Below are positions 1 through 64,000 of a DNA stretch of 64,000 nt, one piece after another; position 1 is the first letter of the stretch; every line of letters begins with the position of its first letter. The notes under the pieces are model-generated. The model had not been told where the DNA came from and ran no database searches. It saw nothing but the letters and a program-made list of their open reading frames with translations. Location of the stretch: the NCBI GenBank assembly GCA_015179025.1, contig WHUX01000131.1, forward strand, positions 1 to 64,000. The letters are read 5' to 3'. Source of the DNA: Terfezia claveryi (lineage: Eukaryota; Ascomycota; Pezizomycetes; Pezizales; Pezizaceae). A program made the position numbers and the translations under genes.

Positions 1-2550
1 GGGCTTACAACCTGGTACGGATTGCCGAGGAGGAGGAATGGAAAACTACCTTCCGAACTCATTATGGCCATTTCGAGTATAATGTAATACCTTTTGGCTT
101 AACCAACGCCCTGACCTCCTTTCAACACTTTATTAACGACACCCTATGAGACTTCCTAGATGTGTTCTATACGGCTTACTTATACGATATCCTAATCTAT
201 TTGGATACCCTAGCAGAGCACAAAATCCATGTCCAACAAGTCCTGGAAAAGCTGGAACAAGCAGGGTTGTACTTAAAGCCCGAGAAATGTGAATTCCACA
301 TCCAAGAAGTAAAGTATCTGGGCTTAATAATCACAATTGAAGGCATCAGAATAGATACTGCAAATGTCACGGCAATCCAGGAATGGGAAATCCCTACCAA
401 TCTCAAGGATGTACAGGCCTTCCTGGGTTTTGCTAACTTTTATCGCCAGTTCATTCTGGAATATTCGAAGATCGTGGCACCATTGACAGCATTAACCAAG
501 ACCAAGGGCATTAAAAGAGGCCATCACTTCCAGTGGAGTCCAGAAGCCCAGTCTGCCTTCGAGAAGCTCAAGGAAGCCTTCTGCTCAGCCCCGATCCTTG
601 TCCACTTTGACCCTGACAGTAAGTGTATCGTAGAAACGGACGTCTCCAATTATGTGTCTGCTAGAATCCTGTCCCAGTATATCAATAGTATTCTCCATCC
701 AGTGGCCTATTTCTCCAAAAAGTACTCCCCATCAGAGTGTAATTACAAAATCTATGATAAGGAGTTAATGGCCATTATACGAGCATTCGAGGAATGGAGG
801 CCCCACCTAGAATCAGCAAAGGGAATCATAGAGGTTCTCTCAGATCACAAGAACCTGGAGTACTTCACAACCACTAAATTACTGAACCGCTGACAGGCTA
901 GGTGGTCGGAATTCCTCTCTCGGTTTAACTTCAAGATCAGATACCGCCCCAGGAAGGCTGGTGGCAAGCCAGATACATTGACCAGGAGATCAGGAGACCT
1001 CCCTAAAGGAGGGGATGAAAGGCTGAAATACCAGAATCAGGTGGTACAGAAGCTGGAAAATCTCGATTTGGTAGCCAATGGTCTGGCTGATGCTGATACT
1101 ATTGCTGACGCCGGAGCTGGTCTCCAGCAATAGGTGCGACAAGCGTATGAGGAGGACCCCTTAGCTAAGGATATCATTACCGCATTAGAATCTAGACAAC
1201 ATCATCATCCCAAGATTTCCCTAGCTGAATGTACCACCCAAGATGGCCTCCTATACCACCTGGACCGTCTCTATGTACTGGATAGCAAACTGTGGTTACG
1301 GCTTATTAAAGAACACCACAATACCCTGGCCGCTAGTCACTCTGGAGTGGCTAAGATGTTAGAGCTCTTGAATAGGCAATACATGTGGATTAACCAATAG
1401 AAGGACGTGGAAAAGTACTTGCGGAATAGCCATATCTGCAAAAGGGCCAAACCTACCCGCCATGCCCCATATGGAACCCTGAAACCGCTAGAACTCCCGG
1501 ATTGGCCCTGGCTGCACCTAATAATGGACTTCGTGACGGGGTTACCGGAAGACTTGGGATTCAATGCTATCCTGATGGTAGTGGATCGGTTAACCAAGAT
1601 GAGGCATGTTATACCTTACCAGGAAACCTGCTCCACTCTAGAGCTAGCCAACCTCTACCTCAACCATGTATTCCGCTACCATGGTCTCCCCAAGTCAGTT
1701 GTTTCAGACCGTGGCCCTCAATTCATCTCGAACTTCTGGAAGACATTCTGCAAGCTTCTAGGAATCAACGTACACCTCTCTACGGCATATTACCCCCAAA
1801 CAGATAGTCAGTCCGAGCGAATAAATGCGATCATGGAGCAGTACCTGAGAGCATACGTCAATTACCAGCAAAACAACTAAGTTTTGCTACTGGCAACCTG
1901 TAAGTTCGCCACTAACAACCATTTCTCGAAGACTCTAAAAACCTCCCCGTTTCTAGCCAATTATAGCTGGCACCCTCGTTTCATGGACTCCCTGGCACCT
2001 CTGTATAAGGCTAAGGAGTATACCCCAGCTAAAGAGTTCGCCACAGAGATTTCTAAGTTGCACTCCACCCTGAGAGCCGAACTGGTATATGCTCAAGCCA
2101 GGCAAGTGGAATTTCCCAATAGATTACAGTTGCTAGGCCCTAGGTATCAGCCAGGAGATAAAGTGTGGCTCTTCAGCAGGCACTTCCAAATGGAACGGCC
2201 ATCTCACAAGCTCAATCATAAGTTCCTGGGTCCATTCGAGATGGTGGCCGCTGTGGGCACTTATGCCTGTCAATTGAGGTTCCCTAAGGACATCAAACGC
2301 CACCCGGTTGTACACATATCGGAAATTGAGCCAGCGGCTGACGATCCCCTCCTAGGGCAGAAACACCCCCCTCCCCTTCCTGTGGTGATTGAGGGTGAAG
2401 AGGAGTAAGAGATCGAAGAGGTATTGGACTCAAGGAAGAGGTACAGTCATCTATAATACAAGGTCAAGTGGTTAGAGGACGAGGAAACTACCTGGCAACC
2501 TGGGGAAGAATTGGAAAATGCACAGGACTTGGTCACCCTGTTCCACTAAT
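1..2550 (+). pseudogene. Ty3 chromovirus pol relic (RT, RNase H, integrase, chromodomain), 5' truncated by window edge
   Basis: Reading from the left edge, the translation shows the end of a reverse transcriptase, RNase H (acidic residues in TDVSN, DKEL and SDHK, about 630-860), an integrase and a chromodomain (VKW...TWQP, about 2460-2545). The RT box that should read YLDD reads YLYD (near 180), so a catalytic Asp is lost. The integrase zinc finger reads SHIC instead of CHxC, but its core keeps D (MDF), D (SDR) and E (SER). In-frame stops break the frame near 148, 891, 1131, 1398, 1878, 2406 and 2454. They sit where CGA, CAG, CAA or TGG is expected, so they look like C-to-T or G-to-A changes. 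The chromodomain places it in the chromovirus branch of Ty3 elements. The family call is secure, and the copy cannot be active. Confidence 0.93.
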
Positions 2551-2707
2551 GATACTCGAGGAAGCCTCGCCCAGTTGAATGATATCAGACTTTTTGCATT
2601 CTTGTTGTTGTTTGGAGTTGGGGTTCTTGTTTCTATCCTTGTTGTTATTTTCTGTGTTGATTTTGCCGGTTATCATGCTCAGGCCTCCTAGTCGCTGGAG
2701 ATCCAGC

Positions 2708-2722
2708 CTAAAGGGGGGATAG
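2708..2722 (+). other. Polypurine tract of the Ty3 element
   Basis: A purine run (AAAGGGGGGATAG) directly precedes the first TG of the 3' LTR. This is the standard place of the plus-strand primer in LTR retrotransposons. Confidence 0.8.
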
Positions 2723-3348
2723 TGTAACAACTGTGTGTTTAGTTGTCATCACCTGCGATCGCAGGTGATAGGTCATTGCTATTGTTGCATTTGTCATCAC
2801 CTGCGATCGTAGGTAATGGGTTATCATTATTGTTGCCCTCGGCATCACCTGTGACGCAGGTGATGGGTTATCACTATTGTTGTCTTTATCATCACCTGCG
2901 ATCGCAGGTGATGGATTATTTTTATCATTACCTTGCTTGGCTTCTGAGATAGGGAAGCTTATTTTCCCCATTGCTCTGACCGAGTTATATATATATAGAG
3001 CCTGTCCCTTGTACTGTTGTTGGATCCCCATCCAACGTCTTGTATATCCAATACAGGGCCTTGCTTCTCTCCACATTGGTGCATCTCCCTTGTACACTTT
3101 CTTATCTCCCCTCAATTCTGCAGCCTTGAAGCCCACTCTGCGAACCTCCTGTCCTTGCCTTGCTTTGTCTTGTCTCTGCAGCCTTGCTGCCTCCTACTAC
3201 TCCTATGTGCCTCTCTCACCCTTGCCCTTGCCCCCTCCCTAGCCTTTCCCCTAGTTACACACATAGCATTCCTACGTGTGTATTACTCTAGCCTTGCCCT
3301 TGCCTCAGTATACCTCTAGGTTGTCTTGTCCTCAGAGCCATTGTTACA
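2723..3348 (+). mobile_element. 3' LTR of the Ty3 chromovirus
   Basis: The segment begins TGTAACAACTG right after the polypurine tract and ends TTGTTACA, so the termini are short inverted repeats with TG...CA ends. A TATA-like tract (TATATATATA, about 2985-2995) would fit the promoter. The next five bases (ACTAT) would be the target duplication, but the partner 5' LTR lies outside the window. Length is about 626 bp. Open frames inside it are LTR sequence, not genes. Confidence 0.85.
2744..2914. repeat. Four palindromic repeats in the LTR
   Basis: The palindrome ATCACCTGCGATCGCAGGTGAT, or a decayed form of it, occurs four times at about 48-bp spacing (around 2748, 2795, 2844 and 2892). Each copy holds CACCTG and its complement CAGGTG around a GCGATCGC core. 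The position upstream of the TATA-like tract suggests promoter (U3) elements. Confidence 0.8.
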
Positions 3349-3517
3349 ACTATAGAAGAAATAAACTTTGTAAGATTTTTATCTCAAAAGTTAAGATAAT
3401 AATAATCTATTACTTATAATATATCAAGAAGAGTGTGTTACGGTAATACCGATCTTAGAGGTGTGTCCAGATCTTTTGTGGCGAATCAAGCTTTGCTATG
3501 AAGTATTGGTTTGCTGA
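3349..3517 (-). pseudogene. Copia gag relic, distal fragment (left of the palindromic element)
   Basis: On the minus strand this stretch continues the gag fragment found at 18735-19006 once the palindromic element is removed. The translation shows a KIWTHL...RYYRNT pattern, like the 'WxxL...Y' part of Copia gag proteins, with a stop and a frameshift. It ends at the Ty3 LTR, so the Copia copy is also cut there. The CTGA at 3514-3517 is one half of the target duplication. Confidence 0.65.
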
Positions 3518-3640
3518 TGTGCTGTCCCATAGAGTGGTGCATCCCGCCCACGTATGGGACGCTAAAGTTGGGTGGGACGTCCCACCCAGCTTTGGTACTA
3601 GTGACCGTCCTATCCAGCGGTGGAATAATTTTCTAGCATA
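3518..3640 (+). repeat. Left terminal inverted repeat of the palindromic element
   Basis: It opens TGTGCTGTCCC and contains a nested hairpin made of GCTGGGTGGGACGTCCCACC-like segments. It pairs with the right end, with a small length difference where the right end has an extra CCCATACGCCTGTGGGACG-like segment. Confidence 0.85.
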
Positions 3641-3852
3641 ATTATTGCAAACCAGACAAAATTATTATATACAGAACTATTCTATCTATGTAAGAGAAAC
3701 AACCAATCGAAACAACCAAGTGAAACAACCAAGCAAAATAACCAAGCAAAAGAACCAAGCAAAATAACCAGACATATATACATAAGATACAAATAAATAA
3801 AACAAGCAGTAGTATGATCTAAAAAAAAAACAGATAAATAAAAGAACAGAAA

Positions 3853-6130
3853 TCAAGTTCTCTGGACTACTATACTATCTATTAAATTATCCCTACCAGC
3901 TGAATTAGAGACCGAAGCAGTAAGTCGGGAGGAACGACGAGTCATGGAGGTAGAGCCTGAAGGTGCAAGTGTAGAGCGTGAGACTACAGTACGAGTATTA
4001 CGCTCCTCAAGGGCAGCGAGGTTTAGACATGCCCCAGCCTGATCACCCAAGCGGTTCTTGCCCCAGTGGCAATAGTTAGTGCATCTAGGGCTAGATTTGA
4101 AGCACTTGCACTATTTGGTTTGACAGGTAGAGCTGTTGCTGCAAGTACAGTATAAAAGCACCTCTGTTATTTGAGAGGCTAGAGTAGTAGCGCGCCAGAG
4201 AGTGATTACTGATGAATTACTTGGAAGATCCAAAGTTGTAGCTGGAGAAAGCATAAGTAGAAGAAAATCAAGCTGACAATAGGGCTAAGGCACTTACCCA
4301 CAAGCTCAGGAACCCGGTTGAGTTCACCGGTTGGATATAATCGATCCAAGATACCATACTCTGTCTGTAGTTGATATCTACCAGAGTGTGGCTGGCCTAT
4401 AACTCAAGCATATAGTCTAGGATGGTCTAGAGTACCCTGGTCTTCTGTAGGAATGTGCAGGGAAACAACTGTATTGGGCTTAAAGGACTCAATAATAAAT
4501 CGTTTATTATAATGATTGGCCATTTGATCCCGAGTCTTTTAGGCAATGGACAGTATTGATTCCTCTGCTTCCGTAAGTAAAATAGTAGGAGGTATAGCAG
4601 CAGTAGCCTCTGAAGTCACTACAGCAGTAGCCTCTAAAGTCGCTATAGCAGTAGCCTCCAGTGTTGCTACAGCAGTAGCCTCTAGAGTCGCTATAGCAGT
4701 AGCTTCTGGAGTCACTGCAGTAGTCTCCAACAATACTGGATCAATTGAGAGTAAGCAGCTCTAGAGGGGGGTTGCTGTGCTTGGGAGTGTTGTGCTTAAG
4801 GGTATTATGCTCGAGAGTCCTATACTCGAAAGTGCTGTGCTCGGGAGTGCTGTGCTCGAGGGTGCTGTGCTTAAGGGTACTGTGCTCATGAGTTCTGTGC
4901 TTGGGGGTGCTATGCTCGGAGGTGCTATGCTCGAGGGTACTATGCTCGGGGGTGCTGTACTCAGGGGTGCTGTACTCACAGATGATACCTAGAAAAAATA
5001 TCAGTAAAATGTCTAGTATATACACATGGTATCAAATCCCAGTTCCTACTTGAAAAGCCTCATCGAAAACCTCATCCTCAATATCATCCAGCTGTGCATT
5101 AGGATCCACTATAACTCGGTCCTCCCATCGTGGCTTCCGGTTATAAAATATCTCATAGGGCATTTTGCCATCTAACGATGAGTGGCTTTGTCTGTTCATA
5201 CCAAGAGCAATATCTGGCAGTGCATCGCTCTAGTCCTGGCTATTATGGTCTGTAAGCCAACAATGTAACTTGGTCTTCATGACTCCATTTGCCTGTTCAA
5301 CCAGCCCCTGTATCTGTGGATGTCATGGCCTACCATTGATTATTTTGACCCCATATTTCCTCAATAAATCTAAGAGAATGCTCTTGAACTTAGCTCCATT
5401 ATCACACTACAGAATGTAAAGAACTCCAACAATCCCTATCCATTGAGCAACACAATTAGTAACTCCAGCTGCTGTTTTATCGAGAAGAGGATAAAGAAAG
5501 CTATATTTGGAAAAGTGGTCTTTAATATGTAAGATCCAATGGTTCCTATTATGAGTTGTAGGTCTCATATCAACTAGGTCGATCTGAACTCGCTCTAATG
5601 TATAATATGACTCAATAGGCTGTAAAGGAGCCCGGGAATTGAAGGCGACTCCGAATACATGTAGTGCAGTATTTTAGTAGCCAAAAAACCTCTTGTCTAG
5701 AGATTCCATAAAATTTCTCCTGAACAAGCTGGAAGGTTTTTTTGATCCCTAGATGATGACAATGGAGATGGCAGTCCAAAATTGATTGATATACTTCTTC
5801 TAGTCTAACAACTTGCCTATAATACTAGAATTAGCTCTTGAACCTATTGATAATGCTATAAAGATTTACCCTTGCGGATGTTTATCAACTGCCTTGTGCC
5901 ATAATTTCCCATCTACTAACTCATTATTGTCAAGTGCATCACCTCTGGAATTTGACCATTTCTGCCTCTCACGTTTATCTGTCATAGACTCAGGAGATTT
6001 AGTATTGGGATCTAGGGAGGTCAGAATGGATATATAATCATTATATTTGTTGCTGAGGAAATGAGTATGGTTGAGGTTTTCATCAGACTGCATCCAAGCC
6101 TAGAATGCTTCCTCTGTACCATCAGGAAAA
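3853..6130 (-). pseudogene. Left-arm copy of the integrase-type transposase (decayed)
   Basis: This is the mirror copy of the gene at 16140-18380. On the minus strand it runs from an N-terminal region (about 6130-5650) through the integrase core (about 5640-5060), a repetitive linker (about 5000-4540) and a Cys-rich CXC-like motif (4149-4069) to a basic tail (4050-3853). Stops interrupt every domain. The CXC motif, for example, has TAG where the right copy has TGG. The linker consists of 15-bp and 24-bp tandem repeats. Comparison with the right arm shows many C/T and G/A differences, as RIP would leave. It is inactive. Confidence 0.8.
4540..4995 (-). repeat. Coding minisatellites in the left transposase linker (24-bp and 15-bp units)
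   Basis: Two arrays lie side by side: about 4600-4720 repeats a 24-bp unit (EATA plus variable residues on the minus strand) and about 4790-4980 a 15-bp unit (EHSTP-like). The right arm has the same two arrays at about 17280-17460 and 17510-17640. Confidence 0.75.
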
Positions 6131-6439
6131 ATAGAGGTAGATATAACAGATAGGTAGAGGTAAGACAAACTGGGGATCTAAGGAAAGAATTTGTTAATAT
6201 CTAGACTTCTTATAAAGCTTTTCTTAGTAGAGGTAATACGTATGATTGGGGAATGCGCTGGATGCCCTAGCCAGCAATGCGCATAGTGGGAGAATGTACT
6301 AGACGCCCTAGCCAGCAGGGCGCATAGTTAGAGAATGCACTGGACGCCCTAGCCAGCATTATGCATAATTGGGGAATACGGAATGCGCTGAACGCACTCG
6401 CCTAATGAGGGAATAAGCTAGATGCCCTAGTAATACATG

Positions 6440-7446
6440 AATTCATATATATATGAAAACTCATGAATTTATATATATAGAGAGACTCGAACCGAAAACA
6501 CATGAATTCATATATATAGAGAGACTCTAAAACACATGAATTCATACATATAGAAGGACTTGAAAACACATGAATTCATGCATATAAAGAGACTCGAAAA
6601 GACATGAATTCATATATATATAGAGACTCGAAAACATACATATAGAGAGACCCGAAAACATACATATAGAGAGACCCGAAAAAACATGAATTCATATATA
6701 TAGAAAGACCCGAAAACACATGAATTCATACATATAGAGAGACCCGAAAACACATGAATTCATATATATAGAGGGACTCGAAAACACATGAATTCATACA
6801 TATAGAGAGACTCGAAAATACATGAATTCATACATATAGAGAGACTTGAAAACACATAAATTCATACATATAGAGAGACTCGAAAACATATATATAGAGA
6901 GACCTGAAAACACGTGAATTCATATATATAGAGAGAACCGAAAACAAATAAATTCATACATATAGAGAGACCAGAAAACATACATATAGAGAGACCCGAA
7001 AACACATGAATTCATATATATAGAAAGACCCGAAAACACATGAATTCATACATATAGAGAGACCCGAAAAAACATGAATTCATATATATAGAGAGACTCG
7101 AAAACACATGAATTCATACATATAGAGAGACTTGAAAACATATGAATTCATACATATAAAGAGACTCGAAAACACATGAATTCATACATATAGAGAGACT
7201 AGAAAACATATATATAGAGAGACCTGAAAACACGTGAATTCATATATATAGAGAGACCCGAAAACACATGAATTCATACATATAGAGAGACTCGAAAACA
7301 CATGAATTCATATATGTAGAGAGACTCGAAAACACATGAATTCATATATATAGAGAGACTCGAAAACATACATATAGAGAGACCTGAAAACATATGAATT
7401 TATATATATAGAGAGACCCGAAAACACATGAATTCATATATATAGA
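6440..7446. repeat. 34-bp minisatellite array, left arm
   Basis: About 30 units of a 34-bp repeat built from CGAAAACACATGAATTCAT followed by ACATATAGAGAGACT. Shorter units lack the ATGAATTCAT palindrome. The mirror array is at 14735-15810, and a short array forms the loop of the large palindrome. Confidence 0.95.
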
Positions 7447-7925
7447 TAAGATCATTGCCGGAGCCAAAATTGCAGTCTGTAGGGGGGGGCAAAACAAGTT
7501 ACCCCAGTCCACTATACTCCGAGCGCCATCACACTACTTCTTAGGTCACCCTCGTTGTAGACTTGTGGTTTGGTGGAGATATAGTGAACTGAAGCATTAA
7601 GGAATAGATACTCGACAACCCTGCTCCTTCGTCCTTCCAATAATATTAAGGCAATGAACTTCTTACCTCCACTGGGATTTGAACTTGGGCCCTCAATAAA
7701 TAGACATAACCGGAAAGTAAAGTACTTACCACTGCGCTATGCCTACTGTCAGTTTCATCAAACTGAATGACCCTACCCTCACATACCAAATCCTATACGA
7801 CAGATCTAATGGAGGGTGTTGGGTGCACTTATGTGTCACCATATGTTAGTTAACACATTGCGAGAATACATGTGCGCATACATGTGAAAAGGAGGATATC
7901 GAGTATATATAGCTCCTATGATAGC
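7447..7925. repeat. Unique block of the left arm between the two satellite arrays
   Basis: The block holds the tRNA-like sequence described separately and a G-run near 7486. It is mirrored closely at 14253-14730. No protein is recognisable in it. Confidence 0.7.
7666..7745 (-). other. tRNA-like sequence with pol III A and B boxes, left arm
   Basis: On the minus strand an A box (TAGCGCAGTGG, 7739-7729) is followed by a B box (AGTTCAAATCC, about 7685-7675) at a tRNA-like distance. The acceptor and anticodon stems do not pair properly, so this is not a working tRNA. It looks like the head of a tRNA-derived SINE caught in the element. The right-arm copy is better preserved. Confidence 0.55.
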
Positions 7926-7927
7926 TT

Positions 7928-8149
7928 GATCTGGAGGCAAGGCAATGTTGCTGGAGGCAAGGCAATATTGCTGGAGGCAAGGCAATACTGCCGGAGGCAA
8001 GGCAATGTTGCTGGAGGCAAGGCAATGTAGCTGGAGGTAAGGCAATACTGCCAGAGGGAAGGCAATGTTGCTGGAGGCAAGGCAATATTGCTGGAGGCAA
8101 GGCAATATTGCTGGAGGCAAAGCAATGTTGCCGGAAGCAAGATAATGTT
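7928..8149. repeat. 20-bp satellite, first part (left arm)
   Basis: Eleven or so units of GGAGGCAAGGCAATGTTGCT, cut off from the main array by the solo LTR at 8150. The units carry no stop in several frames of both strands, which creates long but meaningless open frames. Confidence 0.95.
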
Positions 8150-8826
8150 GTGTAATGGAGAACGTTATTTCATTGCTTATATAATTGATTATATACTTTT
8201 GTATTTCCTATATTACTACTATGTTATGTAACTAAGCCTCTCGGTTGAAGGACTAGCCTTCTACCACCTCCTATTGCTTTATAAGCATCCATAGCATGCG
8301 GAATCTGCCATGGGAAGTTCCATGGCACTTGCCATATGAAGACACCCTCATTATGGCCGCGTGACCTCTGTTTAAGGCATGTGACTCATTACTATCGCCA
8401 CATGACCATCATTTATGGCGTGTAACTCATTACTATGGCCACATGACCCCTTTTGTACAGCGCACCACCTTCTGGTGTGCCACCCTTTATTGTATTTATT
8501 TCCTTAGTCATCAGATCTCAGAGGAGTATAAATCGGCTGCTGGATTCCCTCTGGAATCCACAGAAAGACAAGAAGAAACCAAGCAAGCACTCAGAGCAAG
8601 CAAGCCTATATTCCGATCAGATCAAGATCATATAGCTTAGATAGCACAAATCATATAAGATAGATTACACCAGTTAATTACTGTTCCCTTTGGGAATGTC
8701 CCACATAGTAATCTCCCTACCCTTCTGAGGTCTTACCTCAGCAGAACCGAAATACACAAACGTCCGTGCCTACGGATATAGATTGTATAAACGGTACCGA
8801 ATGAATACTGTCTAGTACCATTCATT
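8150..8826 (+). mobile_element. Probable solo LTR (Copia-like) inserted in the 20-bp satellite
   Basis: A non-repetitive segment of about 675 bp interrupts the satellite. It starts TGTAATGG and ends near CCATTCA, so it has TG...CA borders with short inverted termini. It contains a TATA-like box (GAGTATAAATC, about 8521). A shared word (GATATAGATTGTATAAACGG, 8776-8795) recurs at 19622-19641 beside the Copia gag relic. No internal coding region is present, and no target duplication is visible, perhaps because of the repetitive target. The mirror arm lacks it, so it is younger than the palindrome. Confidence 0.6.
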
Positions 8827-8829
8827 ATA

Positions 8830-11212
8830 TATTGGCGGAGGCAAGGTAATGTTGCTGGAGGCAAGGTAATGTTGCTGCAGGCAAGGCAATACTACCGGAG
8901 GCAAGGCAAGGCAATGTTGCTGGAGGCAAGGCAATACTGCCGGAGGCATGGCAAGGCAATATTGCTGGAGGCAAGGCAATATTGCTGAAGGTAAGGCAAT
9001 GTTGCTGGAGGCAAGGCAATGTTGCCGGAGGCAAGGTAATGCTGCTGGAGGCAAGGCAATGTTGCTGGAGGCAAGGCAATACTGCCGGAGGGAAGGCAAT
9101 GTTGCAGGAGACAAGGCAATGTTGCTGGAGGCAAGGCAATACTGCTGGAGGTAAGGCAAGGTAATGTTGCTGGAGGCAAGGCAATATTGCTAGAAGCAAG
9201 GCAATGTTGCTGGAGGCAAGGCAATGTTACCGGAGGCAAGGTAATGTTGCTGGAAGCAAGGCAATATTTCTGGAGGCAAGGCAATGTTGCTGGAGGCAAG
9301 GCAAGGTAATGTTGCTGGAGGCAAGGCAATGTTGTTGGAGGCAAGGTAATGTAGCCGGAGGCAAGGTAATGTTGCTAGAGGCAAGGCAATGTTGCTGGAG
9401 GCAAGGCAATACTGCCAGAGGCAAGGCAAGGCAATGTTGCTGGAGGCAAGGCAATATTGCTGGAGGTAAGGCAATATTGCTGGAGGCAAGGCAATGTTGC
9501 CAGAGGCAAGGTAATGCTGCTAGAGGCAAGGCAATGTTGCTGGAGGTAAGGTAATGCTGCTGGAGGCAAGGCAATGTTGCTGGAGGCAAGGCAATACTGC
9601 CGGATGGAAGGCAATGTTGCTGGAGGCAAGGCAATATTGCTGGAGGCAAGGTAATATTGCTGGAGGCATGGCAATGTTGCTGGAGGCAAGGCAATATTGC
9701 TGGAAGCAAGGCAATATTGCTGGAGGCAAGGCAATGTTGCTAGAGGCAAGGTAATGTTGCCGAAGGCAAGGTAATGTTGCCAGAGGTAAGGTAATGTTGC
9801 TGGAGACAAGGCAATATTGCTGGAGGCAAGGCAATGTTGCTGGAGGCAAGGCAAGGTAATGTTGCTGGAGGCAAGGCAATGTTGTTGGAGACAAGGCAAT
9901 ATTGCCGGAGGCAAGGTAATGTTGCTGGAGGCAAGGCAATGTTGCTGGAGGCAAGGCAATACTGCCAGAGGCAAGACAATGTTGCTGGAGGCAAGGCAAT
10001 ATTGCTGGAGGCAAGGTAATATTGCTGGAGGCATGGCAATGTTGCTGGAGGCAAGGCAATATTGCTAGAAGCAAGGCAATATTGCTGGAGGCAAGGCAAT
10101 GTTGCTGGAGGCAAGGTAATGTTGCCGGAGGCAAGGTAATGTTGCCGGAGGTAAGGTAATATTGCTGGAGGCAAGGCAATATTGCTGTAGGCAAGGTAAT
10201 GTTGCTGGAGGCAAGGCAAGGTAATGTTGCTGGAGGTAAGGCAATGTTGTTGGAGGCAAGGCAATATTGCTGGAGGCAAGGTAATGTTGCTGGAGGCAAG
10301 GCAATGTTGCTGGAGGCAAGGCAATACTGCCGGAGGCAAGGCAAGGCAATGTTGCTGGAGGCAAGGCAATACTGCCAGAGGCAAGGCAAGGCAATATTGC
10401 TGGAGGCAAGGCAATATTGCTGGAGGTAAGGCAATGTTGCTGGAGGCAAGGCAATATTGCCAGAGGCAAGGTAATGCTGCTAAAGGCAAGGCAATGTTGC
10501 CGGAGGTAAGGTAATGCTGCTGGAGGCAAGGCAATGTTGCTGGAGGCAAGGCAATACTGCCGGAGGGAAGGCAATATTGCTGGAGGCAAGGCAATATTGC
10601 TGGAGGCAAGGCAATATTGCTGGAGGCAAGGCAATGTTGCTGGAGGCAAGGCAATATTGCTGGAAGCAAGGCAATATTGCTAGAGGCAAGGCAATGTTGC
10701 TGGAGGCAAGGTCATGTTGCCGGAGGTAAGGTAATGTTGCTAGAGACAAGGCAATATTGCTGGAGGCAAGGCAATACTGCTGGAGGCAAGGCAAGGTAAT
10801 GTTGCTGGAGGCAAGGCAATACTGCCGAAGGCAAGGCAAGGCAATGTTGCCGGAGGCAAGGTAATGTTGCTAGAGACAAGGCAATGTTGCTGGAGGCAAG
10901 GCAATACTGCCGGAGGCAAGGCAAGGCAATGTTGCTGGAGGCAAGGCAATACTGCCGAAGGCAAGGCAAGGCAATGTTGCTGTAGGTAAGGCAATACTGC
11001 CGGAGGCAAGGCAATGTTGCTGGAGACAAGACAATATTGCCGGAGGCAAGGCAATGTTGTTGGAGGCAAGGCAATGTTGCTGGAGGCAAGGCAATACTAC
11101 TAGAGGCAAGGCAATACTGCTGGAGGCAAGGCAGTATTGCTGGAGGCAAGGCAATATTGCCGGAGGTAAGGCAGTATTGCTGTAGGCAAGGCAATATTGC
11201 TAGAGGCAAGGC
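8830..11212. repeat. 20-bp satellite, main array (about 115-120 units)
   Basis: Continuous tandem copies of GGAGGCAAGGCAATGTTGCT with frequent GGCAATATTGCC variants, the latter a perfect 12-bp palindrome. Occasional 25-bp units carry an extra GGCAA. Because 20 is not a multiple of 3, translations cycle through all frames with a 20-residue period on both strands, giving apparent ORFs of up to 309 codons. I do not regard these as genes. The matching array in the right arm (14092-14252) is only about 160 bp. Confidence 0.95.
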
Positions 11213-11689
11213 TTCCTTCCTTTCCCCCCCTTGTTCATGCTGCCCTTCCCTCCCCTGCTGGCTAGTGCTGCCCTCCTCCTCTTCTCCATTGGTTTATGCC
11301 CCCACTCTTTCCTTTGCTCATTCATGCTGCCCTTCCCTCCCCCACTGGCTAGTGCTGCCCTCCCCCCCTTCCCCACTGGTTCATTCCTTTCCCTGCTAGT
11401 ATATACTGCCCTTCCCTTGCTTGCTGGCTAGGGCTGCCCCCCTCTCCTCCCTACCTGGTTCGTGCTGCCCCCCCCCACTGATTCATGCTGCCTCCCCCAC
11501 CCCACTGGTTCGTACAGCCCCTCTCTACTGATTTATGCTGCCCCAACCATAAAACTCCCATTTTTCAGAATTCAGGGTAAATACAATGGCGAGTTCAGGG
11601 TAAATGCCACAGTGGGTAATATCAAAAAATAAAGTGGCCATATGGCTAGCTGATGGCATGTCAAGCTGGCAATGGAGTAATATTGGATA

Positions 11690-11895
11690 AATTGCAGGCT
11701 GAATAGCGAGCTGGTAGGGAATTGCAGGCTAAATAAACAGCTAGTGAAGGGGTGAATTGCAGGCTGAATAAACAGCTGGCGAAGGGATGAATTACAGGCT
11801 GAATAAATAGTTGGCGAAGAAGTTAATTGCAGGCTAAATAAACAGCTGGCGAAGGGTTGAATTGCAGGTTGAATAAACAGCTGGCAAAGGGGTGC
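11690..11895. repeat. 34-bp tandem repeat, inner left arm
   Basis: Five to six copies of a unit containing GAATTGCAGGCTGAATAAAC and AGCTGGCGAAGGG. Mirrored at about 13400-13620. Confidence 0.85.
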
Positions 11896-12011
11896 TGATT
11901 CTGAACATCCAGCTGGGAAAGGGGTGAATATTAGGGATATTGCATAACCTCAGTTAACTTGTGGTCTCTCTGCTTGCTGTTAGCTAATCCTGTACACTAT
12001 GACTAAGAACA

Positions 12012-12260
12012 TTATAGAGGCAACCAGCAGATGAAGGATCTGTCCAACTCCACATCCCTTTGCTTGCTCATTCCCTCAGTGAACTGTTGGCAGTAGCTGC
12101 TAGAAATTGCTGCTAGTGTGTGTATGATGCAAGTGCACTTGCAGGAACCACAACCCTCGAGCCCATTTCTTACCAATATAGCACAGCGTAATCTTATTAT
12201 TGCGTTGAGAGGAATGACAACAATTCTCGCAAAGGAGACTTCTGAATTGTGTTGTGCCAT
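12012..12260 (-). CDS. Possible small ORF (82 codons) of the palindromic element
   Basis: An 82-codon frame points outward in the inner left arm. It reads through several paired cysteines (CGSCKCTC). The mirror copy at 13045 keeps the same reading for about 57 residues and then has TGA where this copy has CAA. I recognise no family. It may be a small accessory protein of the element or chance. Confidence 0.2.
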   Translation of the reverse strand: MAQHNSEVSFARIVVIPLNAIIRLRCAILVRNGLEGCGSCKCTCIIHTLAAISSSYCQQFTEGMSKQRDVELDRSFICWLPL

Positions 12261-12523
12261 ATTAGGAAGACACGGGAAATTTGGTATATACTAGTACACC
12301 CAACTGAGTATGGTCAACCCCGCTTAGCAGACCTTGCAGCTGCCGGCTCGGCTATACTAGCTCAGAGTGGCAATAAGTTCTAGGGTTGTTGTCTTGCCGA
12401 GGGTGCGCTATGCCTGTGCAGGCAATAGTGGTATCTGGCAATACTTCTGGGTCTTTATGTAGTTGTGAGGAAGGTAACAACTGTAATATGTATGGAACTC
12501 ATGCATTTGGGGTCCCTCTATAT

Positions 12524-12781
12524 CTATGAATTTGTTTGTTTTCGGGGTCATACATATAGAGAGACCCGAAAACACATGAATTCATACAGATAGAGAGACC
12601 CGAAAATACATGAATTCATACATATAGAGAGACTCGAAAACACATGAATTCATACATATAGATAGACTCGAAAACACATGAATTCATACATATACAGAGA
12701 CTCGAAAACATATATATAGAGAGACCAGAAAACATATGAATTCATATATATAGAGAGACCCGAAAACACATGAATTCATAT
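12524..12781. repeat. Loop of the palindrome: short 34-bp minisatellite array
   Basis: About seven units of the same 34-bp minisatellite in one orientation, preceded by one partial unit in the opposite orientation (about 12520-12550). The axis of the inner palindrome falls here, near 12652. Confidence 0.85.
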
Positions 12782-14093
12782 ATATTGAGGAACCCCAAAT
12801 GCATGAGTTCTATACATATTACAGTTGTTACCTTCCTCACAACTACGTAAAGACCCAGATGTGTTGCTAGATACTACTATTGCCTACACAGGCATAGCAC
12901 ACCCTCGTCAAAAGAACAACCCTAGAACTTATTGCTACTCTAAGCTAGCATAGCTGAGCTGGCAGCTGCAAGGTCTGCTAAGCGGGGTTGGCCATACCCA
13001 GTTGGATGTACTAGTATACACCAAATTTCCCATGTCTTCCTAATATGACACAGCACAATTCAGAAGTCTCCTTTGCGAGAATTGTTGTCATTCCTCTCAA
13101 CGCAATAATTAGATCACGCTGTGCCATATTGGTAAGAAATGGGCTCGAGGGTTGTGCTTCCTGCAAGTGCACTTGCATCATGCACATACTAGTAGCTATT
13201 TCTAGCAGCTACTGCTGACAGTTCGCTGAGGGAATGAGCAAGCAAAGGGACGTGGAGTTGGACAGATCCTTCATCTGCTGGTTGCCTCTATAATGTTCTT
13301 AGTCATAGTGTACAGGATTAGCTAACAGTAAGCAGAGAGACCACAAGTTAACTGAGGTTATGCAATATCCCTAATATTCACCCCTTTCCTAGCTGGGTGT
13401 TCAGAATTAGCACCCTTCGCCAGCTGTTTATTCAACCTGCAATTCAACCCTTCGCCAGCTGTTTATTTAGTCTGCAATTCAGCTCTTCGCCAACTATTTA
13501 TTCAGCCTGTAATTCACCTCTTCGCCAGCTGTTTATTCAGCCTGCAATTCACCCTTTCGCCAGCTGTTTATTCAGCCTGCAATTCACCACCAGCTCGCTA
13601 TTCAGCCTGCAATTTATCCAATATTAGCTCATTGCCAGCTTGACATGCCACTAGCTAGCCATATGGCCACTTTATTTTTTGATATCACCCACTGTGGCAT
13701 TTACCCTAAACTCGCCATCGTATTTACCCTGAATTCTGAAAACGGGAGTTTGGTCGTTGGGGCAGCATAAATCAGTGGGGAGGGGCCGCATGAACCAGTG
13801 GGGTGGGGGGGTAGCATGAATTAGTGGGGGGGGGCAGCATGAACCAGGTGGGGAGGAGATGGGGGCAGTGCTAGCCAATGGGCGAGGGAAGGGCAGCATG
13901 TACTAGCGGGGGAAGGAATGAACCAGTGGGGAAGGGAGGGAGGGCAGCACTAGCCAGCGGGGGAGGGAAGGGCAGCATGAACAAGCAAGGGAAGGAGGGG
14001 GGTATAAACCAGTGGAGAAGAGGAGGAGGGCAGCATTAGCCAGCGGGGGAGGGAAGGGCAGCATGAACGAGGGGGGGAAAGGAAGGAAGCCTT
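12782..14093 (-). repeat. Inner right arm of the palindrome
   Basis: Mirror image of 11213-12523: a unique block, the 34-bp tandem repeat (about 13400-13620), and a G/A-rich block (13750-14090) that is the complement of the C/T-rich block on the left. Confidence 0.85.
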
Positions 14094-14252
14094 GCCTCCA
14101 GCAATATTGCCTTGCCTCAGCTACAGCAATACTACCTTACCTCCGGCAATATTGCCTTCCTCCAGCAATACTGCCTTACCTCTGGCAGTATTGCTTTGCC
14201 TCCAGCAGTATTGCCTTGCCTCCAGCAACATTGCCTTGCCTCCAGATCAAGC
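14092..14252. repeat. 20-bp satellite, right arm (short)
   Basis: Eight or so units, the complement of the left-arm satellite. This probably approximates the length before expansion on the left. Confidence 0.9.
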
Positions 14253-14431
14253 TATCATAGGAGGTATATATACTCGATATCCTCCTTTTCACATGTATGC
14301 GCACATGTATTCTCATAATGTGTCAACTAACACATGGTGACATATGATGGTGCCCAATACCCTCCGTTAGGTCTGTCACATAGGATTTGGTATGTGAGGC
14401 TAGGGTCATTCAGTTTGATGAAACTGACAAT

Positions 14432-14512
14432 AGGCATAGCGCAGTGGTAAGTACTTTACTTTACGGTTATGTCTATTTATTGAGGGCCTGAGTTCGAATC
14501 CCAGTGGAAGCA
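14432..14512 (+). other. tRNA-like sequence with pol III A and B boxes, right arm
   Basis: The A box TAGCGCAGTGG (14437-14447) and B box AGTTCGAATCC (14491-14501) match the eukaryotic consensus closely. Spacing is right for a tRNA, and the T-arm pairs at four of five positions. The acceptor stem does not pair, so a mature tRNA is not expected. This reads as a tRNA-derived SINE head or an internal pol III promoter carried by the element. Confidence 0.55.
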
Positions 14513-14734
14513 AGAAGTTAATTACCTTAATATCATTGGAAGAACGAGAGAGCAGGGTTGTCGGGTATCCATTCTTTAATACTCCAGTTCACTATATCTC
14601 TACCAAACCACAAGTCTACAATGAGGGCGACCTAAGAAGTAGTATGATGGCGCTCGGAGTATGGTAGACTGGAGTAACTCGTTTTGCCCCCCCCTACAAA
14701 CTACAATTTTGCCTCCGGCAATGATCTTATCTAT

Positions 14735-15810
14735 ATATATGAATTCATGTGTTTTCGGGTCTCTCTATAGTATATATGAATTCATGTGATTTCGGGTCTC
14801 TCTATATATATGAATTCATGTGTTTTCGGGTCTCTCTATATGTATATTTTCGAGTCTCTCTATATGTATGAATTCATGTGTTTTCGAGTCTCTCTATATA
14901 TATGAATTCATGTGTTTTCAAGTCTCTCTATATATATGAATTCATATGTTTTCGAGTCTCTCTATATATATGAATTCATGTGTTTTCGGGTCTCTCTATA
15001 TGTATGTTTTCGGATGTCTCTATATATATGAATTCATGTGTTTTCGGGTCTCTCTATATATATGAATTCATTTGTTTTCGGTTCTCTCTATATGTATGTT
15101 TTCGAGTCTCTGTATATGTATGAATTCATGTGTTTTCGGGTCTCTCTATATATATGAATTCATGTGTTTTCGGGTCTCTCTATATGTATGTTTTCGGGTC
15201 TCTCTATATATATGAATTCACAGGTTTTCGGGTCTTTCTATATATATGAATTCATATGTTTTCGGTTCTCTCTATATGTATGTTTTCAAGTTTCTATATA
15301 TGTATGAATTCATGTGTTTTCGGGTCTCTCTATATATATGAATTCATGTGTTTTCGGGTCTCTCTATATATATGTTTTTGAGTCTCTGTATATGTATGAA
15401 TTCATGTGTTTTCGAGTCTATCTATATGTATAAATTCATGTGTTTTCGAGTCTCTCTATATGTATGAATTCATGTGTTTTCGGGTCTCTCTATCTGTATG
15501 AATTCATGTGTTTTCGGGTCTCTCTATATATATGAATTCAAGTGTTTTCGAGTCTCTCAATATATATGAATTCATGTGTTTTTGGGTCTCTCTATATATA
15601 TGAATTCATATGTTTTCAGGTCTCTCTATATGTATGAATTCATGTGTTTTCGAGTCTCTCTATATGTATGAATTCATGTGTTTTCGAGACTCTCTATATG
15701 TATGAATTCATGTGTTTTCGAGTCTCTCTATATATATAAATTTATGTGTTTTCGGTTCGAGTCTCTCTATATGTATGAATTCATGAGTTTTCGTATATAT
15801 ATGAATTCAT
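14735..15810. repeat. 34-bp minisatellite array, right arm
   Basis: Complement of the array at 6440-7446: about 30 units containing ATGAATTCATGTGTTTTCG and TCTCTCTATATGT, with short variants lacking the palindrome. Confidence 0.95.
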
Positions 15811-16139
15811 GTGTTGCTAGGGCCTTCAGCTCATTCCCTCATTAGGTGAGGGCGTCCAGCACATTCCGCATTCCCCAATTATACATAATGCTGGCTAGGG
15901 TGTCCAGCGCATTCTCCAACTATACGTATTGCTGGCTAGGGCCTCCAGCGCATTCTCCAACTATGCACATTGCTGGCTAGTACATCCAGCGTATTCCCCA
16001 ATCATATGTATTGCCTCTACTAAGAAAAGCTTTATAAGAAGTCTAGATATTGACAACTTCTTTCCTTAGATCCCCAGTCTGTCTTACCCCTACCTACTTG
16101 TTATGTCTACCTCTATTTTTCCTGATGGTACCGAGGAAG

Positions 16140-18380
16140 CATTCTAGGCTTGGATGCAGTCCAATGAAAACCTCAACCATGCTCGTTTCCCCAGCAACAA
16201 ATATGATGATCCTATATCTATTCTGACCTCCCTAGATCCCAATACTAAAGCTCTTGAGTCTATGACAGATAAACGTAAGAGGCAGAAATGGTCAAATTCC
16301 AGAGGTGATGCACTTGACAATAATGAGTTAGTAGATGGGAAATTATAGCACAAGGCAGTTGATAAACATCCGCAGGGGTAAATCTTTATAGTATTATCAA
16401 TGGGTTCAAGAGCTAATTCTAGTATTATAGGCAAGTTGTTAGACTAGAAGAAGTATATCAATCAATTTTGGACTGCTATCTCCGTTGTCATCATCTAGGG
16501 ATCAAAAAAACCTTTTAGCTTGTTCAGGAGAAATTTTATGGAATCTTTAGGCAAGAGGTTTTTTGGCTACTAAAATACTGCACTATATGTATTCGGAGTC
16601 GGCCTTCGAATTCCCGGGCTCCTTTACAGCCTATTGAGTCCCATTATACATTAGAGCGAGTTCAGATCGACCTATTTGATATGAGAGCCACACCTCATAA
16701 TAGGAACCATTGGATCTTACATATTAAAGACCACTTTTCCAAATATAGCTTTCTTTATCCTCTTCTTGATAAAACAGCAGCTGGAGTTACTAAGTATGTT
16801 GCTCAATGGATAGGGATTGTTGGAGTTCCTTACATTCTGCAGTGTGATAATGGAGCTGAGTTCAAGAGCATTCTCTTAGATTTATTGAGGAAATATAGGG
16901 TCAAAATAATCAATGGTAGGCCACGACATCTACAGACACAAGGGCTGGTTGAACAGGCAAATGGAGTCATGAAGACCAAGTTACGTTGTTGGCTTGCAGA
17001 CCATGATAGCCAGGGCTGGAGCGATGCACTGCCAGATATTGCTCTTAGTATGAACAGATAAAGCCACTCATCGTTAGGTGGTAAAATGCCCTATAGATAT
17101 TTTATAACTGGAAGCCTCGATAGGAGGACCAAGTTACAGTGGATCCTAATGCACAGCTGGATATATTAAGGATGAGGTTTTCGATGAGGCTTTTCAAGTA
17201 GGAACCGGAATTTGATACCATATGTATATACTAGAGATTTTACTGATATTTTTTCTAGGTATTATCTGTGAGTATAGCACCCTCGAGTACAGTACCCCCG
17301 AGCATAGTACCCTCCAGCACAGCACCTCCGAGCACAGCACTCCCAAGCATAGAACCCATGAGTATAGTACCCCTAAGCACAGCACTCCCGAGCACAGCAC
17401 TTCCGAGCACAGGACTCTCGAGCATAATACCCTTAAGCACAATAATCCCGAGTATAGCAACCCCCCTCCAGAGCTGCTTACTCTCAATTGATCCAGCGTT
17501 GTTGGAGACTACTGCAGTGACTCCAGAAGCTACTGCTATAGCGACTCTAGAGGCTACTGCTGTAACAACTCTGGAGGCTACTGCTATAGTGACTCTGGAG
17601 GCTACTGCTGTAGTGACTTCAGAGGCTACTACTGCTATACCTCCTACTATTCTACTCACGGAAGCAGAGGAATCAATACTATCCATTACCCAAAAGACTC
17701 GGGATCAAATGGCCAATCGTCATAATAAACGATTTATTATTGAGTCCTTTGAGCCCAATACAGTTGTTTCCCTGCGCATTCCTATAGAAGACCAGGGTAC
17801 TCTAGACCATCCTAGACTATATGCTCGAGTTATAGGCTAGCCACACTCTAGTAGATATTAACTACAGACAGAGTATGGTATCTTGGATCAATTATATCCA
17901 ACTGGTGAACTCAACCGGGTTCCTGAGCTTGTAGGTAAGTGCCTTATCCCTATTGTCAGCTTGATTTTCTTCTACTTATGCTTTCTCTAGCTACAACTTT
18001 GGATCTCATAAGTAATTCATTAGTAATCACTCTCCAGTGCGCTGCTACTCTAGCCTCTTAAATAACGAAGGTGCTTCTATACTGTACTTGCAGCAACAGC
18101 TCTACCTGTCAAACCAAATGGTGCAAGTGCTTCAAATCTGGCTCTAGATGCACTAACTATTGCCACTGGGGTAAGGACCGCTTGGGTGATTAGGCTGGGG
18201 CATGTCTAAACCTCGCTGCCCTTAAGGAGCATAATACTCGCACTGTAGTCTCACGCTCTACACTTGCACCTTCAGGCTCTACCTCCATGACTCGTCGTTC
18301 CTCCCTACTTACTGCTTCGGTCTCTAATTCAGCTGGTGGGGATAATTTACTAGATATTATAGTAGTTCGGAGAACTTGAT
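16140..18380 (+). pseudogene. Right-arm copy of the integrase-type transposase with CXC-like tail
   Basis: Order along the gene: an N-terminal region of unknown fold (about 16140-16600), an integrase core (16645-17060), a repetitive linker (17250-17690), a conserved segment (17690-17930), a likely intron near 17935-17990, a Cys motif of pattern CxCx5Cx4CxCx6Cx3C (18083-18163) and a basic tail ending TAG/TGA near 18380. The core keeps D (VQIDLFD), D (QCDNG) and E (LVEQAN), the DDE triad of Ty3-type integrases. Stops at about 16346, 16379, 16443 and 17059, usually where TGG or CAA is expected, break it. It is better preserved than the left copy. Ginger-type transposons and the host genes derived from them use this integrase fold; the CXC-like tail would bind zinc and perhaps DNA. 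The family assignment is by motif only. Confidence 0.8.
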
Positions 18381-18599
18381 TTCTGTTCTTTTATTTATCT
18401 GTTTTTTTTTTAGTTCATACTACTGCTTGTTTTATTTATTTGTATCTTATGTATATATGTCTGGTTATTTTGCTTGGTTATTTTGCTTGGTTATTTTGCT
18501 TGGTTGTTTCACTTGGTTGTTTCGGTTGGTTGTTTCTCTTACATAGATAGAATAGTTCTGTATGCAATAATTTTGTCCGGCTTGCAATAATTATGCTAG

Positions 18600-18734
18600 A
18601 AAATTATTCCACCGCTGGATGGCACGGTCACTAGTGCCAAAGCTGGGTGGGACGTCCCACCCAGCTTTAGCGTCCCACAGGCGTATGGGACGTCCCACAC
18701 GTGGGCGGGACGCACCGCTCTATGGGACAGAACA
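18600..18734 (-). repeat. Right terminal inverted repeat of the palindromic element
   Basis: Read on the minus strand it opens TGTTCTGTCCC. It contains the same GGGACGTCCC hairpin blocks as the left end. CTGA at 18735-18738 repeats the four bases preceding the left end. Confidence 0.85.
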
Positions 18735-19006
18735 CTGATAATCTGAATAAGCATTAGGATAGCTTGATTTTGCACGGCTGCTAAGACTTGACGTTCTTCG
18801 GCTGTCGCATCGGTAGAAGGTTAGAGTCCGTCAACCACTAGTTCCATCCCTCTCATGACCATTTTAATGGTGTCGGCCCAGTCCTCATAATTATTTTTAC
18901 CCGTAAGGGTTTCGATATTGTCTAGCTTAACTGAGGCTGGCTTGTAATCTTTAGGGAGGGTAAACCAGGAGGATGTGCAAGCCGAGTCCGACCTGGGGGT
19001 GGACAT
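18735..19006 (-). pseudogene. Copia gag relic, N-terminal part
   Basis: On the minus strand an ATG at 19006 opens a frame with KLDNIETLTGKNNYEDWADT, typical of the start of Copia gag proteins. It passes a stop at 18821 (where CAA or a similar codon would be expected) and continues in frame (EERQVLAAVQNQA) up to the CTGA target site of the palindromic element. The continuation is at 3517-3349. The copy is a relic, cut by two later insertions. Confidence 0.75.
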
Positions 19007-19645
19007 AATGAGGGAGGTCGGGTTTGGTATGTGCTTGAAGGTAGGTTGACTTATTTGCTGAGCAGTCCCTCATAACCTATTGCCAGGTTACTGTGGGAGT
19101 GATATCGCTGGGTATAGGAGGATGCAGCGGTGGACTCTTAGTGCAGTGAAGCAGGCTGATGCGAGTGTTCGGTCAAGAGTAGACAGTCTATTGAGTCTAT
19201 CGAGAGAAGCATTTTAATACATGAGTGCCCTGAGAGCTCGTATATATAGAGACGTTCAACGAAGCAGTCTGAGCTAGCTATCCTAAGAGCAGTAATACCA
19301 TGAGTATGCGCAAGCCGTTATGCCAGATACATGAGTGAGTACGCAAGCAGTGAAGAGCATTAGCTGCAAGCAATGAGTATTGGTGCGTAGGCTAGTAAGC
19401 GAAGATAGCTGAATACATGTCAACGGCAAGTATGAACACACGTGAAGAAGAAGAAGAAATAACGCAGAGATCCGTTAGCAGGGTAACAAGTGCTCGCAAT
19501 AGGCATCAGCAATACATAGCGGAGAGACTTGACCGTATGCGTAAAAAAATGGTCAGTTCAACACTGCCGAGTGATCTATCTTATTTGCGAATTAATACGG
19601 CCCACAAACATTCGATCACTCAGATATAGATTGTATAAACGGTAC
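19007..19645 (-). mobile_element. Probable 5' leader and LTR remnant of the Copia element
   Basis: The stretch upstream of the gag start carries a 20-bp word (19622-19641) shared with the solo LTR at 8776, but in the opposite orientation relative to gag. LTR borders could not be defined, and the assignment rests on position. Confidence 0.35.
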
Positions 19646-19812
19646 CCTATCCATAACAGAAGCATTCCCTGTACCCTGCCCATAATGACAACGACTGGTT
19701 TTGCAAGTCAGCTTCATTATATAATAATGCCACCCGATCCCCAATATCCGGCCATCATCCTGAAATAAACCCAAGATTACACTAATAAGGGATCCAAGGT
19801 ATTAACCCATTA

Positions 19813-20681
19813 TTACATCGTCAATGTCCTGCGACCCAGCCCGCCGGTCAACACGCCTTTCAAGCGACGATTCTCTTTGATGGTGCATGCCCTAGTATGT
19901 TCCACGTGCCCCATCAATTGACTGAAGAGCTTAAACTGCCTCCCACATCCTGGACAGTTGTAGATGTCCTCTGTGCGCTTCGGTGCATGGATGTTGGTGA
20001 TATGCCCATTAAGTCTCCCCAGCGTACTATATTCCTGGTCGCAGAAATAGCACTCGTACGCCCAACCATTCCATGCGCGTGAGGTCGCCCAGATATCCGG
20101 TTCTGGTTGCCACTGTCCATAGCCAATGAGCTTGCGGTTTGTGAAGACACCACGTGTGTCGATCTCGTGAACTCGTTCGTCGACCTTGCGGCGGTTCATC
20201 CCACTTACACAGGTTCCGGACTCGAGGTGAAGTGTGACCGCAGTGACGGTCGGAAAGCTACGGGTGCAGCCGGGGCATTGCATCGACTGTCCATGTGCTT
20301 TCGACCTCGTATGCTAGGTAGTGAGAGCATTAGTATTACACATAGGCCTGTTTAGGTGCTAGGTGTTACCTGTCTCAAATTGTTCTCATTCTCAAAGTAT
20401 TGGTCATGTAACTTGCACCAATGATGAACCTCTTCCTTATGAGCCTCCATAGTTTCCAATTGGCTGCACCCCCAGCTGCAGGGCTCGCAAACATAGCTCC
20501 AGATCTTCCTAAGGTGTTTGATGGAATTTACCTTATGCTGCTCTAATCCGTAAGCATTAGAGAAGGACTGTCTGCAGGGTTCACAGTTGTAGACTGGACG
20601 GTGAGCCGCAGAGTAGTCGAGATGTTGCTGGAGAGCATTTTCGTTGACAAAACAACGATCGCAGTCATCGCACCAAGCCAT
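19813..20681 (-). CDS. C2H2 zinc-finger protein (270 aa, two exons)
   Basis: Exon 1 is 20681-20370 and exon 2 is 20313-19813. The 56-bp intron has GTAACA...CTAG borders and is phase 0, joining NNLRQ to HTRSKAH, which completes a zinc finger. The protein has about six C2H2-type fingers: WCDDC...H...H near the N-terminus, YNCEPC, a partly degenerate WCKLH finger, MQCPGC..HLESGTC, YECYFC and YNCPGC, the last ending in H...C. This finger order with the 'LESGTC' finger is common in an abundant family of fungal C2H2 proteins of unknown role. The start at MAWCDDC was chosen because the frame upstream has no finger or other recognisable domain. It probably binds nucleic acid. No regulatory partner is evident, and it stands alone at the border of the repeat block. 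Confidence 0.8.
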
Positions 20682-20899
20682 GTTGAATCTCGTCTCCAAA
20701 GTCTGTGAAGAGGAGTGTAATAGAGCTTGAAAGGCTGTATGTTGAGCACAATGAGATATATAACAGGCTCCTTGCAGGTTCGGCGGAAGGCAGGACCTTA
20801 AACAGCAGAATTCAATCGTACTTCTTTTCTTGCTACTATATATTATTTGGTATACCCCAGGAAGCTTCCTCAATCTTTTGCAATGGAGTGTTTATCCGA

Positions 20900-22985
20900 G
20901 GAAAGCTCTAGCTCTCTAAAACGTTAGATTTTAGACAGCACAAAAACTTCTTGGAGTTGCTCCGAGATACCTAGGGTATGTTCAGTCCAAGAAATTTTAG
21001 TTTCTTGGACAATATTGCATGACGTTAACTGCTTCAAATCCGTCCAATGGTGGGGATAATTTTCCCAGGATTCCTATAGAATAGACTTTGGTTAATCAAT
21101 CCAATGGTCTCCAAAACCAAGCTTCACCCGAAGGATTCGCTCACCAGATGAGCTCTTTCCGTATGACCCGTCACTTACGGACTAGAATACCGACAAAGAG
21201 CATCAACGGTAGAGTCTTTGTTGTCAGCAGAGACTGATCGCAGTGAAAAGAGCAGGCACCAGGAGGAGGGAGTAGAGTGGGAAGTCGGTTGGGAGAAAGA
21301 ATTTAAAAGCGGATAGCTGACAATCCCAAGAGCCTGAGGTATTAGGCACATGTATGAGTCACATGTGAACTCGCTCACGCGCACATGTGCGGACCTAGTG
21401 ACCACCCATGTAGGTAATGGGAGAACTCATATATATAAAACTCTAGGATAGCCAGTGGTAGAGAGGTATGTAAGCAAGACAATGAGACCAACAACTACTT
21501 ATTATATCTACCAATTATATCTTCCTGATCTGCACGAAACAACCCCGACTAAGTGGCGAAATGGCGAATGTTATTTGCAAGCACCTGATGTATTGAATCT
21601 CAAGCCTGATATATATATATGTGAATGATATGATTGGCATGGCAAAAGCACATATATGCAGCAAGCGAATATACGAACCTTTCAGGTCTCTATCAGTTCG
21701 AACGTCCCAGTCTGACCTACAATTTCAGCATTTGTAACGATTCTGAGTACATATACACTAGTCTGGTTCATATACACAACCAGGCCCCCAATCTATGCGA
21801 CCTCCTGAGTCACAATGCAAGCATTAACATTTTCAATTTTACCAGCTCTCCGTTCCACTTCTATTTTGTCCCTTGATCCACCACACTATTTATTTTGATT
21901 AATATTCCAAGTATATTTGAATGAGGGGCCTACACCCCCCTCAAAAAAAAATACCGAAAGGAGCGATGTCAATTGAGACCAATATAAATAATCAGACGAT
22001 AAAAGGGGATATAGTCCGGCGCCAAATTCAATCTCCGGAAGTTGTTAAGCATCTCGGGGTTCTTAGACCTATAGACAATTGACAGGTAACATTTACACAA
22101 GATATTCAAGGGGCGAAATGGAATCATTTGTGATGCAATTAAGAAAAGTGTAGTTGTGACAGTGCCTTTTTTTTTTTTTTTCGGTGGAGCATGAGACGGT
22201 GTGACAGTGCGTGCCATTGTACAAGTATGTAAGAATGAAATATGCAGCGCTAGCGTGAGACATACAGCAGTGATATGCCAACCCACCCATAAATGTTGAG
22301 CGGGTACTAGGTACTTGAGCTTAGGCTCGAGATCGTGAGCTTCCAACTGAGGTTGTATATTCATCAGGACAACACGATGTCGACAGCCGCAAGCGCAAGT
22401 GCAAGAGGTACTGTGCTGGTAGTACGAGTAAACGTTAGGGCGAAATAAGTTAGCGACTTGTCGAATAGAATGATAAAATTAGCAAAAGGAGAGATTGTGC
22501 GTTGGCTGGGATGGAATGAGTCGACAACTCGAGAGGTGGGTAAAGAAGATTGGGGCAATGCTACACGCAGAGGTCTGCAAAATACAAAAGCCAGCTCTAC
22601 GCCAGGAGGTAGCAGAAGAACTGCTGAAGGTCCATCACCGTACTTTTGGTCGACATCCAAAGGGCCGGAAATGGATTGCTAAAATGTGGCTTAAGCCAAC
22701 AGTACGTAGGTGCTCAAATTAGATAAGTTCTTAAAGAAGATATTGGACTTTCAGAGCTGTGGGGAATTGTATTTGGATCAATGCGCGTAGTGTTGAGTAC
22801 GTAGCATGAGGATTGTTAAGTGGGTATTAGGAATGAAGGAGAAGACCCAGACGTGGTTGAATTAGCTAATTTCAATTACGAAGCGCCTTGGCATCTTGGC
22901 CTCACTGCTCATTGGCCAGAGTCTTAATTGTAATTTTCAGTAAACCACAGTTCACCAGCATCTATAACTACTGGTGTTTCAAAAA
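20900..22985. other. Intergenic, no gene recognised
   Basis: The stretch is AT-rich with short poly-A/T and purine runs. Small frames exist (for example 22495-22722, +), but none shows a domain, and several overlap each other on opposite strands. Confidence 0.6.
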
Positions 22986-22989
22986 CTTC

Positions 22990-23291
22990 TACTCTAATTG
23001 TTATCACTGATACTTTAAGAATAATCTGAAATGCTTAATTTATAACATATGAAAGTATCAACTGATCATGACTATATTGCTCTAGCTGAACCAAATTGGA
23101 ATGTTAGAGGGGGGTCTAATTGACTGGTAAATCAATGAATCTGTTGCAGTTGCTGGGAAATTATCAATTCTTTTTTTTCTAGTAAATCAGTACTTTATCA
23201 ATACACCAAATTGGGTAATTATTTAAATTGCCCGCGGCCGGCACGGGTGTGCTGCTCACGGGCGGCCGATGCCCGCGAGCGGCCCAGAACA
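22990..23291 (-). mobile_element. Terminal fragment of the TGTTCTGGGCC family (second integrase-type TIR family)
   Basis: On the minus strand it begins TGTTCTGGGCCG at 23291, followed by a GC-rich hairpin of GCCCGCGGGC-like words. It then continues into AT-rich sequence that matches 60192-60420 for more than 200 bp (shared words ACCCAATTTGG or CTCAATTTGG, AAAGAATTGATAA, CCCAGC.ACTGCAA). The GC-rich end stands out sharply from its surroundings. Confidence 0.7.
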
Positions 23292-25261
23292 TATATATGA
23301 GGATAGTAGGTATAGTTAGGAAGGAGAATTGATGTTAGTAGAGATATAATTATCTATGATAGTAGAAACATCTAGGTATTTATACTTTCTTGAAGGAGTA
23401 TCTTCTATTAGATTTTTCGTTCTAGTAGTATGTTAAATAGTAGTATCAAACTCTATTAAATAATCTCTGTGCTAGTGGTACTAGTACGAGCTGCAGCATG
23501 GGCTTGGAGCGAGGTGGTCTGTTCTGGAGTTGACATTGTACTAAAAAAAATTAATCAATTAAGATTAATAGATTTGTTCGTTCAGAGTGGAGCACGGAGT
23601 GCGGAAGAGCTTCGGATATCTTAGCGAGGCAGCGGCAGCAACAGCAGCGAGCACAAGCACGGTGCACAGCAGATCTCTAGCGAAAGCGAATGGTAATACG
23701 CAAAGTGGGTAATAGAACTAAGAGAATAATAATGCGAGTGAGAACGATGCGAATTGAGGACTTGCTTAATTAACGATAAAATACAGTTCCAGAGCGGTGT
23801 CTATATACATGGAAGTTCAGGGTAAGTCAGCGCGCAGGGATTGAGAGATGATCCAGTGGCAACGGCAATATCAGTGCGATAATAATGACGACGGGCGATG
23901 ACGTGAGTAGATGGCCTTGCCGGTGAAGAATCTTGATGGCTTCGCCGGTGGATAATTCAGGAAAATGGGTGTGCCGGATGTGCGTTTCAACAAAGTTCGT
24001 TATTTTTTTGGGCTCCTGAGTTTGATTACTTTGCGTATATAGGCGCCGGACCTGGCAGATTAACCTATCTTGTCCTGAATCTTCCTCACCCTTACTGGGA
24101 CCGAATAGGAGTAATGAGTATTCAAAAAAATTTAAAAAAAATAAAAAAATCACTACGGTAGTTGGCACAAAAGTCACTTCTTGATTGGACATTAATTGAG
24201 GGAGCTTTAGTTGGTGGCAAACTTCATTGAGCTTAGTCGGCAGCTATTGTATCTCCGTAACTAACTTTAAAAAAAGAAAAGGTCCTATCATTGCTGTAAC
24301 GAACCCCCGTAACGTTTTGAATAATGGCTTAATACAATAGTAATTATAATAATTATATTCGCGTTTCTTTATCGGCATTATTCCAGAGCTGGTGGTAGTG
24401 CGTTCATTGTTTATTATTTATGGTTTTGCGAGTTCGGTAAATCCCACTCACACTACCAAGCTTAAACTCACCACAGATACTTTCCTTTTGAATTGAAATT
24501 ATCAGTGATCCCTGTGAACTTCAAAGTATGAACCAGAATTCAATTTCCTTTTCTAATGCCAAATATCATCTTAACCCAACCAAATAAAAATATATTAACA
24601 AGAATCCCTCCTCCCTCACACTTCATCCATACCATGAAGAACCTCCATTAAATAGCCAGTAGATGAAGAATCTATATAACAAGGAAATATGCAGCAAATG
24701 CAATGATATCCGCCGCCAGTCGAACGCCGACCACCTAATGTAAATGCCGCCAGAACAAATTAAAATGAAAATAAAATGATAAACTAATCCGTAAAAGGAA
24801 AGGAAATAGTCAGTATGTAATAAGAAGTCCTCCGATCCATCAATTTCTTACTAACCATCCACTCGCTTCCTTACATCTATCCACAACAGCTAGCCATTGT
24901 AAGTAAATCTTAATTAAATAAAACCAGACAAACGATTTAAGAAATCCAAAGCTGGGCTGTGGTCGTAATGATAAAGAGCTATGAGTATGTTCTATCCCCA
25001 AACATAAGTTCCTCAGCCGAGGAGTAAGAATCCCAGACGGTAATCGTGCAAGTGGTGTGGTGAGAAAAAGTCATTGCAGAAATTCTCCCGAAACTTAACA
25101 TAGGAAAGATGACGGCCAAAGGGATATAGGTAAAAGGTGTATAGGAGAGAAATGGGTAAATTGACGACGAGGATAAAAAATAAAAGGAGGGGAAGAGATC
25201 CACCACCGAGGAATAACTCCAGCTAATCTCACCGCCTATGTTGCCTTCTTCAATGCTCCAC
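23292..25261. other. Intergenic, no gene recognised
   Basis: AT-rich with poly-A and poly-T runs near 23542 and 24125. A minus-strand start near 23540 (MSTPEQTTS) faintly recalls a Copia gag N-terminus but stops after about 26 codons. Nothing else is supported. Confidence 0.5.
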
Positions 25262-27781
25262 CTACAAGTATCCAATAACGGTCTCGATTACCCAGCCAAA
25301 GTTCACAACCCCAAAGAGAACGGCCATCGTAATCCTTGACCAATTCTCTCCTTCAGACAGCATTTTTCCAGAGTTGATTCTCCCCCCAAACGACACCCCC
25401 AAGTAAATCATGACCAAGACCCTGGCCACATAGACAACCGCCCCCCAAATCCTGATCAAGTACACAAACGACTCGACATCACCACCCGCGAAAACATCGA
25501 CAAAATACGCCTCAAAGGACAAACGTCTATACTTGCTGATAGTCGCAAAGTTCTTCAACGACAAGTAGTAGTCCAGAGTATTAAACCTAGTAGTAGACTG
25601 AGGAACAAGCGAATCGAATCTGTCTCCAGTTACAGGGTCGATCGCAAGAAGCCTTTGTTCCGAGGTATAGTGACCTTCGGCAATCATTTCTTTGGCTCTA
25701 GCGTCCATTATCTGAGCGGAAAAGAGGCGCCTGCAATAGCTCAACATCCTCCACCTAAAAGAATGCTGTGGCTGCAAGACCAGGCCATCACCAACATCTG
25801 AGGACCTGGATTTAAGCAAAACATCAAGAAACAAGTCCATATTGTTTATGTGTGCAGAATGACGCTCATATGGCTGCGAAAGGATATCCAAATAAACCGC
25901 CTGGGTCGGATCCTGCAGCGCAAAAAACCGACGGAAAAATCGCGGATTATGAACTTGGATAGTGAGATGAGCGGGCTGTGCGACTATCGCTTGATGAATA
26001 AACGGGGGAGGGGCAAGGTTGTCGTTGTTGGTAACTAGCTCGGTAGCAAAGAATTTCCCGTCTTTTCTGGTAGTGGTTCGAGTCCCCCGAACACCGCTTG
26101 CTGCCGAAGCCAACGCATTTTGATAAGTGATTATCTCGGGAATGCGAGATGCATGCGGTTGTGGCATAACAATGGAAACCCAAAGTGGGTGCTGGTACTT
26201 CTGGACCCTATCTGCGAAATACTCTAGCCACAGTTCTGCCATTTCCCTAAAGAGATATATAACGTTAGCATTATGGACCAGATAAGTGAACATCTATATC
26301 CGTTTAACTGGAAACAGATTATCGATACCATAAAGGGGAGTTATAATTATCCCTCGGCATCTGATCAGGAGGTTTTGTACCGAGTCAAATAACATCAAGA
26401 AATACGACAAAATGCATGGGTATACTAACTTTTCGCCTTCGCTAGGGCATCGGCCGCCACTTCCCTTAAGTACCTCCGGCCGGGTATATACAACAGATCC
26501 TTTCTTAAAGGTCATGAAGGCTTCCAGCATTGTGCGTGGAATTGCCATCCATTGAGTAAACCCCCATACTACGACCGTGTACAGGATATCACGCCAAGTC
26601 GCTTGCACAATATCCATACCAGGTTGTACAGACCTAACACCAGCGGCCATTGTCTTGTATCCCGCTCTATGGATGACAACCATTTGAATATTGAACAAAA
26701 GCCCTTGATTCATGTTATCCAAGGGATCAGCTACATGAATATGGTAAGTTCCAGAACGGTGATTAAATGGCGAAATGTGAAATCTTTTGTCAATGACGCC
26801 ACACCACTGGAATGGCTTCCTCGTTGCTGGATTCCTTGGGTTGTCCTGGCGAACGACATAAACGTGCTTTTCACCAAAAGTGTTGTTGACCTCCAAGACG
26901 ACGAATTTGAGCTCACCGGTGATCTTGTCATAGAGGTACCAGTATGACACTGGATTAAAACAGTATCCGAGGAAAGTGGGTGTCGTGACAAAGAAGATGT
27001 TGTAGAGACTCTTGTCAATGTCCTATAAACAGAACATTAATATCAAAGCGAAAGAGAATATCTCAAGAAAAATAAAACTTACCTCCTGGACAAACACTGT
27101 ATCCAATTTCTGACTAAACGGAAGATGTGGATTAAAATACCTCGTTGGGTCGGCTTCAAAAAAAGTCCACAACTGTGAACCCTTCCCCCAATAAGGTTTT
27201 TCAGGGCCCTGGTTGATTCCTCTAACAGAGACAAGAGGATTGATGGTTCCCTCAAAGTCGACTGGGAAGCCAAAGTACATGATTGGATATTTGAATTTGT
27301 GTAAAACTGGTGTAAAACGTGCATGATTGGTGACACCAAAGTACATAACGGGTCTGAATCTTTCATCAAATATTTCACCAAGTGCCCGAGTGTCGACAAG
27401 CGTGGAGAGCTCGACATACCATGGAATAGCCTTGCATAGGAGGTTTGCTCCAGCGAAAAATAAAAACGAAAGAAAGTAATTCCAGTTGTAGAATGCTGGA
27501 AAGACCATTGGGAAGGTAACTTTGAAGAGGGATGTGAAGACTACCAGGAATGCGAGCCTGACAGTGAAATTAGGAAAATTGTGCTCGGGTTTGGTGCGAA
27601 GTAGAACCCAAGAAGTATTATGCAAGAGTAATCCATGCCAGGCAAGATACCAAAACGTAGAGCTTGAGGCCATAAAGCCTTTCGAGCTGGTCCAAAGGAA
27701 CAGGAGAATGAGGAGGCATATGGGAGCAACCGCCCTCATCCCCAGCCCCTCTCGGGCCATGCGGATAGGACAACCAACCAT
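25262..27781 (-). CDS. DUF1365-domain membrane protein (758 aa, three exons)
   Basis: Exons are 27781-27083, 27022-26430 and 26246-25262. Intron 1 is GTAAGT...TATAG (60 bp, phase 0) and intron 2 is GTTAGT...TTTAG (183 bp, phase 2). The DUF1365 region runs from about residue 145 (NHARFTPVLHKFKYP) through GYCFNPVSYWY, EVNNTFGEKHVY and KRFHISPFN to about residue 380; these are the family's conserved blocks. Several hydrophobic segments precede it (about residues 15-110), and two more lie near the C-terminus (about 695-758), so it is probably an integral membrane protein. The family is widespread in bacteria and fungi without a settled biochemical role. In bacteria it often sits beside lipid-modifying enzymes. 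The long C-terminal part is fungal-specific as far as I can tell. Frame agreement across both introns supports the model. Confidence 0.85.
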
Positions 27782-30700
27782 CGTGGATCCAGTTCAGGCG
27801 CGAGACCAGGGGGATTAAGGGAATGTTTGTAGGCCGTGTTCCTCAAGAGAAGAGTAGATAGTACTGTGTGCTCGAAAACTGATTATTCAGAAGAGAGGTG
27901 ATTATTGCCCCCAAAGAGCCTTGATGGAGCTGCGGCAGTTGTGGGTCGTTCCCTGCAGGTGACCAAGTTGTTGGTGGTGATGAGTGGGTTTTATGAGGTA
28001 TGGAGAGAATGAACGAATGGTTCTGCTGGTGAGAATGTAATCGAGGATTGGAAATTCGAGATTGCCAAGAGTGCCTGTTTAAGGCAGGGTTGCCAAGAAG
28101 CGATATTGCAGGCGGCCGAGTGATATGGGAAAAGAAGCCTATATCAGAGGAGAAAGCTTTTCGAAATATGATAAACATGAATTCTGGTAACGTGACTGAG
28201 GGCCGACAACGCGGATAAATGTTTCTCCTGTTCCGGCGGTAACAGCGCTAACGATTGCTACACGCGACGAGCTGAGTCGGATTGCTTGGATATTTCTTTC
28301 GGTTGTTATCTCTTTTTCGGCAGACGTCAATAAAACGACCAACTCTCCTGAACACAACTCAAAATCCAAGATAGCTATCGAAACAAAGCACACGCTTGTT
28401 TCAAAAGGTTAGATTCTGATTTGCAGAAGGCTGATAACAGCACGGGTATGGAGGCGGTAATGAAGCTAGGACTCCTGCAGAATAGATTGATGTTTAAACT
28501 GGTGCCCAGACCCTCGTAGAACGGAATAGTCCTTCCTGTATCAAAATACAAGTGGCTTTTGCCGCTCGGATTGTTTTCTTTCTGCTTGCTCAGTGCAGCC
28601 CCGAAACCGATCTGTGATAGTCTTAACGTCACGCACGGAAAATGACGATAGAGTTCCAGTTCTAGAACTTCGCCTATTCAAAGGACTGTTAGTTGGACTA
28701 TAGGCCGGTGCCCTTTTGTCAAGTACTTGGCTGTAGTGGTTGGATCCAGGTATATGTGCAAGAAGCGGTGCTACTACGGGACCCAAATTCCGTCAGTCTT
28801 CTCCACCTCAACATTACACATCTATATATGAAATTTTCACCAATGCATTCAGATATCGGTAATATATCATATGTGTGTGTGTCATGAACTTCCCTCATCC
28901 CATACCACGTGTGGACACAGACTAAAACTTACCAAAATTATCAAGCCACATAAAACAGGCCGGTTGTTTTTCGCCGAAACAGTTCGTCCAAGATATGTAC
29001 TCAAACAGCAAAGTACGACCAATTTAACCCCACCTTCAACTGTCGGGGGTGTGGAGTCTGAATTTGATTGACCTGTTGCAGCCTTTCGCCGCTGTGGCTT
29101 TCTTTGAGCTGCTGTATATGAGGCGTTGCTGTATGTGAATAATGCTGGGGTTGTCTGGTCGGACGGTTAGGCTAGATGACTGCGGGGCCTCGCGAAGGCT
29201 AAGTGGTCGCTCGATGCACAACTCTCGGAGAAGTTTCCTTCGATTCGCAATATATAGATAAATGCGCAGTTTCTTTCCCAGGCAAGTATCTGTTGTCGCT
29301 AACTATATTATTGGCAGGCTACTTTGCTGGCAATCAACGATAGTAATCGATTCTGCTGGATGGATAGAGGACTTGTTCGATATCGGAGTCTAAGATGTTC
29401 ACGAAAATAAAAAATAAAAAACAAAGTTAAAAAGAAAGGGAGTGTGGAGAATATGTACTTTCGAGGGTACGATGAAAAGATAGGACAGTCTGTTGTTAGG
29501 GGGGGAGTGGGTTGGTGTGGCAGAACCCCTTCCCCTGCGACTTCCCAAAACGATGGTTAGCAGGGCACCTGTCCCACTCCCCTTGATCGAATGAGCGCTG
29601 AGGAGCTGAAGACTTGCCTGGTTGAGACAACCGAGCGCGTGGCTTCATGGTGCGTCGCTCTGAGATAATATAATGTCAGGTAACGTCAGGCACCACAAAG
29701 TCTGAACGGCTTTTCTGGGGGCTGCCACGATGTGAAGCGAAGACCAACAGGTTACAGTAGGGCTTGAACCAAATAACAATGAGAGACACTGACGCAGATG
29801 CAGAGACAGAGAGAGATAAAGAGTGTGTGGGATGGACCAGCATCAACAGGATTCGAGATGACTGTCCTACTCTATTGCACGCGCATACACCTCTACAACA
29901 TCGTGCATCGGACAACCTAGCGGTGAGGTGAATGCGAATGATCCTGCGGTATGGTGCACAATGACCAAGCATAATTGAATGACCAGATAGGCGCTGGCAG
30001 ACACTGCCACTAGATCAATAGAGTACTCACGGATGCCGAATCTGAGGTCAGAAACTCGTGGTCAGAAAGACCAAAATAACCATCATCCTATTCTCATCCC
30101 AAGAAATGCCAATGGGGGTAGGAAGCCAGAGAAGCCGGCTGCTACAAAGGAGTTGTTGCCGTTGCCGCGGATCCTGAAAATAAAGCACATACCGGGTGAT
30201 TGGATGAAAAGAAATCTGAGGGTGAAAAGCTCGAGCAGGTGGGAAAGACTGTGAAGACGGAACTGAACCATGGCATCAGGAAAGTGCCTAACCCTCCCGT
30301 GTCCCCTAGCCAGATGAGTCTGAGACCCATCTGTTAGCCTCGCGCAGAACCGGTATCATTTCGAATTATTGTCAACGCTGTGTCTTGCTCCCACCCCTGT
30401 CGTGCAAACTTTGGAACCACGGAAGGTCTCCCAACCCCAAATTGAGCGCAAATCCCTTCTGGACTGGGAGATGGGGGCTTCGAATTGGGAGTAGTCTGGT
30501 TGGCACAACCTCTCGTAGACTAATTGGGAGAAAGCCACAAGGCGGCAGACAAGGGCACCTATTGATCGTATTCACGGCAGTTGCCTGCTTCAAATTTGGG
30601 GAGAAACGGCGCGAGTTTAGCAGTCGCACCACGTGCATCGCCACCACCAGCCACTTCACCGTTCCTACTCCACCCCACATCTCTGCTGTCCATTTGAATC

Positions 30701-32396
30701 ACAGCACGCTACCGTAAAAGGGCTACTCAACTATGGTTTTTTTGCGTCAAGCCAGATCGATCTAGGGGAAACCCCTTGAGAACGAGCGGTTTCCAGGGAT
30801 GATGGTAAGGGCAATGAGGAGCAAAGCTATCAGGCATGTGGTGAGGTGAAATTATGGATTTTGTTCCATTGAAGCATTGCTGTGGATAATAGTGCCGTAC
30901 AGATGTATGTTATTTTAATTAAACTTACTGCCCCCACAGGTACCCGTGGGAGCACGGCCTATGTGGTGCGCGTTCGGACGCTGGCAGTGGCGAGATCCAG
31001 CGGCGCTGCAATGCAATCTCACCGTTGCCTAGGTATGTCTTTTTTTTTTGCTTTTTACAATTGTCTGACTTGTGAGTGTACTATTGATTGGCTAAGTTGT
31101 TTGCTTTTTCAACTGCAGCCACCCACCAGAGAGATCGACCGTCTTTAGCCTTACATAGACGTATAGACTTCAATAAAAAAAAATCGAGACCCTGACCTTT
31201 CTCTTAAGGCCCTTCAAGACTATGTACTTCAAACAGCGAAAGTGGCATCAAGAGACCCAATGAAAACAGACTGTTGGAAATCTAAAAACTACCGACTGGA
31301 TATTAACGAAGGTTTCGAGGTAATCTGGCTTGGTTTTGAGGCCCCAGATCTCTAAATATAGGGGGCCGTTAATTTCCAATTACTACTACGGTACTCGATA
31401 GCCATCAATGCCACTTACACTAATAATACACTCAAGTTCAGAGCAATTTTAGCGGCATGCTCACCGCAATCTCAGCGGTGCATGTGCGCATATTATATCC
31501 TATTACAAAACTTAAAGGAAGATCGAGAAGCAAGCTGCTGCAATATATATCGGGAAATATTATGAAGGGGGATAATAAGCCCGCTGTTATCGTTGTCTTG
31601 TGGTGGCGCGACACAAAGCTTTGCCCCGCACATGGAGAGCCATGTAAAAGAAGCTTATATGTAGTATAATAAAGGGTTCATGTAGTCCATGGAGGCTTGG
31701 GTTTTTAATGTTGCCTTTTTTTCAAACATATTCCTTGATATTTTGTTTGAACATTGCGACCAGTAAGAACGTGGTTTACCGGTATGGCATGCCATCTAGC
31801 ATTCACCACTGTACAATCTATCCCCAGAGAAAGGCCCCAGCTGATAGGTATTACATTGAATCTCATATGTATGCTGCCAGAGTTTCTATTTGCAGGTATT
31901 AGGATGACCTGAGCCGTTGAGAGGGATATGGATCAGGTTATAGTCATCCAGATCTGACCGTGGGCTCGGTGGATATCATGTAAAATGTATATGTGTTTGT
32001 TCATCTGTGAGCGATCTAGACCGGGGATGTCTCTGAAGTTCCGGATATATGCCGATGTCAGAAATAAGCTAATGCTGACTGCCGGGGATCAGCTGTTGAT
32101 TACTACACCCTACTGGCGCACCGGCTGTCAAGCCAGCAAATGCCTACCACAGAGGACTCGCTAATCAAGAAGCAAGTCTCGCCTATCACTAAGCTTCGCA
32201 TGAGCCAGTTGGGGAATACTCTACTGAACTCGTCAGCTTTGACCACTGCATTACTTCAGCAGATCATTACTACAAGATTTCGCAATACTTTTATATCATA
32301 GAAGCTATTCAGCACTGCTTACTACACTCACCGAGCGAGGCTACGCACGTTCACTTATCTATAACTCCCTTACGTGTAAACTAGTATCCCTCCACT
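27782..32396. other. Long intergenic region, no gene recognised
   Basis: About 4.6 kb with many short frames but none with a recognisable domain or a convincing exon chain. It holds one copy of the dispersed TAGTCTGGTTGGCACAAC motif (30492-30521) and a T-run near 31040. A lineage-specific gene cannot be excluded. Confidence 0.5.
30492..30521 (+). repeat. Dispersed TAGTCTGG motif, copy 1
   Basis: TAGTCTGGTTGGCACAAC followed by CTCTCGTAGACTA; the ends (TAGTCT/AGACTA) are complementary. Confidence 0.8.
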
Positions 32397-34157
32397 ATGA
32401 CGTCTGATCCCACAACTCCTGCAGCGTCCACCGGAATCTCTCCAACAGCCAAACTCTCCCCCGGCCTCCTCCGTACCATCACGCCTATTGGCTCCCCCTC
32501 TGGCCCAGAACCACCCTACCCATTAAAAATAGAAGGTCCAGTAGTCAGAGGTTTCGGCAGGGGCAGCAAGGAGCTCAACATCCCGACTGCGAATATATCT
32601 GTGGAAGGATTGAGTGTGGGCGGCAGAGAGGAGATAGCGAATGGGGTTTATTTCGGTTGGGCGGGGCTAAATTTAGGTCAGAAAGGAAATAAGGTCAGTG
32701 CATTAGGTATTTTCTTTTTCTTCGACTTCCTTGGAAGAGAAGGGGGGACATATTGATTCTATCAGAGTTTGGAAGTGGGGTTGCGACGTATTGTGGCGTG
32801 TGGCTGGGAGATTGTAAAGGAAAGATTGATCATAGTAGGTCGGAGGGGAGAAGAGGGGAGTGGGGAATTGTCTACTTCGGGATACTTTAACCGAGGTACA
32901 AAGCACAGGAGGTGTTGTGCCAACCAGAATAAGTTCTGATAAAACAGCATATTGCGAACGAGCAAGAGGGGAAGGGTTTGGACAGAAGGTCTAGTTACAC
33001 AGCCACTCGTAAATGAGAGAGATCGAAAGGGGATTATGAGTCCGTTTGTCAGACATGCTATGTCAAATGCAAGATCTCATCTGGATTGGTGGCGCCCTTG
33101 ACTTCCGTCAACGTCCTTTCTTGCATCTGTTAGATTGGAAGCTGTTATATTGCATGCATTAAGTATATTTACTTATTCAATCCAGCTAATACCTTTAGGA
33201 ACTCGCAAAGTCAGCGAATGGCAATGTTTTCCCGATGGTGATGTCAATTGGGTGGAATCCATTTTACAAGAACACAGTAAGGAGTGTGGTGAGTTGGTTT
33301 ATATTTCATCTGTCCTTGCATATTCGGCAATGCATGCATATGATCTATATGACTTACCTTTCTTCTACATTTCTTGGAATTATTTTCCTTGCGATGCAAT
33401 ATGGTACAACGTGCATCCCACTCCAATTCGTGATTGCAATTGGTAATTTATATATCATGGTTGATCATCCACATGACAATTTTTGTGCTTATTATCTTGT
33501 GTGTTTGTTTGTTCTGTTTGTTTTCTTTTTTTTCTCCTCTCGTATCCCTTTCCTTGTGTATTACGCCCGAATATTTGGCACCAAAGAAAAGAGCCACCTC
33601 CAGCATCGGCCCGGGATTCCCTTGCATTTCTCAACCAACGATACCTCGAGGTCCTTGTGTTACATCGCACCCATCATTTCTTGTGTGCGATTCAATTTCC
33701 ACGCCTATAATATCCACCGTTAAATATATTTCCTTTTCCAATTTATTGTGGCTTTTTTGGCGCTCATCAAACATTATCACCTGAATTGCAATTTCAACTA
33801 ATGGCGATACCCAATTGCATTCATCTACACGGATAGCCGATCTTCGCTTGATCGCTTCTCGCTTATCATTTTTGTTGTCTATTGCTTTCTACCAATCATT
33901 CTCATTCTGTATCCCACTTTACTCACTCCCAATAACAGGAAGTACACATAATTCACACCTTTCCCACCGACTTCTACGGCACCCACATGAAGATCCTAGT
34001 ACTAGGGTATATCCGCCCAGAGTTGGACTACGTGAGTAAGGAGGCGCTGATTGGGGATATTAAGACGGATATTGAGATTGCGCTAGTGAGTTTGGAGAGG
34101 GATAGGTGGGGCGTAGGGGAGCTCGGGAATGAAGGGAGATGGGTGGGGGAGTTTTAG
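32397..34157 (+). CDS. FMN1: Riboflavin kinase (201 aa, three exons, two long introns)
   Basis: The enzyme phosphorylates riboflavin with ATP to give FMN. Exons are 32397-32693, 33199-33288 and 33939-34157, all joined in phase 0. Intron borders are GTCAGT...TTTAG and GTGAGT...ACAG. Exon 1 carries [20 protein letters not shown], which includes the PTAN motif that binds Mg-ATP. Exon 2 gives [21 protein letters not shown], and exon 3 gives EVHIIH...[17 protein letters not shown] with the usual C-terminal helix region. The 201-residue length suits the monofunctional eukaryotic enzyme. The odd feature is intron size: 505 and 650 bp against about 50-70 bp in most other introns of the window (one of 183 bp). 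Intron 1 contains a copy of the dispersed repeat motif at 32911-32928, so inserted repeats may have enlarged it. The exons are intact, so the gene is probably functional. Confidence 0.93.
32911..32928 (-). repeat. Dispersed motif, copy 2, inside FMN1 intron 1
   Basis: GGTGTTGTGCCAACCAGA, the complement of TCTGGTTGGCACAAC. Confidence 0.8.
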
Positions 34158-34440
34158 AGTGGGGAGGTCAAGAGGGTAAGAGTGGTGATAGATGAGGAAG
34201 AGGTCATGAATAGACTGTTGGAGGAGGGTTGTTGGTGGTGGCTGTTGCTTCGTATTCGCCTGTGGTGCGCGTGAGGGTCATGCATGCTTCCTGGTTTGTG
34301 GAGTATGATTACCCTGCATTTGGCGTGCTTGATAAAGATGGAAGATTGAATTGAGCCTATGGCACAGCTAAGTTTACGTGCCGTTCGCTGGAGGCTAAGG
34401 CGTTGGAGCTAACCATAGCGACTCCTCGGCTTTGGGCGGC

Positions 34441-34456
34441 TTGTGCCAACCAGACC
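34441..34456 (-). repeat. Dispersed motif, copy 3
   Basis: TTGTGCCAACCAGACC, downstream of riboflavin kinase. Confidence 0.75.
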
Positions 34457-34904
34457 TTAACTCCCATGTGTTATCTTTCATTCATAAGTAACTTGTACAT
34501 CTCGAAATCCATTCTCACACGGAGTCGCTGTGTGTGCTCCAATGTAGCCCTGTCCGAGTCCACGTTAGTAGCTTATCTACATGTACCTCTACGAGTCTGG
34601 GCACGAGACTAAATAAACTACATTGAGTCGATGACAAGTAGTAACCGATTGGACAAACACCAATCGATTACCCATACTCTCGAGTTCTAGATAATATAGG
34701 ACAACTTCGATGTTCTATGCATCTACCATACTCTACATTCTCTCAAGCACAATGATGACCGACTTGCAGCGCAGTACAGGGGTTTGTTTTTGATGCGTAT
34801 GTACAGTATATGCGGAAGATAAGTTTACACTGGTGTATTTGAGGAGTCTTTACGAAATATCAATCCCTAATATTTTCCTTTGATCTGCTCGTGTTCTGCC
34901 CCTC

Positions 34905-34993
34905 CCGCAAAATTTTGTTATACCGGACGCTAGTCTAAACCGGACGGGATTGGTGATTTATGCAGTCCGGTTTAGCAAGGTTTGAGTGTATGG
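34905..34993 (+). repeat. Terminal fragment of a pogo-like element
   Basis: Ends TCCGGTTTAGCAAGGTTTGA then GTGTA, identical to the end of the relic at 35230-35622 and in the same orientation. Preceded by AAAATTTTG and CCGGAC words also seen there. Probably the right end of a second, otherwise lost copy. Confidence 0.6.
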
Positions 34994-35229
34994 TGTCCCA
35001 CAGCAAACGTAGGTAAATAATTGGTATCATGCAGCGTTTGATCATGAATTAATCTTGGCATCGTATCAATTAATAATATTTTTTTTATTTTTTAATGGTC
35101 TATCCCGCGATCAACTAAGGTCATGATGGGGAATTAGAAGCATATCGGAAGGCATTTCTGACAGTGTAAGGAGGTCGCTAATAATATTATAAGATGTGTG
35201 TTAAGCGGGCTTTCTCTCTGAGAAAGAAA

Positions 35230-35622
35230 TATGAGATCTGTCAACCGCTTTTTCCAAAGCATGTATGTTTATGCTCTTGCTTTTCCGCACACTCCAACTC
35301 AACTCTCCATTCAAGACTTGGTTGATACTATCAGTCAGGCACAAGAAGGACTTAAATATTATCAGCAGAAGCATAAGGTTCAAGCATCCCTTAAGGACTT
35401 CTGGGTTCCAACTTCCTCTTCCTCAGGTACCCCGTCCGGTTCTGCTAATTAATTTTCTATGTATGTATTTTTTATTCTTGAGATTGCTTGTCCGGTCCGG
35501 TTTACTATTTGTCCGGTATAGCCAATAAAATTTTGCGCTGTAGTTCCAAAATCGCCAAAGCCCGTCCGTAATAGCAAGTTTCCGGTTAAAGGCGTTCCGG
35601 TTTAGCAAGGTTTGAGTGTACA
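35230..35622 (+). pseudogene. Tail of a pogo/Tigger-type transposase plus its terminal repeat
   Basis: A 73-codon frame (35231-35452) reads like the C-terminal tail of a pogo-type transposase (EGLKYYQQKHKVQASLKDFW). A noncoding stretch follows, ending TTCCGGTTTAGCAAGGTTTG, AGTGTA at 35622. The catalytic core is missing. The assignment rests on the tail and on the repeated terminus. Confidence 0.5.
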
Positions 35623-35743
35623 TGTCTCACTTGTTGTCTTCCTTACTGTTGGACTGGTACTGTAGATGTGATTACTACGCTATCTTGGGCTCTCGTGTAC
35701 CAGCTTCATGCATTATCACAACGGTCGCGAGATCGATCACACC

Positions 35744-35758
35744 GTGCCAACCAGACTA
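35744..35758 (-). repeat. Dispersed motif, copy 4
   Basis: GTGCCAACCAGACTA, between pogo relics. Confidence 0.7.
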
Positions 35759-36150
35759 GATCACACCTCCAGGATTTGAATACTTAAAATGGAATAGTGG
35801 CCGTTGTGACGGCACATGATTGATTGAAACCACTCGAGCCTTTGCGGGGCAGAGTATACTACTGACGTTGAATGTCATAGGTTTACTCTAATATAAGTAT
35901 GCCTCGATGAATTTGGCGTCACGGGATGTGTTGTCCATGCGATGCAATGCCATGCAGCTTCACTAGGTAACGGGCAGTTGGTAGGACCAGACTGGTAGGT
36001 AGCTTGGTTGGTAGGTACCTGCGCACTGCAATTTGTACTTGCTCCCTAGCTGGCATGCACTAGCCCTCGGTAGAGGTTGCTCCCGTGAACTACAGTTAAC
36101 GCTTTTTCGCCTCGCGAGGAGTGCAGCCAGACTAGGTTTTTCATGCCTCT

Positions 36151-36176
36151 ACGAGGGGCGTTGTGCCAACCAGACC
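36151..36176 (-). repeat. Dispersed motif, copy 5
   Basis: ACGAGGGGCG followed by TTGTGCCAACCAGACC; a partial CAGCCAGACTAGG lies 30 bp upstream. Confidence 0.8.
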
Positions 36177-36888
36177 AGTTTTTCGTATACCTTAAGTACA
36201 TAGTGGCGTGCGAGTACACTAGTGCAGTCACGCTCAGCCAACTGCGGCGCATTTATGTACTAAGTCCTGTACGTACAGCCCTCAAAGCCACTCTCGGAGC
36301 AAGGCTACTTGATCTGGTATAGTTGTGGGGCTGGATCAATATTGATGATTGTCTTGCCTTTTCTGAGTCTTAGACATGCCAGCTTGACACCTGGAATCCG
36401 CCTTTGTTTTTGTTTGACATGGGGATCGGGAGGGGTTTATAATCATGTATGTGTTACATTTTACACACATGGGCATGTATGTATGTAGTACTGTACCAAC
36501 ATTGATCTATGTTGTATTCCCAAATCCATTATCTCGGGGACCTAGGGCTACGGCAAACCTTGTCAATATACCCATGAATATACGAGGCCGTGAAGCGTGC
36601 AAAATGGCGCATAGCTAGGAACCTAGATTCCTTACTGGCTATGTATATGCAGTGCCTATTGTTGGGTCCCTTTATTGAGACATACCTTCCTAACACTATA
36701 GCACCTCACATCCGCATCACATATACGTACGTAAGAGGCGACATATGCCGTAGTGTTTGTAAATACTTATATTTCGAAAGATGCCACAGGATTTGCAATT
36801 GTGGATTTTAATGAATAGTGTCTCATACCAAGACGCCTCTTGGACCGCAGGACCTTAGTTCAAATACCTACAGCGATTGACCGGTCGA

Positions 36889-36982
36889 TGATAGAACGTA
36901 TAGCTCATATTCCTGGATGTTCGTCCGATAATTTCCCAGGAACATCATCGAGCTCTATTTAACATGATGCCAGGCCCGCTAG
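36889..36982 (+). repeat. 94-bp direct repeat, copy A
   Basis: From TGATAGAACGTATAG through TTCCTGGATGTTCGTCCGAT to GCCAGGCCCGCTAGT. Copy B is 1.1 kb downstream. Each contains a TTCCTGG/CCAGGAA stem. Confidence 0.85.
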
Positions 36983-37261
36983 TGTATCCTAGACCACTAT
37001 ATGTAGTACTATCACCTCCCCTCGGGCCCATCATGGCAAAGAAAAAGAAAAAACATGAAACAATTAATTGTAAAACAGAAGAATCCAGAAAATCCCATAT
37101 CCTTATAGCCCAACATCCCCTGGTTCTGTCCGTCATAGATTCAAGGACTACTATGGGGTAGTATTTATTAGTGTAGGCATTTAAGTCAGAGAGAAATTAC
37201 CTAAAATTTGTTGATATTGTACTTAGACATTGTAGGAAAAACTTCTGCATTCAAAATCCAT

Positions 37262-37485
37262 AGGAAAAACTTCTATCGGATTGAGTTATTTAGGTCAGAC
37301 AGGACCAAGGAGCAGTTATACTCCATACTGGCAGGAAAAAACTTCTGCGAGCAGGAAAAGCTTCTGCCTTCAAATCTGTAGGAAAAACTTCTATCAGATT
37401 GAGTTATTTCGGTCAGACAGGACCAAGGAGCAGTTATACCCCACACTGATTGATTTAGGTCAGGCAGGACCAAGGAGCGCATAAC
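37262..37485 (+). repeat. Tandem repeat of about 118 bp, two copies plus a partial
   Basis: GGAAAAACTTCTATC...GAGTTATTTAGGTCAGACAGG...GGAGCAGTTATA occurs at 37263 and 37381, with a partial unit (GGTCAGGCAGGACCAAGGAG) at about 37457. A poly-T run follows at 37498. No gene. Confidence 0.8.
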
Positions 37486-38033
37486 ATACCCCATACTTTT
37501 TTTTTTTTTTTTTTTCCAGTCGAGCTTCATGTACTACCTAAGGCTTTTGTGAGTGCATCTGCATTCATGTCTTTTGTCTCGATTGGGTTCGGGAATGCGT
37601 TTTGTTCCCCCATCTCGAGTACGATATAAGGTAGGTCGAGATTAATGCTTTCGTTTTCGTCGTTGATGTAAGCCGTTAAAAGTCGTAGTTAGCGGGAATA
37701 TTGTTGGCTGTTGAGGAGAATTGGAAAAGGTTTTTAAGGGTATTCCAAGCTTGTCTTGCAGTTATGTCGTCCGTCAAAGATGACTGAGTTTCGGGTTTGT
37801 ATCGAAAATAAATCTCGCATGTTCTTTTCTCCATATTCCATATTTACCGTTGTCGTGCAGTTCGAAAACTAGGGTTTCACAGTGAAGAGTTTTAGGATGT
37901 CTAAGTCCTCCATGAACGTAGGGGGTGGAGTTAAATATGAATACGGAGAGGAAATCTTTTGAGTGTAGGGAGGGTTCCCTTTAGATATAAATCTGTATCG
38001 ATCGTGTGGATGATACAGGAGGTGCTCATAACC

Positions 38034-38126
38034 TGATAGAACGTATAGGTCATATTCCTGGATGTTCGTCCGATAATCTCCCAGGAACATCATCGAGCTC
38101 TATTTAACATATGCCAGGCCCGCTAG
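38034..38126 (+). repeat. 94-bp direct repeat, copy B
   Basis: Nearly identical to 36889-36982. The pair brackets about 1.05 kb holding the tandem repeat at 37262-37485. Confidence 0.85.
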
Positions 38127-38515
38127 TACTATCAGTCGATTGGTCGATGGGATAACCTAGCCCAAGCTGGTTGTAGTCAACCAAAATACAGTTCAGGTCA
38201 AGGCGCGCACTGATACAATTTGTATGTACTTTTAGCGTATCCCATACCAGTCCATCCCATTGCCGCCGGTCAATCGCTGTAGGTTTATTAAAGCCCGCAG
38301 TCCGTCTCATATCTTTAGGCTCCATAGACGTATAGACTTCAAAAGAAAAAAAAAGAAAAGCTCGCGGTCGAAGGTAGCTTATACGTAGGTAGACAGTTCC
38401 TCCTCTAACAATGTATGTACGGAGTACATAACAGACGAATTTACTAGCCAATCGCTAAACTTCGTCGAGGTGTATTTACCTAGGTCAAACTGGCCCAAAA
38501 AAACGCTTGTCAAAT

Positions 38516-38528
38516 TAGTCTGGTTGGT
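38516..38528 (+). repeat. Dispersed motif, copy 6 (partial), beside the pogo relic
   Basis: TAGTCTGGTTGG followed by TACC, about 115 bp before the transposase relic at 38630. Confidence 0.6.
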
Positions 38529-38629
38529 ACCTGTCAAATCTGACTTGAAATACATTAATAAATCAGTACCGTATTATCTCGAGAAATTCGTTTGCGCGAA
38601 CACAGTCGCTAAAGCATGCAGAGTGGAGA

Positions 38630-39500
38630 GTTATGCTCAGTCAGGCATACATAATAACCCCATCGAAGGCAGAAGATGTAGATAGCAAACTCAAATACCA
38701 CAATGAAGTTCATCCATTTAGTTTTATGCTTGAATATTTAGATCGACGAACCTTCGAATTTATTGCAAATAAATCTATTTCTGTTAAGATTCAGCAAAGT
38801 GGTTGGGATAAACGATAAGCAACACTTATCCTATATTTATTTGCTGATGGAGTGTCTCGCATTAAACCTAAGCTCATTTTTCATGGATAAAATGGTCCCA
38901 GCCAAATTCAAAAGTTGGGAGAGCAATGAATATCATGGTGGTGTTACAGTTGGATTTAACAAGATAGCCTATATTAACGAAAAGCTATTCCTACAGTTCA
39001 TTGAGAAAGAGCTCATTCCAGTGCTCAATCCTAGCAAATCTGAATCCACCTTAAGTCTGCTTGTTTTAGATAGTGCTGCCTTCTACACTACTGACGATGT
39101 TCTAGCACGTCTAAGAGATGCAAAAATCATGCCTTCTCTAATTCCAGGTGGTTGTACCGTATATACCTGCCTAATTCAACCACTTGACACCGCTGTTGAT
39201 TTTACCGACCAGTATGTTGCAAAGCAAGAAGAGCAACAACCTTCTCTAATAACCAGGTGGACATTAAGTGACAAGCGGATTATGACAACGCATGTTGTTG
39301 GCAAGGACAAGGAGATATGATTTGCAAGTTCCGGGATGTCGGAATCACTCTGCCAATCAATGGAAGCCAAGATCACCAGATTCAGATCAAGGGCATTCCA
39401 GCTTCAGATTTTGTTATTTGCTCACTAGTCCAGCTCGTACTGATCCAGAATTGGATATTGAGCTGGAAACTTTCTACCGCTCCATTCCAGCCAGCGGGGA
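38630..39500 (+). pseudogene. pogo/Fot1-type DDE transposase relic
   Basis: Two frames are needed. The first (to about 38818) reads RRTFEFIANKSISVKIQQSG and stops at GWDKR. The next frame (about 38820-39320) gives KPKL-like, GGVTVGFNKIAY, then LLVLDSAAF (second catalytic Asp) and IQPLDTAV (third Asp region). A last segment (39317-39410) reads FRDVGITLPINGSQDH, the usual C-terminal region of these transposases. The N-terminal DNA-binding domain and first Asp are not recognisable. Frameshifts near 38820 and 39315 make it inactive. This is the DDE_1 family of Tc1/mariner-pogo elements. Confidence 0.8.
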
Positions 39501-39559
39501 TGATTCTGATACACCTGAGTCATTGAAGATTATGTACATACTATTACCTCCTCCACAGC

Positions 39560-40100
39560 CCCTCTCTAGATAGACATCACACTCTTAAATTATTCTGATA
39601 CTGCAGAATAGGTTCGCTGCATTGCTGTCTTCGGTTAGTCTAGTTAGTCTTCGGTTATTCTGACACCTCGGTTCGCGCTACCGGTAACGAATACCGTATC
39701 TCGATCTTCATCGACTAGTCTCATGCCGGGCGTGTCGACGGGAACACTGAAAATAAATAAAATGTATGCTTGATTTGAGCGTCTGCTGTCTTTTCTTCTT
39801 CTTAGCAGCAGCTAATATTCGTAACAACGTCACCTAACGCTACTCTACCTACATATGCGTTCAACATCTATTATATCCACCAGTTGCGATAAAGTACACC
39901 CCTTGGTAAGCGACTTAGGTACCGAATCTCATAAGGCATCGTGACTTAACATATATTTGCATCCCTCGGTAGATTCATATTCTAACTATAGACCCTTGAT
40001 AACCGCTGTCAGCAAATAGAGACTGCTTCTCCCGAACCCTCCCAACTTGTTGCGGCTCAACTTTTCCCTGCCCCAATCTCGCACCTCACCCCTTACTCGC
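39560..40100. other. Intergenic, no gene recognised
   Basis: Includes a CTTCGGTTAGTCTAGTTAGT stretch near 39634 that may be a decayed end of the pogo relic. Confidence 0.4.
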
Positions 40101-40499
40101 ACCCATAAACACCCTCCAATTAATGTCATGACAACCATCAACTGTGGCCAAACACTTGTTTGGAATGCAGCGGAATTTGAACTCCAAAACAGCCATCATC
40201 CTCTAATAATTACAGCTTTCATTGCAGGGAAATTTCCCCTAGCCGAACAAGAATATCTCAGAATACGCCCAACGATCGCCAGAATACTTTCCAACTAACC
40301 ATCAAATTCAGCCACGGATATACGCACTCGGTAGGAAAGCTAGTCCGCGCTCATCAGCCTGGCCATCACTAATGGATTTGAATAAGACAGGGCCAGTGCC
40401 TAACATGAGTATTTTGCTTCCAACCATATATATTGTCTGACCCAATCCCGCTGTTATCGAACTCGAATTACGGCACTTTCTGCTCAAACATCACTGCGG

Positions 40500-41345
40500 A
40501 TCGAAGTTAATAAAGGCATGGTAAGCTGCGATTGCACCTTGTATGAAATTCGTGTAAATTTGGGAAGAAATATTGCTTGCGCAGGTACCTCATTCTGTTG
40601 GAACGCTACGTGGATGGGTAACGGACATTGCAATAGGAGAGCAACTAGCCATTATAACGGGACATCTGTGATGGGCCACAGAATTGGAATGTTATCTAGT
40701 TTACCACCCATCGAAACTGGTCAATTAATTGTCCAACCAGCTGATCCTGACTATGAGGATCATGTCATCACAGCTAAAATGAATACGCAGAAACTTGAGT
40801 TCGAACTATCAAAAGACACAGAGCAACTTTCATGAACTTGAATCTCTGGAGCACAAGCGGGATTTAGGGAGGGTAAGCTTTGCTATCTTTGACCATATTG
40901 CCATACAAGACTATCGGCAATATCGATGCTAACATAGAGGTATAATAGAATGTACAGGTGAGTGTTCTTTCGGGAATGTTGGTACCAACCTTACTTTAAT
41001 ATTGGGAACAATCAAGCCGAAGGCGGTTTGCCAGTTCGAAAATGTTACACAAGGTCAACTGGTCCAACCACAGGTGCCATCAATGGGATCTATCTTGACA
41101 TGTATGTTCCACTCTAACAGATCACTCCGTGAATATCACAACATCAGAATGGATTGCTATTGGCGACGGACGGCCCGAAGTTCCAATGTCCCCCATACGG
41201 CGATTCAGGTGGTCTAGTTACTGACCAAAGCAACTCTGTCGTGGGAATGATTATCGCGGGTGTGCCTAATCAGGAGGTAAGCATCAACGGGGATGTGAGA
41301 CTAGTGTGGATAACATCACTATCATTACATCTGCCGATGAATTTA
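40500..41345 (+). pseudogene. Trypsin-fold serine-protease-like relic
   Basis: Pieces in different frames look like one degraded gene. Around 40595-40670 one frame reads VGTLRGWVTDIAIGEQLAII, resembling the strand before the catalytic His of fungal trypsin-like proteins. Around 41055-41100 a frame reads STGPTTGAINGIYLDM, resembling the 'GRTTG' block. At about 41190-41225 the serine motif GDSGGLV appears in the same frame as the TTG block, separated from it by two stops. No splice pair repairs the frame cleanly. Either introns are unusual or, more likely, it is a pseudogene. The upstream frame 40128-40298 may or may not belong to it. Confidence 0.4.
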
Positions 41346-41799
41346 TTAGCTGGATCAAGAAGGATGTTGGAAGAGACGTTGTGTTTGGGGGATGAACGTG
41401 TGAGGGCAATATATTTATACCCCCCCCAAAAAAAAAAAAAATGCATCTAGACACAGCTCATCTTCCTTTGCTCCCGGCAGCCAAGTACCTTACGTCCCAT
41501 GCTTCCGGCAGCAAGAAGTAGCTTAGGTCTCGCTTCATATATTTCATCCTTCCGGCTGCATATGTGCGTTCTGCTACTTCTCACAATGTCATCCTCGTAT
41601 TGCGTTGCCCTTAGTCTTGCCCTCACACTCAGTATACCTTCAAGACCTTCGCATTTTAATTATAAGATTACCAACACGATAATATTCAGCAGAATCCCCA
41701 CCAGAACCACTGACAGAATCACCGTTACACTCACTGGAAGGCCCACTTACAACGTGCGCACTGATTTCTATGCTTATTTGCACCATGATACATACGGAC

Positions 41800-41990
41800 G
41801 TCCTATGTGGACGCGGATAACCAGGCTGATTTGCTCGGTGGGTTCTAGGCTTATGTGGACGCGGATTTCTAGGCTGATTTTCTCCATGAACTCTGGGCTT
41901 ATGTGGACGCGGATATCCAGGCTGATTTGGACTCTGAATTCTGGTCTTATACGGACGCGGATATCCAGCTGAGCGAATTCTAGGCACTAG
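41800..41990. repeat. Minisatellite of about 48 bp, four units
   Basis: Units contain CTTATGTGGACGCGGATATC and CAGGCTGATTTG. A minus-strand frame through it repeats PRPHKPR, but nothing else supports a gene. Confidence 0.8.
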
Positions 41991-42008
41991 GCTGATTTGG
42001 ATGCTGGG

Positions 42009-42056
42009 TGTTGTGCCAGCCAGACTAGCAAACAAGCTAGTCTGGCTGGCACAACA
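42009..42056. repeat. Perfect 21-bp hairpin made of two opposed motif copies (copy 7)
   Basis: TGTTGTGCCAGCCAGACTAG plus C, a 6-base loop AAACAA, then the exact complement. Both arms are versions of the dispersed motif. Confidence 0.95.
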
Positions 42057-42093
42057 TCCTCTGTGCTGGTACGATGGCTAGGCTGATTTGGAC

Positions 42094-42116
42094 TAGTCTG
42101 GTTGCACAACCCCTCG
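42094..42116 (+). repeat. Dispersed motif, copy 8
   Basis: TAGTCTGGTTGCACAACCCC followed by TCG; one G of the GGC is missing. Confidence 0.8.
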
Positions 42117-43214
42117 GAACTTGGACGGTGATATCGAGGCTGATTTGCTCGGTAATTACTAGGCTTGTTTACACAGTGATATGGCGTCTGATTTGGCAGT
42201 GATTTTTGGATGTCACGATAGTTGTGTATTTAGCTAGTTTTAGATTATATAGTGAGAATAAATATATGTTTAGAAATGCATAAAATGCAGGTGCCATAGA
42301 AAACGCGCGGTCGCGCCTATGCTAGGAGACCATTCGCTTTGGAAGGTGAACTGCAATTAGAATGAGATTTTGAGTGCAATAGTACCCTAGATACGCAATG
42401 GTCTCAAATGCTCAAAAACAATGCAATGGCCCATATAAGATTGGGAAAGTAGCGGAAGGAAGGGGAATATATCTATATTAGCAGAGCTTGACAGGACAGA
42501 GTATATGTGGGAGATCGGATAAAGAGATCCTTATTAAAGTACGGCGTTGAAGCTGATAAGGGGAGGAAGAAGGAAGAGATCATAAAGCCGAAGAGGAGGA
42601 AGAAGAAGAAGCAGGAATAGCAGCATGAAGAGGATGATCTTGTGGAATCCGAGAAAGGAGGATTGACGCTGAAGATTAAAGGTGCTGTGCCACATGCTGA
42701 GAGCAGGTGAAGAAACAAAAGTGAAGGATGGACTTAACAAATTTTCCATTCCAAAAAGTTCCGCTTGGCGTAAAAATCGAAGATCAGGGTAATGGCTTCG
42801 TGAGGTACATGCTTACACTTGTGGGGCATATTACATCTTTGTTAGCTTAGCTTAGCTTAGTCAGTGTGTTGTGAGCCTTGGCGCTCACGAAGGCTTTTAT
42901 GCCTTGAGGTTGAGTTAGAATAAATATCATCACACCACAACACTGATTGTAGATGAATAAGCCCCTTTCGAGTTGAGAGTATTCAGCCGTATTTTGTAGG
43001 CACTTGTAAATTTCGAGTTCAACCTTATGCATGCTTTAACACTCGTATTCTATAACAATGTACATACTGAAGACAAACGTCAAGATATCAAACAGCTTGA
43101 CTTTGTACACCCTTTATGCCATTACTCCCAACCATAACCCATAGGGACCGTCACCCATCCCCCCACGTGAACCACGCCAACCTCCCCGTGCACGCCTCAG
43201 CCAATTTATCTCTA

Positions 43215-43238
43215 CGAGGGGTTGTGCCAACCAGACTA
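43215..43238 (-). repeat. Dispersed motif, copy 9, directly after the IDH2 stop
   Basis: CGAGGGGTTGTGCCAACCAG then ACTA. It lies about 6 bp beyond the IDH2 stop codon, so it would be in the 3' UTR. Confidence 0.85.
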
Positions 43239-43244
43239 GCCAAT

Positions 43245-44686
43245 TTACAACTTCTCAATGATAGCATTTGTATACTCATCAGTCGTGGCATTTCCACGCA
43301 AATCACCAGTTAATGTCTTGCCCTCCGCGATCGTCTGGAGTATAGCCCTGTGGATCCTCTCGGCATGGGAGTTCAATCCCATGTGTTGCAACATCATCAC
43401 ACTGGAGAGCAGAAGAGCGGTGGGGTTGGCAAGGTTCATCCCTGCGATATCTGGAGCGGATCCGTGGACTGCCTCGAAGATGGAGCACTCGTCACCAATA
43501 TTTCCGGATGGGGTGAGGCCGAGGCCACCGATCAAACCTGCACACATGTCGGAGAGGATATCTCCATAAAGATTTGGCATGACCATGACGATGTCGTTGT
43601 ATGGGGTTGGGTCAGTGACCATCTACGAACACAAGTTAGCATTATTCTGGATGGGGAAAAAAATTCATTCTCCCTACCTTCAAGCAAGCATTGTCAAGGA
43701 GCTCAGAGTCGAATTCAATATCTGGGAACTCCTTCGCAACGTTCTGCGCAGTGGTCAAGAAGAGACCGTCACTCATCTTCATGATGGTGGCTTTGTGAAC
43801 AACCCTGACCCTTGGCTTTCCGATGGACTGAGCATACTGGAAAGCGAAGCGCAACACCCTCTCGGAAGCTTCCCTTGTGATAAGCTTGATGCACTGCACA
43901 ACACCGTCGACAACAATGTGCTCAATACCAGAGTACTCTCCTTCAGTATTCTCTCGGATGAGGACGGTGTCAACGTTGTCATATGGTGTCTTGTATCCCT
44001 GTAGCGAGCGGCATGGACGGACATTGGCGAAGAGGTTGAATGTTCGGCGGAGAGTAAGGTTCAGGGAGACATGTCCTTTGCCCACGGGGGTAGCGAGGGG
44101 ACCCTTGAGGGCAACCAAGTTGCGCCTGACAGACTGGATGGTCTCGTCGGGAATGGCAGAAGGGCCGTCGCTGGGAATAGTAACGTCAACGGGTTCCCAA
44201 TCAATTGGTGCCTATGATCGTTAGACTGGCAATGACTAATGGAGGAGATTGATTACATCTGCAGCGGCAAAGATCTGCTTGACGGACTTGGAGATCTCAG
44301 GCCCGATACCGTCACCCTCTATGAAGGTAACTGTGTACTTGCCCTATGAAGCAAAGGTTGGATTAGTGCATACAAGCCATGTTGCCCTTGTGGGATGGGC
44401 AAACTTCGGCGCAGGCGCCAATAGAATACACACATTTGCATTCTTCTGTCCGTTAAATTGTGCGATCTTCTTCTCCGTAGCGTAAAATCTAGCAGCTTGT
44501 ATTTTCTGGCAATCGCCGGCGCCTTGATGTTAGCCAAGTCAAATCGCAGCCCCACAGCGGGCCACAAGCGGGGGCAGTAACAGCATTGCATACCGGTACA
44601 AACGCTGCAGAAGAGCGGACAAAAGTACGGGAGGGGGCGAGGAGTAGCCTTCTTGTGCAAGTAAAGAGAGACCTGGTTGGGGACAT
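43245..44686 (-). CDS. IDH2: NAD-dependent isocitrate dehydrogenase, catalytic subunit (387 aa, five exons)
   Basis: This mitochondrial TCA-cycle enzyme converts isocitrate and NAD to 2-oxoglutarate, CO2 and NADH, working as an octamer of Idh1 and Idh2 subunits. Exons are 44686-44594, 44505-44434, 44343-44257, 44211-43678 and 43622-43245, all joined in phase 0 with GT...AG borders. The first exon encodes an Arg/Ser-rich, acid-free presequence ([20 protein letters not shown]), a mitochondrial targeting signal. The core starts [15 protein letters not shown]. Substrate and metal motifs are [20 protein letters not shown] and NLYGDILSD; the nucleotide motif is HGSAPDIAG. Sequence blocks match the catalytic rather than the regulatory subunit ([13 protein letters not shown] and the GPLATP start of the core). 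The gene is intact. It shares an upstream region of 486 bp with SEC5. Confidence 0.96.
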
Positions 44687-45172
44687 CGTTGTGTATAGGG
44701 AGCGGCGATACTGGCGGCTGAGGTTGGTAAACTGAGGTCCACAAACGTTAAGATGCTGGCCGGGACATACAGGAGAAAGGCTATCGGATGGTTTATTACA
44801 CTATTAGCAGGAGGAGATAGGGAATGCAACTTTTATATCGCTATAAGTTGGGATGAAATCAAGCAAAAAAAGCTGTTCACGTAAAGTAGGCTTGTTGCTC
44901 GGGAGAACGGAGAAACGACGGAATGCCGGGTGCTAATCAGATCGGGATGGAGAGATTATCTACAGTAAAATCTTATCACACTAGATTGTATTACCTAAGC
45001 TGGTGTATCCGTATTATCAGATCCTTTCATGCATCCGTTTGTGACGAAGAGACCGGGAGCTTCCTACGAGGGTCTGATCGAGACTAAGGAGCTTCCCACG
45101 CGCGGATTCCCACATGCGAATTCCCATCGTGCGGATTTCCATCTTCAGTTCTGTCCCGTTCTGTCCCCCGCC
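44687..45172. promoter_or_regulatory. Divergent IDH2/SEC5 upstream region
   Basis: 486 bp lie between the two start codons on opposite strands, so both promoters must lie here or overlap the 5' UTRs. No clear TATA box or named site is visible. Confidence 0.6.
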
Positions 45173-48100
45173 ATGGACGCCGCCATTGCAAAGCAGTATC
45201 GCCTAACGGACCTATTCCCTACAACATGGTCAGATCCAATTGAAGACAACCAAGTCGTCCTCCGAAAAGCCACTAGAGCGTCGACAGCTCGGTACTCCAT
45301 TCTCCAGGAGGAGGGCATGTCCCTGCGGAGCTCTGGAAACGTGCTCGACACAACCGTTCCCCAGGATGAAGCGGACCCCCTAGGCACCGCAAGCTCTGTT
45401 GTCAGGGTTTTAAGGCAGAGAGGGCTGCCGGTGGACGAGAATCTACTTCTACGTGCGTTTCGGCAAATTTGATAATTTGTTCTCAATTCTAATTGTAATA
45501 GGCAACCGGTATCTTGTTTCCTCCAAGACCTTTTCACCTGCAGCTTTCCTCCGCGATGTACATTCCAATGACACCACCGAGCAGCTCTCCCGAGGCCTCG
45601 AATTCCTCTCCCGTTCCATCGATCAGAAATCCGAGTCTCTCAAGGTTTTAGTAGAAAACAACTTTGATAGATTCGTCGCTGCCAAGGCAACAATAGAAGG
45701 AGTGTATACTGAGATGAAACAGACAAACCTCAATAAAGAACAGGAATGGGGTCTTGCTGGGATCAAGACACCTCTTACGGAAGCCGGAAGAAAAGCAGAC
45801 GAAATATTCGGCCCGGTGATGGAAAACAGGGGGAAAGAGGAGAAATATAGAGCTGCTCTAGGACTTGTCGAGAAGCACAAGGATTTATTGGAGATACCCA
45901 ATTTAATAATAGATTCGATCAAGAGGGTAAATCTAGTGTGAGGCTACATAAATCAGGAGGACTGGCTGACGAGGGTTCTTTAGAAAGACTACGAATTGTT
46001 GATCGAGGAATATCAGAAGGCTCGGAAGTGGATTACGGAGTCTCGGGCTCTGATACAAAAGGTGGCCAAGCTACAAGAGGCACAGCTGCATCAAATCATC
46101 ATTGCGGAAAAGGTCTGGACCGAGGTTGGGAAAATTGTGGAAGAGTTCAAGAGGGATACTTGGAAGAGACTGGTAGATACAAAGCAAGAGGATAACTTCC
46201 TCGAACTTATAAGGTGGGGATTGCTGCCCTGGTCTTGGGCCGTTGACACTAACCCGTTTACGCAGTATTCTGCTAGAGCTCGGAGTGGAAGATAACCCCA
46301 TATGGGTATGGTTATTATCAAGATACGATTACCTCAAAAACAAACTCAACCGAACATTTGAAAGAACACGGATAGAGATTGAAGGCACCAGGCTCTTTCT
46401 AGAAGCTTCTTAAGGAACATTCGCTGACATTTCCCCCCAGCGCTCCGCCGCAAGGTCGCTGAGGCACCCACCCCCTCAAATGCAATAATTGCCATGCACC
46501 TCCGCTCTTCCTTCCGCCGTATACCTGCGGGCACCTTAGCTCTTGACACTTCTGAAATAATTGCTCTTTGGGAATTAATCAATAACTCTCTCACCACCAT
46601 CCTCTCTCCCCAGGGTGGCATCTTATCGGAAGTCCTCACCTTCTGGGAGACAGCGCAAAACTTTCTCGAGGGCAAGACACAAGCTACCCTACCCGTGGGG
46701 ATAGACGATCAGTCTAGAAAGCACCATCGAATAAGCGAGGACGGGACCAAGACCCTCCGAGCTGGGGCTATAGAGCTTATAACGATACTTCGAGACAGCA
46801 TGTGTACACTATTCCAAGAGCCGCCAATAAATGATATTAGCAGCATTTACTCTCCCCCACCAGATACAACCACAACCCCAGCTAGTGTACCCCCAACGCC
46901 AGGAGGATTTGTGCCAATGTCTCCTTTGCCCTTGCGGGTACCGAGTAAAGGTGGTTTGAAGAAAGACCCAGAGGACGAATTTGCTTTCTTACCACCGGGA
47001 GCAAACTCTCTTGGCGGGGTGCATTACCTGAGTAAGATTTTGACGCTGCTTGGTAATGCTGCGTGCTTGTTGGCAGAGTTGCCAATTGGGCCCCAGGTGC
47101 AAGATAAGCTCAAATCTATGATTGTAGGGGCGAGAGAGAGGTGTGTGCATGCAGTTTGCATAGGGTGGCTGAGAGATGCGCAGAATTGTAAGGTCCTGGA
47201 GGATTGGACCCGGGCTCCGGAAAATAGGGATGTGACGAAAATGCCCGCCCAGTTTTTGCAGGTGGAAGCTGCTGTGATCGGAGGAATGCAGAAGCTGCTG
47301 TATCTAAGTGAGGTTAAGTCTTCGGAGATTATTGTATGTCTCTTCCAGCTATCTCATCAATTTATCTATGTGCGGTCTCAGGCTCAGATTTATATTTAGC
47401 CCCCACCGTCAACAAAACTCCTCACACACGTGCGAGGTCAGTTTGTTAGATCGCTTTATAAAGCCCTTCAAGGTATGCTTGAGAATACAAAGCGACCTAT
47501 GGCAACGGAAGAATGGAATGCGGAGCAGGAAACACTAGCAAGCCCTGTAGCCAGCGTAGCCCCACGGAATATGGTGAGCGGTATGGTGGATCAAAGTGAC
47601 AAGGTCAGTCCCTATCACGAGGGCTGGCAATTATTCTTGCATACATACTGATTTTAATATATTTTAGAACGTTCGTGTACTGCTTACCCTGAGTAACCTC
47701 CAACTCCTCAAATCCGAACTAATCCCCCAACTCATCTCCCAATTCGAAAGCGCCTTCTCAATTCAACTCACCGACGAGTCTAAGGTAGCACCCAACCATC
47801 CAATCTCCGCCCTCTCTAAAATAAATTCCAAATATAAACTCCAAAATCTTTCAACCCCCACTAACCCAAATAGACCATTCGCGACGCCCTCTCCCAACTC
47901 GACGAGCAACTCTTCACCGAATACACCCGCCCACACCTCCTTCACCTAACCACCTTGATTACCACCTCCATCCTCTCCCCCCACTGGTGCCTCTCCTCCC
48001 ATCCCCCCCCCAGCTCCGTAAAACCCTACATCCACAAAACTCTCCTTCACCTCGTCCACATACACACCGAAGTCAACACTACCTCCCCCGTGCTCACCAC

Positions 48101-48612
48101 CACCATTGTCTCACACCTCGCCGAGCGTATCTGCCACCTCATATTGGAATCCTTCCAAAAGCGACTTGATAATACAAATACCCCAACGAAGGCATTTCCA
48201 TTACCCGCGTTACTCCAGGCAACACTTGACGTGGAGTTTGTGACGAGTATTTTTGGAAGCCAGTATACGACGCAGAAGGCGCAAGAGTATCAGAGGGGGG
48301 TGTATCAGGTCTTGGATAGGGGGAGTAGTGAGGAGGCTAGGACGGAGATGCAGAGGGAGTTGGGGAAGGTGAAGACTATACTGCATAATGAGAGGAAGGG
48401 GACGAGGGCGCAGTTGTATGTGTTCCTGGGCCTGATTTTCTTATGGAATTAGTTTTACTGACTTAGGGTGGGGTGGCAGTCTCTGCTTTAGGTCCACGAA
48501 GAAAGGGAAGGATAAAGATGCGTCATCAGCAGCAGCAACAGTGGGAGGAAGGGATAGTGCGGCAAGTTCATCGACGTCAAGTATACCGAGGAGGGTTGGG
48601 GACTCGTACTAA
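45173..48612 (+). CDS. SEC5: Exocyst complex component Sec5 (about nine exons)
   Basis: Sec5 is a subunit of the exocyst, which tethers secretory vesicles to the plasma membrane at sites of growth. Exons are 45173-45452, 45502-45926, 45984-46213, 46266-46384, 46441-47333, 47400-47603, 47668-47784, 47874 to about 48408 and about 48481-48612. The start MDAAIAKQYRL fits ATG in a CCGCC context. Recognisable blocks are SRSIDQKSESLKVLVENNFD and LSRYDYLKNKLN in the N-terminal half, VHYLSKILTLLGNAACL in the middle and LHNERKGTRAQ...CFRSTKK near the end. The fourth intron (46385-46440) has GC-AG borders. The last junction is uncertain: an acceptor at 48480 keeps CFRSTKK in frame, but the matching donor near 48408 is weak. 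All other junctions agree in phase, so the gene looks intact. Confidence 0.9.
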
Positions 48613-48980
48613 ATGGTGGGGGTGGTGGTTGTAGAGGAGGAGGAGGATTTCCTACAGCTGGGTTGTTGGGCCTGGGGAGGCTTCCAATCCTTTCTTGTAA
48701 TTCTACTCCAGGCTCCTGCCTTAGGTGGAATACTTTTTCTCTCTAGTAGACGCTGTTCGAAGAAACAGCCAGCCGTGCACACGGGGTTCCCCATATTGGG
48801 TGAGAAGATGCATAGGACAGGGGGATAGCGAGGTTACGCGAATATAGTGGTAACTTTCTCAGGGTTACAACACCTTTGTTAGGGATGAGTGTTCGATGTA
48901 ATAAGAGGATATAGAGGATGCAATTATAGACCTTTGACTTTAAACACAATACAGAGGCTCACACCAAAAGTCTTTTGATT
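48613..48980. other. Intergenic downstream of SEC5, nothing recognised
   Basis: No domain or repeat stands out; this should hold the SEC5 3' UTR. Confidence 0.4.
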
Positions 48981-48981
48981 C

Positions 48982-49417
48982 TTCCAGTTTGGGAATCTTG
49001 CATACGCAATGTCTATGCACCGCATGCAGTTTGGCATTATTCAGCTCCAAAACGGGTTGCAATGGCAATGCAGCCATGTAGTGATGAGTTTTACCTTTAC
49101 TGTTACCTGTACTCTGTACTCTGCCGTGAATATAGTCATACTACCTTGAATATACCTAAATGGCTTATTATGTCCATAATGTGTCTTGCGGAGTATCCCA
49201 AGCCTGTTGCATTAGTGATGCATATGCGAAGTTGCTCCGCATACGCGAAGTAGACTTGGCATACTCTAGCAGACGACATCTTGCACTACTTAGAGCAACT
49301 AGGTAAAGGCAAAACGAATCGCTACATGGCTGGTATAAAATGCATTGGAGCTGAATAATGCTAAGCTGCATGTGGTGCATAGACATTGCATTTGCAAGAT
49401 TCCAAACCGAAAAGACC
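48982..49417. mobile_element. Palindromic MITE-like element
   Basis: The left arm reads TTTGGGAATCTTGCATACGC, AATGTCTATGCACC...CAGCTCC (48988-49050). Its complement lies at about 49350-49412 (GGAGCTGAATAATGC...GCAAGATTCCAAA). With mismatches the pairing continues inward (GCAGCCATGTAG with CTACATGGCTGG; TTTTACCTTTAC with GTAAAGGCAAAA), giving arms of about 125 bp around an axis near 49200. No coding capacity. Confidence 0.8.
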
Positions 49418-49419
49418 CT

Positions 49420-51143
49420 CCGTATGTATAATCGCCTGTGGATATGTACTCGAAGCATAGTCCAAACGAAAATTGTGGTGACTGCTTCACTGGGAGGCAT
49501 TCTTTATGGGCTCAATCTTCCAAATTAGTCTCATGGCCAGCATGGTTAGGTATACTACGGATTTGATACCAAGTATAGTATTTGTCTGTTCAGGGTAAGA
49601 AAAAAAAAACCTCTTGATAATTTCCTTTGCAGTTCCAACTTGTTGTATGTAATTCTTCATTTGCATTGGATATAGATCCTAGATATATTTATATCAGGCT
49701 AGAGTTACACACCTTGGTAGTTTTCTGGTGAGAAGATATTGCCCTTTTGGTCTGGTTATTGGATTATTTTAGATGGATCAGGGGCCTTCTCTCTCGCCGT
49801 TAGACTAACAACTTACCCTGAGCAGATAAACCGCAAAAATAATATAGGGAACCCTACACTTTATTACAATCGGATCCAGACCTTAATTCCTCCCCTGCCT
49901 GCCACTTTCAGTGCTTGATACTACCCCTCATTTTGGGTGTTTTGTGAGATATCGATAAGGGCTTGAGTTGGTGAGCGACTGCAGTTACCCTCAACACCCT
50001 AATCTGTGCCAAAAGGAAGTTGTGCCATCGTATCCATCAATATAATCAGCAACAGGAATGTTCTCCAATTTTTTTTTCACCCTGATTCTTGTTTGTTTCA
50101 TATAAGATTGCTCCTTCTTTATTATTATTATTTATTTATGAAACAAACATAAATTTAAAAAGATTGTTCAAATTGATTCTTGGATACATCCTTCCCACAA
50201 CACCTGCTACTGGTACCTTACGTACTGGTACAGGTACAATCCGATATGACCTTCATGTCATGCTGGGGATGCGGGCTAACCAATCCTCCCAGTGCCACTT
50301 ATTAACAACCAACACCTTCTCCCTGTCTAACGCTTCAAACCTATTCCTTCTTGAGGGGGATGGTTCTCAGCCTCGCCTAGAAGTTGTGGAACAATTCTAC
50401 TTTTTTTTTTTTTTTTTCTTTTTTTTTTCTTGCCAGTCTCATTTCTATAGTCGTCGTGCTAAATAGGCACCCCCTCCGCGGAAAGTTTCTAATAACGCAA
50501 TAACAAGAATCAACATGTAGGATTCACTTGCCTGAAAGGGGATTGGGCTTGGTGTATAAAATCCTTCCCATTTCGTTACAAGAAGCTCGCATTATATATC
50601 TAATCCGAACCTACCAGTTTCTTATTTTCGCGTACAAATTCTGGTAGTCCTGCTTATATCGAGTGAATAGAACTTAAAGCAAATCAAAAAAAAATCCAAT
50701 TAGAAAGAGCGAGTAAAAACAGAGTTTCAAGTTCTATTACAACAGCAAATATAAAATATACATCGATTGACATCAGATGTTCACCTTGTCTGATTTGTTG
50801 AATTGTACTGTGCTTTGGTCCTATACTGATCCTAAGAGTAGAGGGTAAAAGTTGAGCGAGGTGACTTATCTTAGAACCTACGGTCTGCTTCAGCAGATGT
50901 AGAAAAGGAGATATTGATACGAGAACGACATAGATGCGGTCGATCTGAGCTGAGTTTCGAGTACCCAAAGGTGCAGTCTGCGGGCCCTGTCATCCCCGCA
51001 TGTTTATCGGGTCCGCTTTGATAAAACCGATCTAGGTCGCTAAAACCCAAGAGCGGCGACACCAAAATCTAGGTTTTGTAGAATCTCATTACACTAGAAG
51101 GCACTACTACATCTCCTTATGTCCTAGACCTGCCCCCCCCACT
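49420..51143. other. Intergenic, no gene recognised
   Basis: Contains a T-run at 50400-50430 and AT-rich sequence. No supported gene. Confidence 0.5.
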
Positions 51144-53148
51144 CTATGCCACCAATATATCCTTCACATCCTCAACACCACAACTTCGGGAACCAGTGCT
51201 TGACCCTGAGTTATCAACCCAACCACGTTCTGCACAGCCTCCTGCCCTTCCCTGCCCCACGACCCCCCTCAACCCACCAAAGCTAAGGACGTCCGCGATC
51301 CTCTCCATCCCGCTAAACAACATAACCAGCCTATCAACTCCCATACCCCAACCAGCCGTAGGCGGTAATCCCCATTCCAGCGCAGCAACAAACGCCTCAT
51401 CCGCGACTTTCTGCTGCTGCTCAGCCTTTTCATCCCCGACTGAAGAACTTTCCTCTAAATTCTTCCAATTGACTTGGTCAAGGAATTTCCGGCGTTGTTC
51501 AGTAGGGGAATTTTCTTCCTCATAGGCGTTCACGAGTTCTTTGCCTCGGATGAAAAGTTCTACGCGAGTTGAGACTCTACGGCCTTGCTCATCGAGTGTA
51601 GATTTTGACAGGGGGGAGAGGCATTCCGGGTGGTGGGTTATGAATGTTGGTTGGGTGCATAAGGGCTCGAGAAACATAGAAGAAAGTTTATCGAGGAGAC
51701 GGGGAAGAGTGGGATATGTTGGGATAGTGATGTTTTTTCTCCCGAAGAGGGTAAGAAGCTGCTTGGTTGCTTCTTCTGGATTGGAAAGGTCTGGGAGGGA
51801 TTCCCCTAATGCTTCTTCGAGAGCGGGGATGAATTTGATTTGTTTGAAGGGTATAGAGAAGTCAACATCGAGTTGTGACAACGTGGTATACTTCGTCTCC
51901 TTGAGCTTTTGAACATGAGTAGCTAGCCCCAGTAAGAGGCGCTCAGTGAAGGAGGTCAAGTCCTCGAGGTTTGCATACGCCTGATAGAATTCACAGGTAG
52001 TAAATTCCGGATTATGCGTATTATCAATCCCCTCATTCCTAAACTGGGTGCCGATTTCAAATACCCGTTCCATACCACCAACGACTAGCCGTTTAAGCCA
52101 CAACTCGGGCGCAATCCTTAAGGCGAGTTTATGGCCACGGTATACGGTGGCTTCGGTGAGGAAGGGTTTTGCAATGGCACCTCCTGCGGCATCACCGATA
52201 ATCGGAGTTGTGACCTCGGTGAAGTTTTGATTAATAAAACTCTGGCGAATATGTTGGATGATATCTGCCCGGAGGCGGAGAATCTCAGAAGCTTCAGGAC
52301 GGATCATAAGGTCAACGTGCCTGTGTTGGAAGCGCTTCTCTATATCTTGAATATTCGTCGGCGGGGTATGGAGACATGGGGCAAGCAATTCCATATTGGT
52401 TGTTGCAAAGACTGATAGTTCCCCTGTGGGCGTTTTGCCAATGTACCCGCTCAGGCCTAGTACACCAAGTTACTGAATAGTTCACGAACGATTGACTAGA
52501 GGAAACAGACTTACTCACAATATCCCCCATACTCAAGCTCAGTAAATTCTCCTTGTAATCCTGGACATCGCCACCAACATCTCTGAAGTTAGACACAACT
52601 TGTAACTTCACACCATCCTGGAGGAGGTCGAAGAAACATAACTTTGACGAGACGTCCCGCTTTCTTTTAATCCTTCCTTTAGAAATTAGCGAATGTGTTT
52701 CAAAGGGGACGTCATATACTGCATAATCTGGCGTCCGCGTCATCGCTAAATTATGCGGTATCATTGACGCTTTCGTGTGCTAACCTCGAATGGTGACAAT
52801 GGTATTTGAGAAAATCTTGCCAGGCTCAATACCCGAATATTTTAGCCTGAGGAAGGCGAAAGTTTCCGTTCGCGGATCGGCACGTATCCGAGGGTATAGC
52901 AACGAGGCATCGCTGTTTTTTAACAGTACTCTTCGAGCTGCGGACTGCGCGCTGGCTCGCTGGATCGCGAGTGGGTTACTCGAAGGGCCTTTTTTCTTCT
53001 GGGACACAGCATCCGTGGGAGAAGTAGCAGCAGCAGGAGGGAGAGGGGGAGGAGTAGACGTTGCAGAAATCCATCGCAGCTGCAGCCGTGACCGTGTGGC
53101 GGCAATGGTCTGCCATTGGAGTGTGAAGAGAAGCCTCGGTCTATTCAT
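51144..53148 (-). CDS. MSK1: Lysyl-tRNA synthetase, mitochondrial (612 aa, three exons)
   Basis: This class II enzyme charges mitochondrial tRNA-Lys with lysine. Exons are 53148-52785, 52676-52515 and 52456-51144. Introns are GTTAGC...AAAG (phase 1) and GTAAGT...CTAG (phase 1), joining IRG to RIKRKR and MGDIV to SLSGYIGKT. The Arg/Ser-rich N-terminus with few acidic residues suits mitochondrial import. An OB-fold anticodon-binding domain covers about residues 105-215. The catalytic part shows motif 2 (FEIGTQFRNEGID...HNPEFT), the lysine-site ELVNAYEE and motif 3 (GWGMGVDRLVMLFSG). Family length and order are normal. The C-terminal tail after motif 3 is Gly-rich. It lies head to head with TIM10 (576 bp apart), another mitochondrial gene. 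Called mitochondrial from the N-terminus and divergence from cytosolic LysRS. Confidence 0.94.
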
Positions 53149-53724
53149 GCTGCTAGGAGGCTTTCACGAGTTAGAAATTGTCTCGGTAGAATATACTGAA
53201 GGTCACGGGTGGTGGAGGAGTTCATGATGAGAGGATGTGGTATCAGAGAGAAGATTATGCATTGTGAAGTCATAGATGAGCCAGAAGCAAGTCTCATTCG
53301 CAACGGTTCTAATGTTTTGGATAAATCATCATATTACCACGGAGGCCCAGGCCCAACTACATTTGAAATGCAATTGGGCTTTAGAGAGGGGAGGACGTCG
53401 AAAAGACTTACTGAGTTGCTTGTGAGTTTCAAGGATTTTCTGATCTCAGGTCTTCTGGTTCCCACAACCAAGGATGTGGTGAACGAAGATGAGGGATTTG
53501 AAGCTGGACAGACAACTTTTGGAGGTTCCTATGTTTCGCCAAGCCATGAAACATTTCAGATGATGAGTAAGCGACCTCCTGCAGAGCCCCCGTAGTCTCA
53601 TGCCAGGGTCTTGGCATGAGACTAGAGCAATCCAGATTCAGATCTGGATAAGATAAGATCTGAAATTTCCTAGTCGCCTGCAACACTGGCTAGACCTTCA
53701 ATTCAACTCCAACAACGCTTCAAC
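53149..53724. promoter_or_regulatory. Divergent MSK1/TIM10 upstream region
   Basis: 576 bp between start codons of two divergently transcribed genes for mitochondrial proteins. A 128-codon frame (53209-53595, +) crosses it but shows no domain and is probably chance. Confidence 0.5.
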
Positions 53725-54167
53725 ATGTCCTTCCTCGGTTTTGGCGCCCGCCCGCAGCCTACCAGCGCGGAGAAGCTGGCCATGGCAGAGATGGAGATGG
53801 ATATCATGGCGCATATGATCAACAAGTGCGTTTGTCTACCTATCGCCTCCCGTTCAGATGTTGATATGCTGATATGTTGTGTTGGGAGTTCTGGTTAGGC
53901 TAGGAGATACGTGCTTCAAAAAGTGCGTGAGCAATGATTATAAAGATACCGAGTTGAACAAGGGCGAGTCAGTATGTCTGGACAGATGTGTACACAAGTT
54001 CGTCGAAGCTTTCCAGAAGGTACCGTACACATTAAACCTGTCTCGCTCTCCCAAAGCTATGAAATGGGCATGGAAACGGATTGACACAATATACGTAGAT
54101 CGGTCAACAAATCAACGAGAAGACAACTCAACAGGGTGCCGCGGCCGCGGCGTTAGGGGGGAGGTAA
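53725..54167 (+). CDS. TIM10: Small Tim chaperone Tim10 (96 aa, three exons)
   Basis: Tim10 pairs with Tim9 as a hexameric chaperone of the mitochondrial intermembrane space that escorts hydrophobic precursors to the inner and outer membranes. Exons are 53725-53825, 53899-54019 and 54099-54167. Introns are GTGCGT...TTAG (phase 2) and GTACCG...GTAG (phase 0). The twin CX3C motifs, CFKKC and CLDRC, are present with the signature [13 protein letters not shown] between and after them, which separates Tim10 from Tim9, Tim8 and Tim13. The N-terminus MSFLGFG...PTSAEKLA is typical. There is no cleavable presequence, as expected for import by the Mia40 route. The short final exon ends in an Ala/Gly-rich tail. 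The gene looks intact. Confidence 0.95.
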
Positions 54168-54479
54168 ATTAATAGTTAGTCATATAACCGGACAGAGCAA
54201 TTGACTTCTACACAAAGTCCAATGAATATGTACTCTATCATAGGATAGGCTGTTACATTACGGATATTCGTAGGAATGCTCATATATTAGTTAAAGGCTC
54301 TAATGTAAAACAAGAGACTCAAAGTGACTATATCTATACGTAAAATGGTTGGAAACAGAAAATACCATGCCCTTCGTTGCTGAATGAAATTAAGTAGCAG
54401 TAGTAGTAATGCCTAGCCCTATATAAACTCCGTGAAAACGCCGCCACAAGATGCTTGCTTACTCTTTGATATTGCACTC
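54168..54479. other. Convergent intergenic region between TIM10 and the STB6-like gene
   Basis: About 310 bp holding both 3' UTRs; nothing else seen. Confidence 0.5.
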
Positions 54480-57392
54480 TCACATCACCTTCATTTGACT
54501 CCCCTCACCCCTACCCCATGCCGTCCAACCCCACGCCCACGACAGCCACCCCTGCATATTGGAAGCGGGTTCCAAACCTTCCACCCTCTTCTCCAACTCT
54601 TCAACCTGCCGTCCAAGGTCCCCCACCCACTCTTCAACTTCATCAACCTTCCCCACTAACGCTTCAATTTCGTACTGCAGTTTAGGGCGTAATAACTCCA
54701 CCTCCTTCAACTCGTCCATTAACACCTGGCTTTCCCTCTCTATGACCTCATTCCCCAGTTCATCCATATAGTTAAACCTAAGCAAATTCTGGCGATAAAG
54801 CCCCTCTAACTCTTGTATCCTTTCATCAAGAATTGGTAGAAAGCTTTTAACATCCCCTATCCTCTCCCCAGTCCATTCACCCACCTCTTCCTCGGCCTTA
54901 ACCATCATCCCTCTCGCCTGCTTCAGGCACCCCCCATATGCTATTACTGTGCTACCATCTGGTTCGACTTCGAGATAGTCTTCTTCCCCAATTCCCTCCC
55001 ACCCCAAAATAGCCTCCTCCGCACACCCAAATGACATCCGCCTTGGAAACCAGTCCCCATGTCTCTTACTTTCCCATCTCTCTACTACCTCCGAGAAGCT
55101 TTGACTCCTCCCCCAGTGCCCCCCAGTGCCAAGTTCCCCATTAGGGCCAATCAACCCTCCTAAGGCACTTTTAAATTCCGGTGATTGATTCGCCAGCCTC
55201 TCCAGCGCATCTTGGTAGGCCTGAACTGAGCCTGAGACAGAGGGATCTCCATTCCCTATTCCAGTGCCTCCGGTTTGAGGTACGAACTCCATCATGACTG
55301 TACCATCAGGCTTCCGCTCCAGTATTTTCTCAAAGGGGGCTTCTGTGTCGGAGCCTTGTTTTATAGGGCTAATTAACTCTGTGGTTCGGTGAATGTCAGA
55401 TTTCGATGTAACAATGCTATCATTGTGAAATGGCGATCTTATTGACATGGCTATGGGTGAGTCGGTGTGGTAAGTATCATAGGTTGCACTGTCACCAACA
55501 GGCTTCGTTTGTGGCACATGAATAGTTGTAGAATCACTCTTCGCAGCCTCCTGGTCACCGTGTTGCACCAATGTCAAGGAAGGCTTCTTCCCGAATTCCA
55601 AAACCGGTGATGAAGAGGACGCCGTACCAATATTCCCTAAAGCACGTTTTTGTTCATCTGTAGCCTGGACTACGTCATTAGTACAGGACATATTATCCTG
55701 TGCGTATTTCCTCGAGGCCCGCTTCGTGACTTGTCCGGATATTCCCGATGCCACACCAGTGGCTACGTCCTTAATCTTTCCCAGTCCAGTCTTTGCATCG
55801 TTCATCCTGTTGTTCATCGTTTTGAACATCGCCTTGCGTAATGGGTCTCGGCTATCTGAATGAGGCGGTTGTGCATGCCCATGAAAGCCAACTTGTGCCG
55901 TGGGGTACGCTGGCGCACTCAGAAGGTACGAAGTCGAGTTTTCCTCAGGAGGTGCAACATTTGGGTCATTTTTCAAATCATAAGGGCCAATTACTAGGGG
56001 GGTAAGGTTCTTATTTGTGCGTACCGGTGCCCCATTCATGCTGGGTATTGGGGCGCTATTCCTCCTAGGGCCACCGTCCCCGAATGACATGGCGCTACTC
56101 TGAGTCTGTAGGGACTTCATGGGCTTCCCGCGCCACAAATGTTTAGCCCGCTCCCCAGATAGATGCACAATAAACTTCTCGAGATCACAAGTCTCCATTT
56201 CCACTTTATGAGTTTTCCCAGACATCTCCGCCACAGTAGACTTGATAGCCTTTGGGACCATCCCATACTTATCCCCTGATGAGCCCTTGATGGTAATTCG
56301 ATGAAGCTTGTCCACTGTCTCTCTATCTAATCTCCTTGTCCGACGTAATTTGTGCTGTTTCTGGAAATACCCAATTGCTCCCTTTAAACCGGATATATCA
56401 AAGGCATCCTTAGGCACTGGTGCTCCACACAACGATAGCCGATTCCGTGCACCAATCATCATTCCCAACAACGCAGCGACAGTGGTAGGGCCAAGAATGC
56501 CGTCCGAAGGCTCCGCATTATAGAAATCCGTCCCATATTCTGCCCACCATTTCCTGATCGCTCGTTCTGTCTCATCACATAGCAGCCCATCCCCGAAATG
56601 CTTATCAAGTTTCTGAAACATTATCAATGCGAGCTGGCATAATCTCACCAACTCAATCACCGAAAATCTGAACTCCACCCCCTCACATGTCCGGAAAAGC
56701 TGGTGGAATTTTGCTTTTGCAGCGTCTGTGGGGGCCGTCAGTGTTAACGCTATCCTGCCGCTACACCCCATACGCTTTAAGTCCTCGTTGACGATGAAGT
56801 CCTCTTTGTGTTCTAGTACATTTCCGTCTGATACTGCAATGACAGTCAGATCTGATGAAAGGTTACTGAGGTTCGTAACCATCAGTGTCCCAAGAGGAGT
56901 CTGTTTTTCACGGCCATAATATCGTACGAAACGGAAGTAATTTGCCAACTCCCTTCCCCAACGGGACTCGTCCTTGTCGATGCTGAGTATACCAACTAGG
57001 ATCTTGTGTGAAGGGTGCCCAGTGTACGTTGCTATCGTAAAAGTTGGGTGACTCCGTGAACAAGCCCATTGCTCAACCAGGTAAATCTCATAACCTTCAA
57101 GTTGCTGCTGAGGTTTCACGACCTTGACGCAAGGATCCTGGACCAGGTAATAGGTGGCAATCTACAACCCAAAGTTAGTAGGTACTGAAAGACAGGCTGT
57201 TGGGTAAGTACACCATACTGGGTCTGAGACAACGAGGTGAAATCGTCCAGGCCCCGGCTCGCGAATTGCACCCTGCGCTGGCTCGGTAGCTGCATGTTGA
57301 CCTGTAGCTCCAATATTTGAGCTGGTGGGCAAAAATCTTGGTGATGTCGTCTCCACAGCGTGTGCAAAAGCTGACGATAGCGAGCTAGGCAT
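54480..57392 (-). CDS. STB6-like protein, putative Sin3-binding (951 aa, two exons)
   Basis: Exons are 57392-57219 and 57161-54480. The 57-bp intron is GTATGG...TGTAG, phase 0, joining SDP to IATYYLVQDP. The conserved N-terminal region continues through LEGYEIYLVEQWACSR and HPTFTIATYTG, the hallmark of the fungal STB6/STB2 family, up to about residue 330 (QKQHKLRRTRRLD). Yeast Stb6 was named as a binding partner of the Sin3 corepressor, so a role in transcriptional repression is a family-level inference. The middle (about 380-640) is low-complexity and Ser/Thr-rich. The C-terminal part (about 780-925) is Glu/Leu-rich with heptad spacing, a likely coiled coil. The start MPSSLSSAF was chosen because it precedes the conserved block in frame. 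The gene is intact. Confidence 0.85.
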
Positions 57393-57949
57393 ATCAAAGT
57401 CCTGTTCAGGTCGTGATCTGCTGCAGTATGTGGAGCCCAGGTCGTTGTTCCTCGATCAAGAGCTCGATTGTGTGAAAAGGGGCGACTATACTATGGGCGC
57501 CCTGGGAAATTCACAGGATAGGTTCGAACACGATAAAGCATGCTGTTGGTGGGTGTATTCCGTATTTGTCGGATTTTTTCAAGATGCAAATGAGAGCTGC
57601 TGGTGGATCAGTTGACGAGTAATGGGTAATTTCAAGGGTAGCATCCTAGGTTCTGAAACAATTCACAAGCAACGGCGCAAGCAGGGAAGTGTCATCGGCC
57701 TCATCGAGCCAAGGGGACGCAGTGGCTTGGCAACGTTCAGAAAACGGTTGGTCAAATGATGGGAACGGTAGTAGTACAGTATCTCTGTATAGGCCCTAAG
57801 TTACTGCATACATGTATGTGCATAGGTGTTGGTATGCACGCATATGCAGGCTACCCAAATAGGCAGGTGGAAAGACTTTTGGTGTGAGGGTGGATCGAGA
57901 CTAGTTAGGTATTCGAGTTTAGTCTGGTTGGCACAACATCCTACCAGAC
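57393..57949. other. Upstream region of the STB6-like gene
   Basis: No gene recognised. Motif copy 10 lies at its end. Confidence 0.4.
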
Positions 57950-57951
57950 TA
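57920..57951 (+). repeat. Dispersed motif, copy 10
   Basis: TAGTCTGGTTGGCACAAC then ATCCTACCAGACTA; the two ends (TAGTCTGG and CCAGACTA) are complementary. Confidence 0.85.
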
Positions 57952-58112
57952 CCGCATCTACTGGTGTATAACGATCCTTGTCAGTTTAAAGACATAGGTC
58001 GAGCTTATGCAGTAAAGGTGATAAAATAGGTGGATGGTAACAAGCTCACTGAGGTATAATGGTCCCTGTCAGTTAAACTGACAAGGATCGTTGTTCGCCA
58101 GTGGATGCGGTA
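57950..58112. mobile_element. Short TIR (hairpin) element
   Basis: ACCGCATCTACTGG...AACGATCCTTGTCAGTTTA (57951-57989) is answered by TAAACTGACAAGGATCGTTG...CCAGTGGATGCGGT (about 58073-58110). Arms of about 38 bp enclose 85 bp. It abuts motif copy 10. Confidence 0.8.
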
Positions 58113-58469
58113 CCACGAGTTATATAAACCATGTAAACCGCCTTAGCCTCCGCTTTCCAATTCAGGAAGTATGCCCCACAATAATCGTTGTGTCATTTTC
58201 AGAGGTGAAACCGATGACCACAAACAAGAGGATGAGAATAGGTACGGTAGGCCCTGTGCTTGTCGTTCAGGGTAACGGCAAATATGAAAACATAAAAATA
58301 GGTGCCTCTAACATGCACCTGCATGCGCCGCTCACAGTAATCTGCGGGATATACGAACAGATGTATCGAGACCGGAAGGGACGCTCTGAAATCATTATAC
58401 ACTACCTACTACAGCTGGTGATATTAGGGGGTACATCAATCTATATCCACGTTAGAAAAGACATGTATA

Positions 58470-58560
58470 TGTTCTGGGCCGCTCGCGGGCATCGGCCGCC
58501 CGCGGGCGGCATACCCTCTGTGCCGGTCGCGGGCAATAAATATACTTCCTCAATTTGGTA
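58470..58560 (+). repeat. Terminal fragment of the TGTTCTGGGCC family
   Basis: Begins TGTTCTGGGCCGCTCGCGGG and continues with GC-rich hairpin words to CCTCAATTTGG. Same family as 22990-23291 and 60192-60420. Confidence 0.75.
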
Positions 58561-58846
58561 ACTGTGAATTGAACAAAACATTCTGCTACACTCAAAAATC
58601 ACCCTGTGAAGTCATTTTGACCACCCCTTCCACATCACAGGGAGACGGTAGACATTGAACAAGGGGGAAATTCCGGAAAAATTACCTCAAGCCCTTCAAA
58701 TGATGAAGTACATGCTTTAATAACTCATCACCTTCATCTCTGATGATGAATGGAATGGAGAGGAAGATACTGAGTTTATTGCTACTGTACCGTAGAAATC
58801 TGCAACGTTTCCTATGCAATAGTACCCCCCCGGCCAACATTAGCCC

Positions 58847-59240
58847 CTAGTCGCATTTCACTGGCGGCAAGCACAACTCCCTTGCAATCTCCGTATTCCT
58901 AATCTTCTCCGCCTCCCCAATAATCCTGATCCCCCTCACCACCTCCGTCAAGAAGCTACTACTTGCAATCGCAGACCCGCACCCAAACGTGTTGAATCTC
59001 ACATTCGATGATTTCATTTGTATTTGGGTCCACGCGGATTTGGAGTTTCATTACATCCCCGCCTGCACAGAACTATTTAGTCAAGGTTCCACTCACATAT
59101 TTCCTAGGTGAAAAAGCTGCGGATTGAACTTACAAGCCGGCGCACCAACTAACCCCGTCCCAACGTCGACATCTGTTTTTGCCACCCGACGCGAGGGTTG
59201 GAGTAGTGATCGAGAGGTGCAGCTGGAGGGAAATATGTTT
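58847..59240 (-). pseudogene. ISU1-type iron-sulfur cluster scaffold, frameshifted and 5'-truncated copy
   Basis: The scaffold builds Fe-S clusters in mitochondria. On the minus strand the pieces are HYSNPR (about 59210), KTDVDVGTGLVGAPA (59180-59134), an intron 59133-59063 with perfect GTAAGT...GCAG borders in the right phase, [37 protein letters not shown] and ELCLPPVK ending at TAG (58847). All three cluster-binding Cys and the LPPVK site for the partner chaperone are present. However, a frame change is needed after NPR (59183-59193) and another near 59003. No clear N-terminal exon is found upstream. This is a decayed DNA-level duplicate (the intron is kept) unless the two shifts are sequencing errors. 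Confidence 0.78.
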
Positions 59241-59299
59241 GATGTTTTTAAAAATATATAAATTTCATTCTCTAGTTCATTCCTCTGCACGAAATACTA

Positions 59300-60190
59300 C
59301 GTATCTTTCTCATGGTATTCCTCCTCAAAACGGGCTGCGTCGCTCTTGGGAAAACATTCTTGACCAGGAGGCCTGTGGTGATGAAACGTACTTACTGTAT
59401 ATAGGCGAGAAGTTATTAGATCCCTGATTGATAAATTGAGATAGGAGAATATAAGATGAGATGCCTTATCTGGGAGAAACCCTAGTTGTGGAGGGGTACT
59501 ACCTCTACATACCGATGGTTGCACTACATACGGTTACAGGGAAAAGAGATTGCTACATAGTGCTGGGGACTGAAGAATTATTAATCTCCACCATGCTAGC
59601 TTGCACCCTGTGCCAGACTTTATGAGATTTCTATTCAACTTAGCGGAGTCCGCAGACACGAGCAGCTTTCGATAATTCTTCCACACTGGGATTGACAATA
59701 ACAATTATGACAATCAAGGTCTCAGTGACGACCCCTTCCCAGAAATTATGAGCCTGGTTCGATACAAACTTTGCCAAGAATGTCCGGGAATTGAACTAGA
59801 TCTCATACTGGGAGGGATTTCTAATAATTGGTCTGTTATAATATAACTTTTGATACAATAATTAATTACTTAAATTGTTAAAGTTCCAGGGCAATTGCTT
59901 TCCTTCTAGGTGGGTGATTATGGTTGAAAGTGGGCCAGTTTCGGCCCTGCTGTAACATCATGTACAGCTACGTTGATACTCCGTACAGGGAATATATATC
60001 ATGCGTTTAGCTTATTAACCTCTGTACAGTTTCCGATGGTTATGTACCGAGGTATAGGTAAGTGATGCACTTAGGTTAGCATACTTTTGAGTTTAGCTGC
60101 TACAGTATATACTTTACACATCCAATCAGATAAATCAAGTCGCCGATCGAGTGTCCCGTTTGAGTGTGGTGCGTATGGTACGGTACGTAT
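59300..60190. other. Intergenic, no gene recognised
   Basis: AT-rich, short frames only. Confidence 0.5.
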
Positions 60191-60191
60191 A

Positions 60192-60420
60192 TGTTCTGGG
60201 CCGCCCGCGGGCGGCATAACCTCTGTGCCGGTTGCGGGCAACTAATATAATTCCTCAATTTGGTACTTGTATTGATAAAGGTTTACGAGTACTGATTTAA
60301 TCCCCAAAAAAAGAATTGATAACGGTATACCTATCCCAGCGACTGCAATATAGATTCATGTATTTCCCAATCGATTAGACCTCCATCTTCAGTTCAGCAG
60401 GTTTCAGTGCTTCATAGGTC
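60192..60420 (+). repeat. Terminal fragment of the TGTTCTGGGCC family
   Basis: Begins TGTTCTGGGCCGCCCGCGGG. Its AT-rich continuation matches the complement of 22990-23291 over more than 200 bp. Confidence 0.75.
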
Positions 60421-60661
60421 CTTTGTTTTTGAGACGAGCAGGGATATGCTAAGGTATATCCCACACGTATACTTGCCAATATTCTTGACAGTATTAATGA
60501 TCCTTCCTTAAAGGAGATCGATTATATTAGATATTCCCTCTAGAGGAAATAGATAACATGTATGAACACCTCATCTAATGGACAAGGAGAATATGTGTGG
60601 ATGTACAAGAGTATGTGTGTATCCTATCTCTACTCTATGTGCTGGAAGCTTCCATCCTAAA

Positions 60662-61737
60662 TGTTCTGGGCCTCTTGTGCTATGCCCCTCGCGGACAATT
60701 TATTTAATTACTTCCTTTGGTACATAACGCACTTAAATTTATAAAATATAGAAACATTGAACGGGTTCAAGTTGATCTAATTGATATGCTCCATGAGCCT
60801 GATGGACAATATAAATGGATCTGTCATATGAATGACCATATGGTACATGGTTGTTCCATTATTAGAAGATAAAATGGTAAGTTAACCTCATTAGTATAAG
60901 TAATATGATACTACATTATGGATTCAGCTTTATAGCTCTTCTAACATTTTACGATCTGATAATGGTGGAGAATTTTAAGGCAGAAGTTGAGCATTAATTA
61001 TGAGCTTAAGGTATTAAAATAAAACATGGAAAACCTCGCACAAAAGGCTTGATAGCGTTGTACAACCTCGTCTCACTGAATCGATTAGTGGGTCGGATAC
61101 AGGAGCTATAAAATTCGAACAAGAGGGGGATTCCAAAACAAAATACCTCTAGTGATGTAGATCTAAATAATCAATAGAAGGATACTAAGTATATTGCCTT
61201 AATCCCTCGGTTTTAGACCAAATTAAAGCTAGTCTTAAGCTTAGAAAATAGGCTTTACAGCATCGAGGACTGTTCAATCAAAGAAAAGATATTGCAAAAC
61301 CATAGCCAGAATTCCACAAAGATTTCAAGCTAGCAACTAATCTTATGGGGTTGTACAAATGAAATTGTAGATACTCCAGCTACTGAACAATCCATAATCA
61401 CTTCAGCTAATTCTTCTCGGCAGGCTCCACAACAAGTTAGGTTTCTGTCTTATGTATTTACAAAAAGTCGTCGTTGCTGCCGATGCTTTACAAGTGAGTT
61501 GAGACATCCTTTTGTCATACCAGAGGGTTAGCAGATCATGACTGCGGTAACCTCGCGGCTCTACAAATTGGACTCTTGGATAGTAGCCCAATTGTGGAAC
61601 AACTAGTAGCCTAGTTATATGTATGTCATATAGCTCTAGGTAGGTAAATTTTAATTAATTAATTCAAGTACGTTATATACTAAATGCAGTAATTAAATGA
61701 ATTGCCCGCGAGAGGCATAGTGGGTATACCGCGATCA
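60662..61737 (+). mobile_element. Decayed integrase-type TIR element (second Ginger-like family)
   Basis: The left end reads TGTTCTGGGCCTC...GCTATGCCCCTCGCGG, then ACAATTTATTTAATTAC. The complement of 61737-61674 reads TGATCGCGG...ACTATGCCTCTCGCGG, then GCAATTCATTTAATTAC. These ends form imperfect inverted repeats of about 60 bp around 0.95 kb. Inside, 60755-60830 reads IERVQVDLIDM (first catalytic Asp) and about 60950-60975 reads RSDNGGEF (second Asp), with many stops. The order and wording match the integrase of the palindromic element (RVQIDLFDM, QCDNGAEF). No target duplication is evident. Inactive. Confidence 0.7.
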
Positions 61738-61925
61738 AGAGGTGATTCAAAAGCAGCGCCGTATACGTAAGACAAGACGTCCGTAGACGAGTGTGACGTA
61801 GACTACGTAGACTGCGTAGACTGGTACCTAGATGAGTGTGTAGCGTCGCTAGTTTCAATAGTCTGGACAAGGAGCCGATGATCACCGAAGCCCAAGAATT
61901 AGTTACCGAACATTGTTGAGTTTCG

Positions 61926-61950
61926 TAGTCTGGTTGGCACAAGCCCCTCG
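61926..61950 (+). repeat. Dispersed motif, copy 11
   Basis: TAGTCTGGTTGGCACAAGCC followed by CCTCG. Confidence 0.85.
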
Positions 61951-61954
61951 CACA

Positions 61955-62434
61955 GGTGAGTTTCGTTGCGAGTATCCACCCAGTTAAGTATTTCCTACAA
62001 CTGACATAGACCTGACCTCTTCGCCTAGCTGCATCCTAGGACGGGGCAATGCCTCTTCCTCAACTGACTACAAATCAGATAGGTTTAGTTTCCAATTGGT
62101 TTCTAAATTTTTCCATCACTTATCGGCATTCGCTAATATTTTCCCAAACTCAACAATCAGGCAACTTTTTTCCCATCTCCGTTCGTAATCCTCATCAAAG
62201 GGCAACCTATACCCACATTTTTTACTTCGAACATACAATGACATCCAAAACTATAACTCCAAACTACTTCTCATCCTTAGGCTGAGCCGTTCAAAGACAT
62301 GTTTTCTGCCTTTTCAGTCAACCCATTGATATTGATCTGTATCTTGCTGGCATTAGTCCCTAGGGCAACTGGGGTGCAGGGTTCACCATTAGCAGCCTTA
62401 ACGGACGGCATTGGCGTTATGTTGCCCGACGGAA
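61955..62434. other. Downstream region of LEU4
   Basis: No separate gene recognised; this includes the LEU4 3' UTR. Confidence 0.4.
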
Positions 62435-64000
62435 CTAGCTATTTCGACGCGAGCGATGCTGTATAAGCAGAAAAGGTCGCATCAAATACTTTATGCTGGG
62501 ATACTTACCGATGATGCTGCGGACAGCATGGCAATCAAACTCGCCTGTGCTGCGTCCTCGTGGATACCCACTCCCCACACAGTCTGTCCACCAGCTGAAC
62601 ACTCGATGAAGGTAGCAGCCTTTGTTTCTCGCCCAGAACCGATGGCGTGCTCCTTGTAGTCCTTGACATCAAGATCCACGCCAATAGTCTTGAGAGCGTT
62701 AGCAAGGGAGGAGATGGGACCGTTTCCAGTACCATTGATACTGTGTTCCCGACCATCTATCTCAACAACACCAACAAATGTTCTTCGGGAATTAGCACTT
62801 TGCTTTCCAAGACCGACTGGGGACATAGATCTGTCGGTAGAGACTTCGTAATCGACAAGGGTGATACGCGGCTTGCAGTCTTCAGTAAGGAAGTACGCCT
62901 TCTGGAAAAGGAGTTTGATTTCACTAGGCTTGAGCTCCCTGTTAAGTGCCTCCGTCTCGGCTTGGACCACTTTACTAAATGCGATCTGAAGCCCACGGGG
63001 CAAGTCAAGGTCCAAAGTACGCTGAATGACCCACGCAACACCACCCTTTCCACTCTGGCTGTTGACTCGGATGACAGCTTCGTACGTTCGTCCAATATCG
63101 GCAGGGTCAAGAGGAAGGTAGGGTATAATCCATCTGTCATCATCAGCACAACCTTGATCCTTGCGGGTTTGGAAGCCCTTCTTGATAGCATCTTGGTGAG
63201 AGCCAGAGAAGGCACACACGACCAGTTGACCTCCATATGGTGCTCTTGGATTGACTGGAATCTTGGTAGACACCTCCACGAGGTCAATGACCGAGTTAAG
63301 GTCAGAAAAGTCAATGTTGGGTGAAACACCTTGTGTATAAAGGTTGAGTGCTAGAGTGACTAAATCGACATTCCCGGTTCGCTCCCCATTTCCGAATAAG
63401 CATCCCTCCACTCGGTCTGCACCAGCCATCTGGGCAAGTTCTGCCGCTGCAACAGCGCAGCCTCGGTCGTTGTGAGGGTGCAAAGACACACAAATCTTTT
63501 CTCTTTCTGAAATATTGGTGCAGAAGTACTCAATCTGGTCCGCATAGACATTTGGAGTTGACATCTCGACTGTGGCGGGGAGATTGAAGATGATTGGGTT
63601 CTCGACAGATGGTTCCCACGCCTGCTTGACAGCTTCGCAAACCCTGATCACAAAATCTGGGGAACTATCGGAGAATGTTTCGGGGGAAAATTCGTATGCC
63701 CATTCAGTATTCTGAGCATCTGGACTGTCCTTTGTGAGAGATCGGGCTAATTTCGTGGACTTGACTGCCAATTCGAGGGACTGTTCCTCAGTCATGCCAA
63801 ACACTATCCTCCTGAAGCATTCGCTTGTGGCAAGGTACAAGTGAAGAATAGCCTTCTTCGCACCCTTGACAGAATCGACCGTCCGTTTAATGAAGTCCTC
63901 TCGGCAGGGTGAGAGAACTTGGAGCCATACGTCGTCCGGCACCGCACCAGGTGTCTTGATTAAACGCCGAGTGAAGTCGAAATCTGTAAGCGATGCGGAG
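62435..64000 (-). CDS. LEU4: 2-isopropylmalate synthase (leucine biosynthesis), N-terminus beyond the window
   Basis: The enzyme condenses 3-methyl-2-oxobutanoate with acetyl-CoA, the committed step of leucine synthesis, in fungi usually in mitochondria. The frame is open from the right edge (position 64000) with TDFDF...REDFIKRTVDSVKGAKKAI. The TIM-barrel part carries the metal-binding HPHND (about 63480) and the GNGERTGN loop. The C-terminal LeuA regulatory domain, the leucine feedback site, starts about FVGVVEIDG and includes GNGPISSLANAL and AATFIECSAGG. The main exon ends at a GTAAGT donor near 62505. I place a short last exon at 62458-62435 after a TATACAG acceptor; if the intron is retained, the frame stops at 62491 instead. 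No breaks are seen, so it is probably functional. Confidence 0.93.

Follow-up and report, generated by a model that had tools for sequence, protein, structure and literature searches.

The locus studied here raises the question of whether a DNA palindrome with a gene in each arm can itself be the unit that transposes. It lies in the window, i.e. the whole stretch of 64,000 nucleotides of Terfezia claveryi DNA that was analysed. The original prediction left two possibilities: the element could be a true foldback transposon, moving in palindromic form, or a head-to-head dimer that became trapped at a single insertion. Our results support the former, as every end pair retrieved from the genome has inverted arms, and arm differences close to the centre are common to independent insertions. 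The locus is very probably a DNA transposon that moves with the whole palindrome as its transposition unit.

Structure and gene content of the window element

The body of the window element (C37) spans positions 3518-18734 (15,217 bp) and is flanked on each side by CTGA. The left end, CTGA followed by TGTGCTGTCCC, starts at 3518, and the right end, read on the complement as TCAG followed by TGTTCTGTCCC, starts at 18734. The ends, the CTGA flanks and the 15.2-kb extent first described are therefore correct. The features are as follows.

3514..3517, no strand: target-site duplication CTGA, left copy; a single copy is present at the empty site on C368
3518..12546, plus strand: left arm of the palindrome, 9.0 kb, of which about 2.9 kb is absent from the right arm
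3518..3643, plus strand: left terminal block, beginning TGTGCTGTCCC, an end type in common with the shorter lineage
5191..5728, minus strand: left-arm integrase core, broken by one TGA and two TAG, in two frames
6455..7446, plus strand: 34-bp tandem array of the left arm; the unit holds the palindrome ATGAATTCAT, with 19 perfect copies
8153..8836, plus strand: nested solo-LTR-like repeat, approximate boundaries
8837..11212, plus strand: 20-bp tandem array, expanded in the left arm; the corresponding right-arm array is at 14089-14245
12547..12758, plus strand: asymmetric central spacer, consisting of a piece of the 34-bp array; C37, C774, C134 and C414 have homologous, oriented spacers
12759..18734, minus strand: right arm of the palindrome, 6.0 kb
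14730..15793, minus strand: 34-bp tandem array of the right arm, with 23 perfect ATGAATTCAT
16519..17061, plus strand: right-arm integrase core, open; rve 29.5 bits, below the cut-off of 32.6
17259..17840, plus strand: Ser/Pro/Thr-rich open frame that lies downstream from the integrase core and corresponds to a 276-residue frame in L033
18609..18734, minus strand: right terminal block, beginning TGTTCTGTCCC, 126 bp, about 95% identical to shorter-lineage ends
18735..18738, no strand: target-site duplication CTGA, right copy

The predicted mirror arrangement of the arms is confirmed by two inverted alignments, 3555-7424 with 18677-14847 (91.3% across 3886 columns) and 11061-12546 with 14244-12759 (92.0% across 1492 columns). 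At E<=1e-10, the threshold used for inverted-repeat coverage, inverted repeats account for 94.9% of the element, while the covered fractions were 0.000, 0.000 and 0.017 in three equal-sized stretches of the window and 0.000 in 10 kb of contig C776. The arms meet at a 212-bp spacer located within a 34-bp array. The extra length of the left arm consists of the expanded 20-bp array and the nested solo-LTR-like repeat, for which a 601-base query matches at least 39 other places at 97-98%.

The arms encode an H2C2 and DDE integrase that reads from the centre outwards and is present in both arms of C37, C774 and C134. A gene copy had been predicted in each arm of the window element, and each arm does have one, but only the right-arm core is open. 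Pfam was run on the window's integrase frame and on four frames from the recent copy L033, in which PF17921 (27.7 bits) and PF00665 (rve, 37.1 bits) both exceed their cut-offs. The DDE triad (D83, D142 and E177) is invariant in 12 sequences, and 13 stop-free integrase matches were found, each of at least 179 of 180 residues and at least 79% identity, the most recent copies being open. Splicing would join the Ser/Pro/Thr-rich frame to the integrase core. In the gene model, which is incomplete, the Ginger1 features were looked for: GPY/GPF was not spotted by eye in the frames inspected, and the C-terminal OTU or Ulp1 domain was unmatched in the four L033 frames.

These observations bear on the possibility that a Foldback-type element is moved by another enzyme and that the arm integrase is a captured passenger. 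Tandem arrays in long arms and arm-only copies also occur in Galileo and Tetris, according to the portions of PMC3573991 and PMC4079207 that describe them, and no integrase is recognised in the shorter lineage, which moves all the same. Against this possibility stand the open frames of the most recent copies, the invariant triad and the 4-bp duplication, which suits an integrase-type enzyme, although frames beyond those scanned with Pfam may contain another gene. We consider this possibility improbable.

The proposed search for empty sites led to a paralogous one for the window element on contig C368, where the flanks are joined with exactly one CTGA. Positions 128723-128813 of C368 match the left flank as far as the end of CTGA, and positions 128810-129058 match the right flank beginning with CTGA, so that the two matches overlap by 4 bp. 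The description of the interrupted sequence as a Copia gag was not confirmed, as a Pfam search with a stop-free stretch of 82 residues from the right flank gave no family match.

Palindromic copies elsewhere in the genome

A search with the terminal pattern identified 54 ends, of which 26 form 13 inward-facing pairs and 10 are solitary. The outcome that would have refuted the original prediction, single-arm elements and no palindromes elsewhere, did not emerge: all 12 fetched pairs have inverted arms. Inverted-repeat coverage is 0.88-1.00 in nine of the 11 measured copies, the other two being C88 (0.61) and C257 (0.56). Single-arm relatives may exist among the solitary ends and several diverged integrase loci, including C168, C175 and C73. 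The family comprises palindromes of 5-15 kb, including a shorter lineage that has the same ends as the window element and no match to the integrase gene. There is no match between the spacer of the shorter lineage and that of a cousin on C390, and the similarity of the C390 spacer region to the window element is confined to the arms. Long chromosomal palindromes are generally held to be unstable, and a family that multiplies in this form is a natural system for studying how genomes tolerate and copy such structures.

An exact 4-bp duplication flanks five of the 12 fetched pairs (chance P ~7e-10) and is missing in C774, C88, C95, C97, C183, C200 and C257. A further insertion is split across contigs C205 and C322, with complementary GCCA. 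The pairing of half copies on complementary 4-mers alone was dropped because the six cross pairs among 50 ends are close to the 4.8 expected by chance. C205/C322 alone was retained because genome paralogues span the joint: the joined frame is uninterrupted in 19 of 29 genome matches, a count that leaves out the half copy's own frame. Pfam returned a weak DUF7708 match for this frame (E=0.0056, 17.0 bits, cut-off 25). C246/C390b, with complementary GGGA, was rejected as a split insertion, the joined frame being unconvincing.

The palindromes could also be assembly or library artefacts, produced by the mis-joining of arms or by reads that fold back on themselves. The mismatched 4-mers of the seven pairs listed above could be read in this way, as could the state of the most recent loci, of which eight out of nine compared break off within an arm, at the end of a contig, and leave the centre unassembled. 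However, the arms within assembled copies diverge by several percent, the flanks differ on the two sides, five pairs have matching duplications, and the same asymmetric centre occurs on four contigs. Diverged arms, shared centres and the 4-bp empty site of C37 argue against a mis-join. An artefact is therefore disfavoured and very unlikely overall, less firmly so for the seven pairs without duplications. The broken loci also call for caution, as they indicate that assemblers break such elements.

Inheritance of the palindrome

A single centre, with the same differences between the arms, is common to the four independent autonomous copies. Next to the spacer, seven S/O columns were counted in these copies, compared with 0 in each of seven other labellings, and this count leaves out five further S/O columns within the spacer. 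A comparison of three copies likewise gave seven S/O columns next to the spacer, against 0, 0 and 0. C43, C95 and C556 likewise have seven S/O columns beside the spacer, against 0, 0 and 0 under the other labellings. C43 and C95, whose flanks do not match each other, have 29 S/O columns in common of 2136, and the alternatives have 0 and 0. Because spacer-adjacent arm differences are common to independent insertions, the palindrome is copied whole. Each of the copies compared derives, as a complete palindrome, from an older one.

Other comparisons show a less marked pattern. C182, C200 and C183 have four S/O columns against 2, 0 and 0, one C183 arm being poorly aligned, and the whole arms of C182 and C200 have 20 S/O, 17 within-copy and 15 control columns. 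C43, C95 and C556 have almost no S/O columns in common with C182 and C200, and under none of the labellings does any column separate all six of the shorter copies. The column counts for the inner block of C37 and C134 are 19, 15 and 11.

Farther from the spacer, the two arms of a copy are more alike, as gene conversion would make them. Beyond 200 bp, C37 and C774 have 36 within-copy, 11 S/O and nine control columns. In their outer blocks, derived states are shared by the arms of one copy (22 versus 6 and 5), and in C88 the within-copy columns number 28 versus 1 and 1. C656 has a mosaic arm. The derived states common to the arms of one copy would also be expected if the palindrome were not inherited and each transposition formed it anew from a single arm, for instance by fold-back copying. 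For C43 and C95, rebuilding at each move is rejected, since their unrelated flanks go with 29 common S/O columns and none of the alternatives; the S/O columns common to the four autonomous copies point the same way, and rebuilding is highly improbable as a general explanation.

The least probable explanation, with only the slightest chance of being correct, is that two ordinary transposons lie head to head, trapped at one locus or sometimes mobilised as a macrotransposon by their outer ends: each arm does have a gene copy, and bacterial composite transposons are laid out likewise in the part of PMC9587614 that treats them, but the terminal 40 bp are not repeated inside any of seven elements (E<0.1), and four independent autonomous copies have one centre with the same arm differences. 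Because no inner terminus was found in these seven, a dimer of complete elements is rejected, and the presence of palindromes elsewhere leaves the original proposal of a dimer trapped at one insertion without support.

Proposed mechanism and known systems

In the inherited palindrome, two inverted arms, each with an outer terminus and an outward-reading transposase-type gene, meet at a short asymmetric spacer. The arm-encoded H2C2 and DDE integrase probably pairs the like outer ends with each other and inserts the element at a target cut with a 4-bp stagger. The palindrome may have originated from a normal element that had lost one end and whose remaining half was duplicated in inverted orientation, an event that, in the autonomous lineage, would have taken place within the 34-bp array. 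Arm-to-arm gene conversion would then keep the arms and both gene copies alike until a copy decays. The shorter lineage is presumably moved by the same enzyme through the common ends. In its full form, the proposal is that a half-element carrying a single terminus is mobile only in the form of an inverted dimer, that the palindrome is the inherited, obligate transposition unit, that arm-to-arm conversion of its two transposase genes maintains a functional element, and that the architecture arose, or its centre was replaced, more than once; we consider this combination about evenly balanced between right and wrong.

Judged from sequence features, the closest kinds of known elements appear to be Ginger2 transposons and Foldback/Galileo elements. 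In the relevant parts of PMC2836005, Ginger2/Tdd elements are described as 2.7-6.7 kb long, with TIRs of 45-297 bp, TGTNR ends, an RTATAY target and duplications of 4 bp (5 bp in TDD-4/5). The H2C2 and DDE integrase-like transposase, the TGT...ACA outer bases and the 4-bp duplication are similar here, whereas the arms of C37 are 6-9 kb long and bear the gene. The comparison with Ginger-type transposons made in the original prediction thus holds for the domains and the duplication, and fails for the termini, the target and the TIR length. Among 50 ends, 46 exhibit TGTTC, and TGTGC, TATTC, TATGC and TGTTA occur once each, only the last of which fits TGTNR. TATA is one of the 50 flanking 4-mers, which does not agree with the RTATAY preference, and none of the 50 is a Ginger1 target (CCGG or CCGT/ACGG).

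According to the portions of PMC3573991 and PMC4079207 concerned, the TIRs of Galileo and Tetris reach about 1.25 and 1.7 kb. These elements share long inverted arms with internal tandem repeats and arm-only non-autonomous copies with the present family, and chimeric copies with non-matching duplications occur in Galileo too. In contrast, their arms are described there as lacking the transposase, while here the arms hold the gene and make up nearly the whole element; the enzyme family and the duplication length also differ. KolobokP composite-like elements are eukaryotic DNA transposons with long terminal repeats, but in the part of PMC9587614 that describes them these repeats are direct and the transposase lies between them. 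Composite transposons, in which each flanking copy is a complete element with two ends, differ from the present family, in which no such copy is observed (inner terminus in 0 of 7). No equivalent was found in the open-licence PMC literature on palindromic or gene-bearing foldback transposons, Ginger or related genes.

Sex-chromosome palindromes have gene-bearing inverted arms around a unique spacer and are homogenised by arm-to-arm conversion, but are not mobile elements. The present family makes it possible to ask whether conversion allows two transposase genes in mirror-image arrangement to repair one another. As in Foldback elements, the arms constitute most of the element in nine of the 11 measured copies, and the 34-bp and 20-bp arrays lie inside them. 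Because the arms retain a transposase-type gene, the family bears on the origin of Foldback elements.

Structure and insertion site of the window element

The assembly comprises 72.6 Mb in 794 contigs, and the window corresponds to bases 1-64000 of contig C37. The body of the palindromic transposon measures 15,217 bp (3518-18734) and has CTGA on either side. The original prediction of a 15.2-kb element with a CTGA duplication and arms in mirror order is borne out: inverted repeat accounts for 94.9% of the element, compared with 0-1.7% in four control stretches. In the alignment, two inverted-repeat blocks pair the halves at 91.3% and 92.0% identity, with a 212-bp spacer at the centre, inside a 34-bp tandem array. 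An expanded 20-bp array together with a nested solo-LTR-like repeat makes the left arm about 2.9 kb longer than the right. The 601 bases of this repeat that were searched match at least 39 other places at 97-98%, one of them in the left arm of a related element, the C390 cousin (121174-121774).

Features in and beside the window element
150-893 and 1401-1880, left of the element: LTR retrotransposon reverse transcriptase/RNase H and integrase frames
8153-8836, in the 20-bp array of the left arm: nested solo-LTR-like repeat

The proposed empty-site check identified a paralogous site on C368 that joins both flanks through one CTGA. The left-flank match stops at 128813 and the right-flank match begins at 128810, so exactly four bases, CTGA, are common to both flanks. 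Of the 250 bases of left flank, the final 86 make up this match, and the other part of the flank matches different repeats. The "Copia gag" label initially given to the flanks was unconfirmed by Pfam. The LTR retrotransposon region on the left includes a further frame at 1881-2408, and C2H2 zinc-finger open frames lie directly right of the insertion (19813-20313 and 20352-20891, minus strand).

Related copies and their target duplications

Across the genome contigs, a 20-base terminal pattern (up to 2 mismatches) matched 54 ends and a 31-base pattern (up to 3 mismatches) 52, with no match for the reversed control or the 31-base control. By our own sorting, 26 of the 54 ends form 13 inward-facing pairs with spacings of 4.6-15.2 kb; 15 have a contig end within about 6.3 kb in the inward direction, three come from copies with a located centre (C134, C414 and C656, named after their contigs) and ten are solitary. 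Twelve pairs were fetched, whole or in part, the second C556 pair being omitted, and this search by element ends, also suggested initially, revealed inverted arms in all 12. Inverted-repeat coverage is 0.88-1.00 in nine of 11 measured pairs, 0.61 in the deletion derivative C88 and 0.56 in C257, which holds inserted DNA; for C84, the reading was limited to the outer 1.65 kb per side. A second autonomous copy of full length, C774, measures 15,060 bp (coverage 1.00). The shorter lineage (C43, C95, C556, C182, C200, C183, C97 and C257) has the last 126 bp in common with the window element and elsewhere only short repeat matches. The C390 cousin has a separate palindrome centre of its own, with arms 96.5% identical over 367 bp.

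Integrase copies flanking the centre of the C390 cousin
109.6-110.1 kb, minus strand: integrase copy
126.9-127.4 kb, plus strand: integrase copy

C5 carries a cousin palindrome at 49984-51888, with two inverted matches to the arms of the C390 cousin about 1.1 kb apart. Contig C556 holds two copies of the same length (363282-368183 and 412825-417726), and a 281-bp flank on C500 (end at 2974) is identical to a C556 flank, which reflects either segmental duplication or an alternative haplotype. C656 (90.5-99.6 kb) is possibly chimeric: its right arm falls within the most recent subfamily, whereas its left integrase copy is at 85% with one TGA and three TAG.

Exact 4-bp duplications flank five of the 12 pairs (C37 CTGA, C43 GCTA, C182 GTAT, C556 CCTC, C84 AACA); the chance of at least five is 7e-10. 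The other seven (C774, C88, C95, C97, C183, C200, C257) exhibit none. Non-matching duplications occur in chimeric Galileo copies, according to PMC3573991. Our guess is that ectopic exchange explains the seven pairs; mis-assembly may also do so. The most recent loci compared (C2, C94, C96, C205, C246, C322, C390b, the C656 right arm and C681) are 99.4-99.9% identical over about 3 kb, and in eight of the nine a contig end falls inside the arm. The C205 and C322 ends have complementary GCCA, and a frame of 107 residues runs through their joined flanks; its joint, at residue 14-15, is crossed from residue 1 by 19 of 29 genome matches (the half copy itself excluded). In our reading, C205 and C322 each hold half of a single insertion that has two inverted ends. 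This insertion interrupts a member of a clustered multicopy host-like gene family, weakly matching DUF7708 (C18, C89, C11, C77, C205). Outside the duplication, T at -6 (25 of 50 end flanks) and a purine at -5 (39 of 50) indicate a weak target preference.

Predicted enzyme and comparison with known elements

In L033, the sequence of a recent copy, frames of 103, 264, 276 and 146 residues follow one another on one strand from centre to end, and are inferred to be united by splicing. The 264-residue frame matches Pfam H2C2 (27.7 bits) and rve (37.1 bits), each above cut-off; the 276-residue frame is initially Ser/Pro-rich and the 146-residue frame bears a Cys-rich motif. The 180-residue frame of the window element scores 29.5 bits for rve, under the 32.6 cut-off. 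Thirteen genome matches covering at least 179 of 180 residues, with at least 79% identity, have no internal stop. D83, D142 and E177 are invariant across 12 aligned integrase sequences, and the best solved-structure match is PFV integrase (E=1.4e-13). Related proteins at E<=1e-5 number 240; the 120 listed include names from Metarhizium, Pseudogymnoascus, Lasallia and Metschnikowia, which hint at a fungal genome. One, P0034 ("SCAN domain-containing protein 3", Metarhizium), has a comparable Cys-rich tail, as judged by eye.

The enzyme type and the 4-bp duplication are those of Ginger2/Tdd, as described in PMC2836005. In contrast to that description, the TGTNR ends fit one of 50 ends here, TATA (target RTATAY) is one of 50 flanking 4-mers, and the short TIRs of Ginger2 differ from the long arms here. 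The arm structure is shared with Foldback-type elements. However, the longest-TIR Galileo copies never hold a transposase frame and Tetris is without coding capacity, whereas the arms here carry an integrase gene. No equivalent was found in open-licence papers on palindromic or gene-bearing foldback transposons and Ginger-related genes. We file the element as neither Ginger2 nor Foldback, under the name palindromic integrase-type transposon.

Inheritance, origin and decay of the palindrome

Every copy was oriented by its spacer, and its arms were then named S and O. Over 1348 columns of the inner block, seven separate the S from the O arms of C37, C774 and C134, compared with none for the three other labellings. 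With C414 added, the same seven stay and all seven other labellings give none; five additional columns fall in the spacer side that served to orient the copies and were left uncounted. None of the seven lies more than about 200 columns from the spacer. Six copies of the shorter lineage have one 318-336 bp spacer in common, 90-100% identical to that of C43. C43, C95 and C556 give seven S/O columns versus 0, 0 and 0; between C43 and C95, which lack matching flanks, 29 of 2136 are shared and none of either alternative. As separate insertions have S/O columns in common, both arms were inherited together. Like arms of C182 and C200 are 93.3-93.5% identical and unlike arms 86.2-87.5%. Other counts speak against joint inheritance: over whole arms, C182 and C200 give 20 S/O, 17 within-copy and 15 control columns, and adding C183 gives four S/O versus 2, 0 and 0. 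Almost no S/O columns are common to C43/C95/C556 and C182/C200, and none separating S from O was found in all six shorter copies. In our reading, this unevenness comes from conversion after the split and from alignment noise.

From its domains and the duplications, the predicted enzyme would pair two like outer ends and join them to a 4-bp staggered cut. No inner terminus was found in any of seven elements, so one arm by itself would be unable to move; the smallest mobile unit would be the inverted dimer. The autonomous-lineage spacer is a piece of the 34-bp array, rich in the perfect palindrome ATGAATTCAT (six copies in 277 bp). It is plausible, as speculation, that the palindrome was born by inverted duplication begun in this array.

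Between C37 and C774, the first 200 bp contain seven S/O, one within-copy and two control columns, and the region beyond contains 11, 36 and nine. Judging from these sequences, the arms are homogenised at distance from the centre. C88 and C37 give 28 within-copy columns, with one of each other class; the C774 arms are too similar to those of C67 and C246 to discriminate (counts 1, 1, 2). In the alignment, one C656 arm has O states at the four columns closest to the spacer and S at the three beyond, a pattern resembling a conversion tract. Among the private changes of C37 and C134, C-to-T predominates, at 0.12-0.13 in CpA and 0.12-0.21 in CpG versus 0.01-0.04 in CpT/CpC; given this bias, post-insertion decay is probably driven by RIP-like mutation or methylation damage.
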